From positions 83,197,953 to 83,261,952 of the forward strand of contig NC_092091.1 in the NCBI RefSeq assembly GCF_045679555.1: a stretch of DNA of 64,000 nucleotides. The letters run 5' to 3'. Shown piece after piece: positions 1 through 64,000 of the stretch. The translations under genes and the position numbers were made by a program. Each line of letters begins with the position of its first letter. The stretch's first letter is position 1. Source of the stretch: Salvelinus alpinus (Eukaryota; Chordata; Actinopteri; Salmoniformes; Salmonidae). The notes under the pieces are model-generated. The model was not told the DNA's origin, made no database searches, and saw only the letters and a program-made list of their open reading frames with translations.

Positions 1-3000
1 TCGACCATAGTGAGGCATAGTGAGTGTATCGACCATAGTGAGGCATAGTGAGTGTATCGACCATAGTGAGGCATAGTGAGTGTATTGACCATAGTGAGGC
101 ATAGTGAGTGTATCGACCATAGTGAGGCATAGTGAGTGTATTGACCATAGTGAGGCATAGTGAGTGTATCGACCATAGTGAGGCATAGTGAGTGTATCGA
201 CCATAGTGAGGCATAGTGATTGTATCGACCATAGTGAGGCATAGTGAGTGTATCGACCATAGTGAGGCATAGTGAGTGTATTGACCATAGTGAGGCATAG
301 TGAGTGTATTGACCATAGTGAGGCATAGTGAGTGTATTGACCATAGTGAGGCATAGTGAGTGTATCGACCATAGTGAGGCATAGTGAGTGTATCGACCAT
401 AGTGAGGCATAGTGAGTGTATCGACCATAGTGAGGCATAGTGAGTGTATCGACCATAGTGAGGCATAGTGAGTGTATTGACCATAGTGAGGCATAGTGAG
501 TGTATTGACCATAGTGAGGCATAGTGAGTGTATTGACCATAGTGAGGCATAGTGAGTGTATCGACCATAGTGAGGCATAGTGAGTGTATCGACCATAGTG
601 AGGCATAGTGAGTGTATCGACCATAGTGAGGCATAGTGAGTGTATCGACCATAGTGAGGCATAGTGAGTGTATTGACCATAGTGAGGCATAGTGAGTGTA
701 TTGACCATAGTGAGGCATAGTGAGTGTATCGACCATAGTGAGGCATAGTGAGTGTATCGACCATAGTGAGGCATAGTGAGTGTATTGACCATAGTGAGGC
801 ATAGTGAGTGTATTGACCATAGTGAGGCATAGTGAGTGTATTGACCATAGTGAGGCATAGTGAGTGTATTGACCATAGTGAGGCATAGTGAGTGTATCGA
901 CCATAGTGAGGCATAGTGAGTGTATCGACCATAGTGAGGCATAGTGATTGTATCGACCATAGTGAGGCATAGTGAGTGTATTGACCATAGTGAGGCATAG
1001 TGAGTGTATTGACCATAGTGAGGCATAGTGAGTGTATTGACCATAGTGAGGCATAGTGAGTGTATTGACCATAGTGAGGCATAGTGAGTGTATTGACCAT
1101 AGTGAGGCATAGTGAGTGTATCGACCATAGTGAGGCATAGTGAGTGTATCGACCATAGTGAGGCATAGTGAGTGTATTGACCATAGTGAGGCATAGTGAG
1201 TGTATTGACCATAGTGAGGCATAGTGAGTGTATCGACCATAGTGAGGCATAGTGATTGTATCGACCATAGTGAGGCATAGTGAGTGTATTGACCATAGTG
1301 AGGCATAGTGAGTGTATCGACCATAGTGAGGCATAGTGAGTGTATCGACCATATTGAGGCATAGTGAGTGTATCGACCATAGTGAGGCATAGTGAGTGTA
1401 TTGACCATAGTGAGTGTATTGACCATAGTGAGGCATAGTGAGTGTATTGACCATAGTGAGGCATAGTGATTGTATCGACCATAGTGAGGCATAGTGAGTG
1501 TATTGACCATAGTGAGGCATAGTGAGTGTATTGACCATAGTGAGGCATAGTGAGTGTATTGACCATAGTGAGGCATAGTGAGTGTATTGACCATAGTGAG
1601 GCATAGTGAGTGTATTGACCATAGTGAGGCATAGTGAGTGTATCGACCATAGTGAGGCATAGTGAGTGTATCGACCATAGTGAGGCATAGTGAGTGTATC
1701 GACCATAGTGAGGCATAGTGAGTGTATCGACCATAGTGAGGCATAGTGAGTGTATCGACCATAGTGAGGCATAGTGATTGTATTGACCATAGAGAGGCAT
1801 AGTGAGTGTATCGACCATAGTGAGGCATAGTGATTGTATCGACCATAGTGAGGCATAGTGATTGTATCGACCATAGTGAGGCATAGTGATTGTATCGACC
1901 ATAGTGAGGCATAGTGAGTGTATCGACCATAGTGAGGCATAGTGAGTGTATCGACCATAGTGAGGCATAGTGATTGTATTGACCATAGTGAGGCATAGTG
2001 ATTGTCTTGACCATAGTGAGGCATAGTGAGTGTATCGACCATAGTGAGGCATAGTGAGTGTATTGACCATAGTGAGGCATAGTGATTGTATTGACCATAG
2101 TGAGGCATAGTGATTGTCTTGACCATAGTGAGGCATAGTGAGTGTATCGACCATAGTGAGGCATAGTGATTGTATCGACCATAGTGAGGCATAGTGAGTG
2201 TATCGACCATAGTGAGGCATAGTGAGTGTATCGACCATAGTGAGGCATAGTGATTGTATTGACCATAGTGAGGCATAGTGAGTGTATCGACCATAGTGAG
2301 GCATAGTGAGTGTATCGACCATAGTGAGGCATAGTGAGTGTATCGACCATAGTGAGGCATAGTGAGTGTATCGACCATAGTGAGGCATAGTGAGTGTATC
2401 GACCATAGTGAGGCATAGTGAGTGTATCGACCATAGTGAGGCATAGTGAGTGTATCGACCATAGTGAGGCATAGTGAGTGTATCGACCATAGTGAGGCAT
2501 AGTGATTGTACCGACCATAGTGAGGCATAGTGAGTGTATCGACCATAGTGAGGCATAGTGATTGTACCGACCATAGTGAGGCATAGTGAGTGTATCGACC
2601 ATAGTGAGGCATAGTGATTGTATCGACCATAGTGAGGCATAGTTATTGTATCGACCATAGTGAGGCATAGTGAGTGTATTGACCGTAGTGAGGCATAGTG
2701 AGTGTATTGACCATAGTGAGGCATAGTGAGTGTATTGACCATAGTGAGGCATAGTGAGTGTATTGACCATAGTGAGGCATAGTGAGTGTATCGACCATAG
2801 TGAGGCATAGTGAGTGTATCGACCATAGTGAGGCATAGTGAGTGTATTGACCATAGTGAGGCATAGTGAGTCTATTAACCATAGTGAGGCATAGTGAGTG
2901 TATTGACCATAGTGAGGCATAGTGAGTGTATTGACCATAGTGAGGCATAGTGAGTGTATCGACCATAGTGAGGCATAGTGATTGTATTGACCATAGTGAG

Positions 3001-6000
3001 GCATAGTGAGTGTATTGACCATAGTGAGGCATAGTGAGTGTATTGACCATAGTGAGGCATAGTGAGTGTATCGACCATAGTGAGGCATAGTGAGTGTATC
3101 GACCATAGTGAGGCATAGTGAGTGTATCGACCATAGTGAGGCATAGTGAGTGTATTGACCATAGTGAGGCATAGTGAGTGTATCGACCATAGTGAGGCAT
3201 AGTGAGTGTATTGACCATAGTGAGGCATAGTGAGTGTATTGACCATAGTGAGGCATAGTGAGTGTATCGACCAAATTGAGGCATAGTGATTGTATCGACC
3301 ATAGTGAGGCATAGTGAGTGTATCGACCATAGTGAGGCATAGTGAGTGTATTGACCATAGTGAGGCATAGTGAGTGTATTGACCATAGTGAGGCATAGTG
3401 ATTGTATCGACCATAGTGAGGCATAGTGAGTGTATTGACCATAGTGAGGCATAGTGAGTGTATTGACCATAGTGAGGCATAGTGATTGTATCGACCATAG
3501 TGAGGCATAGTGAGTGTATTGACCATAGTGAGGCATAGTGAGTGTATTGACCATAGTGAGGCATAGTGATTGTATTGACCATAGTGAGGCATAGTGAGTG
3601 TATCGACCATAGTGAGGCATAGTGAGTGTATCGACCATAGTGAGGCATAGTGAGTGTATCGACCATAGTGAGGCATAGTGAGTGTATTGACCATAGTGAG
3701 GCATAGTGAGTGTATCGACCATAGTGAGGCATAGTGAGTGTATTGACCATAGTGAGGCATAGTGAGTGTATCGACCATAGTGAGGCATAGTGAGTGTATC
3801 GACCAAATTGAGGCATAGTGATTGTATCGACCATAGTGAGGCATAGTGAGTGTATCGACCATAGTGAGGCATAGTGAGTGTATTGACCATAGTGAGGCAT
3901 AGTGAGTGTATTGACCATAGTGAGGCATAGTGATTGTATCGACCATAGTGAGGCATAGTGAGTGTATTGACCATAGTGAGGCATAGTGAGTGTATTGACC
4001 ATAGTGAGGCATAGTGATTGTATCGACCATAGTGAGGCATAGTGAGTGTATTGACCATAGTGAGGCATAGTGAGTGTATTGACCATAGTGAGGCATAGTG
4101 AGTGTATCTACCATAGTGAGGCATAGTGATTGTATCGACCATAGTGAGGCATAGTGATTGTATCGACCATAGTGAGGCATAGTGAGTGTATTGACCATAG
4201 TGAGGCATAGTGAGTGTATTGACCATAGTGAGGCATAGTGATTGTTTTGACCATAGTGAGGCATAGTGAGTGTATCGACCATAGTGAGGCATAGTGAGTG
4301 TATTGACCATAGTGAGACATAGTGAGTGTATCGACCATAGTGAGGCATAGTGAGTGTATCGACCATAGTGAGGCATAGTGATTGTATCGACCATAGTGAG
4401 GCATAGTGAGTGTATTGACCATAGTGAGGCATAGTGAGTGTATTGACCATAGTGAGGCATAGTGATTGTATCGACCATAGTGAGGCATAGTGAGTGTATT
4501 GACCATAGTGAGGCATAGTGAGTGTATTGACCATAGTGAGGCATAGTGAGTGTATTGACCATAGTGAGGCATAGTGATTGTATTAACCATAGTGAGGCAT
4601 AGTGATTGTATCGACCATAGTGAGGCATAGTGAGTGTATCGACCATAGTGAGGCATAGTGAGTGTATTGACCATAGTGAGGCATAGTGAGTGTATTGACC
4701 ATAGTGAGGCATAGTGAGTGTATTGACCATAGTGAGGCATAGTGATTGTATTGACCATAGTGAGGCATAGTGATTGTATCGACCATAGTGAGGCATAGTG
4801 AGTGTATTGACCATAGTGAGGCATAGTGAGTGTATTGACCATAGTGAGGCATAGTGAGTGTATCGACCATAGTGAGGCATAGTGAGTGTATCGACCATAG
4901 TGAGGCATAGTGAGTGTATCGACCATAGTGAGGCATAGTGAGTGTATCGACCATAGTGAGGCATAGTGAGTGTATCGACCATAGTGAGGCATAGTGAGTG
5001 TATCGACCATAGTGAGGCATAGTGAGTGTATTGACCATAGTGAGGCATAGTGATTGTATCGACCATAGTGAGGCATAGTGATTGTATCGACCATAGTGAG
5101 GCATAGTGATTGTATCGACCATAGTGAGGCATAGTGATTGTATCGACCATAGTGAGGCATAGTGAGTGTATCGACCATAGTGAGGCATAGTGAGTGTATC
5201 GACCATAGTGAGGCATAGTGATTGTATTGACCATAGTGAGGCATAGTGATTGTCTTGACCATAGTGAGGCATAGTGAGTGTATCGACCATAGTGAGGCAT
5301 AGTGAGTGTATCGACCACAGTGAGGCATAGTGATTGTATTGACCACAGTGAGGCATAGTGAGTGTATCGACCATAGTGAGGCATAGTGAGTGTATCGACC
5401 ATAGTGAGGCATAGTGATTGTATCGACCATAGTGAGGCATAGTGAGTGTATCGACCATAGTGAGGCATAGTGATTGTATTGACCATAGTGAGGCATAGTG
5501 ATTGTCTTGACCATAGTGAGGCATAGTGAGTGTATCGACCATAGTGAGGCATAGTGAGTGTATCGACCATAGTGAGGCATAGTGATTGTATCGACCATAG
5601 TGAGGCATAGTGAGTGTATCGACCATAGTGAGGCATAGTGATTGTATCGACCATAGTGAGGCATAGTGAGTGTATCGACCATAGTGAGGCATAGTGAGTG
5701 TATCGACCATAGTGAGGCATAGTGAGTGTATCGACCATAGTGAGGCATAGTGAGTGTATCGACCATAGTGAGGCATAGTGATTGTACCGACCATAGTGAG
5801 GCATAGTGAGTGTATCGACCATAGTGAGGCATAGTGATTGTACCGACCATAGTGAGGCATAGTGAGTGTATCGACCATAGTGAGGCATAGTGATTGTATC
5901 GACCATAGTGAGGCATAGTGAGTGTATCGACCATAGTGAGGCATAGTGATTGTATCGACCATAGTGAGGCATAGTGATTGTATTGACCATAGTGAGGCAT

Positions 6001-6111
6001 AGTGATTGTATCGACCATAGTGAGGCATAGTGATTGTCTTGACCATAGTGAGGCATAGTGAGTGTATCGACCATAGTGAGGCATAGTGATTGTATTGACC
6101 ATAGTGAGGCA
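1..6111. repeat. 28-bp satellite array A
   Basis: About 218 head-to-tail copies of a 28-bp unit whose core is ACCATAGTGAGGCATAGTGA; the core is itself a near-duplication of CATAGTGAG. Variation is mostly at two sites: TCGACC or TTGACC, and GAGTG or GATTG. One shortened copy lies near 1403-1420, where a GGCATAGTGA block is missing. The array begins before the window. The minus strand of the unit has no stop in any frame, which creates long ORFs with a 28-residue period; I do not regard them as genes. Confidence 0.97.
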
Positions 6112-6205
6112 GTATAAATGTTATGTGGTTTTAGAAAATACTGAGGTAGATGAATACAATATCCTCACTGTTGTTGCAGATATTCCAGGTACAGGTTGAT
6201 CCATC
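6112..6205. other. unique sequence between satellite and SINE tail
   Basis: No ORF or RNA gene recognised in this short stretch between the 28-bp satellite and the SINE remnant. Confidence 0.5.
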
Positions 6206-6290
6206 TCCTAGGCAGTCATTGAAAATAAGAATTTGTTCTTAAACTGACTTGCCTAGTTAAATAAAGGTAAAATACAAAAATAAAAAATAT
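6206..6290 (+). mobile_element. SINE 3' tail remnant (salmonid tRNA-SINE type)
   Basis: Contains CCTAGGCAGTCATTG, AATAAGAATTTGTTCTTA and TGCCTAGTTAAATAAAGGT followed by an A-rich tail. This tail ends many salmonid tRNA-derived SINEs. The tRNA-like head is absent, so this is a truncated copy. Confidence 0.7.
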
Positions 6291-6329
6291 ATATGACTGC
6301 TAACAGGGATGAGGTGATATGAGGTTATA

Positions 6330-6911
6330 CACTGCTCAAAAAAATAAAGGGAACACTTAAACAACACAATGTAACTCCAAGTCAATCACACTTCTATGAA
6401 ATCAAACTGTCCACTTAGGAAGCAACACTGATTGACAATAAATTTCACATGCTGTTGTGCAAATGGAATAGACAACAGGTGGAAATTATAGGCAATTAGC
6501 AAGACACCCCCAAAAAAGGAGTGATTCTGCAGGTGGTGACCACAGACCACTTCTCAGTTCCTATGCTTCCTGGCTGATGTTTTGGTCACTTTTGAATGCT
6601 GGCGGTGCTCTCACTCTAGTGGTGGCATGAGACGGAGTCTACAACCCACACAAGTGGCTCAGGTAGTGCAGTTCATCCAGGATGGCACATCAATGCGAGC
6701 TGTGGCAAAAAGGTTTGCTGTGTCTGTCAGCGTAGTGTCCAGAGCATGGAGGCGCTACCAGGAGACAGGCCAGTACATCAGGAGACGTGGAGGAGGCCGT
6801 AGGAGGGCAACAACCCAGCAGCAGGACCGCTACCTCCGCCTTTGTGCCAGGAGGAGCACTGCCAGAGCCCTGCAAAATGACCTCCAGCAGGCCACAAATG
6901 TGCATGTGTCT
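6330..6911 (+). repeat. Left arm of Tc1 fold-back palindrome
   Basis: Matches the reverse complement of 7309-7889 with only scattered differences. A transcript across both arms could form a duplex of about 580 bp. Confidence 0.85.
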
Positions 6912-7306
6912 GCTCAAACGGTCAGAAACAGACTCCATGAGGGTGGTATGAGGGCCCGACGTCCACAGGTGGGGGTTGTGCTTACCGTGCAGGACGTTTG
7001 GCATTTGCCAGAGAACACCAAGATTGGCAAATTCGCCACTGGCGCCCTGTGCTCTTCACAGATGAAAGCAGGTTCACACTGAGCACATGAGCACATGTGA
7101 CAGACGTGACAGAGTCTGGAGACGCCGTGGAGAACGTTCTGCTGCCTGCAACATCCTCCAGCATGACCAGTTTGGTGGTGGGTCAGTCATGGTGTGGGGT
7201 GGCATTTCTTTGTGGGGCCGCACAACCCTCCATGTGCTCGCCAGAGGTAGCCTGACTGCCATTAGGTACCGAGATGAGATCCTCAGACCCCTTGTGAGAC
7301 CATATG
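6582..7306 (+). pseudogene. Tc1-like transposase, 5' half, frameshifted
   Basis: The first part reads through a paired-like helix-turn-helix region ([39 protein letters not shown]), a GGGRRR basic linker and a second helical domain ending in [17 protein letters not shown] small deletion near 6984-6990 then shifts the frame, so the segment carrying the first catalytic Asp (sequence around 7066-7078) is out of frame. A short GAGCACAT duplication follows at 7081-7096. The frame that resumes at 7087 encodes [15 protein letters not shown] and [10 protein letters not shown] before running into the inverted arm. The second Asp and the Glu of the DDE triad are absent. An in-frame ATG at 6627 is an alternative start. 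It cannot make active transposase. Confidence 0.85.
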
Positions 7307-7308
7307 CT

Positions 7309-7889
7309 GACACATGCACATTTGTGGCCTGCTGGAGGTCATTTTGCAGGGCTCTGGCAGTGCACCTCCTTGCACAAAGGCGGAGGTATCGGTCCTGCTG
7401 CTGGGTTGTTGCCCTCCTACGGCCTCCTCCACGTCTCCTGATGTACTGGCCTGTCTCCTGGTAGCGCCTCCATGCTCTGGACACTACGCTGACAGACACA
7501 GCAAACCTTCTTGCCACAGCTCGCATTGATATGCTATCCTGGATGAACTGCACTACCTGAGCCACTTGTGTGGGTTGTAGACTCCGTCTCATGCTACCAC
7601 TAGAGTGAGAGCACCGCCAGCATTCAAAAGTGACCAAAACATCAGCCAGGAAGCATAGGAACTGAGAAGTGGTCTGTGGTCACCACCTGCAGAATCACTC
7701 CTTTTTTGGGGGTGTCTTGCTAATTGCCTATAATTTCCACCTTTTGTCTATTCCATTTGCACAACAGCATGTGAGATTTATTGTCAATCAGTGTTGCTTC
7801 CTAATTGGACAGTTTGATTTCACAGAAGTGTGATTGACTTGGAGTTGCATTGTGTTGTTTAAGTGTTCCCTTTATTTTTTTGAGCAGTG
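7309..7889 (-). repeat. Right arm of Tc1 fold-back palindrome
   Basis: Begins GACACATGCACATTTGTGGC, the reverse complement of sequence ending near 6911, and carries on to the terminal repeat. It encodes an inverted second copy of the transposase N-terminus on the minus strand (7637 downward). Confidence 0.85.
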
Positions 7890-8198
7890 TATAACTCAGT
7901 GTCTGAAAAATAAAGGAGCCACACACTCTAGGAGCTCAGATGCAAAAATGTAATGTCCTACGTTTGGACAGACAAGCTGTCTTCATCAGGGAATAATGAC
8001 AAACACTGCGGGGAGACTCGTTTATATAGTGTCAAAAGACACACAGGTGTCTGTAATCATGGCCGGGTGTGGCCTGATAACATTGGTTAATTCGCATATA
8101 TTAAAATAGCATACAAAAAACATAAATGGCTAGTACGATCATAGATACAATTTGGCTACATAAGCCTACAAACATTTACAATAGCAAAATCACAAGAA

Positions 8199-8530
8199 TC
8201 ACAAGAATGGCTTCAGATCAAAGACTACGTTGAGACCGAAGGGAGCAAGGGTCTTTAAATTAAAGATCCAGGCAGCCTCTCGTTTTAATAATAAATGATC
8301 GAGGTCACCTCCTCTCCATGGAGGGTGACATGTTCGATGCCAATATAACGTAGAGACGAAATCGAGTGATTTGCTTCCAAAAAGTGAGCCGCAACTGGGT
8401 AAGTCGAGTTTTTGCACCTAATGGTGCTACGATGCTCCGAGATTCGTACTTTTAAATCGCGCGTTGTTTTACCCACATCATTTTTACCACAAGGACAAGT
8501 TATAAGATAAATAACTGCCTTTGTGAAGCA
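8199..8530 (-). pseudogene. Penelope-like GIY-YIG endonuclease fragment, frameshifted
   Basis: Minus-strand translation gives VIYLITCPCGKNDVGKTTR, then LKVRISEHRSTIR and AHFLEANHSISSLRYIGIEH. After a one-base frame change near 8310 it continues RGGDLDHLLLKREAAWIF to LNVVFDLKPFL and a stop. The Cys-Pro-Cys turn and the Arg/His-rich R-I-x-E-H-R helix are typical of the GIY-YIG domain of this retroelement group. The tyrosine usually found before VGKT is Asp here. The frameshift and the decayed link to the RT (8530-8890) mark a pseudogene. Confidence 0.8.
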
Positions 8531-8893
8531 CGTGATAACACCTTTGATTGGGATCTGTTTCTCTGTTTGAAGGATCTACATTTATAAGTGCCATTGCGTT
8601 GAGCACAGCCATTACACTTGTAGTTTCCATCCAAATAGACGTTGTGTAGTGATATCTTGGAGTGGTAAATTAGAGTTCACCAATTGATCTCTGAGATTTC
8701 TGCCCCGCGAGAATACGACCAAGGGAAGGTCCGAAAACACATGACCGATACTGTTATCGGATTTTAGAATGTGCCAATGTTTGTGAACGATTCCCTTAAT
8801 TTGTTCAGAGCGCTTTGAATAGCGGCTAGTTAGAACGCAAGAAAGCTTATTTCTGCGAGACTGACCTTGAAAAAGGTCATGTCTCGTTTTGTT

Positions 8894-9310
8894 TTACATT
8901 TTTTTCAATGGCAGCATTAATCTGTCCATTTTTGTACCCCCTCCTTGAATTTTTCTTTGCGTCTCAGCCATATTTATGTCGAAATATGATAGTTTTTTGC
9001 AAATTTTATTTTTTATTTGACAGAATTGGCTGTAGGGCAAACTGTTTTTCAAGGGAAGTGGGTGACAACTGTCAGCCGTCAACAAACTGTTAGGATCAGT
9101 AGGTTTCCTGTAAAGATCAGCATATAGAACATTATCTTCACACAAGATCAGATCAAGAAAACTGATTTGACATGTATCAGATTGCACAGTAAATCTCAGA
9201 TGCTCCAAACAGGAGTTCTGAAAAGCATGGAGCACCCGGAGCTGTTTTGCATCACCCCTCCACAGAACAAATATATCAATGTACCGTTTCCACATAATGA
9301 TGTTAGGCAA
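8894..9310 (-). pseudogene. Penelope-like reverse transcriptase fragment
   Basis: Reads WKRYIDIFVLWRGD, then ISFLDLILCEDN, LYADLYRKPTDPNSLL and HPLPLKNSLPYSQFCQIK. These match the conserved C-terminal RT blocks of Penelope-like elements. The catalytic box is normally Y-x-D-D, but here it is YID followed directly by IF, so the second Asp is gone through a 3-nt in-frame loss. The fragment starts at the truncated 5' end of the element, and the palm domain upstream of this motif is absent. No function is expected. Confidence 0.8.
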
Positions 9311-9317
9311 GAAAACA

Positions 9318-11804
9318 TATAACTCAGTGTTACCATCTACAGGTTATATAACAGTGTTACCATCTACAGGTTATATAACTCAGTGTTACCATCTATAGGT
9401 TATATAACTCAGTGTTACCATCTACAGGTTATATAACAGTGTTACCATCTATAGGTTATATAACAGTGTTACCATCTATAGGTTATATAACAGTGTTACC
9501 ATCTATAGGTTATATAACAGTGTTACCATCTATAGGTTATATAACAGTGTTACCATCTACAGGTTATATAACAGTGTTACCATCTACAGGTTATATAACT
9601 CAGTGTTACCATCTACAGGTTATATAACTCAGTGTTACCATCTATAGGTTATATAACAGTGTTACCATCTACAGGTTATATAACAGTGTTACCATCTATA
9701 GGTTATATAACTCAGTGTTACCATCTATAGGTTATATAACAGTGTTACCATCTATAGGTTATATAACAGTGTTACCATCTACAGGTTATATAACAGTGTT
9801 ACCATCTATAGGTTATATAACAGTGTTACCATCTATAGGTTATATAACAGTGTTACCATCTACAGGTTATATAAGTGTTACCATCTATAGGTTATATAAC
9901 AGTGTTACCATCTACAGGTTATATAACTCAGTGTTACCATCTATAGGTTATATAACAGTGTTACCATCTATAGGTTATATAACTCAGTGTTACTATCTAC
10001 AGGTTATATAACAGTGTTACCATCTATAGGTTATATAACAGTGTTACCATCTATAGGTTATATAACAGTGTTACCATCTATAGGTTATATAACAGTGTTA
10101 CCATCTACAGGTTATATAACAGTGTTACCATCTATAGGTTATATAACTCAGTGTTACCATCTATAGGTTATATAACAGTGTTACCATCTACAGGTTATAT
10201 AACAGTGTTACCATCTACAGGTTATATAACAGTGTTACCATGTATAGGTTATATAACTCAGTGTTACCATATATAGGTTATATAACAGTGTTACCATGTA
10301 CAGGTTATATAACTCAGTGTTGCCATCTATAGGTTATATAACTCAGTGTTACCATCTACAGGTTATATAACAGTGTTACCATCTACAGGTTATATAACTC
10401 AGTGTTACCATCTATAGGTTATATAACAGTGTTACCATGTACAGGTTATATAACTCAGTGTTACCATCTCTAGGTTATATAACAGTGTTACCATCTATAG
10501 GTTATATAACAGTGTTACCATCTATAGGTTATATAACAGTGTTACCATCTACAGGTTATATAAGTGTTACCATCTATAGGTTATATAACAGTGTTACCAT
10601 CTATAGGTTATATAACAGTGTTACCATCTACAGGTTATATAACAGTGTTACCATCTACAGGTTATATAACAGTGTTACCATCTACAGGTTATATAACTCA
10701 GTATTGCCATCTATAGGTTATATAACAGTGTTACCATGTACAGGTTATATAACTCAGTGTTACCATCTATAGGTTATATAACAGTGTTACAATCTATAGG
10801 TTATATAACAGTGTTACCATCTACAGGTTATATAAGTGTTACCATCTATAGGTTATATAACAGTGTTACCATCTATAGGTTATATAACAGTGTTACCATC
10901 TACAGGTTATATAACAGTGTTACCATCTACAGGTTATATAACAGTGTTACCATCTACAGGTTATATAAGTGTTACCATCTATAGGTTATATAACAGTGTT
11001 ACCATCTATAGGTTATATAACAGTGTTACCATCTATAGGTTATATAACAGTGTTACCATCTATAGGTTATATAACAGTGTTACCATCTATAGGTTATATA
11101 ACAGTGTTACCATCTACAGGTTATATAACTCAGTGTTACCATCTATAGGTTATATAACAGTGTTACCATGTACAGGTTATATAACTCAGTGTTACCATCT
11201 ATAGGTTATATAACAGTGTTACCATCTATAGGTTATATAACAGTGTTACCATCTACAGGTTATATAAGTGTTACCATCTATAGGTTATATAACAGTGTTA
11301 CCATCTATAGGTTATATAACAGTGTTACCATCTACAGGTTATATAAGTGTTACCATCTATAGGTTATATAACAGTGTTACCATGTACAGGTTATATAACT
11401 CAGTGTTACCATCTATAGGTTATATAACAGTGTTACCATCTATAGGTTATATAACAGTGTTACCATCTACAGGTTATATAAGTGTTACCATCTGTAGGTT
11501 ATATAACAGTGTTACCATCTATAGGTTATATAACAGTGTTACCATCTACAGGTTATATAAGTGTTACCATCTATAGGTTATATAACAGTGTTACCATCTA
11601 TAGGTTATATAACAGTGTTACCATCTACAGGTTATATAACAGTGTTACCATCTATAGGTTATATAACAGTGTTACCATCTACAGGTTATATAACAGTGTT
11701 ACCATCTATAGGTTATATAACTCAGTGTTACCATCTACAGGTTATATAACTCAGTGTTACCATCTATAGGTTATATAACTCAGTGTTACCATCTATAGGT
11801 TATA
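9318..11804. repeat. 27-bp satellite array, left block
   Basis: Tandem units of about 27 bp with core CAGTGTTACCATCTATAGG followed by TTATATAA. Length variants of 25 bp (AAGTGTT) and 29 bp (ACTCAGTGTT), and a TATAGG/TACAGG alternation, occur throughout. GTTATATAAC at unit junctions is a perfect palindrome. Short plus-strand ORFs here are by-products of the repeat. Confidence 0.97.
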
Positions 11805-13421
11805 CAGTGGGGAGAACAAGTATTTGATACACTGCCGATTTTGCAGGTTTTCCTACTTACAAAGCATGTAGAGGTCTGTAATTTTTATCATAGGTACACT
11901 TCAACTGTGAGAGACGGAATCTAAAACAAAAATCCCGAAAATCACATTGTATGATTTTTAAGTAATTAATTAGCATTTTATTGCAAGACATAAGTATTTG
12001 ATACATCAGAAAAGCAGAACTTAATATTTGGTACTGAATCCTTTGTTTGCAATTACAGAGATCATACGTTTCCTGTAGTTCTTGACCAGGTTTGCACACA
12101 CTGCAGCAGGGATTTTGGCCCACTCCTCCATACAGACCTTCTCCAGATCCTTCAGGTTTCGGGGCTGTCGCTGGGCAATACGGACTTTCAGCTCCCTCCA
12201 AAGATTTTCTATTGGGTTCAGGTCTGGAGACTGGCTAGGCCACTCCAGGACCTTGAGATACTTCTTACGGAGCCACTCCTTAGTTGCCTTGGCTGTGTGC
12301 TTCGTGTCGTTGTCATGCTGGAAGACCCAGCCACGACCCATCATCAATGCTCTTACTGAGGGAAGGAGGTTGTTGGCTAAGATCTCGCAATACATGGCCC
12401 CATCCATCCTCCCCTCAATACGGTGCAGTCGTCCTGTCCCCTTTGCAGAAGAGCATCCCCAAAGAATGATGTTTCCACCTCCATGCTTCACGGTTGGGAT
12501 GGTGTTCTTGGGGTTGTACTCATCCTTCTTCTTCCTCCAAACACGGCGAGTGGAGTTTAGACCAAAAAGCTCTATTTTTGAATCATCAGACCACATGACC
12601 TTCTCCCATTCCTCCTCTGGATCATCCAGATGGTCATTGGCAAACTTCAGACGGGCCTGGACATGCGCCTGCTTGAGCAGGGGGACCTTGTGTGCGCTGC
12701 AGGATTTTAATCCATGACGGCGTAGTGTGTTACTAATGGTTTTCTTTGAGACTGTGGTCCCAGCTCTCTTCAGGTCATTGACCAGGTCCTGCCGTGTAGT
12801 TCTGGGCTGATCCCTCACCTTCCTCATGATCATTGATGCCCCACGAGGTGAGATCTTGCATGGAGCCCCAGACCGAGGGTGATTGACCATCATCTTGAAC
12901 TTCTTCTATTTTCTTCTATTTTCTAATAATTGCGCCAACAGTTGTTGCCTTCTCACCAAGCTGCTTGCCTATTGTCCTGTAGCCCATCCCAGCCTTGTGC
13001 AGGTCTACAATTTTATCCTTGATGTCCTTACACAGCTCTCTGGTCTTGGCCATTGTGGAGAGGTTGGAGTCTGTTTGATTGAGTGTGTGGACAGGTGTCT
13101 TTTATACAGGTAACGAGTTCAAACAGGTGCAGTTAATACAGGTAATGAGTGGAGAACAGGAGGGCTTCTTAAAGAAAAACTAACAGGTCTGTGAGAGCCG
13201 GAATTCTTACTGGTTGGTAGGTGATCAAATACTTATGTCATGCAATAAAATGCAAATGAATTACTTAAAAATCATACAATGTGATTTTCTGGATTTTTGT
13301 TTTAGATTCCGTCTCTCACAGTTGAAGTGTACCTATGATAAAAATTACAGACCTCTACATGCTTTGTAAGTAGGAAAACCTGCAAAATCGGCAGTGTATC
13401 AAATACTTGTTCTCCCCACTG
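11805..13421 (-). mobile_element. Tc1-like element in 27-bp satellite
   Basis: Ends CAGTGGGGAGAACAAGTATT and AATACTTGTTCTCCCCACTG form inverted terminal repeats. TA at 11803-11804 and 13422-13423 is the target duplication. At 1617 bp it is a full-length element with a transposase gene on the minus strand. Both ends also show the longer subterminal inverted repeat around TGTGAGAGACGGAATC. Deleting it restores an intact satellite junction (AGGTTATATAACAGTG). Confidence 0.95.
12021..13053 (-). pseudogene. Tc1-like transposase, N-terminal stop and frameshift
   Basis: The start at 13053 gives [14 protein letters not shown] and a helix-turn-helix ([17 protein letters not shown]). A TGG-to-TAG change and a duplication of about 10 bp (near 12905-12925) break the frame after AIIRK. 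From 12893 a 290-codon frame runs to the stop at 12021. It holds the catalytic core: [11 protein letters not shown] (first Asp, residue 103 of this frame), QHDNDTKHT (second Asp, 194) and [11 protein letters not shown] (Glu, 229). This is DD34E spacing, and the GGGNIILWG glycine box is intact. The catalytic part looks well preserved, but the DNA-binding N-terminus is cut off. Confidence 0.9.
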
Positions 13422-16400
13422 TATAACAGTGTTACCATCTATAGGTTATACAACTCAGTGTTACCATCTATAGGTTATATAACAGTGTTACCATCTACAG
13501 GTTATATAACAGTGTTACCATCTACAGGTTATATAACAGTGTTACCATCTACAGGTTATATAACAGTGTTACCATCTATAGGTTATATAACTCAGTGTTA
13601 CCATCTACAGGTTATATAACTCAGTGTTACCATCTATAGGTTATATAACTTAGTGTTACCATCTACAGGTTATATAACAGTGTTACCATCTACAGGTTAT
13701 ATAACAGTGTTACCATCTACAGGTTATATAACAGTGTTACCATCTATAGGTTATATAACAGTGTTACCATCTATAGGTTATATAACTCAGTGTTACCATC
13801 TACAGGTTATATAACTCAGTGTTACCATCTACAGGTTATATAACAGTGTTACCATCTATAGGTTATATAACAGTGTTACCATCTATAGGTTATATAACAG
13901 TGTTACCATCTATAGGTTATATAACAGTGTTACCATCTATAGGTTATATAACTCAGTGTTACCATCTATAGGTTATATAACGCAGTGTTACCATCTACAG
14001 GTTATATAACAGTGTTACCATCTACAGGTTATATAACAGTGTTACCATCTACAGGTTATATAACAGTGTTACAATCTACAGATTATATAACAGTGTTACC
14101 ATCTACAGGTTATATAACAGTGTTACCATCTATAGGTTATATAACTCAGTGTTACCATCTACAGGTTATATAACAGTGTTACCATCTATAGGTTATATAA
14201 CTCAGTGTTACCATCTATAGGTTATATAACAGTGTTACCATCTACAGGTTATATAACAGTGTTACCATCTATAGGTTATATAACTCAGTGTTACCATCTA
14301 TAGGTTATATAACAGTGTTACCATCTACAGGTTATATAACAGTGTTACCATCTACAGGTTATATAACAGTGTTACCATCTACAGGTTATATAACAGTGTT
14401 ACCATCTATAGGTTATATAACAGTGTTACCATCTATAGGTTATATAACAGTGTTACCATCTACAGGTTATATAAGTGTTACCATCTATAGGTTATATAAC
14501 AGTGTTACCATCTACAGGTTATATAACTCAGTGTTACCATCTATAGGTTATATAACAGTGTTACCATCTATAGGTTATATAACTCAGTATTACTATCTAC
14601 AGGTTATATAACAGTGTTACCATCTATAGGTTATATAACAGTGTTACCATCTATAGGTTATATAACAGTGTTACCATCTATAGGTTATATAACAGTGTTA
14701 CCATCTATAGGTTATATAACAGTGTTACCATCTACAGGTTATATAACAGTGTTACCATCTATAGGTTATATAACTCAGTGTTACCATCTATAGGTTATAT
14801 AACAGTGTTACCATCTATAGGTTATATAACAGTGTTACCATCTACAGGTTATATAACAGTGTTACCATCTACAGGTTATATAACAGTGTTACCATGTATA
14901 GGTTATATAACTCAGTGTTACCATCTATAGGTTATATAACAGTGTTACCATGTATAGGTTATATAACTCAGTGTTACTATCTACAGGTGTTACCATCTAC
15001 AGGTTATATAACTCAGTGTTACCATCTACAGGTTATATAACAGTGTTACCATCTATAGGTTATATAACAGTGTTACCATCTATAGGTTATATAACAGTGT
15101 TACCATCTATAGGTTATATAACTCAGTGTTACCATCTATAGGTTATATAACTCAGTGTTACCATCTACAGGTTATATAACAGTGTTACCATCTACAGGTT
15201 ATATAACAGTGTTACCATCTACAGGTTATATAACAGTGTTACCATCTACAGATTATATAACAGTGTTACCATCTACAGGTTATATAACAGTGTTACCATC
15301 TACAGGTTATATAACAGTTTTACCATCTACAGGTTATATAACAGTGTTGCCATCTATAGGTTATATAACAGTGTTACCATCTACAGGTTATATAACTCAG
15401 TGTTACCATCTATAGGTTAAATAACAGTGTTACCATCTATAGGTTATATAACTCAGTGTTACCATCTATAGGTTATATAACAGTGTTACCATCTACAGGT
15501 TATATAACTCAGTGTTACCATCTATAGGTTATATAACAGTGTTACAGTGTACAGGTTATATAACTCAGTGTTACCATCTATAGGTTATACAACAGTGTTA
15601 CCATCTACAGGTTATATAACAGTGTTACCATCTATAGGTTATATAACAGTGTTACCATCTACAGGTTATATAACAGTGTTACCATCTATAGGTTATATAA
15701 CAGTTTTACCATCTACAGGTTATATAACAGTGTTACCATCTACAGGTTATATAACAGTGTTACCATCTATAGGTTATATAACAGTGTTACCATCTACAGG
15801 TTATATAACAGTGTTACCATCTATAGGTTATATAACTCAGTGTTACCATCTATAGGTTATATAACAGTGTTACCATGTACAGGTTATATAACTCAGTGTT
15901 ACCATCTATAGGTTATATAACAGTGTTACCATCTATAGGTTATATAACAGTGTTACCATCTACAGGTTATATAACAGTGTTACCATCTACAGGTTATATA
16001 ACTCAGTGTTACCATCTATAGGTTATATAACAGTGTTACCATCTATAGGTTATATAACAGTGTTACCATCTACAGGTTATATAAGTGTTACCATCTATAG
16101 GTTATATAACAGTGTTACCATCTATAGGTTATATAACAGTGTTACCATCTACAGGTTATATAACAGTGTTACCATCTACAGGTTATATAACAGTGTTACC
16201 ATCTACAGGTTATATAAGTGTTACCATCTATAGGTTATATAACAGCGTTACCATCTATAGGTTATATAACAGTGTTACCATCTATAGGTTATATAACAGT
16301 GTTGCCATCTATAGGTTATATAACAGTGTTACCATCTACAGGTTATATAACTCAGTGTTACCATCTATAGGTTATATAACAGTGTTACCATGTACAGGTT

Positions 16401-19077
16401 ATATAACTCAGTGTTACCATCTATAGGTTATATAACAGTGTTACCATCTATAGGTTATATAACAGTGTTACCATCTACAGGTTATATAAGTGTTACCATC
16501 TATAGGTTATATAACAGTGTTACCATCTATAGGTTATATAACAGTGTTACCATCTACAGGTTATATAAGTGTTACCATCTATAGGTTATATAACAGTGTT
16601 ACCATGTACAGGTTATATAACTCAGTGTTACCATCTATAGGTTATATAACAGTGTTACCATCTATAGGTTATATAACAGTGTTACCATCTACAGGTTATA
16701 TAAGTGTTACCATCTGTAGGTTATATAACAGTGTTACCATCTATAGGTTATATAACAGTGTTACCATCTACAGGTTATATAAGTGTTACCATCTATAGGT
16801 TATATAACAGTGTTACCATCTATAGGTTATATAACAGTGTTACCATCTACAGGTTATATAACAGTGTTACCATCTATAGGTTATATAACAGTGTTACCAT
16901 CTACAGGTTATATAACAGTGTTACCATCTATAGGTTATATAACAGTGTTACCATCTATAGGTTATATAACAGTGTTACCATCTATAGGTTATATAACAGT
17001 GTTACCATCTACAGGTTATATAACAGTGTTACCATCTATAGGTTATATAACAGTGTTACCATCTACAGGTTATATAACAGTGTTACCATCTATAGGTTAT
17101 ATAACTCAGTGTTACCATCTACAGGTTATATAACTCAGTGTTACCATCTATAGGTTATATAACTCAGTGTTACCATCTATAGGTTATATAACAGTGTTAC
17201 CATCTATAGGTTATACAACTCAGTGTTACCATCTATAGGTTATATAACAGTGTTACCATCTACAGGTTATATAACAGTGTTACCATCTACAGGTTATATA
17301 ACAGTGTTACCATCTACAGGTTATATAACAGTGTTACCATCTATAGGTTATATAACTCAGTGTTACCATCTACAGGTTATATAACTCAGTGTTACCATCT
17401 ATAGGTTATATAACTCAGTGTTACCATCTACAGGTTATATAACAGTGTTACCATCTACAGGTTATATAACAGTGTTACCATCTATAGGTTATATAACAGT
17501 GTTACCATCTATAGGTTATATAACTCAGTGTTACCATCTATAGGTTATATAACTCAGTGTTACCATCTACAGGTTATATAACTCAGTGTTACCATCTATA
17601 GGTTATATAACAGTGTTACCATCTATAGGTTATATAACAGTGTTACCATCTATAGGTTATATAACAGTGTTACCATCTATAGGTTATATAACTCAGTGTT
17701 ACCATCTATAGGTTATATAACTCAGTGTTACCATCTATAGGTTATATAACTCAGTGTTACCATCTACAGGTTATATAACAGTGTTACCATCTACAGGTTA
17801 TATAACAGTGTTACCATCTACAGGTTATATAACAGTGTTACCATCTACAGATTATATAACAGTGTTACCATCTATAGGTTATATAACAGTGTTACCATCT
17901 ACAGGTTATATAACAGTGTTACCATCTACAGGTTATATAACAGTGTTGCCATCTATAGGTTATATAACAGTGTTACCATCTACAGGTTATATAACTCAGT
18001 GTTACCATCTATAGGTTATATAACAGTGTTACCATCTATAGGTTATATAACTCAGTGTTACCATCTACAGGTTATATAACTCAGTGTTACCATCTACAGG
18101 TTATATAACTCAGTGTTACCATCTATAGGTTATATAACAGTGTTACCATGTACAGGTTATATAACTCAGTGTTACCATCTATAGGTTATACAACAGTGTT
18201 ACCATCTACAGGTTATATAACAGTGTTACCATCTATAGGTTATATAACTCAGTGTTACCATCTATAGGTTATATAACAGTGTTACCATCTACAGGTTATA
18301 TAACAGTGTTACCATCTATAGGTTATATAACAGTTTTACCATCTACAGGTTATATAACAGTGTTACCATCTACAGGTTATATAACAGTGTTACCATCTAT
18401 AGGTTATATAACAGTGTTACCATCTACAGGTTATATAACAGTGTTACCATCTATAGGTTATATAACTCAGTGTTACCATCTATAGGTTATATAACAGTGT
18501 TACCATGTACAGGTTATATAACTCAGTGTTACCATCTATAGGTTATACAACAGTGTTACCATCTACAGGTTATATAACAGTGTTACCATCTATAGGTTAT
18601 ATAACTCAGTGTTACCATCTATAGGTTATATAACAGTGTTACCATCTACAGGTTATATAACAGTGTTACCATCTATAGGTTATATAACAGTGTTACCATC
18701 TACAGGTTATATAACAGTGTTACCATCTATAGGTTATATAACAGTGTTACCATCTATAGGTTATATAACAGTGTTACCATCTATAGGTTATACAACAGTG
18801 TTACCATCTACAGGTTATATAACAGTGTTACCATCTATAGGTTATATAACTCAGTGTTACCATCTATAGGTTATATAACAGTGTTACCATCTACAGGTTA
18901 TATAACAGTGTTACCATCTACAGGTTATATAACAGTGTTACCATCTATAGGTTATATAACAGTGTTACCATCTATAGGTTATATAACAGTGTTACCATCT
19001 ACAGGTTATATAACAGTGTTACCATCTACAGGTTATATAACAGTGTTACCATCTATAGGTTATATAACAGTGTTACC
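13422..19077. repeat. 27-bp satellite array, right block
   Basis: Continues the 27-bp array after the Tc1 insertion. It has higher-order structure: the variant order at 16390-16798 matches 11168-11576 (shift 5222), and 14288-14611 resembles 9715-10011 with the rare TTACTATCTAC variant kept. It stops abruptly at TTACCAAACAGTAG. Confidence 0.97.
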
Positions 19078-20278
19078 AAACAGTAGTCAATATAGGATCT
19101 TCATCTAGAATCTGGTCCCTTCCTGAGTTCCTCCTTGCTTGCCTGTCACCCTAGACGTGACAGGATGTTCCTGACAGGAAGTTCCTTCTTGCTTGCCTGT
19201 CACCCTAGACGTGTTATCAATGAAATTAACTCCTGGACTCCAACTGATTTGAGATATCGGTCATTATTTTGCAGTTGTAAAAAGACCTATAACGATAGAG
19301 ATTGTTTATAAAAACACAGATATAGAGCAGATCTAGGATCAGATTTAACTAACCCCAAATGAACCATTATGAGTCAAGTCGATGGTAATGAGATGACATG
19401 GGACCTGATCCTAGATAAGCAGACTCTTTATTTACTCCCTGACCTGAGACCAGTGCTAAAAAGGCAACCAGGAGGCACCTTCCACTTGTTCTGGTTCAGT
19501 CAGTTCAGGAAGTCTGTGAAAGGAGAGAGAGAAGGACCTCTCTGTCAGCTAACCGATGAATGTTGCACCATACTGTCGCCACACACACACAGCTGTTGGT
19601 GACATGTGTGTTGCAAGTATCGTCTGCTGCACTGAGCAGAAGAGAAGGGTCATGTGACGGCCTCAAGTCACACACACCCTTCTCAACCGCCCACACTCCT
19701 GCACCAGACTCCTGCATGACCAGCACACCACTCCTCCTGTGTAGTCCCTCTACCACAGTAACCATGGAAAGGGGGAGTGTTTCCAGGGAGTAAATCGGGT
19801 TGTGAAGTGTAACCTTTTCACAGTTGGTATCCTGGGGCGGCGATCGTCTCCTTCTCATCCAGAGATCAAGAAACATACTGAATGTGTTCTCGTCTTGCTC
19901 TGCTGTAGGACATCGTTTACTTGTAAAACTAACTTCAAAAATGAACACTGAAAAGTATTACAGACCTGCATTAGATGGCTGTGAAAAATCAGACAAACTG
20001 CCACGGGATGAACAATATAAAACACAATTCCGTTCAAAGAAAAGAGTAGTACTATTGATTACAACTTTGAAGAACACTGATTATTTTATTGAATATTGAA
20101 AACATTTACACACATCATGAATGAAAATGTACAGTCCTGTCTTTCCTGCTATACAATGACCATAAGGCAAAGATGTACAGATGGAGACACATAAAAGACG
20201 ACCCACTGCACAGTCATCAGAAAGTTAATCCTCTGGAAGTACTGCATAATGTATCTCCAAGAGCCTACACTGTTTTTT
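19078..20278. other. no gene recognised
   Basis: Unique-looking sequence. A short direct repeat, CTTGCTTGCCTGTCACCCTA, occurs twice at about 19133-19213. A 147-codon minus-strand ORF (19948-19505) shows no motif I recognise and is probably chance. Confidence 0.5.
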
Positions 20279-21110
20279 GGGTCATTCCACGAAATGAGGG
20301 CCTTTTGCATCCCTTTGATATTTCAGGTAAAAATTGAGCACCAATATTGAATTTGAAAAGCCTGTTATATTACATTTAGTGCCATTTAATATAGACCACA
20401 TGGAGAATTCAATAAATCTGATTTAATAGGAATATACTTCAGCATTTTGAGATGTCCCTCCGTGCACCCTCTCCGACTTCTACGAAGATTAACCCCTTAA
20501 TCCCAACTTTTCTCCATCATTGTTAAGCCCTATTTATTTTATTGTGATTAGTGATTCAGTCCCTCATTTTAAGGTCAACCCTGTTAAGTGAATTGAACTC
20601 TCATTTTAATATGGTGAAAAATATAAATATTTCTTCCAAAAGAAACACTGAACATCTTGTAGTCAAATCATAGTGTCAAAACAGGCGAGCTGCTTCTATT
20701 CTTTTTGGCCATTTTCTGGTGTTTTGTGGAGTAAAACCGAGCGGGTCGAGCGTAACAAATCAACCCTGTTACCTATAGATAGACAGGCTAAAAATGTTTT
20801 ATCAATTAAAAATGTTTTGGGAAGCTTGCCTCCTCCCTCTGTTGCACATACAGTAACGAGTTTCCATTCCCCCTGTCACAAGGGGATTCATGGCTGATTT
20901 AAGATGAAATCGTCAACCCTGTTCGGTCAACCCTGTTGCGGTCAACCCTGTTACATTATTTGGCACTTACTATAGTAATTTTCGTCTTTAACGTGTTGCG
21001 ATGGGGAAACATAAGTTGAACATGTACTCTTTATGACAGAATGTTAAAATTAGGTGAAATCAAATGTTTTCAAAAGGCATCGAATTAGTAGAACCACCCT
21101 TTAGTTAATG
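20279..21110. repeat. possible dispersed repeat, GTCAACCCTGTT-rich
   Basis: AT-rich, with GTCAACCCTGTTA or close variants recurring near 20573, 20760, 20910 and 20927-20951, and GGGTCATTCCACGAAATGAG at the left. The texture resembles an old dispersed fish repeat, but no termini, target duplication or protein motif were found, so the class is unknown. Confidence 0.35.
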
Positions 21111-21185
21111 CTTTATCCTGGGTCCCAGTCTTACATTATGGCTCGATTATAACGGCAACGGAGTTGGCAAGAGCACAAACAGATC

Positions 21186-21390
21186 TGGGATCAGGCTATA
21201 GAAGGAGACAACAGATCTGAGAGCAGGCTATAGAAGGAGACAACAGATCTGAGAGCAGGCTATAGAAGGAGACAACAGATCTGAGAGCAGGCTATAGAAG
21301 GAGACAACAGATCTGAGAGCAGGCTATAGAAGGAGACAACAGATCTGAGAGCAGGCTATAGAAGGAGACAACAGATCTGAGAGCAGGCAA
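21186..21390. repeat. 32-bp minisatellite
   Basis: About six copies of a 32-bp unit containing GGAGACAACAGATCTGAGAG and AGCAGGCTATAGA. Confidence 0.93.
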
Positions 21391-21395
21391 TAGAT

Positions 21396-21552
21396 CAGTG
21401 GAGGCTGCTGAGGGGAGGACGGCTCATAACAATGGCTGGAATGGAGTAAATGGAACGGCATCAAACACCTGGAAACCATGGAAACCACGTATTTGATACC
21501 AATCCATTCCAGCCATTATTATGAGCCGTCCTCCCCTCAGCAGCCTCCACTG
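21396..21552. mobile_element. MITE-like palindromic element
   Basis: 157 bp with inverted ends CAGTGGAGGCTGCTGAGGGG / CCCCTCAGCAGCCTCCACTG extending for more than 30 bp and a short middle. The flanks are AT-rich with only a weak possible AT duplication. This is a common type of non-autonomous DNA element in salmonids; the superfamily is not determined here. Confidence 0.8.
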
Positions 21553-21615
21553 ATATAGATGCTTGATCAGAGAGGACTTCCCCCTCTCTCTCTCTCTCCC
21601 TCCCCTCTCTCCCTC

Positions 21616-21836
21616 CCTCTCAACAGGTGCATGTCCAGAAGTCTTTCTCTGAGTTCCTGGTGGGCACCCTAAATTCCCCTGTTCCCACCCCCCCTCCTTC
21701 CATCCCATATTCCATCCCTCTTCTCACCCTGCCTCTCTCAACAGGTGCATGTCCAGAAGTCTTTCTCTGAGTTCTTGGTGGGCACCCTAAATTCCCCTCC
21801 TTCCATCCCATGTCCCATCCCTCTGCTCACCCTGCC
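21616..21836 (-). repeat. Tandem duplicates of the rab33 3' coding tail
   Basis: Two extra copies (stops at 21738-21740 and 21620-21622) of the end of the Rab33-type last exon plus about 80 bp of flank, spaced 103 and 118 bp. Each copy still encodes [12 protein letters not shown] and a stop on the minus strand, including the CxC prenylation motif. No clear splice acceptor joins them to the gene. Confidence 0.8.
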
Positions 21837-21840
21837 TCTC

Positions 21841-22210
21841 TCAACAGGTGCATGTCCAGAAGTCTTTATGAGGGTTCTTCTTGGCTGGCAGTCTGAATGA
21901 AGCTGTCCCTGTATAGGACCCACAATAGGAGCCAGACACTCCTGTGTTGTTGAGAAGCGGGGGAGGGGGTCTGGTCTGTCTCTTCAGCCTGGAGGCCAGG
22001 GCCATGAACACGTCCTCCACGCGGTCCTGATGCCCCCCTCCTGGTTCTCCTTCTCCAGGGGGGCTTTTAGCAGACGTTTCAAACAGAATCATCCCGTGGG
22101 CCGCTGCAAACTTCTGGGCCTGATCCCGTGTCACCTGACCTTCGACATTGATGGAGCTGGGGTCACAGCTACAGGTGTCACGGAGGTCGCTCTTGTTACC
22201 CACGAGGAAC
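21841..22210 (-). CDS. rab33b: rab33-type exon 3
   Basis: Acceptor CCTCTGCAG; completes an Arg codon, then [10 protein letters not shown], the ETSAK motif, a low-complexity Pro/Gly stretch and DFWTCTC stop. Confidence 0.88.
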
Positions 22211-24581
22211 CTGCAGAGGGGGAGACATACGGAGAGTTTAAAACGTTACAGGTTACAACCCGAAAAGGCAATGTTGACCACTACAGAGTATTCAAAACAA
22301 TGTGTTTACTGTGTGTTGTTATTGTGTGTTGTTTGAGGTGTGTGTAACACAGCTGCCCAATGCGGACACAATGCAGCTTTTCTGAATCTGATCCTGGCGA
22401 TAGAGCTAGTTCCTCTGGGCCTCCACGTGGAACTGATCAAGTGTAAAGGGGGCAGATTTAACAAAAAAGGACAAATGGAATTGGCTTCTAATATGACTGA
22501 CTAACCTGGTTATCTCCTGTCCCAGTGAGTACCGTCTACACTCCTCTATCCAGGCTGGCAGGCCTCTGAAGCTGTCTGGTCTGGTGACGTCATAAATGAA
22601 GAGAACAGCATGAACGTTCCGATAGTACTGCTGGACCATAGACTTCCTGAAACGCTCCTGACCCGCCGTGTCCCATAGCTGGAGCTGGAGGGAGAGAGAT
22701 GGTTGGGGAGGTGAAACTATTCTACATGTGAGAGAAGGGGTTTTAGAGATGGAGAAAGAGGAGGAAGCAGACAGAGAGAGGGAGGGGCCTTTTCTCAATG
22801 AAATTTGCTCACCTCCTGCGTCCTCTCTCCTCCATCCTCTCTGTCCTCCTTTAAAAAAGGTCAAAGTTAAACCAGGAGAGGCGGCGAGGAGAGGGAAAGT
22901 GGACGACAATGAGCTTGTATGAAATGAGACTTCTCTAATCGTGCGTCATTTGGCTAATGAGGTTTAGAGGGTGGAATCCCAAAATAAATGTATAAAGTGA
23001 TAAAAACTCATTTAGATAGTTGGACAAGATATTTTAAAGATAAAAGGATAAGTAGAATGAATGTTTGCATCCATTTCTCCTTCGAGAAAAACAAGGGCGA
23101 TTTAAAGGGGGAGTGGAAGATTTCAAAACACTTGAGAGGGCGAGGGGAGAGAGAGGGCGAGGGGAGAGAGAGGGCGGGGGGGAGGAGAGAGGGCGGGGGG
23201 GAGGAGAGAGGGCGGTGGGAGAGAGAGAGAGGGCGGCTATATAAACTCTCTCACACACACAGTTAGTCAGCAGATGATGTTATTCTATTTCCCATCAACA
23301 TATCGACTCACCAGATAGAAGACCAACGTCAATATAACCATTTCTCCTCCACTTAGCTCATGATAACTGCATCCAATCAGAAGGTCAACCCTGTCTCATA
23401 GTAACCTCCGGTCTCTAAAGGGCTCTACCTATGATGTACACGGAGTGTAGTTTGCATCGAGTTCTACATACTTTTGTCCCGCTGCGTTTTTGGAACGGAC
23501 CGTATACAATGCTCTGTCACCCCTCTGTCACCCCTCTGTCACCCCTCTGTCACCCCTCTGTCACTCCTCTGTCACCCCTCTGTCACCCCTCTGTCACTCC
23601 GTTTCCGTAGAATGTCTAGAGCCCTTCTGGCAGTGGAATGTTTGGCTGTGATAAAATACATGGAGGACTTTTGGCCCCTAAACGAGATATGTGTTTTGAA
23701 ACAGTCTGAGGTAGGTCAGAGAGAGGGAGAGAGGCCCCTAAACGAGATATGTGTTTTGAAGCAGTCTGAGGTAGGTCAGAGAGAGAGAAAACCAGAATAC
23801 ACAAAGGCCAAAAGGCAGAAATACATTATGTAAAATACTTGCGGGTGAGTAATGCTTGATTTAATTTGTCCTGGCACAATGGAACCAATTGGATTGTCCC
23901 AAAAGTGATAACACTAAACCACGCAGGCAACATAAGGCATCTCAAGTATTTGTAATATTTTAAATAAGTATTCTGCCCATGTCTGGCCTCCTATCTCTTC
24001 CTTTAACCCAGATACAAAACAATGTCTTGTTAATCACCATGACATGCTTCCTCTATCATGTGGTCTGCTCTGATAAAGAGAACATGGGTTGGCCAACATC
24101 CTCTTTCATGTCTGTGTTTCCGTACACACACAGAAGGCACATTATTTAGCCCAGCACTGATGTTACAATACTTTTCACAACATTAAATAAACCTACTAAT
24201 GTTGTGTGCCGAGGTGAAAGGTTTATATTTAACCCTTTATTTAACGACGCAAGTCAGTTAAGAACATTAAGAACAAATTCTTATTTACAATGACGGCCTA
24301 CCCCGGCCAAACCCGGACGACGCTGGGCCAATTGTGCGCCGCCCTACGGGACTCCCAATCACGGCCGGTTGTGATACAGCCTTTGTCATATGTGTCATGA
24401 CCATATAAAAGTATTGCAAATGTGGTTTGTTCTGCTGTATGTATGTATATATGTATGTATGTATGTATGTAGGTATATATATGCATGTATGTATGTATGT
24501 ATGTATATATGCATGTATGTAGGTATATATATGCATGTAGGTATATGTATGTATGTATGTAGGTATATATATGCATGTAGG

Positions 24582-24613
<32 letters not shown>

Positions 24614-25454
24614 TGTATGTATGTATGTATGTATGTATGTATGTATGTATGTATCTCTGAAACACACTAGTTTCAAGTTAAAAATACTTTCATTGTATTC
24701 ATACTTATTTAACCAAACAGTCACTGTTGATCCAAGAGGACAAACAAACACAGTATTTTATCACAGTCCTTTCAACTGAGCCTTTAATGACACTTGGATA
24801 TCCGACACTGGTTTAGGTCCAAAACTAAACATGACCATTTACATAGATGACATTTTGTTTTACCAGACAGTAGTCGTGGTTGTTAGTCCTGTACAAATAA
24901 AACTATATTTCAAAAGGCACTTAACTAAGAGTGATAGACCAAAGATGACACCACAGACTGCTGTTCACGCGCAATAGTAGGCGCAGATTAAGCTGCAAAC
25001 ACAAATGTTTAACCAGTAACGCCTACAAAGTGCAAATATCTATTTTTTTAAAAGAAGCCCAATGAGAGTGCCGTCTGAAAGAAATCATCACCACCTTCTC
25101 AAAATGCGTGAGCATAAAAATGATAAGGCACATTTTTTTTACGCAGTGATTCTCTGGTGCATTAAATTGTGTAATTACGACCCAACTCGTTCATAATATT
25201 TGGAAATAACGGTTTAAACGTTATACTTCTCTTACTTTGATTTTCTCGCCTTCGACCTCGACCAATCTCTCACGGAAATCGACACCGATGGTGGCTTCGG
25301 TTCGGTCGAGGAACTCTCCGGCACAGAACCGGTAGGTGAGACAGGTCTTACCGACACCGGAGTCTCCGATCACGATGATCTTGAAGATCCGACACCGCGC
25401 GGAGGGCGAAGACACACTGGTGAAAGAGTTTGAAAACTCCAGGGATGATTCCAT
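21841..25454 (-). CDS. rab33b: Rab33-type small GTPase, three exons
   Basis: Exons 25454-25236, 22684-22506 and 22210-21841 join in frame (219+179+370 nt) into 255 residues. All junctions are GT-AG. The protein shows the Rab nucleotide-binding set: P-loop GDSGVGKT (residues 30-37), switch [20 protein letters not shown] (77-83), NKSD (138-141) and ETSAK (177-181). It ends in CTC, a CxC double geranylgeranylation signal. [18 protein letters not shown] and [17 protein letters not shown] are Rab33-like, and the MESSLE start favours RAB33B over RAB33A. Known family role: Golgi and autophagosome membrane traffic with Atg16L1. Unusual features are a long insert before the C-terminus, rich in Pro and Gly, and the duplicated tail downstream. 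The A/B assignment is inference. Confidence 0.9.
22506..22684 (-). CDS. rab33b: rab33-type exon 2
   Basis: Acceptor TCCCTCCAG, then [16 protein letters not shown] through [13 protein letters not shown]. Donor GTTAGT after AG, phase 2. Contains switch II. Confidence 0.88.
23100..23240. repeat. GA-rich low-complexity tract in rab33 intron 1
   Basis: GAGAGAGAGGGCG-type purine-rich repeats with no gene content. Confidence 0.8.
23513..23600. repeat. 11-bp minisatellite in rab33 intron 1
   Basis: About eight copies of GTCACCCCTCT. Confidence 0.9.
23673..23792. repeat. 60-bp two-copy direct repeat in rab33 intron 1
   Basis: GGCCCCTAAACGAGATATGT begins each copy at 23673 and 23733. Confidence 0.9.
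24229..24382 (-). mobile_element. Truncated tRNA-derived SINE
   Basis: On the minus strand it reads GGCTGTATCACAACCGGCCG, GGCGGCGCACAATTGGCCCA, then the AATAAGAATTTGTTCTTA tail. This is the body and tail of a common salmonid SINE; the Pol III A and B boxes are missing. It lies in intron 1 of the Rab33-type gene. Confidence 0.8.
24437..24655. repeat. (GTAT)n microsatellite with GTAGGTATATATATGCAT variants
   Basis: Tetranucleotide repeat ending in about 15 pure units. The Tyr/His/Ile-rich and Tyr/Val/Cys/Met-rich ORFs on either strand are artefacts of it. Confidence 0.97.
25236..25454 (-). CDS. rab33b: rab33-type exon 1
   Basis: 73 codons from ATG at 25454: a short Ser-rich leader, then the P-loop and switch I. 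It ends ...GEKIK before the donor GTAAGAG, phase 0. Confidence 0.9.
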
Positions 25455-25542
25455 GTCGCGTAAAAACTCAAATTAAAGAGTGATATCTAGGCTTCTCCAA
25501 CTGCTCCCAACAAGCCAATATGTTATGGCGAGGTCTTTGACG

Positions 25543-25550
25543 TTATATAA
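25543..25550 (-). promoter_or_regulatory. possible TATA box of the rab33-type gene
   Basis: The minus strand reads CTTTTATATAACGTC about 90 bp upstream of the ATG at 25454, a suitable distance for a short 5' UTR. Sequence-only call. Confidence 0.3.
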
Positions 25551-25559
25551 AAGTGACAA

Positions 25560-26493
25560 AGTTAATGGCAACTCGCCGACTATGCTATAAACTCTCCCTG
25601 GTTGTCATTGTCTGTGGAAGGAGCTGAGAGTTTAGAAACTCCCCTGCTGCTAATTGTGCAACTTGTTGGCCCGCGGCCACGTATCTGACAGCACGGTAAT
25701 AAAGCTCGCGAGAGGAAGGAATCTATTCACTGTCGATGGACCGCTAGGGGGTTTCAATGAAGTTCCACGGTTAAGGAATGGCTTCTCTGTATAGGCCAAG
25801 CTTTTCTAGTAATTCCTCGTTTTTGTGTGTCTCTAGACTTCTATAACCATAGATAGACGAAATATGTCATCAATATTGTCTCTTCCCAATCTGGAACACG
25901 GACATTAGAAGGCGTACAGGCACCACAGCGGAGGACGACATTAACTGACGGACAGACTAACATGTACATTAACTGCATGTCTATTTATCGCTGACTTCTC
26001 ACCAGTGATGTCATCATATCATAACCAGTCATCTTTTACATTTTTGGTCAAGGCCTAACTTGACGCTGATATTTTGAGCCTTTTCTCCTCAACCACTTAT
26101 CCAGAACCCGATTAGTGGTTGAGGAGTGTGTCCGTTCGTTAGTAGACAAACGGAAGACGGTCCTCCCCTCCTCGATAGCCTTCTTTTGGCGATGAAGCAC
26201 AAGTGAATCCTTCCTAAGTTCTCCAAGGAAGAGTTTTGAAATCTGTCAAAAGCCATTTAAATCACCTATTGTTTTTCTCGAAGGACAAAAGCATGCAAAC
26301 ATTTAAAAGGATCAATATCACTGCAAGGTATCATATCTGTCTCTAACTGGGGCTCCACTGAGCAATGAAGTGTACTGTCATAAAGAGTGGAAACTACTGC
26401 TAGGCTACATGACTTCTATGTCATTATGTTATTGATGTGAGAAACTTCTTAGCAACATATCTTGGATCGGTGGTTGAACCCAGCTAACGTCTG
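25560..26493. other. intergenic, with one hairpin and one inverted paralogous block
   Basis: No gene recognised. A perfect 13-bp stem CTCCTCAACCACT / AGTGGTTGAGGAG lies at 26085-26124. About 26330-26490 is a diverged inverted copy of 36660-36835 (both contain the equivalent of TCTAACTGGGGCTCCAC). Confidence 0.6.
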
Positions 26494-27358
26494 CAAACTG
26501 ATATGTTTTGGGAAAAAAACACAGGAAACTGATCTGTTTTGAAACCCCCCACAGGAAACTGATCTGTTCTGAAACCCCCCCACAGGAAACTGATCTGTTC
26601 TGAAACCCCCCATAGGAAACTGATATGTTCTGAAACCCCCCCACAGGAAACTGATCTGTTCTGAAAACCCCCCACAGGAAACTGATCTGTTCTGAAACCC
26701 CCCCCACAGGAAACTGATCTGTTCTGAAAACCCCCCACAGGAAACTGATCTGTTCTGAAACCCCCCCAGGAAACTGATCTGTTCTGAAAACCCCCACAGG
26801 AAACTGATATGTTCTGAAACCCCCCCACAGGAAACTGATCTGTTCTGAAAACCCCCACAGGAAACTGATATGTTCTGAAACCCCCCCACAGGAAACTGAT
26901 AGGTTCTGAAACCCCCCCACAGGAAACTGATCTGTTCTGAAAACCCCCCACAGGAAACTGATCTGTTCTGAAAACCCCCACAGGAAACTGATATGTTCTG
27001 AAACCCCCCCACAGGAAACTGATATGTTCTGAAAACCTCCCACAGGAAACTGATATGTTCTGAAAACCCCCAACAGGAAACTGATCTGTTCTTAAAAAAA
27101 AACACAGGAAACTGATATGTTCTGAAACCCCCCCACAGGAAACTGATAGGTTCTGAAACCCCCCCACAGGAAACTGATCTGTTCTGAAAACCCCCCACAG
27201 GAAACTGATCTGTTCTGAAAACCCCCACAGGAAACGGATCTGTTCTGAAAACCCCCCACAGGTAACTGATATGTTTTGAAAACCCCCCACAGGAAACTGA
27301 TCTGTTCTGAAAACCCCCCACAGGAAACTGATCTGTTCTGAAAACCCCCCACAGGAAA
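26494..27358. repeat. 30-bp minisatellite
   Basis: About 28 copies containing ACAGGAAACTGATCTGTTCT and a run of 5-7 C. Unit length varies by the C run, which rotates the minus-strand frames and explains several overlapping ORFs rich in FRTDQFPVGG-type repeats. Confidence 0.95.
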
Positions 27359-27453
27359 TCCTACCATCAACACCTCAGCCAGACTCCAAGAGAGTGACAT
27401 CACCTCTGATCCTACCATCAACACCTCAAGTCCACCTACCACACCAACCCAAT

Positions 27454-28000
27454 CACATGGGGTTTTGGGTAACATGGGGTTTTGGGTAACATGGGGTTTT
27501 GGTAACATGGGGTTTGATAACATGGGATTTTGGTAACATGGGGTTTTGGGTTAACATGGGGTTCTGGGTAACATGGGGTTCTGGGTAACATGGGGTTCTG
27601 GGTAACATGGCATTTTGGGTAACATGGGGTTTTGGTAACATGGGGTTCTGGGTAACATGGGGTTCTGGGTAACATGGGGTTCTGGGTAACATGGGGGTTT
27701 GGGTAACATGGGGTTTTGGGTAACATGGGGTTTTGGGTAACATGGGGTTTTGGTAACATGGGGTTTTGGGTAACATGGGGTTTGGGTAACATGGGGGTTT
27801 GGGTAACATGGGTTTTGGGTAACATGGGGGTTTGGGTAACATGGGGGTTTGGGTAACATGGGGTTTTGGTTAACATGGGGTTTTGGTAACATGGGGTTTT
27901 GGGTAACATGGGGTTTGGGTAACATGGGGGTTTGGGTAACATGGGGTTTTGGTTAACATGGGGTTTTGGTAACATGGGGTTTTGGGGAACATGGGGTTTG
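27454..28000. repeat. G-rich 17-19 bp minisatellite (locus 1)
   Basis: TAACATGGGGTTTTGGG and close variants, about 30 copies. The same unit recurs at 54.4-54.9 kb and 63.0-63.5 kb. Closely spaced GGGG/GGG runs meet the simple G-quadruplex pattern. Confidence 0.95.
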
Positions 28001-28242
28001 GTTGTCTACAAATCCACCAGTCAATCAATAAGTAAATAAGGCTCCATTGAGTCTCATTATTTGTCTTCCTGTCATACAGTTCAATGGCCACTAGATGTCA
28101 GTGTTCAGCCAGTCTGGGCCACGGAGGCGCTAGAGAACTAACACTGATGAACCAGGCCTACGGTGTAAAACAGTTCTTTATCAAGGTTATGGATCCATTC
28201 ATATCTAGGTCTGTATTCATGAAGAGTTTCAGAGTAGGAGTG

Positions 28243-28573
28243 GTGATCTAGGACCAGTTCAGTCTGTTAGATCATAATGAATAAGAGAGGAGTGCTGATC
28301 TAGGACCAGTTCAGTCTGTTAGATCATAATGAATAAGAGAGGAGTACTGATCTAGGACCAGTTCAGTCTGTTAGATCATAATGAATAAGAGAGGAGCGCT
28401 GATCTAGGACCAGTTCAGTCTGTTAGATCATAATGAATAAGAGAGGAGAGCTGATCTAGGACCAGTTCAGTCTGTTAGATCATAATGAATAAGAGAGGAG
28501 AGCTGATCTAGGACCAGTTCAGTCTGTTAGATCATAATGAATAAGAGAGGAGTACTGATCTGGGACCAGTTGT
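28243..28573. repeat. 52-bp minisatellite
   Basis: About six copies containing AGATCATAATGAATAAGAGA and GATCTAGGACCAGTTCAGTC. Confidence 0.93.
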
Positions 28574-28685
28574 GTAAAAACCCTGCTGAGTCGTTGTGTC
28601 AGGAGACTTCTCAGAGCCACAATCACCAGGAGGGTTTCATTATGTACAGTCTGTTGCAAAACATTTCAAAACATAAGGTCTGACC

Positions 28686-28864
28686 AACACAGGAGAAAGA
28701 ACCAGAATACACGGAGAACACAGAGTAACGGAGAACACAGGAGAAAGAACCAGAATACACGGAGAACACAGAGTAACGGAGAACACAGGAGAAAGAACCA
28801 GAATACACGGAGAACACAGAGTAACGGAGAACACAGGAGAACGAACCAGAATACACGGAGAACA
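28686..28864. repeat. 48-bp minisatellite
   Basis: About 3.5 copies containing AGAACCAGAATACACGGAGA and ACACAGAGTAACGGAGAACA. Confidence 0.92.
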
Positions 28865-29143
28865 AAAAGCTATTGATTTAGTTAGTTTTTAAATAGAAAA
28901 CCTCCAAAGATATCGTACAGCTCATCTCAGCTTTCACATCAGAACCCAAATAAGAGAAGCAGAAAAACAGAGGAGAGGAAAAGAAGGACAAATAAAGAAA
29001 CGCAAACTGAAAACATTTGTTACTCATACTACACTCCTGGTAACCTTTTGACCCCTTGTCACTGTGGGCAACAGTCTTCATCTGACCTCTGACCTTTTAA
29101 GGAGTTCTTCTGATTGAGACAGAGGCTGAGCAAAGAGAGAGCA
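28865..29143. other. no gene recognised
   Basis: AT-rich unique stretch between minisatellite and SINE. Short ORFs only, no recognisable motif. Confidence 0.5.
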
Positions 29144-29144
29144 G

Positions 29145-30863
29145 GAAGTATAGAGCGTTGGGCCAGTAAACCGAAAGGTCGCTGGTTTGAATACCTGAAC
29201 CGTCAAGGTGAAAAATCTTCTTATGTGTCCTTGAGCAAAGCACTTAACCCTGATGTACCCCAGGGGTGCTGTACTACTATGGCTGACCCTGTACAACAAC
29301 ACATTACACTGCACCTATCATACTACTATGACTGACCCTGTACAACAACACATTACACTGCACCTATCATACTACTATGACTGACCCTGTACAACAACAC
29401 ATTACACTGCACCTATCATACTACTATGACTGACCCTGTACAACAACACATTACACTGCACCTATCATACTACTATGACTGACCCTGTACAACAACACAT
29501 TACACTGCACCTATCATACTACTATGGCTGACCATGTACAACAACACATTACACTGCACCTATCATACTACTATGACTGACCCTGTACAACAACACATTA
29601 CACTGCACCTATCATACTACTATGACTGACCCTGTACAACAACACATTACACTGCACCTATCATACTACTATGGCTGACCCTGTACAACAACACATTACA
29701 CTGCACCTATCACACTACTATGACTGACCCTGTACAACAACACATTACACTGCACCTATCATACTACTATGGCTGACCCTGTACAACAACACATTACACT
29801 GCACCTATCATACTACTATGACTGACCCTGTACAACAACACATTACACTGCACCTATCATACTACTATGGCTGACCCTGTACAACAACACATTACACTGC
29901 ACCTATCATACTACTATGGCTGACCCTGTACAACAACACATTACACTGCACCTATCATACTACTATGGCTGACCCTGTACAACAACACATTACACTGCAC
30001 CTATCATACTACTATGGCTGACCCTGTACAACAACACATTACACTGCACCTATCATACTACTATGGCTGACCCTGTAAAACAACACATTACACTGCACCT
30101 ATCATACTACTATGACTGACCCTGTACAACAACACATTACACTGCACCTATCATACTACTATGACTGACCCTGTACAACAACACATTACACTGCACCTAT
30201 CATACTACTATGACTGACCCTGTACAACAACACATTACACTGCACCTATCATACTACTATGACTGACCCTGTACAACAACACATTACACTGCACCTATCA
30301 TACTACTATGACTGACCCTGTACAACAACACATTACACTGCACCTATCATACTACTATGACTGACCCTGTACAACAACACATTACACTGCACCTATCATA
30401 CTACTATGACTGACCCTGTACAACAACACATTACACTGCACCTATCATACTACTATGACTGACCCTGTACAACAACACATTACACTGCACCTATCATACT
30501 ACTATGACTGACCCTGTACAACAACACATTACACTGCACCTATCATACTACTATGACTGACCCTGTACAACAACACATTACACTGCACCTATCATACTAC
30601 TATGACTGACCCTGTAAAACAACACATTACACTGCACCTATCATACTACTATGGCTGACCCTGTAAAACAACACATTACACTGCACCTATCATACTACTA
30701 TGGCTGACCCTGTAAAACAACACATTACACTGCACCTATCATACTACTATGGCTGACCCTGTAAAACAACACATTACACTGCACCTATCATACTACTATG
30801 ACTGACCCTGTAAAACAACACATTACACTGCACCTATCCAGTGTTTGCAACAATAAAACATTT
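29145..30863 (+). mobile_element. HpaI-like SINE carrying an internal 49-bp VNTR
   Basis: The tRNA-like part reads TAGAGCGTTGGGCCAGTAAA, with a B-box-like GCTGGTTTGAATA at about 29180-29192. The body follows (TGAGCAAAGCACTTAACCCT, GCTGTACTACTATGGCTGAC), then the 3' end CACCTATCCAGTGTTTGCAACAATAAAACA at 30828-30860. Between body and tail one 49-bp stretch of the SINE is repeated about 32 times, lengthening an element of about 200 bp to 1.7 kb. The first part of the tRNA head, including the A box, is eroded. Confidence 0.85.
29273..30838. repeat. 49-bp minisatellite inside a SINE
   Basis: About 32 copies of a 49-bp unit with core TGGCTGACCCTGTACAACAA and TTACACTGCACCTATCATAC. Variants are GACTG/GGCTG and GTACAAC/GTAAAAC; the last copies share GTAAAAC. 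Confidence 0.96.
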
Positions 30864-30876
30864 ATTATTTTTTACA

Positions 30877-31276
30877 TACAGCATCACACCTGAGACTCAG
30901 TGATGAGGGATACAGCATCACACCTGAGACTCAGTGATGAGGGATACAGCGTCACACCTGAGACTCAGTGATGAGGGATACAGCGTCACACCTGAGACTC
31001 AGTGATGAGGGATACAGCATCACACCTGAGACTCAGTGATGAGGGATACAGCATCACACCTGAGACTCAGTGATGAGGGATACAGCATCACACCTGAGAC
31101 TCAGTGATGAGGGATACAGCATCACACCTGAGACTCAGTGATGAGGGATACAGCATCACACCTGAGACTCAGTGATGAGGGATACAGCATCACACCTGAG
31201 ACTCAGTGATGAGGGATACAGCGTCACATCTGAGACTCAGTGATGAGGGAAACAGCATCACACCTGAGACTCAGTG
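30877..31276. repeat. 34-bp minisatellite
   Basis: About 12 copies containing CACACCTGAGACTCAGTGAT and GAGGGATACAGC. Confidence 0.95.
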
Positions 31277-31439
31277 AAAGTTTGAGGCCTGGTGTCTGTG
31301 TGTATCGCCCGACCTGTGAGGAAGGTGTGTGTTGCCGGCCGATTGGTTCCTATGTGGCCCGCTGGCTGACAGGTCCTACCCGGCCTGCTGACTAGTTCTA
31401 ACAGGAAAGGACCAGTCGGCCCTTGGTCAACTGACCTAT

Positions 31440-31487
31440 GATTGGTTGAAATCTTGTGATCAGAATCACCAGACTTATATAGCCAAT
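31440..31487 (+). promoter_or_regulatory. possible promoter with CCAAT and TATA-like boxes
   Basis: GATTGGTT (31440), TTATATAG (31475-31482) and AGCCAATCAG (31481-31490) lie just upstream of the 25-bp VNTR. No gene product was identified, so this is only a pattern. Confidence 0.3.
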
Positions 31488-31608
31488 CAGCTGCAGGCAG
31501 TTACCTGGTCTGGACCAGTTTAGTCTGCTGTGACCCCAGTCTCCTCCAGCTGCACAGAGAGAACGGATGCTCTCCCGTCAGCTCTGAACTTCTCCCATCG
31601 CTGGACCT

Positions 31609-32220
31609 CTGGACACCGTTCCAGCTACAACCTGTGGACACCGTTCCAGCTACAACCTGTGGACACCGTTCCAGCTACAACCTGTGGACACCGTTCCAGC
31701 TACAACCTGTGGACACCGTTCCAGCTACAACCTGTGGACACCGTTCCAGCTACAACCTGTGGACACCGTTCCAGCTACAACCTGTGGACACCGTTCCAGC
31801 TACAACCTGTGGACACCCTTCTAGCTACAACCTGTGGACACCGTTCCAGCTACAACCTGTGGACACCCTTCTAGCTACAACCTGTGGACACCGTTCCAGC
31901 TACAACCTGTGGACACCGTTCCAGCTACAACCTCTAGACACCGTTCCAGCTACAACCTGTGGACACCGTTCCAGCTACAACCTGTGGACACCCTTCTAGC
32001 TACAACCTGTGGACACCGTTCCAGCTACAACCTGTGGACACCCTTCTAGCTACAACCTGTGGACACCGTTCCAGCTACAACCTGTGGACACCCTTCTAGC
32101 TACAACCTGTGGACACCGTTCCAGCTACAACCTGTGGACACCGTTCCAGCTACAACCTGTGGACACCGTTCCAGCTACAACCTGTGGACACCCTTCCAGC
32201 TACAACCTGTGGACACCGTT
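31609..32220. repeat. 25-bp minisatellite
   Basis: About 24 copies containing TACAACCTGTGGACACCGTT and CCAGC; an internal variant has CCCTTCTAG. A consensus-like splice donor CAGA/GTAAGT follows at 32244/32245. Confidence 0.95.
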
Positions 32221-32249
32221 AGTGTTTGTGGGTCACTGCCCAGAGTAAG

Positions 32250-33058
32250 TGGACTTTATGGAGCCTGAGGATCTTGACAGTTATCTTCTGTTTATAGTCC
32301 GTCATAACACCATTACTACTTACTAACTATTTATAGTTGTTATTGGGTGTAACTCTGTTAGTATTTCACCTGTATGTAATACGTCATGTCACATAGTCAT
32401 TTAATAGCTTTATGGTGCAGTTCTGATTACTTTTACCAATAGTTAGACTCTGCTTGCCATTAAAACTGCAGTTTAGTGGGAGTAGGAAAAATGAAATATC
32501 TCCCTCATATTACACCACAGGCCTCGTACAGTATTTCAACACTCCTGTCAGTTAGTCACATGACCCAGATACTCTGGGAGAATCTCAATATGCATTTCCT
32601 TGATTCCTTGTGTCCTCTCTCCTGGTCTTCTTTGGGTTTTGAGGCGGTGGCGAGGAGAAAAGAAAGAAATGTATTTGAGATTTCCCCATAGGGTTCGCAC
32701 CAAATGGACTCCTATTCCCTATAAAGTGCACCACTACTCAAGTCCTTAGGTTAAACTTCACCAGAGTCATTCAACCATGCTGGTACTCCAGACACCTGTC
32801 TCCTGCTGCTGCTGCCCCCTAGGGGTGGGATGTGGGTGTTGGAAATGGACTGTCTTTCTGTGGCCTCGGCCCCAAGGTGAAGATTCCCCTAGGTACAGAT
32901 CAGGATCTGCTTCTCCTCCCCCAATCCTAACATTAACCATTAGTGGGTTAAATCCCAAACTGACCCCAGATCAGTGTCTAGGTGTAACTTCCCCCTACTC
33001 CATTACGGTGACCTGACAGCTTACCTACCTCTATTCTGCACCTAACAACAGAGTATAT
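32250..33058. other. no gene recognised
   Basis: Mostly unique sequence. CTCCTATTCCCTATAAAGTG near 32710 resembles a fragment of a common salmonid dispersed repeat. No ORF with a recognised domain. Confidence 0.5.
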
Positions 33059-33080
33059 TATTATTATAGATAGATAGATA
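33059..33080. repeat. (GATA)n microsatellite split by Tc1
   Basis: TAGATAGATAGATA immediately left of the Tc1 element continues as TAGATAGATAGATA at 34440-34453, so the element inserted within a GATA repeat. Confidence 0.9.
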
Positions 33081-34439
33081 CAGTTGAAGTCAGAAGTTTA
33101 CATACACTTAGGTTGGAGTCATTAAAACCTGTTTTTCAACCACTCCACAAATGTCTTGTTAACAAACTATAGTTTTGGCACGTCGGTTAGGACATCTACT
33201 TTGTGCATGACACAAGTCATTGTTTACAGACAGATTATTTCACTTATTTCTTATTTCACTTCTGATAGGCTAATTGACATCATTTGAGTCAATTGGAGGT
33301 GTACCTGTGGATGTATTTCAAGGCCTACCTTCAAACTCAGTGCCTCTTTGCTTGACATCATGGGAAAATCAAAAGAAATCAACAAAGACCTCAGAAAAAA
33401 ATTGGTTCATCCTTGGGAGCAATTTCCAAATGCCTGAAGGTACCACGTTCATCTGTACAAACAATAGTACGCAAGTATAAACACCATGGGACCACGCAGC
33501 CATCATACCGCTCAGGAAGGAGACGCGTTCTGTCTCCTAGAGATGAACGTACTGTGGTGTGAAAAGTGCAAATCAATCCCAGAACAACAGCAAAGGACCT
33601 TGTGAAGATGCTGGAGGAAACAGGTACAAAAGTATCTATATCCACAGTAAAACGAGTCCTATATCGACATAACCTGAAAGGCCGCTCAGCAAGGAAGAAG
33701 CCTGCACATGGGGACAAACTGCACATGGGGACAAAGATCGTACTTTTTGAAGAAACGTCCTCTGGTCTGATGAAACAAAAATAGAACTGTTTGGCCATAA
33801 TGACCATACAAAACAGATGGCATCATGAGGAAGGAAAATTATGTGGATATATTGAAGCAACATCTCAAGACATCAGTCAGGAAGTTAAAGCTTGGTCGCA
33901 AATGGATCTTCCAAATGGACAATGACCCCAAGCATACTTCCAAAGTTGTGGAAAAATGGCTTAAGGACAACAAAGTCAAGGTATTGGAGTGGCCATCACA
34001 AAGCCCTGACCTCAATCCTATAGAAAATTTGTGGGCAGAACTGAAAAAGTATGTGGAAGCAAGGAGGCCTACAAACCTGACTCAGTTAAACCAGCTCTGT
34101 CAGGAAGAATGGGCCAAAATTCACCCAACTTATTGTGGGAAGCTTGTGGAAGGCTACCTGAAACGTTTGACCCAAGTTAAACAATTTAAAGGCAATGCTA
34201 CCAAATACTAATTGAGTGTATGTAAACTTCTGACCCACTGGGAATGTGATGAATGAAATAAAAGCTGAAATAAATAATTCTCTCTACTATTATTCTGACA
34301 TTTCACATCCTTAAAATAAAGTGGTGATACTAACTAACATAAGTCAGGGAATTTTAACTAGGATTAAATGTCAGGAATTGTGAAAAACTAAGTTTAAATG
34401 TATTTTGCTAAGGTGTATGTAAACTTTCGACTTCAACTG
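33081..34439 (+). mobile_element. Sleeping Beauty-type Tc1 element, internally deleted
   Basis: The ends CAGTTGAAGTCAGAAGTTTA and the matching inverted CTTTCGACTTCAACTG are the terminal repeats of the salmonid Tc1 family from which Sleeping Beauty was derived. TA at 33079-33080 and 34440-34441 is the target duplication. The inner direct repeats CAGAAGTTTACATACACTTA and TGTATGTAAACTTCTGACCC are also present. Size is 1359 bp. Confidence 0.95.
33360..34211 (+). pseudogene. Sleeping Beauty-type transposase, broken
   Basis: The N-terminal part ([15 protein letters not shown]...) has lost a short in-frame piece of the first helix-turn-helix and hits a TGA at 33559-33561. The frame continues with INPRTTAKDLVKMLEETG and RVLYRHNLKGRS. 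Then a small deletion and a frame change follow, and the first catalytic Asp (WSDETKIELFG) lies in another frame near 33762. The segment between that motif and MRKENYVDIL (33825), including the glycine box, is deleted. The last part (33825-34211) is intact: QMDNDPKHTSK with the second Asp, and [11 protein letters not shown] with the Glu 35 residues later, ending QFKGNATKY. Non-functional. Confidence 0.92.
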
Positions 34440-34504
34440 TAGATAGATAGATAACCACTATCTGTACCTAACAACAGAGTATATTACTTTCAACACATTA
34501 TGTG

Positions 34505-34918
34505 CGGACAGACAGACAGAATGACAGAACTACTACTCACCCCTCCACTCTCTCCCTGAGTCCAGGCCCCAGACAGACAGACAGACAAGCAGACATACAG
34601 ACAGACCTACTACTCACCCCTCCACTCTCTCCCTGAGTCCAGGCCCCAGACAGACAGACAGACAGACAGAACTACTACTCACCCCTCCACTCTCTCCCTG
34701 AGTCCATGCCCCAGACAGACAGACAGACAAGCAGACAGACAGACAGAACTACTAGTCACCCCTCCACTCTCTCTCTGAGTCCATGCCCCAGACAGACAGA
34801 CAGACAGAACTACTAGTCACCCCTCCACTCTCTCCCTGAGTCCAGGCCCCAGGCCCCAGACAGACAGACAGACAGAACTACTAGTCACCCCTCCACTCTC
34901 TCCCTGAGTCCAGGCCCC

Positions 34919-34949
<31 letters not shown>

Positions 34950-35122
34950 ACTACTAGTCACCCCTCCACTCTCTCCCTGAGTCCAGGCCCCAGACAGATA
35001 GACAGACAGACAGAACTACTAGTCACCCCTCCACTCTCTCCCTGAGTCCAGGCCCCAGACATACATACATACATACAGACATACAGACATACATACATAC
35101 AGACATACAGACATACATACAT

Positions 35123-35212
<90 letters not shown>

Positions 35213-35253
35213 CTACTAGTCACCCCTCCATTCTCTCCCTGAGTCCATCCCCC

Positions 35254-35348
<95 letters not shown>

Positions 35349-35570
35349 ACTACTGTCACCCCTCCACTCTCTCCCTGAGTCCAGGCCCCAGACAGACAGA
35401 ACTACTAGTCACCCCTCCACTCTCTCCCTGAGTCCAGGCCCCAGACAGACAGACAGACAGAACTACTAGTCACCCCTACACTCTCTCCCTGAGTCCAGGC
35501 CCCAGACAGACAGAACTACTAGTCACCCCTACACTCTCTCCCTGAGTCCAGGCCCCAGACAGACAGAACA
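34505..35570. repeat. minisatellite/(CAGA)n compound array
   Basis: Repeats of CACCCCTCCACTCTCTCCCT plus GAGTCCAGGCCC separated by CAGA runs of variable length. On the minus strand the unit is the continuation of a signal-peptide-like ORF (35601 downward). The longest pure CAGA/CATA runs are at 35060-35210 and 35256-35346. Confidence 0.93.
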
Positions 35571-35601
35571 GCAACACCATCAGAACTATAGCAGTCTTCA
35601 T
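35476..35601 (-). CDS. signal-peptide-like short ORF, possibly a gene fragment
   Basis: From ATG at 35601 the minus strand reads MKTAIVLMVLLFCLSGAWTQG. This has a charged start, a hydrophobic core of about 12 residues and a small-residue cleavage region, as in a secreted or membrane protein. After ESVGVT the frame runs into the CAGA-rich minisatellite and stops (TAG) after 41 codons. The segment upstream on this strand (36118-35689) is homologous to the region upstream of both SRCR genes, so this could be the remains of an inverted paralogous gene start. I do not recognise the protein. No matching downstream exons were found on the minus strand. Confidence 0.35.
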   Translation of the reverse strand: MKTAIVLMVLLFCLSGAWTQGESVGVTSSSVCLGPGLRERV

Positions 35602-35688
35602 TCTGAAATGACTCTGGTCTTCTTCAGAAGTAGTGCAGTAGTCTACAGGGTTCAGAACTCACCTTTTTAAACACTTCTTATCACTCAT

Positions 35689-36118
35689 ATCATGAGGTTT
35701 CACATGTGTTTGGTTACATAGTGTCCAATGTTCTTCTGAGTGATAAAACAGCAAACATTAAGAGTGTTTACTTATCAGACCCACATATATAATACATATA
35801 CTATAATATACTATATTCATATGCTTTTAGTACTCACACATGAATCATATCCTGTATGCAGGTCATGTGTTGTTTTGAGCCAGCAGTAAAAACACACTGA
35901 CAGGACAGTTCCTCTTATGGCCACTAGGTGGTAATCTGGTGTCACAGACGCAGGACTGTAGACTAGAAGGAAGCATTGTCCCAAATATCTCTCCTTTCTC
36001 CTAAAGTGTGCACTTGTTCCCTTCACTGAAATGACTGGTACACTAAATATGGTGGAAACGCCCACTTGATAACAGAAGGTAGAGTCCTCTGAGTGGAACG
36101 GTGGGAGACAAACAGTAC
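35689..36118 (-). repeat. Inverted third copy of the SRCR upstream segment
   Basis: Reverse complement is homologous to 49161-49591 and 57751-58181 over about 430 bp with few differences. As there, it directly follows a purine-rich tract in its own orientation (36119-36300). It includes the potential donor GTGAGT after GATTCATGT. Confidence 0.88.
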
Positions 36119-36300
36119 CTCCTCTCCCTTCTAGCATCCTCCTCTTCTCCCCCCTCTCCCTCTCCTCTTCTCCCCCCTCTCCCCTCTCTCCTCTCCTCTC
36201 CCCTCTCCTCTTCTCTCCTCTCCCCCCTCTCCTCTCCTCCCTTCTCCTCTTTTCTCTCTCCCATCCTCCTCTCCTCTTCTCTCCTCTCCTCTCCTCTTCA
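36119..36300. repeat. pyrimidine-rich tract
   Basis: CTCCTCTCC-type low complexity, the inverted counterpart of the purine tracts at 47.1-49.2 and 55.7-57.7 kb. Confidence 0.9.
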
Positions 36301-36326
36301 TCTTTTTACCACTGACTTCTCACCAG

Positions 36327-36334
36327 TGACGTCA
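36327..36334. promoter_or_regulatory. CRE-like palindrome TGACGTCA
   Basis: A perfect 8-bp CRE sequence about 210 bp upstream of the inverted segment on the minus strand. A related sequence near 26005 has TGATGTCA. Function not shown. Confidence 0.25.
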
Positions 36335-37189
36335 TCATAACCAGTAACCTGTTCCTCTCTTGTCCCAGCCCAGCCTGACCCTGACATATAGCATCAGGCC
36401 TGTTGAGTTGACTTGGGTAACAGACCTCTAGCTTCTACACCACATCCCCCCTTCTCCTGCTCTAACATGAGACCTCATCAGTACTCATTTTGGGTGCTGG
36501 TACTGTTTATATTGAGGTGCTGGAACATTAAGCCAATATTCTATAAGAGGTGAACTCAAGCAGTAGAAAGTTACAGGTGATATTATAGGACACACTATGT
36601 GAAACGTTGCTGCTCTGTCAGCAGTTTCCTGTGGAGTTTTTCTGTTTGCTGTAGTGTGTTCAACCACTGATCCAAGATAAGTTGCTAAGAAGTTTATCTC
36701 ATATCATTGATGTCAGGACGTAATGAGATAGAAGTGATAAAGCCGAGCAGTATTTTCCACTCTTCAGTCCTCTCTTTATGACAGCAGACTGTGGAGCCCC
36801 AGTTAGAGGCAGATATGATACCTGAGGTGATACTGATGACCCTGTTGTGGAGCACAGGTAGGAGGCTGTTATGTTGATATACACTTGTGACAGTTACTGA
36901 GATATGTTTTGATATTGTAAGATATAATATAATTTGCAGGGTTAGTAAAATAACATGCAACTGGAAGCAGACAGTAAAAATGTGTCTCAAAGCAGGACAA
37001 TGATGTGATCACCTGTAAATGTACTTTACTGTAGCCTAACTGTCCATCTGGGGACAGGCACTAATGTCAGTTAAGTTGTGATGGTGTCCTGCATCTGACT
37101 GTTGTATATTCAGTGTGTCAATGATTGATTGTATCTGTCTCTATGTAAATGAATGAGAGTATATATTATATTGGTGTTATGTTAGAGTA
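36335..37189. other. no gene recognised; includes inverted paralogous block
   Basis: 36660-36835 is the diverged inverted partner of 26330-26490. The rest is unique AT-rich sequence with short ORFs only. Confidence 0.5.
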
Positions 37190-37511
37190 GGAGAAGGGAG
37201 GGGTGTAGATGATAGAGGTCTATGAGCTGAGTCAAGATCAACAGGTCCAACACTATAGTCACGAAGAGAGAGAAAGAGAGAGAGGGAGAGAGAGGGAGAG
37301 ATGAGCAGAACGAGAGGGAGGAGAGAGGAAGGGTGGGGAGAGCAGAGGACGGGAGGGGACAGAGGAGGGACTGGGAGAAAGGAGGGTAGGGGAGGGAGGA
37401 GGGTAACGGAGAGAAAATGAGAGGGGAGAGAGAGATATGTGGAGGAGAGAGAAAGAGAGAGAAGGGGAGGGAAGAGATGGGGGAGGGGAGAGAAATAGTA
37501 AAGGAAGGGCT
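37190..37511. repeat. GA-rich low-complexity tract
   Basis: GAGAGAGGGAGAG-type sequence leading into the satellite; no coding signal. Confidence 0.8.
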
Positions 37512-40500
37512 TCACTAGGGCCCTCTCAGCCAGCCGGCTCCACTAGGGCCCTCTCAGCCAGCCTGCTCCACTAGGGCCCTCTCAGCCAGCCTGCTCCACT
37601 AGGGCCCTCTCAGCCAGCCGGCTCCACTAGGGCCCTCTCAGCCAGCCGGCTCCACTAGGGCCCTCTCAGCCAGCCTGTTCCACTAGGGCCCTCTCAGCCA
37701 GCCTGTTCCACTAGGGCCCTCTCAGCCAGCCTGTTCCACTAGGGCCCTATCAGCCAGCCGGCTCCACTAGGGCCCTCTCAGCCAGCCTGTTCCACTAGGG
37801 CCCTCTCAGCCAGCCTGTTCCACTAGGGCCCTCTCAGCCAGCCTGTTCCACTAGGGCCCTCTCAGCCAGCCTGCTCCACTAGGGCCCTCTCAGCCAGCCT
37901 GCTCCACTAGGGCCCTCTCAGCCAGCCTGCTCCACTAGGGCCCTCTCAGCCAGCCTGTTCCACTAGGGCCCTCTCAGCCAGCCGGCTCCACTAGGGCCCT
38001 CTCAGCCAGCCGGCTCCACTAGGGCCCTCTCAGCCAGCCGGCTCCACTAGGGCCCTCTCAGCCAGCCTGTTCCACTAGGGCCCTCTCAGCCAGCCTGTTC
38101 CACTAGGGCCCTCTCAGCCAGCCTGTTCCACTAGGGCCCTATCAGNNNNNNNNNNNNNNNNNNNNNNNNNNNNNNNNNNNNNNNNNNNNNNNNNNNNNNN
38201 NNNNNNNNNNNNNNNNNNNNNNNNNNNNNNNNNNNNNNNNNNNNNCACTAGGGCCCTCTCAGCCAGCCGGCTCCACTAGGGCCCTCTCAGCCAGCCTGTT
38301 CCACTAGGGCCCTCTCAGCCAGCCTGTTCCACTAGGGCCCTCTCAGCCAGCCTGTTCCACTTGGGCCCTCTCAGCCAGCCTGTTCTACTAGGGCCCTCTC
38401 AGCCAGCCTGTTCCACTAGGGCCCTCTCAGCCAATCTGCTCCACTAGGGCCCTCTCAGCCAGCCTGTTCCACTAGGGCCCTCTCAGCCAGCCTGTGCCAC
38501 TAGGGCCCTCTCAGCCAGCCTGTTCCACTAGGGCCCTCTCAGCCAGCCTGTTCCACTAGGGCCCTCTCAGCCAGCCTGTTCCACTAGGGCCCTCTCAGCC
38601 AGCCATCTCCACTAGGGCCCTCTCAGCCAGCCTGCTCCACTAGGGCCCTCTCAGCCAGCCTGCTCCACTAGGGCCCTCTCAGCCAGCCTGTTCCACTAGG
38701 GCCCTCTCAGCCAGCCGGCTCCACTAGGGCCCTCTCAGCCAGCCTGTTCCACTAGGGCCCTCTCAGCCAGCCTGCTACACTAGGGCCCTCTCAGCCAGCC
38801 TGTTCCACTAGGGCCCTCTCAGCCAGCTGGCTCCACTAGGGCCCTCTCAGCCAGCCGGCTCCACTAGGGCCCTCTCAGCCAGCCTGCTCCACTAGGGCCC
38901 TCTCAGCCAGCCTGCTCCACTTGGGCCCTCTAAGCCAGCCGGCTCCACTAGGGCCCTCTCAGCCAGCAGGCTCCACTAGGGCCCTCTCAGCCAGCCTGTT
39001 CCACTAGGGCCCTCTCAGCCAGCCTGCTCCACTAGTGCCCTCTCAACCAGCCTGTTCCACTAGGGCCCTCTCAGCCAGCCGGCTCCACTAGGGCCCTCTC
39101 AGCCAGCCGGCTCCACTAGGGCCCTCTCATTCAGCCGGCTCCACTAGGGCCCTCTCAGCCAGCCTGCTCCACTAGGGCCCTCTCAGCCAGCCTGTTCCAC
39201 TAGGGCCCTCTCAGCCAGCCTGTTCCACTAGGGCCCTCTCAGCCAGCTGGCTCCACTAGGGCCCTCTCAGCCAGCCTGTTCCACTAGGGCCCTCTCAGCC
39301 AGCCTGTTCCACTAGGGCCCTCTCAGCCAGCCTGTTCCACTAGGGCCCTCTCAGCCAGCCTGTCTCCACTAGGGCCCTCTCAGCCAGCCGGCTCCACCAG
39401 GACCCTCTCAGCCAGCAGGCTCCACTAGGGCCCTCTCAGCCAGCCGGCTCCACCAGGACCCTCTCAGCCAGCAGGCTCCACTAGGGCCCTCTCAGCCAGC
39501 CTGTTCCACTAGGGCCCTCTCAGCCAGCCTGTTCCACTAGGGCCCTCTCAGCCAGCTGGCTCCACTAGGGGCCTCTCAGCCAGCCTGTTCCACTAGGGCC
39601 CTCTCAGCCAGCCTGTTCCACTAGGGCCCTCTCAGCCAGCCTGTTCCACTAGGGCCCTCTCAGCCAGCCTGTCTCCACCAGGGCCCTCTCAGCCAGCCGG
39701 CTCCACCAGGACCCTCTCAGCCAGCAGGCTCCACTAGGGCCCTCTCAGCCAGCCTGCTCCACTAGGGCCCTCTCAGCCAGCCTGCTCCACTAGGGCCCTC
39801 TCAGCCAGCCGGCTCCACTAGGGCCCTCTCAGCCAGCCTGTTCCACTAGGGCCCTCTCAGCCAGCCTGTTCCACTAGGGCCCTCTCAGCCAGCCTGTTCC
39901 ACTAGGGCCCTCTCAGCCAGCCGGCTCCACTAGGGCCCTCTCAGCCAGCCTGTTCCACTAGGGCCCTCTCAGCCAGCCTGTTCCACTAGGGCCCTCTCAG
40001 CCAATCTGCTCCACTAGGGCCCTCTCAGCCAGCCTGTTCCACTAGGGCCCTCTCAGCCAGCCTGTGCCACTAGGGCCCTCTCAGCCAGCCTGTTCCACTA
40101 GGGCCCTCTCAGCCAGCCTGTTCCACTAGGGCCCTCTCAGCCAGCCTGTTCCACTAGGGCCCTCTCAGCCAGCCGTCTCCACTAGGGCCCTCTCAGCCAG
40201 CCTGCTCCACTAGGGCCCTCTCAGCCAGCCTGCTCCACTAGGGCCCTCTCAGCCAGCCTGTTCCACTAGGGCCCTCTCAGCCAGCCGGCTCCACTAGGGC
40301 CCTCTCAGCCAGCCTGTTCCACTAGGGCCCTCTCAGCCAGCCTGCTACACTAGGGCCCTCTCAGCCAGCCTGTTCCACTAGGGCCCTCACAGCCAGCTGG
40401 CTCCACTAGGGCCCTCTCAGCCAGCCGGCTCCACTAGGGCCCTCTCAGCCAGCCGGCTCCACTAGGGCCCTCTCAGCCAGCCTGCTCCACTTGGGCCCTC

Positions 40501-43500
40501 TAAGCCAGCCGGCTCCACTAGGGCCCTCTCAGCCAGCAGGCTCCACTAGGGCCCTCTCAGCCAGCCTGTTCCACTAGGGCCCTCTCAGCCAGCCTGCTCC
40601 ACTAGTGCCCTCTCAACCAGCCTGTTCCACTAGGGTCCTCTCAGCCAGCCGGCTCCACTAGGGCCCTCTCAGCCAGCCGGCTCCACTAGGGCCCTCTCAT
40701 TCAGCCGGCTCCACTAGGGCCCTCTCAGCCAGCCTGCTCCACTAGGGCCCTCTCAGCCAGCCTGTTCCACTAGGGCCCTCTCAGCCAGCCTGTTCCACTA
40801 GGGCCCTCTCAGCCAGCTGGCTCCACTAGGGCCCTCTCAGCCAGCCTGTTCCACTAGGGCCTTCTCAGCCAGCCTGTTCCACTAGGGCCCTCTCAGCCAG
40901 CCTGTTCCACTAGGGCCCTCTCAGCCAGCCTGTTCCACTAGGGCCCTCTCAGCCAGCCTGTTCCACTAGGGCCCTCTCAGCCAGCCTGTTCCACTAGGGC
41001 CCTCTCAGCCAGCCTGTCTCCACCAGGGCCCTCTCAGCCAGCCGGCTCCACCAGGACCCTCTCAGCCAGCAGGCTCCACTAGGGCCCTCTCAGCCAGCCT
41101 GCTCCACTAGGGCCCTCTCAGCCAGCCTGCTCCACTAGGGCCCTCTCAGCCAGCCGGCTCCACTAGGGCCCTCTCAGCCAGCCTGTTCCACTAGGGCCCT
41201 CTCAGCCAGCCTGTTCCACTAGGGCCCTCTCAGCCAGCCTGTTCCACTAGGGCCCTCTCAGCCAGCCGGCTCCACTAGGGCCCTCTCAGCCAGCCTGTTC
41301 CACTAGGGCCCTCTCAGCCAGCCTGTTCCACTAGGGCCCTCTCAGCCAGCCTGTTCCACTAGGGCCCTCTCAGCCAGCCGGCTCCACTAGGGCCCTCTCA
41401 GCCATTCGGCTCCACCAGGACCCTCTCAGCCAGCCGGCTCCACCAGGGCCCTCTCAGCCAGCCTGTTCCACCAGGGCCCTCTCAGCCAGCCTGTTCCACT
41501 AGGGCCCTCTCAGCCAGCCTGTTCCACTAGGGCCCTCTCAGCCAGCCTGTTCCACTAGGGCCCTCTCAGCCAGCCGGCTCCACTAGGGCCCTCTCAGCCA
41601 GCCTGTTCCACTAGGGCCCTCTCAGCCAGCCTGTTCCACTAGGGCCCTCTCAGCCAGCCTGTTCCACTAGGGCCCTCTCAGCCAGCCGGCTCCACTAGGG
41701 CCCTCTCAGCCATTCGGCTCCACCAGGACCCTCTCAGCCAGCCGGCTCCACCAGGGCCCTCTCAGCCAGCCTGTTCCACTAGGGCCCTCTCAGCCAGCCT
41801 GTTCCACTAGGGCCCTCTCAGCCAGCCTGTTCCACTAGGGCCCTCTCAGCCAGCTGGCTCCACTAGGGCCCTCTCAGCCAGCCTGTTCCACTAGGGCCCT
41901 CTCAGCCAGCCTGTTCCACTAGGGCCCTCTCAGCCAGCCTGTTCCACTAGGGCCCTCTCAGCCAGCCTGTCTCCACTAGGGCCCTCTCAGCCAGCCGGCT
42001 CCACCAGGACCCTCTCAGCCAGCAGGCTCCACTAGGGCCCTCTCAGCCAGCCGGCTCCACCAGGACCCTCTCAGCCAGCAGGCTCCACTAGGGCCCTCTC
42101 AGCCAGCCTGTTCCACTAGGGCCCTCTCAGCCAGCCTGTTCCACTAGGGCCCTCTCAGCCAGCTGGCTCCACTAGGGGCCTCTCAGCCAGCCTGTTCCAC
42201 TAGGGCCCTCTCAGCCAGCCTGTTCCACTAGGGCCCTCTCAGCCAGCCTGTTCCACTAGGGCCCTCTCAGCCAGCCTGTCTCCACCAGGGCCCTCTCAGC
42301 CAGCCGGCTCCACCAGGACCCTCTCAGCCAGCAGGCTCCACTAGGGCCCTCTCAGCCAGCCGGCTCCACCAGGACCCTCTCAGCCAGCAGGCTCCACTAG
42401 GGCCCTCTCAGCCAGCCTACTCCACTAGGGCCCTCTCAGCCAGCCTGTTCCACTAGGGCCCTCTCAGCCAGCCGGCTCCACTAGGGCCCTCTCAGCCAGC
42501 CTGTTCCACTAGGGCCCTCTCAGCCAGCCTGTTCCACTAGGGCCCTCTCAGCCAGCCTGTTCCACTAGGGCCCTCTCAGCCAGCCGGCTCCACTAGGGCC
42601 CTCTCAGCCATTCGGCTCCACCAGGACCCTCTCAGCCAGCCGGCTCCACCATGGCCCTCTCAGCCAGCCTGTTCCACTAGGGCCCTCTCAGCCAGCCTGT
42701 TCCACTTGGGCCCTCTCAGCCAGCCTGTTCCACTAGGGCCCTCTCAGCCAGCCGGCTCCACTAGGGCCCTCTCAGCCAGCCGGCTCCACTAGGGCCCTTT
42801 CAGCCAGCCTGTTCCACTAGGGCCCTCTCAACCAGCCTGTTCCACTAGGGCCCTCTCAGCCAGCCTGTTCCACTAGGGCCCTCTCAGCCAGCCTGTTCCA
42901 CTAGGGCCCTCTCAGCCAGCCGGCTCCACTAGGGCCCTCTCAGCCAGCCTGCTCCACTAGGGCCCTCTCAGCCAGCCTGTTCCACTAGGGCCCTCTCAGC
43001 CAGCCTGTTCCACTAGGGCCCTCTCAGCCAGCCTGTTCCACTTGGGCCCTCTCAGCCAGCCTGTTCCACTAGGGCCCTCTCAGCCAGCCGGCTCCACTAG
43101 GGCCCTCTCAGCCAGCCGGCTCCACTAGGGCCCTCTCAGCCAGCCGGCTCCACTAGGGCCCTCTCAGCCAGCCTGTTCCACTAGGGCCCTCTCAGCCAGC
43201 CTGTGCCACTAGGGCCCTCTCAGCCAGCCTGTTCCACTAGGGCCCTCTCAGCCAGCCTGTTCCACTAGGGCCCTCTCAGCCAGCCTGTTCCACTAGGGCC
43301 CTCTCAGCCAGCCGTCTCCACTAGGGCCCTCTCAGCCAGCCTGCTCCACTAGGGCCCTCTCAGCCAGCCTGCTCCACTAGGGCCCTCTCAGCCAGCCGGC
43401 TCCACTAGCGCCCTCTCAGCCAGCCTGTTCCACTAGGGCCCTCTCAGCCAGCCTGTTCCACTAGGGCCCTCTCAGCCAGCTGGCTCCACTAGGGCCCTCT

Positions 43501-43760
43501 CAGCCAGCCGGCTCCACTAGGGCCCTCTCAGCCAGCCGGCTCCACTAGGGCCCTCTCAGCCAGCCTGCTCCACTAGGGCCCTCTCAGCCAGCCGGCTCCA
43601 CTAGGGCCCTCTCAGCCAGCCGGCTCCACTAGGGCCCTCTCAGCCAGCCTGTTCCACTAGGGCCCTCTCAGCCAGCCTGCTCCACTAGGGCCCTCTCAGC
43701 CAGCCTGTTCCACTAGGGCCCTCTCAACCAGCCGGCTCCACTAGGGCCCTCTCAGCCAGT
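37512..43760. repeat. 28-bp satellite array B
   Basis: More than 200 copies of a 28-bp unit with core CCACTAGGGCCCTCTCAGCC and AGCCTGTT / AGCCGGCT variants. Each typical unit holds GGGCCC. Rare variants recur in the same order at 38430-39140 and about 39990-40700 (GCCAATCTG, CCTGTGCCAC, CTGCTACAC, CTCATTCAG). CATTCGGCTCCACCAGGACC blocks recur at 41402, 41711 and 42607. Both patterns indicate block duplication. The array includes a 100-N gap. Confidence 0.97.
38146..38245. other. assembly gap (100 N)
   Basis: Exactly 100 N within the 28-bp array; probably a placeholder of unknown size. Confidence 0.98.
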
Positions 43761-43968
43761 TCTCAGTTACCCTGTTCTCATCACCACAGGTCACAGTTTT
43801 CGCTGCTATGATTGCACACTGTGGTATTTCACCTAACAGATACAGGAGCTTGTAAGTATTATATTTGTTTTCAAATAATTTTAGGGTCTTGGTAATCTGA
43901 GGGAAAAATGTGTCTCTTATATCGTTGTACATTTGGCAGGAGGTTAGAAAGTACAGCTCAGTTTCCAC
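43741..43968 (-). pseudogene. LINE ORF2 C-terminal fragment
   Basis: Minus-strand METELYFLTSCQMYNDIRDT, FFPQITKTLKLFENK, YLLGEIPQCAI and AAKTVTC match the zinc-knuckle-like C-terminal end commonly seen in fish non-LTR retrotransposon ORF2 proteins. It runs into the 28-bp satellite and has no upstream RT here. Its 5' continuation is interrupted by the solo LTR. The clade is not determined. Confidence 0.6.
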
Positions 43969-43997
43969 CTCATTTTGTGGGGAGTGAGCACATGGCC

Positions 43998-44388
43998 TGT
44001 AACGCTCGAAGAGTGATGGGTGTGGAGTCAGGCGCAGAGAGCAGAGGATTCGGGGGAAAACGCTTTAATGTCCAACAGGAATAGCGTACAAACGGGTGAC
44101 GCCGAACACAGGCGTAAAACACTCTACCCAAGTACAAAGTGGTACATACGCCGGACAGCGAAAAACCCAACAATTAACAGGAACACCTCTTGACATAACA
44201 GCAAACAAGCCTGCACAAACACAGGCGGGCTAATAGAACTTAAATAACCCCCAAACCCCCCAACAAGGAACAGGTGAAACCAATTAGACAAAACCAAACG
44301 AAAGGGAAAAAGGGATCGGTGGCAGCGACGACGACCGCGAGCGCCACCCGAACAGGAAGGGGAGCCACCTTCGGTGATGTTCATGACA
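43998..44388 (-). mobile_element. Solo LTR (probable Ty3/Gypsy type)
   Basis: 391 bp starting TGTAACGCTCG and ending TTCATGACA, so it has TG...CA ends. It is flanked by the 5-bp duplication TGGCC (43993-43997 and 44389-44393). A related uninterrupted sequence at 46050-46110 shows the empty site. On the minus strand it has a polyadenylation-like ATTAAA near its end. No gag or pol coding is present. The Gypsy assignment is from general resemblance only. Confidence 0.75.
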
Positions 44389-44393
44389 TGGCC

Positions 44394-44650
44394 TGTCTTC
44401 TCTCTGCCTGTTTCAAATCCTTTCTCAATAGCAAGGCTCACTTCATTTGTACATTGTACATTTTTTTCTCAGTTTTCTATCAGATAGTCTGTCACCATGT
44501 AATGTCTGTTTAGGGCCAAATAGTTTTGGGATTTGTATATTTTGGGGGAAAATACGTTTTTTTTATCCGAGAGATATAAGAAAGATCAGGAAACTCATAT
44601 GAATATTTTACATGTATTTAACCCCTTATTGTTTGGAACTAAACTATCTC
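44394..44650 (-). mobile_element. LINE remnant beyond the solo LTR
   Basis: TGTCTTCTCTCTGCCTGTTT onward continues the LINE sequence split by the LTR; a paralogous piece lies at 46070-46110. Confidence 0.5.
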
Positions 44651-44689
44651 CATATATACTTCCATAAATGTGTTAAACTGGTACCAGGA

Positions 44690-45075
44690 GACCTTCAGAC
44701 GAGTCTTGTAAAGCTTGTAGGTGTCCTAGATCAAACCAACCTGTACGTGTTCCTGAGAGACTCACCTTTCCATAGTGGGGTCATGTTAGTGTGTCCTAGA
44801 TCAATACAACCTGTACGTGTTCCTGAGAGACTCACCTTTCCATAGTGGGGTCATGTTAGTGTGTCCTAGATCAATACAACCTGTACGTGTTCCTGAGAGA
44901 CTCACCTTTCCATAGTGGGGTCATGTTAGTGTGTCCTAGATCAATACAACCTGTACGTGTTCCTGAGAGACTCATCTTTCCATAGTGGGGTCATGTTAGT
45001 GTGTCCTAGATCAATACAACCTGTACGTGTTCCTGAGAGACTCATCTTTCCATAGTGGGGTCATGTTAGTGTGTA
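44690..45075. repeat. 70-bp minisatellite
   Basis: About five copies containing GTGTCCTAGATCAATACAAC and GACTCACCTTTCCATAGTGG. Confidence 0.94.
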
Positions 45076-45359
45076 GTCCAAACGGTTCTGACACTACAGA
45101 CAGAAGTTGGCAGATGGACTGTACGACTTCAGACGATGCTTATGGGGTCGTAGAGCAAAACGGAGAACATCATCGTGTTCCTGAGTCTCATCTTTCCACA
45201 GTTTAAAGGCCAAACTGATCGGACGTTACAGATTTCCACACGGCCATAGAAATGGTAGGCTAAAGGTTAAATTGTAAATGAAAAGAGCATCTGCCAAACA
45301 TGGATTGTGTGTGTGTGGGTACAGAGATGTGGTAGTCATATAATAATCATGCTGTGGTC

Positions 45360-45470
45360 TACATTTAGTTCATCATCAAGCAGACCAGATCATTAGAGAT
45401 GGTGGGAGAGCCTGTTAGGCTGTTTAAAATGGAACAATATCATTTATATACTGTAGCAGGAGACTAATAC
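45360..45470 (-). mobile_element. LINE RT fragment (copy 1)
   Basis: The minus strand encodes a decayed NRLSHHL...SGLLDDE stretch homologous to copy 2 at 45640-45785. Confidence 0.4.
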
Positions 45471-45554
45471 CTCTATATACATTTAACAGGATCTGAGTGA
45501 CGTTTTCTAAATTGTTTTCATAATAAATATATATAATACATTTTCACTGAGACA

Positions 45555-45785
45555 TCATGTCGTGTCCATCAATTTAAATCCCAACTTGTAATGAAAGTAT
45601 AAATAATAAAAATCAACAATGTATTGGACAGGCCTATGAGGTCTAAAGGTCTGTCTTTCCAAGACATTCTGTTCATCTGCAAGCAGACCTGATGATTCTA
45701 GATGGTGGGAGAGCCTGTTATTTAAAATGGAAGAATATAACTTACTGTAGCCTATATAATGTAACATTGACAATAATCCCTTCAT
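45555..45785 (-). pseudogene. LINE reverse-transcriptase fragment (copy 2)
   Basis: Minus-strand YSKLYSSILNNRLSHHLES then SGLLADEQN is the pattern of the RT segment K-x-Y-S-S-I-L-N-x-R-L...DEQN of fish non-LTR retrotransposons. Only some 40 residues are recognisable before the sequence degrades. Confidence 0.5.
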
Positions 45786-45861
45786 ATATACTGTAGTTGA
45801 AGGTTATTTTAGTGTCATAAAAAGTGTTCATTAAAACAAATCAGGATGTTTGGATTTTTTA

Positions 45862-46042
45862 AATTTAACCAGGCAAGTCATTTAAGAACACATTCTTATT
45901 TTACAATGACAGCCTAGGAACAGTGGGTTAACTTGTTCAGGGGTAGAACGACAGCTTTGTACCTTGTCAGCTTGGGGATTCGATCTTGCAACCTTTTGGT
46001 TACTAGTCCAACGCTCAAACCACTAGGCTACGCTGCCATCCT
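45862..46042 (-). mobile_element. tRNA-derived SINE, near full length
   Basis: On the minus strand: GGCAGCGTAGCCTAGTGGTT (A-box-like), GGTTGCAAGATCGAATCCCC (B-box-like), then GTTAACCCACTGTTCCTAGG and a tail ending TGCCTGGTTAAATTTAAAAA. This is the typical salmonid SINE with head, body and tail. Confidence 0.85.
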
Positions 46043-46478
46043 ACATTTTGTGGTAGTGGGCACATAGCCTGTCATCTCTCTGCCTGTTTCAATCCTTTCT
46101 CAATAACAAGTGTTCTGCTGTGTATCGAGGGGTTTATATGAAAGTGGTAGATTTGTAATTCTTTACAAGAGAAAGTTCTGGAATTATTTTCTTTGGGTGA
46201 CCTCAGGCTACGGTCTTTGACAATTCAGCTACTTTGTTAACAGTCCTACAACTGTCACCTCATGTAACAACTGATTTACTTAACTAAAGGCACATCTCAA
46301 TATGTGGTCCAGGTGCCTTAGTGTTCCTATAAAAACCTGTGTCCAAACTCAGCATTAAATAGTATCTAATCAGAATAGTGTACAGAGATAAGTTATTGCA
46401 CCTATTGAAATGTAATGTGTTTTTTAGTGTTTATTCTGTTGCATTAAAAAAGTCACTGTTGCCTATTAGATCAATATC

Positions 46479-47063
46479 AGTGTGAACACGTCTGATTGGA
46501 CTAGATCCATGTTGAGGTGAGACACGTCTGATTGGACTAGATCCATGTTGAGGTGAGACACGTCTGATTGGACTAGATCCATGTTGAGGTGAGACGTCTG
46601 ATTGGACTAGATCCATGTTGAGGTGAGACACGTCTGATTGGACTAGATCCATGTTGAGGTGAGACACGTCTGATTGGACTAGATCCATGTTGAGGTGAGA
46701 CACGTCTGATTGGACTAGATCCATGTTGAGGTGAGACACGTCTGATTGGACTAGATCCATGTTGAGGTGAGACACGTCTGATTGGACTAGATCCATGTTG
46801 AGGTGAGACACGTCTGATTGGACTAGATCCATGTTGAGGTGAGACACGTTTGATTGGACTAGATCCATGTTGAGGTGAGACACGTCTGAATGGACTAGAT
46901 CCATGTTGAGGTGAGACACGTCTGATTAGACTAGATCCATGTTGAGGTGAGACACGTCTGATTGGACTCGATCCATGTTGAGGTGAGACACGTCTGATTA
47001 GACTAGATCCGTGTTGAGGTGAGACACGTCTGATTAGACTAGATCCATGTTGAGGTGAGACAG
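46479..47063. repeat. 36-bp minisatellite
   Basis: About 16 copies containing CTAGATCCATGTTGAGGTGA and GACACGTCTGATTGGA. The right-hand copy of the 8.6-kb unit begins inside this unit, directly after the gap at 55543-55642. Confidence 0.95.
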
Positions 47064-49160
47064 AATAGGGGGCAGAATAGGAGAAGAGAGGGGGGAGAAG
47101 AGGAGAGGGGGAGGAGAGGATAGGTGGAGAAGAGGAGAGGGGGGAGAGGTGGAGAAGAGGGGGGAGAATGGGAGAGGTGGAGAAGAGGAGAGGGGGATGA
47201 GAAGATAGGTGGAGAAGAGGAGAGGGGGAGAGGATGGGAGGAGAGGGGGAGAAGAGGAGAGGAGAGGGGGAGGAGAGGAGAGGGGGAGGAAGCAGAGAGG
47301 GGGGAGAAGAGGAGAGGGGAGAGAGGGAGAGGAGAGGGGGAGTAGAGGAGAGGGGCAGAATAGGAGAAGAGAAGAGGAGGTGGGGTGGAGAAGAGGTGAG
47401 GGGTAGAAGAGGAGAGGGGAGAGAAGAGGAGAGGGGAGAGGAGGAGAGGAGAGGGGGGAGAAGAGGAGAGGGGGAAAAAGAGGAGAAGAGAGGGGAGAAG
47501 AGGAGGGGGTTTTAGAAGAGGTGAGGGGTAGAAGAGGAGAGGGGAGAGAAGGGGAGAAGAGGAGAGGGGAAAGAAGGAGTGTAGAGGAGGGGGGGAGAAG
47601 ATGAGAGGGAGAAAAGAGGAGAGGGAGAAAAGAAGAGAGGGGAGAAGAGGAGAGGGGTGAAGAGGAGAGGAGAGGAGAAGTGGGAGAAGTGCGAGAAGGG
47701 GGAGGAGAGGGGGAGGAGAGTAGCGACGGAGAAGAGGACAGGGGGAGATGAGGAGAAGTGAGAAGAGAGGGGGAGGAGAGGGGGGAGTAGAGGAGAGGAG
47801 AGGGGAGAAGAGAGGGGAAGAGGAGAGAAAAGGGAAGAAGAGAAGAGGAGAGGAGATGAGATGAGTGGTAAAGAGGAGAGGGGAGAGGAGAGGAGAGGAT
47901 AGTGGAGAGGAGGAGAGAGGGGGTAAGAGGAGATGTGCAGAAGAAGAGTGGGGAGGAGGGGAGAGGAGAGGGGGGGAAAGATCAGTGGGGGAGAGGGAAG
48001 GGGAGAGGAGAGCGGGAAAGGATGAGGGGGAAAAGAGGAGGAGAAGATGGGAGAAGAGGAGAAGAGAGGGGGAGAAGAGGGGAGGGGAGAAGAGGAGAGA
48101 GGAGGGGAGAGGGGGAGGAGAGGAGAAGGGAAGAGGGGGAGAAGAGGGGGAATAAAGGGGGAGGAGGGGAGAGGGGAAGAGGATAATAGAGGGGGTGGGA
48201 GGGGGAGGAGAGGAGAGGTGGGGGCAGAAGAGGAGAGGAGAATGGGAGAAGAGAGGGGGAGAAGAGGAGAAGAGAGGGGGAGAAGAGGGGAGGGGGAGAA
48301 GAGGAGAGAGGAGGGGAGAGGGAGAGGAGAAGGGAAGAGGGGGAATAAAGGGGGAGGAGAGGAGAGGGAAAGAGGATAATAGAGGGGGTGGGAGGGGGAG
48401 GAGAGGAGAGGTGGGGGCAGAAGAGGAAAAAAGAGGGGGAGAGGAGGATTCGAGAGGAGAAGAGGAGAAGAGAGAAGAGGAGAGGAGAAGAGAGGGGGAA
48501 GAGGAGAGAGGGGGGAGAAGAGGAGAAGAAAGGGGGAGAAGATGAGAAGAGAGGGGGGAAGAGGAGAGAGGGGGGAGAAGAGGAGACAGTGGAGAAGAGT
48601 AGAGTGGATAGAAGAGACGATTATAATTGGGGAGAAGAGGGGAGAGAAGAGGAGTGGGGGGGAAGAGGAGAATGGGAGAAGAAAGGGGGAGAAGGGAGAG
48701 AGGGGAGAAGAGGAGATGAGATTAGGAGAAGAGAGAGAGGGAGATGAGAAGAAAGGTGGAGGAGAGGAGAGGAGAGGAGAGGGGAGAGGAGTGGAGAGGA
48801 GAGGGGGTAGGAGAGGAGAGGGGGTAGGAGAGGAGAGGAGAGGGGGGGGAAGAGGGAATGGGAGAGGAGAGGAGAAGGGGAGGAGAGGAGATTGGGAGAA
48901 GAGGGAATGGGAGAGGAGAGGAGAAGGGGGGGAGAGGGAATGGGAGAGGAGAGGAGAGGAGAAGGGGGAGGAGAGGAGAGGAGAGAGGGGAGTAGATGGG
49001 AAAGGAGAGGGGGAGGAGAGGGGGAGAAGGCGAGAGGGTGAGAAGATGAGGGGGAGAAGAGGAGGAGAAGATGGGAGAAGAGGAGAAGGGGGAGGAGAGG
49101 AGAGGGGGGAGAAGAGGAGGATGAGAGAAGGGGAGAGGAAGAGAAGAGAGGGGAGAGGAG
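47064..49160. repeat. 2.1-kb polypurine tract (copy A)
   Basis: Almost pure G/A on the plus strand (GGGGGAGAAGAGGAGAGG and variants). ORFs on either strand here are compositional. Confidence 0.95.
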
Positions 49161-49591
49161 GTACTGTTTGTCTCCCACCGTTCCACTCAGAGGACTCTAC
49201 CTTCTGTTATCAAGTGGGCGTTTCCACCATATTTAGTGTATCAGTCATTTCAGTGAAGGGAACAAGTGCACACTTTAGGAGAAAGGAGAGATATTTGGGA
49301 CAATGCTTCCTTCTAGTCTACAGTCCTGCGTCTGTGACACCAGATTTTCGCCTAGTGGACATAAGAGGAACTGTCCTGTCAGTGTGTTTTTACTGCTGGC
49401 TCAAAACAACACATGACCTGCATACAGGATATGATTCATGTGTGAGTACTAAAAGCATATGAATATAGTATATTATAGTATATTTATTATATATGTGGGT
49501 CTGATAAGTAAACACTCTTAATGTTTGCTGTTTTATCACTCAGAAGAACATTGGGCACTATGTAACCAAACACATGTGAAACCTCATGATA
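49161..49591 (+). promoter_or_regulatory. Conserved segment upstream of SRCR gene A; possible first exon and donor
   Basis: Unique 431-bp island between a purine tract and a pyrimidine array, present three times in the window (also 57751-58181, and inverted at 35689-36118). It contains a consensus-like donor GATTCATGT/GTGAGTAC at 49441/49442, which would open an intron running to the acceptor at 50847. Its role as promoter or leader exon is inference from position and conservation. No signal peptide was found in it. Confidence 0.4.
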
Positions 49592-49649
49592 AGCCTGTCT
49601 TCCCATCACATCATGAAAGGTCATGTTGATGTTCATTTAACCTCTGTCT

Positions 49650-50847
49650 CTCTCTTCCTCTGACTCCTCCCTTTCTCCTCTGTCTCTCTCTTCCTCTGAC
49701 TCCTCCCTTTCTCCTCTGTCTCTCTCTTCCTCTGACTCCTCCCTTTCTCCTCTGTCTCTCTCTTTCTCTGACTCCTCCCTTTCTTCTCTGTCTCTCTCTT
49801 CCTCTGACTCCTCCCTTTCTCCTCTGTCTCTCTCTTCCCATGACTCCTCCCTTTCTCCTCTGTCTCTCTCTTCCTCTGACTCCTCCCTTTCTCCTCTGTC
49901 TCTCTCTTCCTCTGACTCCTCCCTTTCTCCTCTGTCTCTCTCTTCCTCTGACTCCTCCCTTTCTCCTCTGTCTCTCTCTTCCTCTGACTCCTCCCTTTCT
50001 CCTCTGTCTCTCTCTTCCTCTGACTCCTCCCTTTCTCCTCTGTCTCTCTCTTCCTCTGACTCCTCCCTTTCTCCTCTCTCTCTCTTCCTCTGACTCCTCC
50101 CTTTCTCCTCTGTCTCTCTCTTTCTCTGACTCCTCCCTTTCTTCTCTGTCTCTCTCTTCCTCTGACTCCTCCCTTTCTCCTCTGTCTCTCTCTTTCTCTG
50201 ACTCCTCACTTTCTTCTCTTTCTCTCTCTTCCTCTGACTCCTCCCTTTCTCCTCTGTCTCTCTCTTCCTCTGACTCCTCCCTTTCTCCTCTGTCTCTCTC
50301 TTTCTCTGTTTCTCTCTTTCTCCTCTGTCTCTCTCTTCCTCTGACTCCTCCCTTTCTCCTCTGTCTCTCTCTTTCTCTGTCTCTCTCTTTCTCCTCTGTC
50401 TCTCTCTTCCTCTGACTCCTCCCTTTCTCCTCTGTTTCTCTCTTCCTCTGACTCCTCCCTTTCCCCTCTTTCTCTCTCTTCCTCTGACTCCTCCCTTTCT
50501 CCTCTGTCTCTCTCTTCCTCTGACTCCTCCCTTTCTCCTTTGTCTCTCTCTTCCTCTGACTCCTCCCTTTCTCCTCTGTCTCTCTCTTCCTCTGACTCCT
50601 CCCTTTCTCCTCTGTCTCTCTCTTCCTCTGACTCCTCCCTTTCTCCTCTGTCTCTCTCTCTCTCTGTCTCTCTCTTTCTCCTCTGTCTCTCTCTTCCTCT
50701 GACTCCTCCCTTTCTCCTCTGTCTCTCTCTTCCTCTGACTCCTCCCTTTCTCCTCTGTCTCTCTCTTCTTCTGACTCCTCCCTTTCTCCTCTGTCTCTCT
50801 GTCTCTCTTTCTCTCTCTTTCTCCTCTGTCTCTCTCTTTCTCCTCAG
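49650..50847 (+). repeat. 36-bp pyrimidine minisatellite forming a splice-acceptor tract (copy A)
   Basis: About 33 units of 36 bp containing TCTGTCTCTCTCTTCCTC and TGACTCCTCCCTTTCTCC. Each unit has CTGAC, which fits the branch-point pattern yUnAy, followed by pyrimidines. I see no AG dinucleotide from about 49620 until the CAG at 50845-50847 that precedes the next exon. Confidence 0.9.
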
Positions 50848-50877
50848 ATCTTCAAGCTCAAAGCGTCAGTCCACCAG
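50848..50877 (+). CDS. SRCR gene A, 30-nt linker exon
   Basis: Acceptor TTTCTCCTCAG, donor GTAGGT. In phase 1 it encodes LQAQSVSPP, leading into AELSVRL of SRCR1. It would be the mature N-terminus if a signal exon lies upstream. Identical in copy B. Confidence 0.6.
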
Positions 50878-53800
50878 GTAGGTAGAGTATAAATCTACAG
50901 TGATTATAGCAGTTCAATATTAGTCAACTTTATTTTTCCCACATGGAGAAATTCATGTGTCCATACAAACAATTCTAAAACCCAATAACAAGTAGTGTTT
51001 TATGGACCTACTAATACTTGTCAACCACAAAGCATTACTGCTGTTAGAATAACAGAATCACTGTCATCATCTGTCCTCACCACTGTGTTTTCCTCTCTGC
51101 TGTTTACAGCTGAACTCTCAGTCAGACTGGTGAATGGGACCACTTCCTGTTCTGGGACAGTGGAAGTCTTCTACATAGGAGAGTGGTTGGGTCTATGTAT
51201 TGAGTGGTGGTGGAGAATGATGATAGAGGCTAAGGTTGTGTGTAGAGAGCTGGACTGTGGGAATGTCGAAGCTGAATCTAGAGGACCTCTGGTTGAAGAG
51301 GGAAGAAGAGGAATCAGACTATATAGGAGATGCAGGGGAGATGAGTCTTCTATTAGACATTGTGACATCATAGGAAGACCTGGTGTCTGTGATGGTGAAT
51401 ATTATCATCATGTGACCTGTTCAGGTAAGAGACTGGTCATATTGACAGATTTATTTATACATTATACAATATTACCATGTATCATGTTTTATGTGTTTTT
51501 ATTTCATTTAAATAGAGGGAGAGATGTCAGATGTATTTAAACATTATATTTGTGTTTGTCATATTGGTTTATGGGAGATGTTCATGGGCAGATCATTGTA
51601 GTTCAGATGGTACTGAAGTGAAGCTGCCTGATGGATGTCCAGCTGTTTATTTTCTATAAAGTGAAGTGAACTTATTCCTGTCTCCTGCCTGCATTATTCC
51701 CAACCCGATCCTGAGTGACTAAGAACCCATTTCTACCTCTTACAGTATCAAACATAGCAAACTACAATCTTTTATCCAACATATTTGTGTTTAGTCCTTG
51801 ACAGTGTCATCAACAAAACTGATTGAATGTTCAACCAACTCTTTTTCTCCAGAGTCTGTGCGGCTTGTGGATGGAGCTGGTCTCTGCTCTGGGAGAGTGG
51901 AGGTGAAGTCCAATCAGTCCTGGGCCTCAGTGTGTGAAGCTGACTTTGACCGGCAGGATGCAGAGGTAGTCTGTGGGGAGCTTGGCTGTGGGGCTCCTGC
52001 AGCTCTACAGGGGGGGCTCTATGGAGGAGGTGAGGGTCAGACCTGGGATAAAGAGTTCCAGTGTAAAGGCAAAGAGTCCCTTCTCCTGGACTGTGACACC
52101 TCAGACAGAAAACACAACACCTGCCTACCTGGTAATGCTGTTGGACTCACCTGCTCAGGTAAGAAACAGTTTGACAACCAATCAACATTGTTTCTCACCT
52201 GGAGTGAAGAATATGAGAGACAATATAGGTGTGTTTTAGTGAGAAAATAGTAAGATTACTGTCTCTCTCTTTTCTTTTCTCAGAGCCTGATGATGTGAGG
52301 CTGGTGGGAGGAGGCAGTCGCTGTGCTGGTGGAGTGGAGTGGTACGACCAGGGAGAGTGGAGGACTGTGGGAACTGAGGACGAGGACCAGGAGGATGTAG
52401 CTGCAGTAGTGTGTAGACAGCTGGGTTGTGGATCCACTGTTTCAGTACGACCTGGAAACACCACTAGAGAGATTGGTGTTTCCTGTTCTGGGTCTGAGTC
52501 TTCACTGAGGGAGTGTTCCAGAATGTATGATCTCCGTCCTGGACTCACAGTGATCTGCTCAGGTAAGAACAAGATACACTATATGGCCAAAGGTATGTGG
52601 ACATATGTGGATTCGGCTATTTCAGCCACACATGTTGCTGACAGGTGTATAAAATTGAGTACACAGCCATGCAATCTCCATAGACAAACATTACCAGTAG
52701 AATGGCCTTACTGAAGAGCTCAGTGACTTAACGTGGCACGTCTAGGAGCAACAACGGCTCAGCCGCGAAGTGGTAGACAACACAAGCTCACAGAACGGAC
52801 CGCCGAGTGCTGAACCACGTAGAGCGTAAAAATAATCCTCTGTTGTAAAACTCACTGCTGAGTTCCACATACTTTTGTCCATGTATTATATCTCCTTCCT
52901 GGACTCACAGTGATCTGCTCAGGAAATATCAACATATTATAATTATATTCAACTGATTTCCTTCATTCATACAACTTCCTCTGCACCTCTCATGATGACT
53001 GTTTAGCTTGTCAGTCTGCTTTACAAAATATATCACTCAGTCAAGTAGGAATCAAATACAACTTAAATATCCCAGAATGTTTTGTATTTGAGTGTTATCT
53101 CAGTGAACGTCTCTACTCACTACCACTGTCACATGTCATGTTATTGTCATATCTAAATGAGGAAAGTAGTTGAGGAGCTACGTTTTCTTTTTCTCTCCTC
53201 TTGTTCCAGATGTCCTGCTTAAGCCTGATATCAACATATGTTGTCTCAGTGACTGTAGGCCCACTACTCATGTTGCCCTGTGAGGGAGGGTGGCTGGCAC
53301 TGTTACATGCTGATGTTATTGTCATATCTATAGGAAACTAGTTGAAGAGGTTTTTCTTCTTCTCTTTTATTGTTACAGATCTCCTGGTCCAGCCTGATAT
53401 CTCCCTGACTGACTCAATGGGAGGGGTCTCCAGGGGCCACCAGGGGCCCGAGGTGTTCAGGGGCTACAGCTTCACCATCACCTGCTCCACTCAGCCACAG
53501 TACCCAGGAGGCTCCTTCCTCCTCACGTTCACCGGCTCCAACAGAACCCAGACCCAGCCAGCTGTCAATCACTCTGCTGCCTTCCTCTTCCCTGCTGCAG
53601 ATGACTCCCACCAAGGGAACTACAGCTGTGTTTATGACAATTATGTTTTCTCTCATAACTTCTCCTCTGAGAGTGAGCTCCTCTCCCTCACCATCACAGG
53701 TAACTGAACATGAACCAGACTTATAACTTTGTCATTGACAGATTTCCCACAGATCTATGTGATGATGATCAGTCCCCTCATCAAAGGTGTTTCTGTTTGC

Positions 53801-54177
53801 AGCCTCTCCTCTGCCAGCCTTCATCATCAGACACGTTGTAGTGCTGCTGCTCCTACTGACAGCCATCACCACCTCCTACCTGTACTACAAGGTAAAGACA
53901 TTTACTCAGACGTTACAAGTCATTTAAACTGGAGGGAGAGGGTGAGGGGGAGAGGGAGGGAGAGGGTGAGGAGGAGAGGGAGGGAGAGAGAATGGAGATA
54001 CTAGAGAGTAAATGTCTGACTGTTGGTGCTGTGTCTCCCTAGCCCACCAGGAGGCAGAAGAGAGTGAACAGGGTGAGCAGCATGGATCTTGATGTCAATG
54101 CCATGGAGATGGTCTCTCTGAGCTCCAGAGCTGAAGCTGGACCGGGAGAGGAGAGAGCAGCCCAGGGGACGGAGTAG
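50848..54177 (+). CDS. SRCR/Ig membrane receptor gene, copy A
   Basis: Seven recognised exons: 50848-50877, 51110-51424, 51853-52158, 52284-52562, 53379-53699, 53803-53891 and 54043-54177 (TAG). All junctions are GT-AG and phases agree. The product has three SRCR domains, one Ig-like domain, a transmembrane helix and a 44-residue tail. SRCR1 and SRCR2 have eight cysteines and one exon each, as in group B SRCR proteins (CD5/CD6/CD163/DMBT1 relatives). The signal-peptide exon was not found, so the start is missing. The tail (PTRRQKRVNRVSS, AMEMVSLSSRAEAGPG) has no Tyr motif. Ligand unknown; an immune role is inferred from the family. The 3' UTR runs to AATAAA at 55421. Confidence 0.85.
51110..51424 (+). 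CDS. SRCR gene A, SRCR domain 1
   Basis: Phase 1-1 exon: ELSVRLVNGTTSCSGTVEV ... EAKVVCRELDCGN ... HHVTCSG. Eight cysteines. It carries two replacements relative to copy B (Arg/Ser and His/Gln). Confidence 0.88.
51853..52158 (+). CDS. SRCR gene A, SRCR domain 2
   Basis: Phase 1-1: ESVRLVDGAGLCSGRVEVK, SWASVCEADFDRQDAEVVC, GELGCGAPAAL, GLTCSG. All eight group-B cysteines; identical to copy B. One N-glycosylation site (NQS) is present. Confidence 0.92.
52284..52562 (+). CDS. SRCR gene A, SRCR domain 3
   Basis: Phase 1-1: DDVRLVGGGSRCAGGVEWY, EWRTVGTEDEDQEDVAAVVC, RQLGCGSTVSV, ECSRMYD, LTVICSG. Only six cysteines: those at positions 2 and 7 of the group-B pattern are missing. The C-terminal third differs strongly from copy B. 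Confidence 0.88.
52575..52887. mobile_element. Non-autonomous Tc1-like remnant in SRCR intron (copy A)
   Basis: TACACTATATGGCCAAAGGT at the left and TCCACATACTTTTGTCCATG at the right are termini of a salmonid Tc1-like family. About 310 bp, with no transposase. Also in copy B (61171-61483), so it predates their separation. Confidence 0.75.
52891..52923 (+). pseudogene. duplicated 3' end of the SRCR3 exon
   Basis: TCCTGGACTCACAGTGATCT plus GCTCAGG repeats the end of the SRCR3 exon, but the donor GTAAG is replaced by GAAAT. It sits next to the Tc1 remnant. Confidence 0.75.
53210..53283 (+). pseudogene. degenerate duplicate Ig-exon start (copy A)
   Basis: After an acceptor-like CTTGTTCCAG it reads DVLLKPDINI, similar to DLLVQPDISL of the Ig exon, and soon meets TGA. 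Probably a dead second Ig exon; the same in copy B (61806-61879). Confidence 0.65.
53379..53699 (+). CDS. SRCR gene A, Ig-like domain
   Basis: Phase 1-1: DLLVQPDISL, YSFTITCSTQ, SFLLTFTGSNRTQ, DDSHQGNYSCVY, LSLTITG. The Cys pair (TITC...YSCVY) and D-S-x-x-G-x-Y-x-C motif define an Ig fold. Three N-glycosylation sites are plausible (NRT, NHS, NFS). Confidence 0.9.
53803..53891 (+). CDS. SRCR gene A, transmembrane exon
   Basis: Encodes ASPLPAFIIRHVVVLLLLL and TAITTSYLYYK, one hydrophobic helix. Phase 1 to 0. Confidence 0.88.
54043..54177 (+). CDS. SRCR gene A, cytoplasmic exon
   Basis: Starts PTRRQKRVNRVSS (stop-transfer basic stretch) and ends EERAAQGTE before TAG. Confidence 0.88.
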   Translation, partial: PTRRQKRVNRVSSMDLDVNAMEMVSLSSRAEAGPGEERAAQGTE

Positions 54178-54373
54178 GAGTAGAATGAAGCTGACCCTAC
54201 ATGCTGATCTTAGATCAGTTTTGTGTTTTAAATCGATGGTCAGCAGTGGACTGGTGGTTCTAATTTTAATAACAAGTTCAGAATTAGTTTATCTTTCTAG
54301 AACCTTGGAAGGAATCTAAAAGGAGTGACTGCAACCACCATTATTCCTTTTAGTTTGGTTTTTACCACCAGAG

Positions 54374-54946
54374 AAACATGGGGTTCTGGGTAACATGGGG
54401 TTCAGGGTAACATGGGGTTCAGGGTAACATGGGGTTCTGGGTAACATGGGGTTTTGGATAACATGGGGTTCAGGGTAACATGGGGTTCAGGGTAACATGG
54501 GGTTTGAGTAACATGGGGTTTTGGTGACATGGGGTTTTGGTAACATGGGGTTTGGGGTAACATGGGGTTCTGGGTAACATGGGGTTTTGGGTAACATGGG
54601 GTTTTGCTAACATGGGATATTGTGTAACATGGGGTTTTGGTAACATGGGGTTTTGGTACATTTACATTTAAGTCATTTAGCAGACGCTCTTATCCAGAGC
54701 GACTTACAAATTGGAAAGTTCATACATATTCATCCTGGTCCCCCCGTGGGGAATGAACCCACAACCCTGGCGTTGCAAGCGCCATGCTCTACCAACTGAG
54801 CCACACGGGACCACCATGGTAACATGGTGTTTTGGGTAACATGGGGTTCTGGGTAACATGGGGTTTGGGTAACATGAGGTTTTGGTAACATGGGGTTTTG
54901 GGTAACATGGGGTTCTGGGTAACATGGGGTTTGAGGTAACATGGGG
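54374..54946. repeat. G-rich 17-19 bp minisatellite (locus 2), split by a SINE
   Basis: AACATGGGGTTCTGGGTA and variants in the SRCR gene A 3' UTR or flank; the same repeat family as 27454-28000. Confidence 0.93.
54656..54815 (-). mobile_element. tRNA-derived SINE with V-SINE-like tail
   Basis: On the minus strand: GTGTGGCTCAGTTGGTAGAG (A box), GGGTTGTGGGTTCATTCCCC (B box), then TAAGTCGCTCTGGATAAGAG and CGTCTGCTAAATGAC. Inserted within the G-rich minisatellite. Confidence 0.88.
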
Positions 54947-55026
54947 TTTAAATTATTTTAAGCGAGTAGCTCAATTACATCTATTTTGTGTTCCAGAATG
55001 TATTGATTGTTGCTTTTGTCTTCATG

Positions 55027-55155
55027 TCTTTATCTTATTTAGTGTCTCTTAGATTCTTTATCTTATTTAGTGTCTCTTAGATTCTTTATCTTATTTAGTG
55101 TCTCTTGGATTCTTTGTCTTATTTAGTGTCTCTTAGATTCTTTATCTTATTTAGT
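55027..55155. repeat. 31-bp short repeat
   Basis: About four copies of TATCTTATTTAGTGTCTCTT plus AGATTCTT in the 3' flank. Copy B has a shortened unit near 63690. Confidence 0.88.
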
Positions 55156-55420
55156 GTTCTAGAAAACCCCATGTGTATCAAGAATGGTCCACCACCCAAA
55201 GGACATCCAGCCAACTGGACACAAGTGTAGGAAGCTTTGGAGTCAACATATTCTGAGGTCTAAAGGTGGGGGTTTAACTCAATATCAGGAAGGTGTTCCT
55301 AATGTTTTGTCCACTCAGTGAATAGTTGTGAGTTCAGATGATGTTGCTGTTATGTTATTTACTCTTTCCAGATAAAGACCTGTTGTTCTCTAAACTGTCA
55401 TGTTTTCACTGAATGCTTTT

Positions 55421-55426
55421 AATAAA
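55421..55426 (+). terminator. polyadenylation signal, SRCR gene A
   Basis: AATAAA about 1.2 kb after the stop codon. Likely but not proven site. Confidence 0.5.
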
Positions 55427-55542
55427 CTCACAGGCTGTCAGTCTTGTGTGATTTCCCTCCAGTTTTTTATTTCCCAGTGGTCAAGGGGTTATTGATCATT
55501 AGTGATTCCATCAGTGACACCAGACATCAGCTCAGCCCAGAG

Positions 55543-55642
55543 NNNNNNNNNNNNNNNNNNNNNNNNNNNNNNNNNNNNNNNNNNNNNNNNNNNNNNNNNN
55601 NNNNNNNNNNNNNNNNNNNNNNNNNNNNNNNNNNNNNNNNNN
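55543..55642. other. assembly gap (100 N) between the two SRCR units
   Basis: Exactly 100 N. Sequence to the right begins inside the 36-bp repeat that starts the unit, so the real distance is unknown. Confidence 0.98.
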
Positions 55643-55654
55643 TGTTGAGGTGAG

Positions 55655-57750
55655 ACAGAATAGGGGGCAGAATAGGAGAAGAGAGGGGGGAGAAGAGGAG
55701 AGGGGGAGGAGAGGATAGGTGGAGAAGAGGAGAGGGGGGAGAGGTGGAGAAGAGGGGGAGAATGGGAGAGGTGGAGAAGAGGAGAGGGGGATGAGAAGAT
55801 AGGTGGAGAAGAGGAGAGGGGGAGAGGATGGGAGGAGAGGGGGAGAAGAGGAGAGGAGAGGGGGAGGAGAGGAGAGGGGGAGGAAGCAGAGAGGGGGAGA
55901 AGAGGAGAGGGGAGAGAGGGAGAGGAGAGGGGGAGTAGAGGAGAGGGGCAGAATAGGAGAAGAGAAGAGGAGGTGGGGTGGAGAAGAGGTGAGGGGTAGA
56001 AGAGGAGAGGGGAGAGAAGAGGAGAGGGGAGAGGAGGAGAGGAGAGGGGGAGAAGAGGAGAGGGGAAAAAGAGGAGAAGAGAGGGGAGAAGAGGAGGGGG
56101 TTTTAGAAGAGGTGAGGGGTAGAAGAGGAGAGGGGAGAGAAGGGGAGAAGAGGAGAGGGGAAAGAAGGAGTGTAGAGGAGGGGGGAGAAGATGAGAGGGA
56201 GAAAAGAGGAGAGGGAGAAAAGAAGAGAGGGGAGAAGAGGAGAGGGGTGAAGAGGAGAGGAGAGGAGAAGTGGGAGAAGTGCGAGAAGGGGGAGGAGAGG
56301 GGGAGGAGAGTAGCGACGGAGAAGAGGACAGGGGGAGATGAGGAGAAGTGAGAAGAGAGGGGGAGGAGAGGGGGGAGTAGAGGAGAGGAGAGGGGAGAAG
56401 AGAGGGGGAGGAGAGGGGGGAGTAGAGGAGAGAAAAGGGAAGAAGAGAAGAGGAGAGGAGATGAGATGAGTGGTAAAGAGGAGAGGGGAGAGGAGAGGAG
56501 AGGATAGTGGAGAGGAGGAGAGAGGGGGTAAGAGGAGATGTGCAGAAGAAGAGTGGGGAGGAGGGGAGAGGAGAGGGGGGAAAGATCAGTGGGGGAGAGG
56601 GAAGGGGAGAGGAGAGCGGGAAAGGATGAGGGGGAAAAGAGGAGGAGAAGATGGGAGAAGAGGAGAAGAGAGGGGGAGAAGAGGGGAGGGGAGAAGAGGA
56701 GAGAGGAGGGGAGAGGGGGAGGAGAGGAGAAGGGAAGAGGGGGAGAAGAGGGGGAATAAAGGGGGAGGAGGGGAGAGGGGAAGAGGATAATAGAGGGGGT
56801 GGGAGGGGGAGGAGAGGAGAGGTGGGGGCAGAAGAGGAGAGGAGAATGGGAGAAGAGAGGGGGAGAAGAGGAGAAGAGAGGGGGAGAAGAGGGGAGGGGG
56901 AGAAGAGGAGAGAGGAGGGGAGAGGGAGAGGAGAAGGGAAGAGGGGGAATAAAGGGGGAGGAGAGGAGAGGGAAAGAGGATAATAGAGGGGGTGGGAGGG
57001 GGAGGAGAGGAGAGGTGGGGGCAGAAGAGGAAAAAAGAGGGGGAGAGGAGGATTCGAGAGGAGAAGAGGAGAAGAGAGAAGAGGAGAGGAGAAGAGAGGG
57101 GAAGAGGAGAGAGGGGGAGAAGAGGAGAAGAAAGGGGGAGAAGATGAGAAGAGAGGGGGGAAGAGGAGAGAGGGGGAGAAGAGGAGACAGTGGAGAAGAG
57201 TAGAGTGGATAGAAGAGACGATTATAATTGGGGAGAAGAGGGGAGAGAAGAGGAGTGGGGGGAAGAGGAGAATGGGAGAAGAAGGGGAGAAGGGAGAGAG
57301 GGGAGAAGAGGAGATGAGATTAGGAGAAGAGAGAGAGGGAGATGAGAAGAAAGGTGGAGGAGAGGAGAGGAGAGGAGAGGGGAGAGGAGTGGAGAGGAGA
57401 GGGGGTAGGAGAGGAGAGGGGGTAGGAGAGGAGAGGGGGGGAAGAGGGAATGGGAGAGGAGAGGAGAAAGGGGAGGAGAGGAGATTGGGAGAAGAGGGAA
57501 TGGGAGAGGAGAGGAGAAGGGGGGAGAGGGAATGGGAGAGGAGAGGAGAGGAGAAGGGGGAGGAGAGGAGAGGAGAGAGGGGAGTAGATGGGAAAGGAGA
57601 GGGGAGGAGAGGGGGAGAAGGCGAGAGGGTGAGAAGATGAGGGGGAGAAGAGGAGGAGAAGATGGGAGAAGAGGAGAAGGGGGAGGAGAGGAGAGGGGGA
57701 GAAGAGGAGGATGAGAGAAGGGGAGAGGAAGAGAAGAGAGGGGAGAGGAG
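55655..57750. repeat. 2.1-kb polypurine tract (copy B)
   Basis: Same as 47064-49160 apart from G-run length changes and an extra unit of about 30 bp near 56405-56430. Confidence 0.95.
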
Positions 57751-58181
57751 GTACTGTTTGTCTCCCACCGTTCCACTCAGAGGACTCTACCTTCTGTTAT
57801 CAGGTGGGCGTTTCCACCATATTTACTGTATCAGTCATTTCAGTGAAGGGAACAAGTGCACACTTTAGGAGAAAGGAGAGATATTTGGGACAATGCTTCC
57901 TTCTAGTCTACAGTCCTGCGTCTGTGACACCAGATTTTCGCCTAGTGGACATAAGAGGAACTGTCCTGTCAGTGTGTTTTTACTGCTGGCTCAAAACAAC
58001 ACATGACCTGCATACAGGATATGATTCATGTGTGAGTACTAAAAGCATATGAATATAGTATATTATAGTATATTTATTATATATGTGGGTCTGATAAGTA
58101 AACACTCTTAATGTTTGCTGTTTTATCACTCAGAAGAACATTGGGCACTATGTAACCAAACACATGTGAAACCTCATGATA
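57751..58181 (+). promoter_or_regulatory. Conserved segment upstream of SRCR gene B
   Basis: Near-identical to 49161-49591, with the same potential donor GTGAGT at 58032. Confidence 0.4.
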
Positions 58182-58239
58182 AGCCTGTCTTCCCATCACA
58201 TCATGAAAGGTCATGTTGATGTTCATTTAACCTCTGTCT

Positions 58240-59443
58240 CTCTCTTCCTCTGACTCCTCCCTTTCTCCTCTGTCTCTCTCTTCCTCTGACTCCTCCCTTT
58301 CTCCTCTGTCTCTCTCTTCCTCTGACTCCTCCCTTTCTCCTCTGTCTCTCTCTTTCTCTGACTCCTCCCTTTCTTCTCTGTCTCTCTCTTCCTCTGACTC
58401 CTCCCTTTCTCCTCTGTCTCTCTCTTCCCATGACTCCTCCCTTTCTCCTCTGTCTCTCTCTTCCTCTGACTCCTCCCTTTCTCCTCTGTCTCTCTCTTCC
58501 TCTGACTCCTCCCTTTCTCCTCTGTCTCTCTCTTCCTCTGACTCCTCCCTTTCTCCTCTGTCTCTCTCTTCCTCTGACTCCTCCCTTTCTCCTCTGTCTC
58601 TCTCTTCCTCTGACTCCTCCCTTTCTCCTCTGTCTCTCTCTCTTCCTCTGACTCCTCCCTTTCTCCTCTCTCTCTCTTCCTCTGACTCCTCCCTTTCTCC
58701 TCTGTCTCTCTCCTTTCTCTGACTCCTCCCTTTCTTCTCTGTCTCTCTCTTCCTCTGACTCCTCCCTTTCTCCTCTGTCTCTCTCTTTCTCTGACTCCTC
58801 ACTTTCTTCTCTTTCTCTCTCTTCCTCTGACTCCTCCCTTTCTCCTCTGTCTCTCTCTTCCTCTGACTCCTCCCTTTCTCCTCTGTCTCTCTCTTTCTCT
58901 GTTTCTCTCTTTCTCCTCTGTCTCTCTCTTCCTCTGACTCCTCCCTTTCTCCTCTGTCTCTCTCTTTCTCTGTCTCTCTCTTTCTCCTCTGTCTCTCTCT
59001 TCCTCTGACTCCTCCCTTTCTCCTCTGTTTCTCTCTCTTCCTCTGACTCCTCCCTTTCCCCTCTTTCTCTCTCTTCCTCTGACTCCTCCCTTTCTCCTCT
59101 GTCTCTCTCTTCCTCTGACTCCTCCCTTTCTCCTTTGTCTCTCTCTTCCTCTGACTCCTCCCTTTCTCCTCTGTCTCTCTCTTTCCTCTGACTCCTCCCT
59201 TTCTCCTCTGTCTCTCTCTTCCTCTGACTCCTCCCTTTCTCCTCTGTCTCTCTCTCTCTCTGTCTCTCTCTTTCTCCTCTGTCTCTCTCTTCCTCTGACT
59301 CCTCCCTTTCTCCTCTGTCTCTCTCTTCCTCTGACTCCTCCCTTTCTCCTCTGTCTCTCTCTTCTTCTGACTCCTCCCTTTCTCCTCTGTCTCTCTGTCT
59401 CTCTTTCTCTCTCTTTCTCCTCTGTCTCTCTCTTTCTCCTCAG
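58240..59443 (+). repeat. 36-bp pyrimidine minisatellite (copy B)
   Basis: Same CTGAC-plus-pyrimidine units as copy A, with small indels (for example extra TC or C at 58642, 58711 and 59034). AG-free up to CAG at 59441-59443. Confidence 0.9.
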
Positions 59444-62400
59444 ATCTTCAAGCTCAAAGCGTCAGTCCACCAGGTAGGTAGAGTATAAATCTACAGTGAT
59501 TATAGCAGTTCAATATTAGTCAACTTTATTTTTCCCACATGGAGAAATTCATGTGTCCATACAAACAATTCTACAACCCAATAACAAGTAGTGTTTTATG
59601 GACCTACTAATACTTGTCAACCACAAAGCATTACTGCTGTTAGAATAACAGAATCACTGTCATCATCTGTCCTCACCACTGTGTTTTCCTCTCTGCTGTT
59701 TACAGCTGAACTCTCAGTCAGACTGGTGAATGGGACCACTTCCTGTTCTGGGACAGTGGAAGTCTTCTACATAGGAGAGTGGTTGGGTCTATGTATTGAG
59801 TGGTGGTGGAGAATGATGATAGAGGCTAAGGTTGTGTGTAGAGAGCTGGACTGTGGGAATGTCGAAGCTGAATCTAGAGGACCTCTGGTTGAAGAGGGAA
59901 GAAGAGGAATCAGACTATATAGGAGTTGCAGGGGAGATGAGTCTTCTATTAGACAGTGTGACATCATAGGAAGACCTGGTGTCTGTGATGGTGAATATTA
60001 TCATCATGTGACCTGTTCAGGTAAGAGACTGGTCATATTGACAGATTTATTTATACATTATACAATATTACCATGTATCATGTTTTATGTGTTTTTATTT
60101 CATTTAAATAGAGGGAGAGATGTCAGATGTATTTAAACATTATATTTGTGTTTGTCATATTGGTTTATGGGAGATGTTCATGGGCAGATCATTGTAGTTC
60201 AGATGGTACTGAAGTGAAGCTGCCTGATGGATGTCCAGCTGTTTATTTTCTATAAAGTGAAGTGAACTTATTCCTGTCTCCTGCCTGCATTATTCCCAAC
60301 CCGATCCTGAGTGACTAAGAACCCATTTCTACCTCTTACAGTATCAAACATAGCAAACTACAATCTTTTATCCAACATATTTGTGTTTAGTCCTTGACAG
60401 TGTCATCAACAAAACTGATTGAATGTTCAACCAACTCTTTTTCTCCAGAGTCTGTGCGGCTTGTGGATGGAGCTGGTCTCTGCTCTGGGAGAGTGGAGGT
60501 GAAGTCCAATCAGTCCTGGGCCTCAGTGTGTGAAGCTGACTTTGACCGGCAGGATGCAGAGGTAGTCTGTGGGGAGCTTGGCTGTGGGGCTCCTGCAGCT
60601 CTACAGGGGGGGCTCTATGGAGGAGGTGAGGGTCAGACCTGGGATAAAGAGTTCCAGTGTAAAGGCAAAGAGTCCCTTCTCCTGGACTGTGACACCTCAG
60701 ACAGAAAACACAACACCTGCCTACCTGGTAATGCTGTTGGACTCACCTGCTCAGGTAAGAAACAGTTTGACAACCAATCAACATTGTTTCTCACCTGGAG
60801 TGAAGAATATGAGAGACAATATAGGTGTGTTTTAGTGAGAAAATAGTAAGATTACTGTCTCTCTCTTTTCTTTTCTCAGAGCCTGATGATGTGAGGCTGG
60901 TGGGAGGAGGCAGTCGCTGTGCTGGTGGAGTGGAGTGGTACGACCAGGGAGAGTGGAGGACTGTGGGAACTGAGGACGAGGACCAGGAGGATGTAGCTGC
61001 AGTAGTGTGTAGACAGCTGGGTTGTGGCTCCACTGTTTCAGTACTTCCTGGAAACACCACTGGAGAGATTGAAGTTTACTGTTCTGGGTCTGAGTCTTCA
61101 CTGAGGGAGTGTTCCAGAATGTATGATCTCTCTCCTGGACTCACAGTGATCTGCTCAGGTAAGAACAAGATACACTATATGGCCAAAGGTATGTGGACAT
61201 ATGTGGATTCGGCTATTTCAGCCACACATGTTGCTGACAGGTGTTTAAAATTGAGTACACAGCCATGCAATCTCCATAGACAAACATTACCAGTAGAATG
61301 GACTTACTGAAGATCTCAGTGACTTAACGTGGCACGTCTAGGAGCAACAACGGCTCAGCCGCGAAGTGGTAGACAACACAAGCTCACAGAACGGACCGCC
61401 GAGTGCTGAACCACGTAGAGCGTAAAAATAATCCTCTGTTGTAAAACTCACTGCTGAGTTCCACATACTTTTGTCCATGTATTATATCTCCTTCCTGGAC
61501 TCACAGTGATCTGCTCAGGAAATATCAACATATTATAATTATATTCAACTGATTTCCTTCATTCATACAACTTCCTCTGCACCTCTCATGATGACTGTTT
61601 AACTTGTCAGTCTGCTTTACAAAATATATCACTCAGTCAAGTAGGAATCAAATACAACTTAAATATCCCAGAATGTTTTGTATTTGAGTGTTATCTCAGT
61701 GAACGTCTCTACTCACTACCACTGTCACATGTCATGTTATTGTCATATCTAAATGAGGAAAGTAGTTGAGGAGCTACGTTTTCTTTTTCTCTCCTCTTGT
61801 TCCAGATGTCCTGCTTAAGCCTGATATCAACATATGTTGTCTCAGTGACTGTAGGCCCACTACTCATGTTGCCCTGTGAGGGAGGGTGGCTGGCACTGTT
61901 ACATGCTGATGTTATTGTCATATCTATAGGAAACTAGTTGAAGAGGTTTTTCTTCTTCTCTTTTATTGTTACAGATCTCCTGGTCCAGCCTGATATCTCC
62001 CTGACTGACTCAATGGGAGGGGTCTCCAGGGGCCACCAGGGGCCCGAGATGTTCAGGGGCTACAACTTCACCATCACCTGCTCCACTCAGTCACAGTACC
62101 CAGGAGGCTCCTTCCTCCTCACGTTCACCGGCTCCAACAGAACCCAGACCCAGCCAGCTGTCAATCACTCTGCTGCCTTCCTCTTCCCTGCTGCAGATGA
62201 CTCCCACCAAGGGAACTACAGCTGTGTTTATGACAATTATGTTTTCTCTCATAACTTCTCCTCTGAGAGTGAGCTCCTCTCCCTCACCATCACAGGTAAC
62301 TGAACATGAACCAGACTTATAACTTTGTCATTGACAGATTTCCCACAGATCTATGTGATGATGATCAGTCCCCTCATCAAAGGTGTTTCTGTTTGCAGCC

Positions 62401-62773
62401 TCTCCTCTGCCAGCCTTCATCATCAGACACGTTGTAGTGCTGCTGCTCCTACTGACAGCCATCACCACCTCCTACCTGTACTACAAGGTAAAGACATTTA
62501 CTCAGACGTTACAAGTCATTTAAACTGGAGGGAGAGGGTGAGGGGGAGAGGGAGGGAGAGGGTGAGGAGGAGAGGGAGGGAGAGAGAATGGAGATACTAG
62601 AGAGTAAATGTCTGACTGTTGGTGCTGTGTCTCCCTAGCCCACCAGGAGGCAGAAGAGAGTGAACAGGGTGAGCAGCATGGATCTTGATGTCAATGCCAT
62701 GGAGATGGTCTCTCTGAGCTCCAGAGCTGAAGCTGGACCGGGAGAGGAGAGAGCAGCCCAGGGGACGGAGTAG
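59444..62773 (+). CDS. SRCR/Ig membrane receptor gene, copy B
   Basis: Exons 59444-59473, 59706-60020, 60449-60754, 60880-61158, 61975-62295, 62399-62487 and 62639-62773 match copy A at a constant shift of 8596. The frame is intact. Compared with A there are ten replacements and one silent codon: SRCR1 Arg to Ser and His to Gln; SRCR3 Arg to Leu, Arg to Gly, Gly to Glu, Ser to Tyr and Arg to Ser; Ig domain Val to Met, Ser to Asn and Pro to Ser. SRCR2, transmembrane and tail exons look identical. As in copy A, no signal-peptide exon is recognised. It may be a true paralogue or the other allele placed beside copy A. Confidence 0.85.
61171..61483. mobile_element. Non-autonomous Tc1-like remnant in SRCR intron (copy B)
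   Basis: Same insertion as 52575-52887, with three base differences seen. Confidence 0.75.
61806..61879 (+). pseudogene. degenerate duplicate Ig-exon start (copy B)
   Basis: Matches 53210-53283, with the same premature TGA. Confidence 0.65.
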
Positions 62774-62969
62774 GAGTAGAATGAAGCTGACCCTACATGC
62801 TGATCTTAGATCAGTTTTGTGTTTTAAATCGATGGTCAGCAGTGGACTGGTGGTTCTAATTTTAATAACAAGTTCAGAATTAGTTTATCTTTCTAGAACC
62901 TTGGAAGGAATCTAAAAGGAGTGACTGCAACCACCATTATTCCTTTTAGTTTGGTTTTTACCACCAGAG

Positions 62970-63527
62970 AAACATGGGGTTCTGGGTAACATGGGGTTCA
63001 GGGTAACATGGGGTTCAGGGTAACATGGGGTTCTGGGTAACATGGGGTTTTGGATAACATGGGGTTCAGGGTAACATGGGGTTCAGGGTAACATGGGGTT
63101 TGAGTAACATGGGGTTTTGGTGACATGGGGTTTTGGTAACATGGGGTTTGGGGTAACATGGGGTTCTGGGTAACATGGGGTTTTGCTAACATGGGATATT
63201 GTGTAACATGGGGTTTTGGTAACATGGGGTTTTGGTACATTTACATTTAAGTCATTTAGCAGACGCTCTTATCCAGAGCGACTTACAAATTGGAAAGTTC
63301 ATACATATTCATCCTGGTCCCCCCGTGGGGAATGAACCCACAACCCTGGCGTTGCAAGCGCCATGCTCTACCAACTGAGCCACACGGGACCACCATGGTA
63401 ACATGGTGTTTTGGGTAACATGGGGTTCTGGGTAACATGGGGTTTGGGTAACATGAGGTTTTGGTAACATGGGGTTTTGGGTAACATGGGGTTCTGGGTA
63501 ACATGGGGTTTGAGGTAACATGGGGTT
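62970..63527. repeat. G-rich minisatellite, copy B
   Basis: Counterpart of 54374-54946 with one unit fewer near 63170. Confidence 0.93.
63237..63396 (-). mobile_element. tRNA-derived SINE with V-SINE-like tail, copy B
   Basis: Same insertion as 54656-54815, so it precedes the duplication. Confidence 0.88.
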
Positions 63528-63606
63528 TAAATTATTTTAAGCGAGTAGCTCAATTACATCTATTTTGTGTTCCAGAATGTATTGATTGTTGCTTTTGTCT
63601 TCATGT

Positions 63607-63725
63607 CTTTATCTTATTTAGTGTCTCTTAGATTCTTTATCTTATTTAGTGTCTCTTAGATTCTTTATCTTATTTAGTGTCTCTTAGATTCTTTATCTTA
63701 TTTAGATTCTTTATCTTATTTAGTG
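63607..63725. repeat. 31-bp short repeat, copy B
   Basis: Counterpart of 55027-55155; one unit lacks AGTGTCTCTT near 63700. Confidence 0.85.
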
Positions 63726-63989
63726 TTCTAGAAAACCCCATGTGTATCTAGAATGGTCCACCACCCAAAGGACATCCAGCCAACTGGACACAAGTGAAGG
63801 AAGCTTTAGAGTCAACATATTCTGAGGTCTAAAGGTGGGGGTTTAACTCAATATCAGGAAGGTGTTCCTAATGTTTTGTCCACTCAGTGAATAGTTGTGA
63901 GTTCAGATGATGTTGCTGTTATGTTATTTACTCTTTCCAGATAAAGACCTGATGTTCTCTAAACTGTCATGTTTTCACTGAATGCTTTT

Positions 63990-63995
63990 AATAAA
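63990..63995 (+). terminator. polyadenylation signal, SRCR gene B
   Basis: AATAAA at the window edge, equivalent to 55421-55426. Confidence 0.5.
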
Positions 63996-64000
63996 CTCAC

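Follow-up and report, generated by a model that had tools for sequence, protein, structure and literature searches.

The window, that is, the whole stretch of 64,000 nucleotides analysed here, contains an SRCR gene in which a short linker exon is preceded by a long array of 36-bp tandem units running up to its acceptor. A near-identical second copy lies downstream. The features are given below in window coordinates.

35533–35601, minus strand: signal-peptide coding stretch (MKTAIVLMVLLFCLSGAWTQGES), behind an inverted promoter-like segment (35688–36303)
47079–49160, plus strand: polypurine tract 5′ of the promoter-like segment
49164–49600, plus strand: promoter-like segment, joining the leader directly in the first copy
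49592–49640, plus strand: conserved leader 5′ of the array (end ...GGTCATGTTGATGTTCATTTAA), including the last AG before the acceptor (49618–49619)
49641–50842, plus strand: 36-bp tandem array, unit CTCTGTCTCTCTCTTCCTCTGACTCCTCCCTTTCTC, ∼33.6 copies, 28 CTGAC, no AG
50771–50775, plus strand: 3′-most CTGAC, with its A at 50774, 73 nt from the last intron base
50846–50847, plus strand: acceptor AG (tctcctcag)
50848–50877, plus strand: linker exon of 30 nt (fits phase 1-1), followed by a gtaggt donor
51110–51424, plus strand: SRCR domain exon 1
51849–52160, plus strand: second SRCR domain
52283–52564, plus strand: third SRCR domain (approximate ends)
53393–53704, plus strand: Ig domain (approximate ends)
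58231–59438, plus strand: array of the second copy (near-identical duplicate of 8.4 kb), with four insertions totalling 6 nt and zero substitutions relative to the first
59442–59473, plus strand: acceptor AG (59442–59443) and linker exon (59444–59473) of the second copy

The array and the gene around it

The first-pass annotation had described ∼1.2 kb of 36-bp units without AG up to the acceptor and had named a script count of AG as a check. The count gave zero AG over 1,226 nt (49620–50845), flanked by the AG at 49618–49619 and the acceptor itself, and TRF, run on the window, returned an array at 49641–50842 with a period of 36, 33.6 copies and 93% matches, in full agreement with that description. 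The same annotation had placed a CTGAC in each unit; 28 copies are indeed present, but some of the ∼33.6 units lack the motif. The number of YNYURAY heptamers in this array is also 28. Besides AG, the dinucleotides TA, GG, GC and AA are absent over its whole length.

With 33.6 head-to-tail copies of a 36-bp unit, the array is a minisatellite (unit of 10–60 bp). In its sequence features it also fits the class of long-AGEZ acceptors, having an AG-free zone (AGEZ) well above the threshold of 100 nt and a YNYURAY heptamer with an adjacent pyrimidine tract beyond 40 nt, the nearest being at 73 nt. No A is present between the last CTGAC and the acceptor in this copy, the nearest one 5′ of the acceptor being that at 50774. 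Therefore, provided that this acceptor functions and that branching takes place at an A, the array or the sequence before it would contain the branch, a statement deduced from sequence and not from splicing observed. We also considered the array as coding sequence and rejected it: a repeat of this kind would have long open frames on either strand anyway, and those of the plus strand that pass through the linker exon fail to join the SRCR frame.

The domain names are from Pfam. The three SRCR domains (PF00530) scored 53.9, 78.6 and 46.7 bits, all above the gathering score of 26.1, and the membership of the gene in the SRCR superfamily stands; its reading frame works if the linker exon is of phase 1-1.

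The 5′ end of the gene is less complete. At the locus L038, a signal-peptide exon stands between the promoter-like segment and the array, and the linker exon follows the array; the promoter-like segment precedes the signal-peptide exon also in the inverted copy of both elements in the window (35533–36303, minus strand). At 9 of the 35 loci with a readable junction (both window copies and seven others), the promoter-like segment directly abuts the leader, with no signal-peptide exon in between. Upstream of the first window copy, on its strand, no match to the known signal-peptide exon was observed, and the gene seems incomplete; this negative covers the known exon only, and the gene may have an unrelated first exon. 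The gene may thus be 5′-truncated. As the signal-peptide exon is absent upstream, this acceptor is a putative one.

A 32-nt pattern for the start of the signal-peptide exon (up to three mismatches) matched 22 places in the genome, 21 of them on C6, and only 2 of 58 C6 acceptors have such an exon in the 20 kb upstream of them on their own strand. For 18 of the 21 starts on C6 (77.4–85.4 Mb), the first linker-exon acceptor met downstream belongs to the other strand. A scan for signal-like exons running from an ATG to a donor, upstream in 22 loci, yielded no conserved candidate; some upstream blocks are common to several loci and could be assigned to no exon. On the minus strand at 34523–35567, the 3′ part of the signal-peptide exon has apparently been amplified into a minisatellite of ∼53 bp that is interspersed with (CTGT)n; this may be a second gene signal turned tandem repeat in the window.

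The tested part of the first SRCR exon is open in 20 of 22 loci, with early stops in L022 and L030; L034, counted as open, has lost the acceptor AG of this exon. Over the first 21 codons (18 loci), the changes at the three codon positions number 25, 15 and 14. There is no third-position excess and hence no sign of purifying selection in this part.

The segments 47048–55431 and 55643–64000 align at 98.85% with 27 mismatches, and a 100-N gap (55543–55642) in front of the second copy separates these near-identical 8.4-kb copies, which may be two haplotypes rather than two genes. Nine of their differences lie within ∼105 bases of the third SRCR domain (52432–52536 versus 61028–61132), a clustering that would look as if produced by gene conversion. 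The second copy has its own polypurine tract (55662–57751), both tracts being ∼2 kb, and another 100-N gap is located at 38146–38245.

The window is rich in tandem arrays. Very long minisatellites occupy 1–6111, 9325–19078 and 37509–43759 (units of 28, 27 and 28 bp), and an inverted repeat of ∼594 bp (97.6%) is formed by 6320–6913 and 7306–7898. The open frames at 33391–34211 resemble what we take to be a Tc1-type transposase. The longest AG-free stretch in the window (29262–30840) belongs to an unrelated minisatellite with a 49-bp unit and no known acceptor; its array, at 29272–30838, has 32 copies at 98% and, being AG-free over 1,578 nt, is longer than the 36-bp array. An AG-free array is thus not rare per se; what goes beyond chance is the place of the 36-bp array and its recurrence.

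The acceptor family and its copy-number series

We searched one 2.37-Gb assembly for further copies. A pattern made of the acceptor and the 30-nt exon (up to three mismatches) matched 61 places, 58 of them on C6; C31, C18 and C12 have a single match each. A DNA search with the acceptor, linker exon and first SRCR exon gave 72 candidates, and all the 40 that were scored lie on C6 between 83.2 and 85.95 Mb. Similarly, a pattern of the leader and array start (one mismatch) had 44 matches, none of them outside C6; at 43 of these, the acceptor lies downstream on the same strand within 1.5 kb. The exact 33-nt unit core has 339 occurrences genome-wide; 334 of them are inside arrays read directly 5′ of the acceptor family, and among the matches listed none lies on C1–C5. 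The repeated splice-site pattern is real, and it is unusual.

The tctcctcag acceptor and the gtaggt after 30 nt are kept in 40 of 40 copies, although the acceptor was part of the search patterns, so that its retention is partly built in. Exceptions in detail were seen: the exon of L039 ends in CCAT, and TGAG replaces TCAG at the acceptor of L057. By eye, a GT is missing downstream of the exon in the matches on C12 and C18, and at L068 (C6, 78.3 Mb) the leader and acceptor flank a pyrimidine tract interrupted by inserted sequence.

Arrays were read at 48 acceptors, of which 40 came from the window and a first set of loci and 8 from a second set. Two further acceptors gave short reads, with AGEZs of 72 and 101 nt and one CTGAC each (by eye); in all, 54 of the 61 acceptors were read. 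In 45 of the 48 arrays, the leader is present and sets the start of the array independently of AG. These 45 arrays (19,925 of the 21,081 bp counted over 48) range from 39 to 1,210 bp with a median of 363, carry 1–31 CTGAC and contain no AG; the AG-free zone reaches 1,232 nt among the copies. The leaderless arrays of L032, L042 and L046 were bounded at the first AG (680, 65 and 411 nt), so AG is absent there by construction, and they were excluded from the claims about AG. Two equal arrays (996 bp, 26 CTGAC), those of L051 and L052, lie 0.6 Mb apart on opposite strands, which suggests a recent inverted duplication.

Within one assembly, the paralogs thus range from 1 to 31 CTGAC. At the lower end of this series, L035 has a single unit, in which the branch-like A precedes the end of the intron by 19 nt, and resembles an ordinary acceptor, and L030 has one CTGAC with its A at 36 nt. 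The outgroup copy on C31, L065, has a matching leader and acceptor, and its 30-nt exon lies behind an SRCR-like exon (exon by eye). It holds a single CTGAC 29 nt from the end and is AG-free over 162 nt, with no 36-bp array (array by eye). The single-unit paralogs together with this one-CTGAC outgroup argue that the acceptor came first and that the amplification of the branch-point-like and pyrimidine region came later, and on a plain reading of these sequences the acceptor would predate the amplification. The earlier suggestion that a branch-point-like motif and its pyrimidine tract had been copied in tandem gains support from the same copies.

Absence of AG and the branch-point-like motif

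The first-pass annotation had further proposed that AGs stayed excluded while the units were copied. We compared the arrays with a null in which each change relative to the unit was moved randomly among like bases. The set comprised 41 non-redundant leader-bearing arrays (W2, which is the second window copy, and L052, L061, L063, L032, L042 and L046 were dropped from the 48), with 428 changes in 17,391 aligned bases. We observed 0 AG against 3.74 expected, and zero was reached in 1.7% of 3,000 shuffles (p = 0.017). When each distinct context was counted once, the expectation fell to 2.24 AG, with a probability of 0.11 for none. Moreover, CG, GC and CA lie further below expectation than AG, which indicates that the null is imperfect. 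An earlier shuffle of 39 arrays, without W2 and with the leaderless three included (0 AG against 4.7, p = 0.0115), is superseded by the 41-array set. We also dropped the argument that AG, as the sole absent dinucleotide of the 16, is a signal of selection; AA occurs only three times and GG twice in the 41 arrays, and several of the AA and GG in the 48-array count stem from L032 and L046, where the zone includes sequence other than the array.

As a yardstick, we used neutral array-strands having AG-free units. The scan covered the window and 20 loci, and the qualifying arrays were all in the window. Ten such strands contain 24 AG against 22.4 expected, or 15 against 15.1 (n = 7) when three rows from duplicated segments are removed; AG is absent from 3 of the 10, including one for which 3.1 were expected. 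In the acceptor arrays, the substitution rate is 7.0% in the last 100 nt versus 1.2% elsewhere, and these 3′ tails are AG-free too. Three patterns for AG-bearing unit variants matched nothing in the C6 cluster; outside it, they had 3, 2 and 1 matches.

Hence, the absence of AG from the arrays stands, whereas the proposal that selection kept it excluded fares less well: the deficit seen against the full expectation shrinks in the count by distinct contexts and is exceeded by that of three other dinucleotides. The evidence for exclusion by selection is weak, and there is good evidence that the absence is mostly inherited from an AG-free founder unit.

Of 45 copies, just 13 have their nearest YNYURAY heptamer at 18–44 nt, the other 32 having it beyond 44 nt, so that a position near the acceptor is not conserved; even when every A is considered, 23 of the 45 have none within 44 nt. 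Within the motif (39 arrays), the T at unit position 19 has no changes, while the G and the A, with 35 and 33, respectively, belong to the unit positions that vary more than most. Degeneracy is highest in the 3′ tails, next to the acceptor, and in the 39 arrays we observed no sign that individual units are protected. These observations would fit redundancy of the units, and would fit equally well with their not being used.

Origin of the array and comparison with known systems

Starting from the observed anatomy, the copy-number series, the single-unit and outgroup states and the 45 arrays without AG, we consider it probable that a minisatellite was born in a 3′ splice site and that its AG-free unit let it grow while splicing kept scanning to the same AG. 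At the acceptor of the linker exon in the SRCR gene family, the CUCUGAC heptamer and its pyrimidine tract would have been duplicated head to tail, and the unit number would have spread from 1 to ∼31 during gene multiplication. An array of AG-free units can lengthen right up to the acceptor and yet present no rival 3′ splice site, so that the scan most probably still ends at the original AG. A few of the 3′-most heptamers would then serve as a distant branch point, the remaining units being passengers. Use of the acceptor, a branch A located inside the array and the redundancy of most units are inferences. By analogy with PNCTR and the distant-branch-point exons (PMC6224606, PMC1431707), involvement of PTB is plausible.

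The main competitor, to which we would give a substantial but less than even chance, is that the array is purely a passenger: a pyrimidine-rich minisatellite that arose by chance at the end of a partly dead intron, with splicing neither helped nor constrained by it, and lacking AG only through an AG-free founder and young, homogenised units. At 1.2% substitution outside the last 100 nt, just 2.2–3.7 AG are expected, so zero is not a strong result; the 1,578-nt AG-free minisatellite shows that such a run can occur away from any known acceptor in the window, and 3 of 10 neutral array-strands have escaped AG as well, one of them despite 3.1 expected. What weighs against it is that the neutral strands as a whole gain AG at the null rate (24 versus 22.4; 15 versus 15.1) and the acceptor arrays have none, even in the 3′ tails with their 7.0% substitution. 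That the arrays are an assembly artefact is, in contrast, hardly credible: the 100-N gap between the window copies and the small insertions that alone distinguish their arrays would suit such an origin, but array loci are found by the dozen over 2.7 Mb, with many different lengths.

The number of branch-point/pyrimidine units might also act as a rheostat that sets exon inclusion via occupancy by PTB or U2AF. The spread from 1 to 31 units among the paralogs would provide the range for this; CU-rich repeats in the human PNCTR, as reported, bind several PTBP1 molecules (PMC6224606), and the distant-branch-point exons with experimental analysis by 2006 were, in the account of Gooding et al., all PTB-regulated (PMC1431707). 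Given that the nearest heptamer is at 18–44 nt in so few copies (13 of 45) and that individual units show no sign of protection, we regard this as unlikely. Its extension to an immune-receptor rheostat, in which selected AG-free modules (1–31) and the PTB level would jointly set receptor output, is a little more doubtful still. We attach similarly low probability to pairing between the polypurine tract and the array, in the transcript or as triplex DNA, which would drive rearrangement or hide the acceptor. A purine run of at least 200 nt lies upstream of the array in 20 of 22 large loci, and at four loci the calculated purine–array duplexes average −129 to −144 kcal/mol per 120 nt, compared with −30 to −41 for other sequence. 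Shuffled purine still gives −120 to −135, so composition accounts for most of this effect; in addition, the tract lies 5′ of the promoter-like segment in the first window copy and in the inverted copy, and may therefore not be transcribed with the array.

One genome holds dozens of copies of one acceptor, with branch-point-like and pyrimidine modules from a single ordinary one to about thirty. This is a natural series for how far the spliceosome scans from branch point to AG, and for whether extra branch points help, hurt or have no effect. It also suggests a rule, namely that a repeat with an AG-free unit can expand up to an acceptor unseen. In the open-licence literature on splicing and repeats we found no description of a tandem-amplified branch-point region, and in that on the gene family no paper on the SRCR gene cluster on C6.

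Repeat length at an acceptor is known to matter from the (TG)m(T)n tract of a CFTR intron, where it alters exon inclusion, an effect that has been measured. Unlike the SRCR arrays, the CFTR tract is a simple repeat without repeated branch points.

The closest relatives are the distant-branch-point exons of Gooding et al. 2006, whose branch-point consensus, YNYURAY, we used here. In their data as reported, 165 of 67,334 human exons have an AGEZ of at least 150 nt, the tested examples reach 288 and 380 nt, and exon 11 of the Fugu PTB gene has 590 nt; branch points 100–400 nt from the acceptor are known, and the Fugu one is predicted at −566 (PMC1431707). The arrays share with these exons a long AG-free zone, a YNYURAY heptamer with a pyrimidine tract and a candidate branch beyond 40 nt; they differ in reaching up to 1,232 nt, in consisting of near-identical tandem units and in having branch points that are putative. 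In OGDH, the report describes a distant branch-point cluster with a 'megaPPT', mapped lariats and an AGEZ of ∼280 nt; fish were also studied, and AGs were termed 'AGEZ spoilers' (PMC7969005). An extended pyrimidine tract, an AG-free zone and several distant branch points (candidates in the arrays) are common to both, and the main text of that report mentions simple repeats for sunfish without the terms 'tandem repeat' or 'minisatellite' (PMC7969005). PNCTR resembles the arrays in its CU-rich repeats with many PTB-type sites, binding by the SRCR arrays being putative, and differs, as described, in being a long non-coding RNA that binds PTBP1, not an acceptor (PMC6224606). Long AG-free acceptors were already known one by one, and the tandem-amplified form described here is a variant of the long-AGEZ acceptor.
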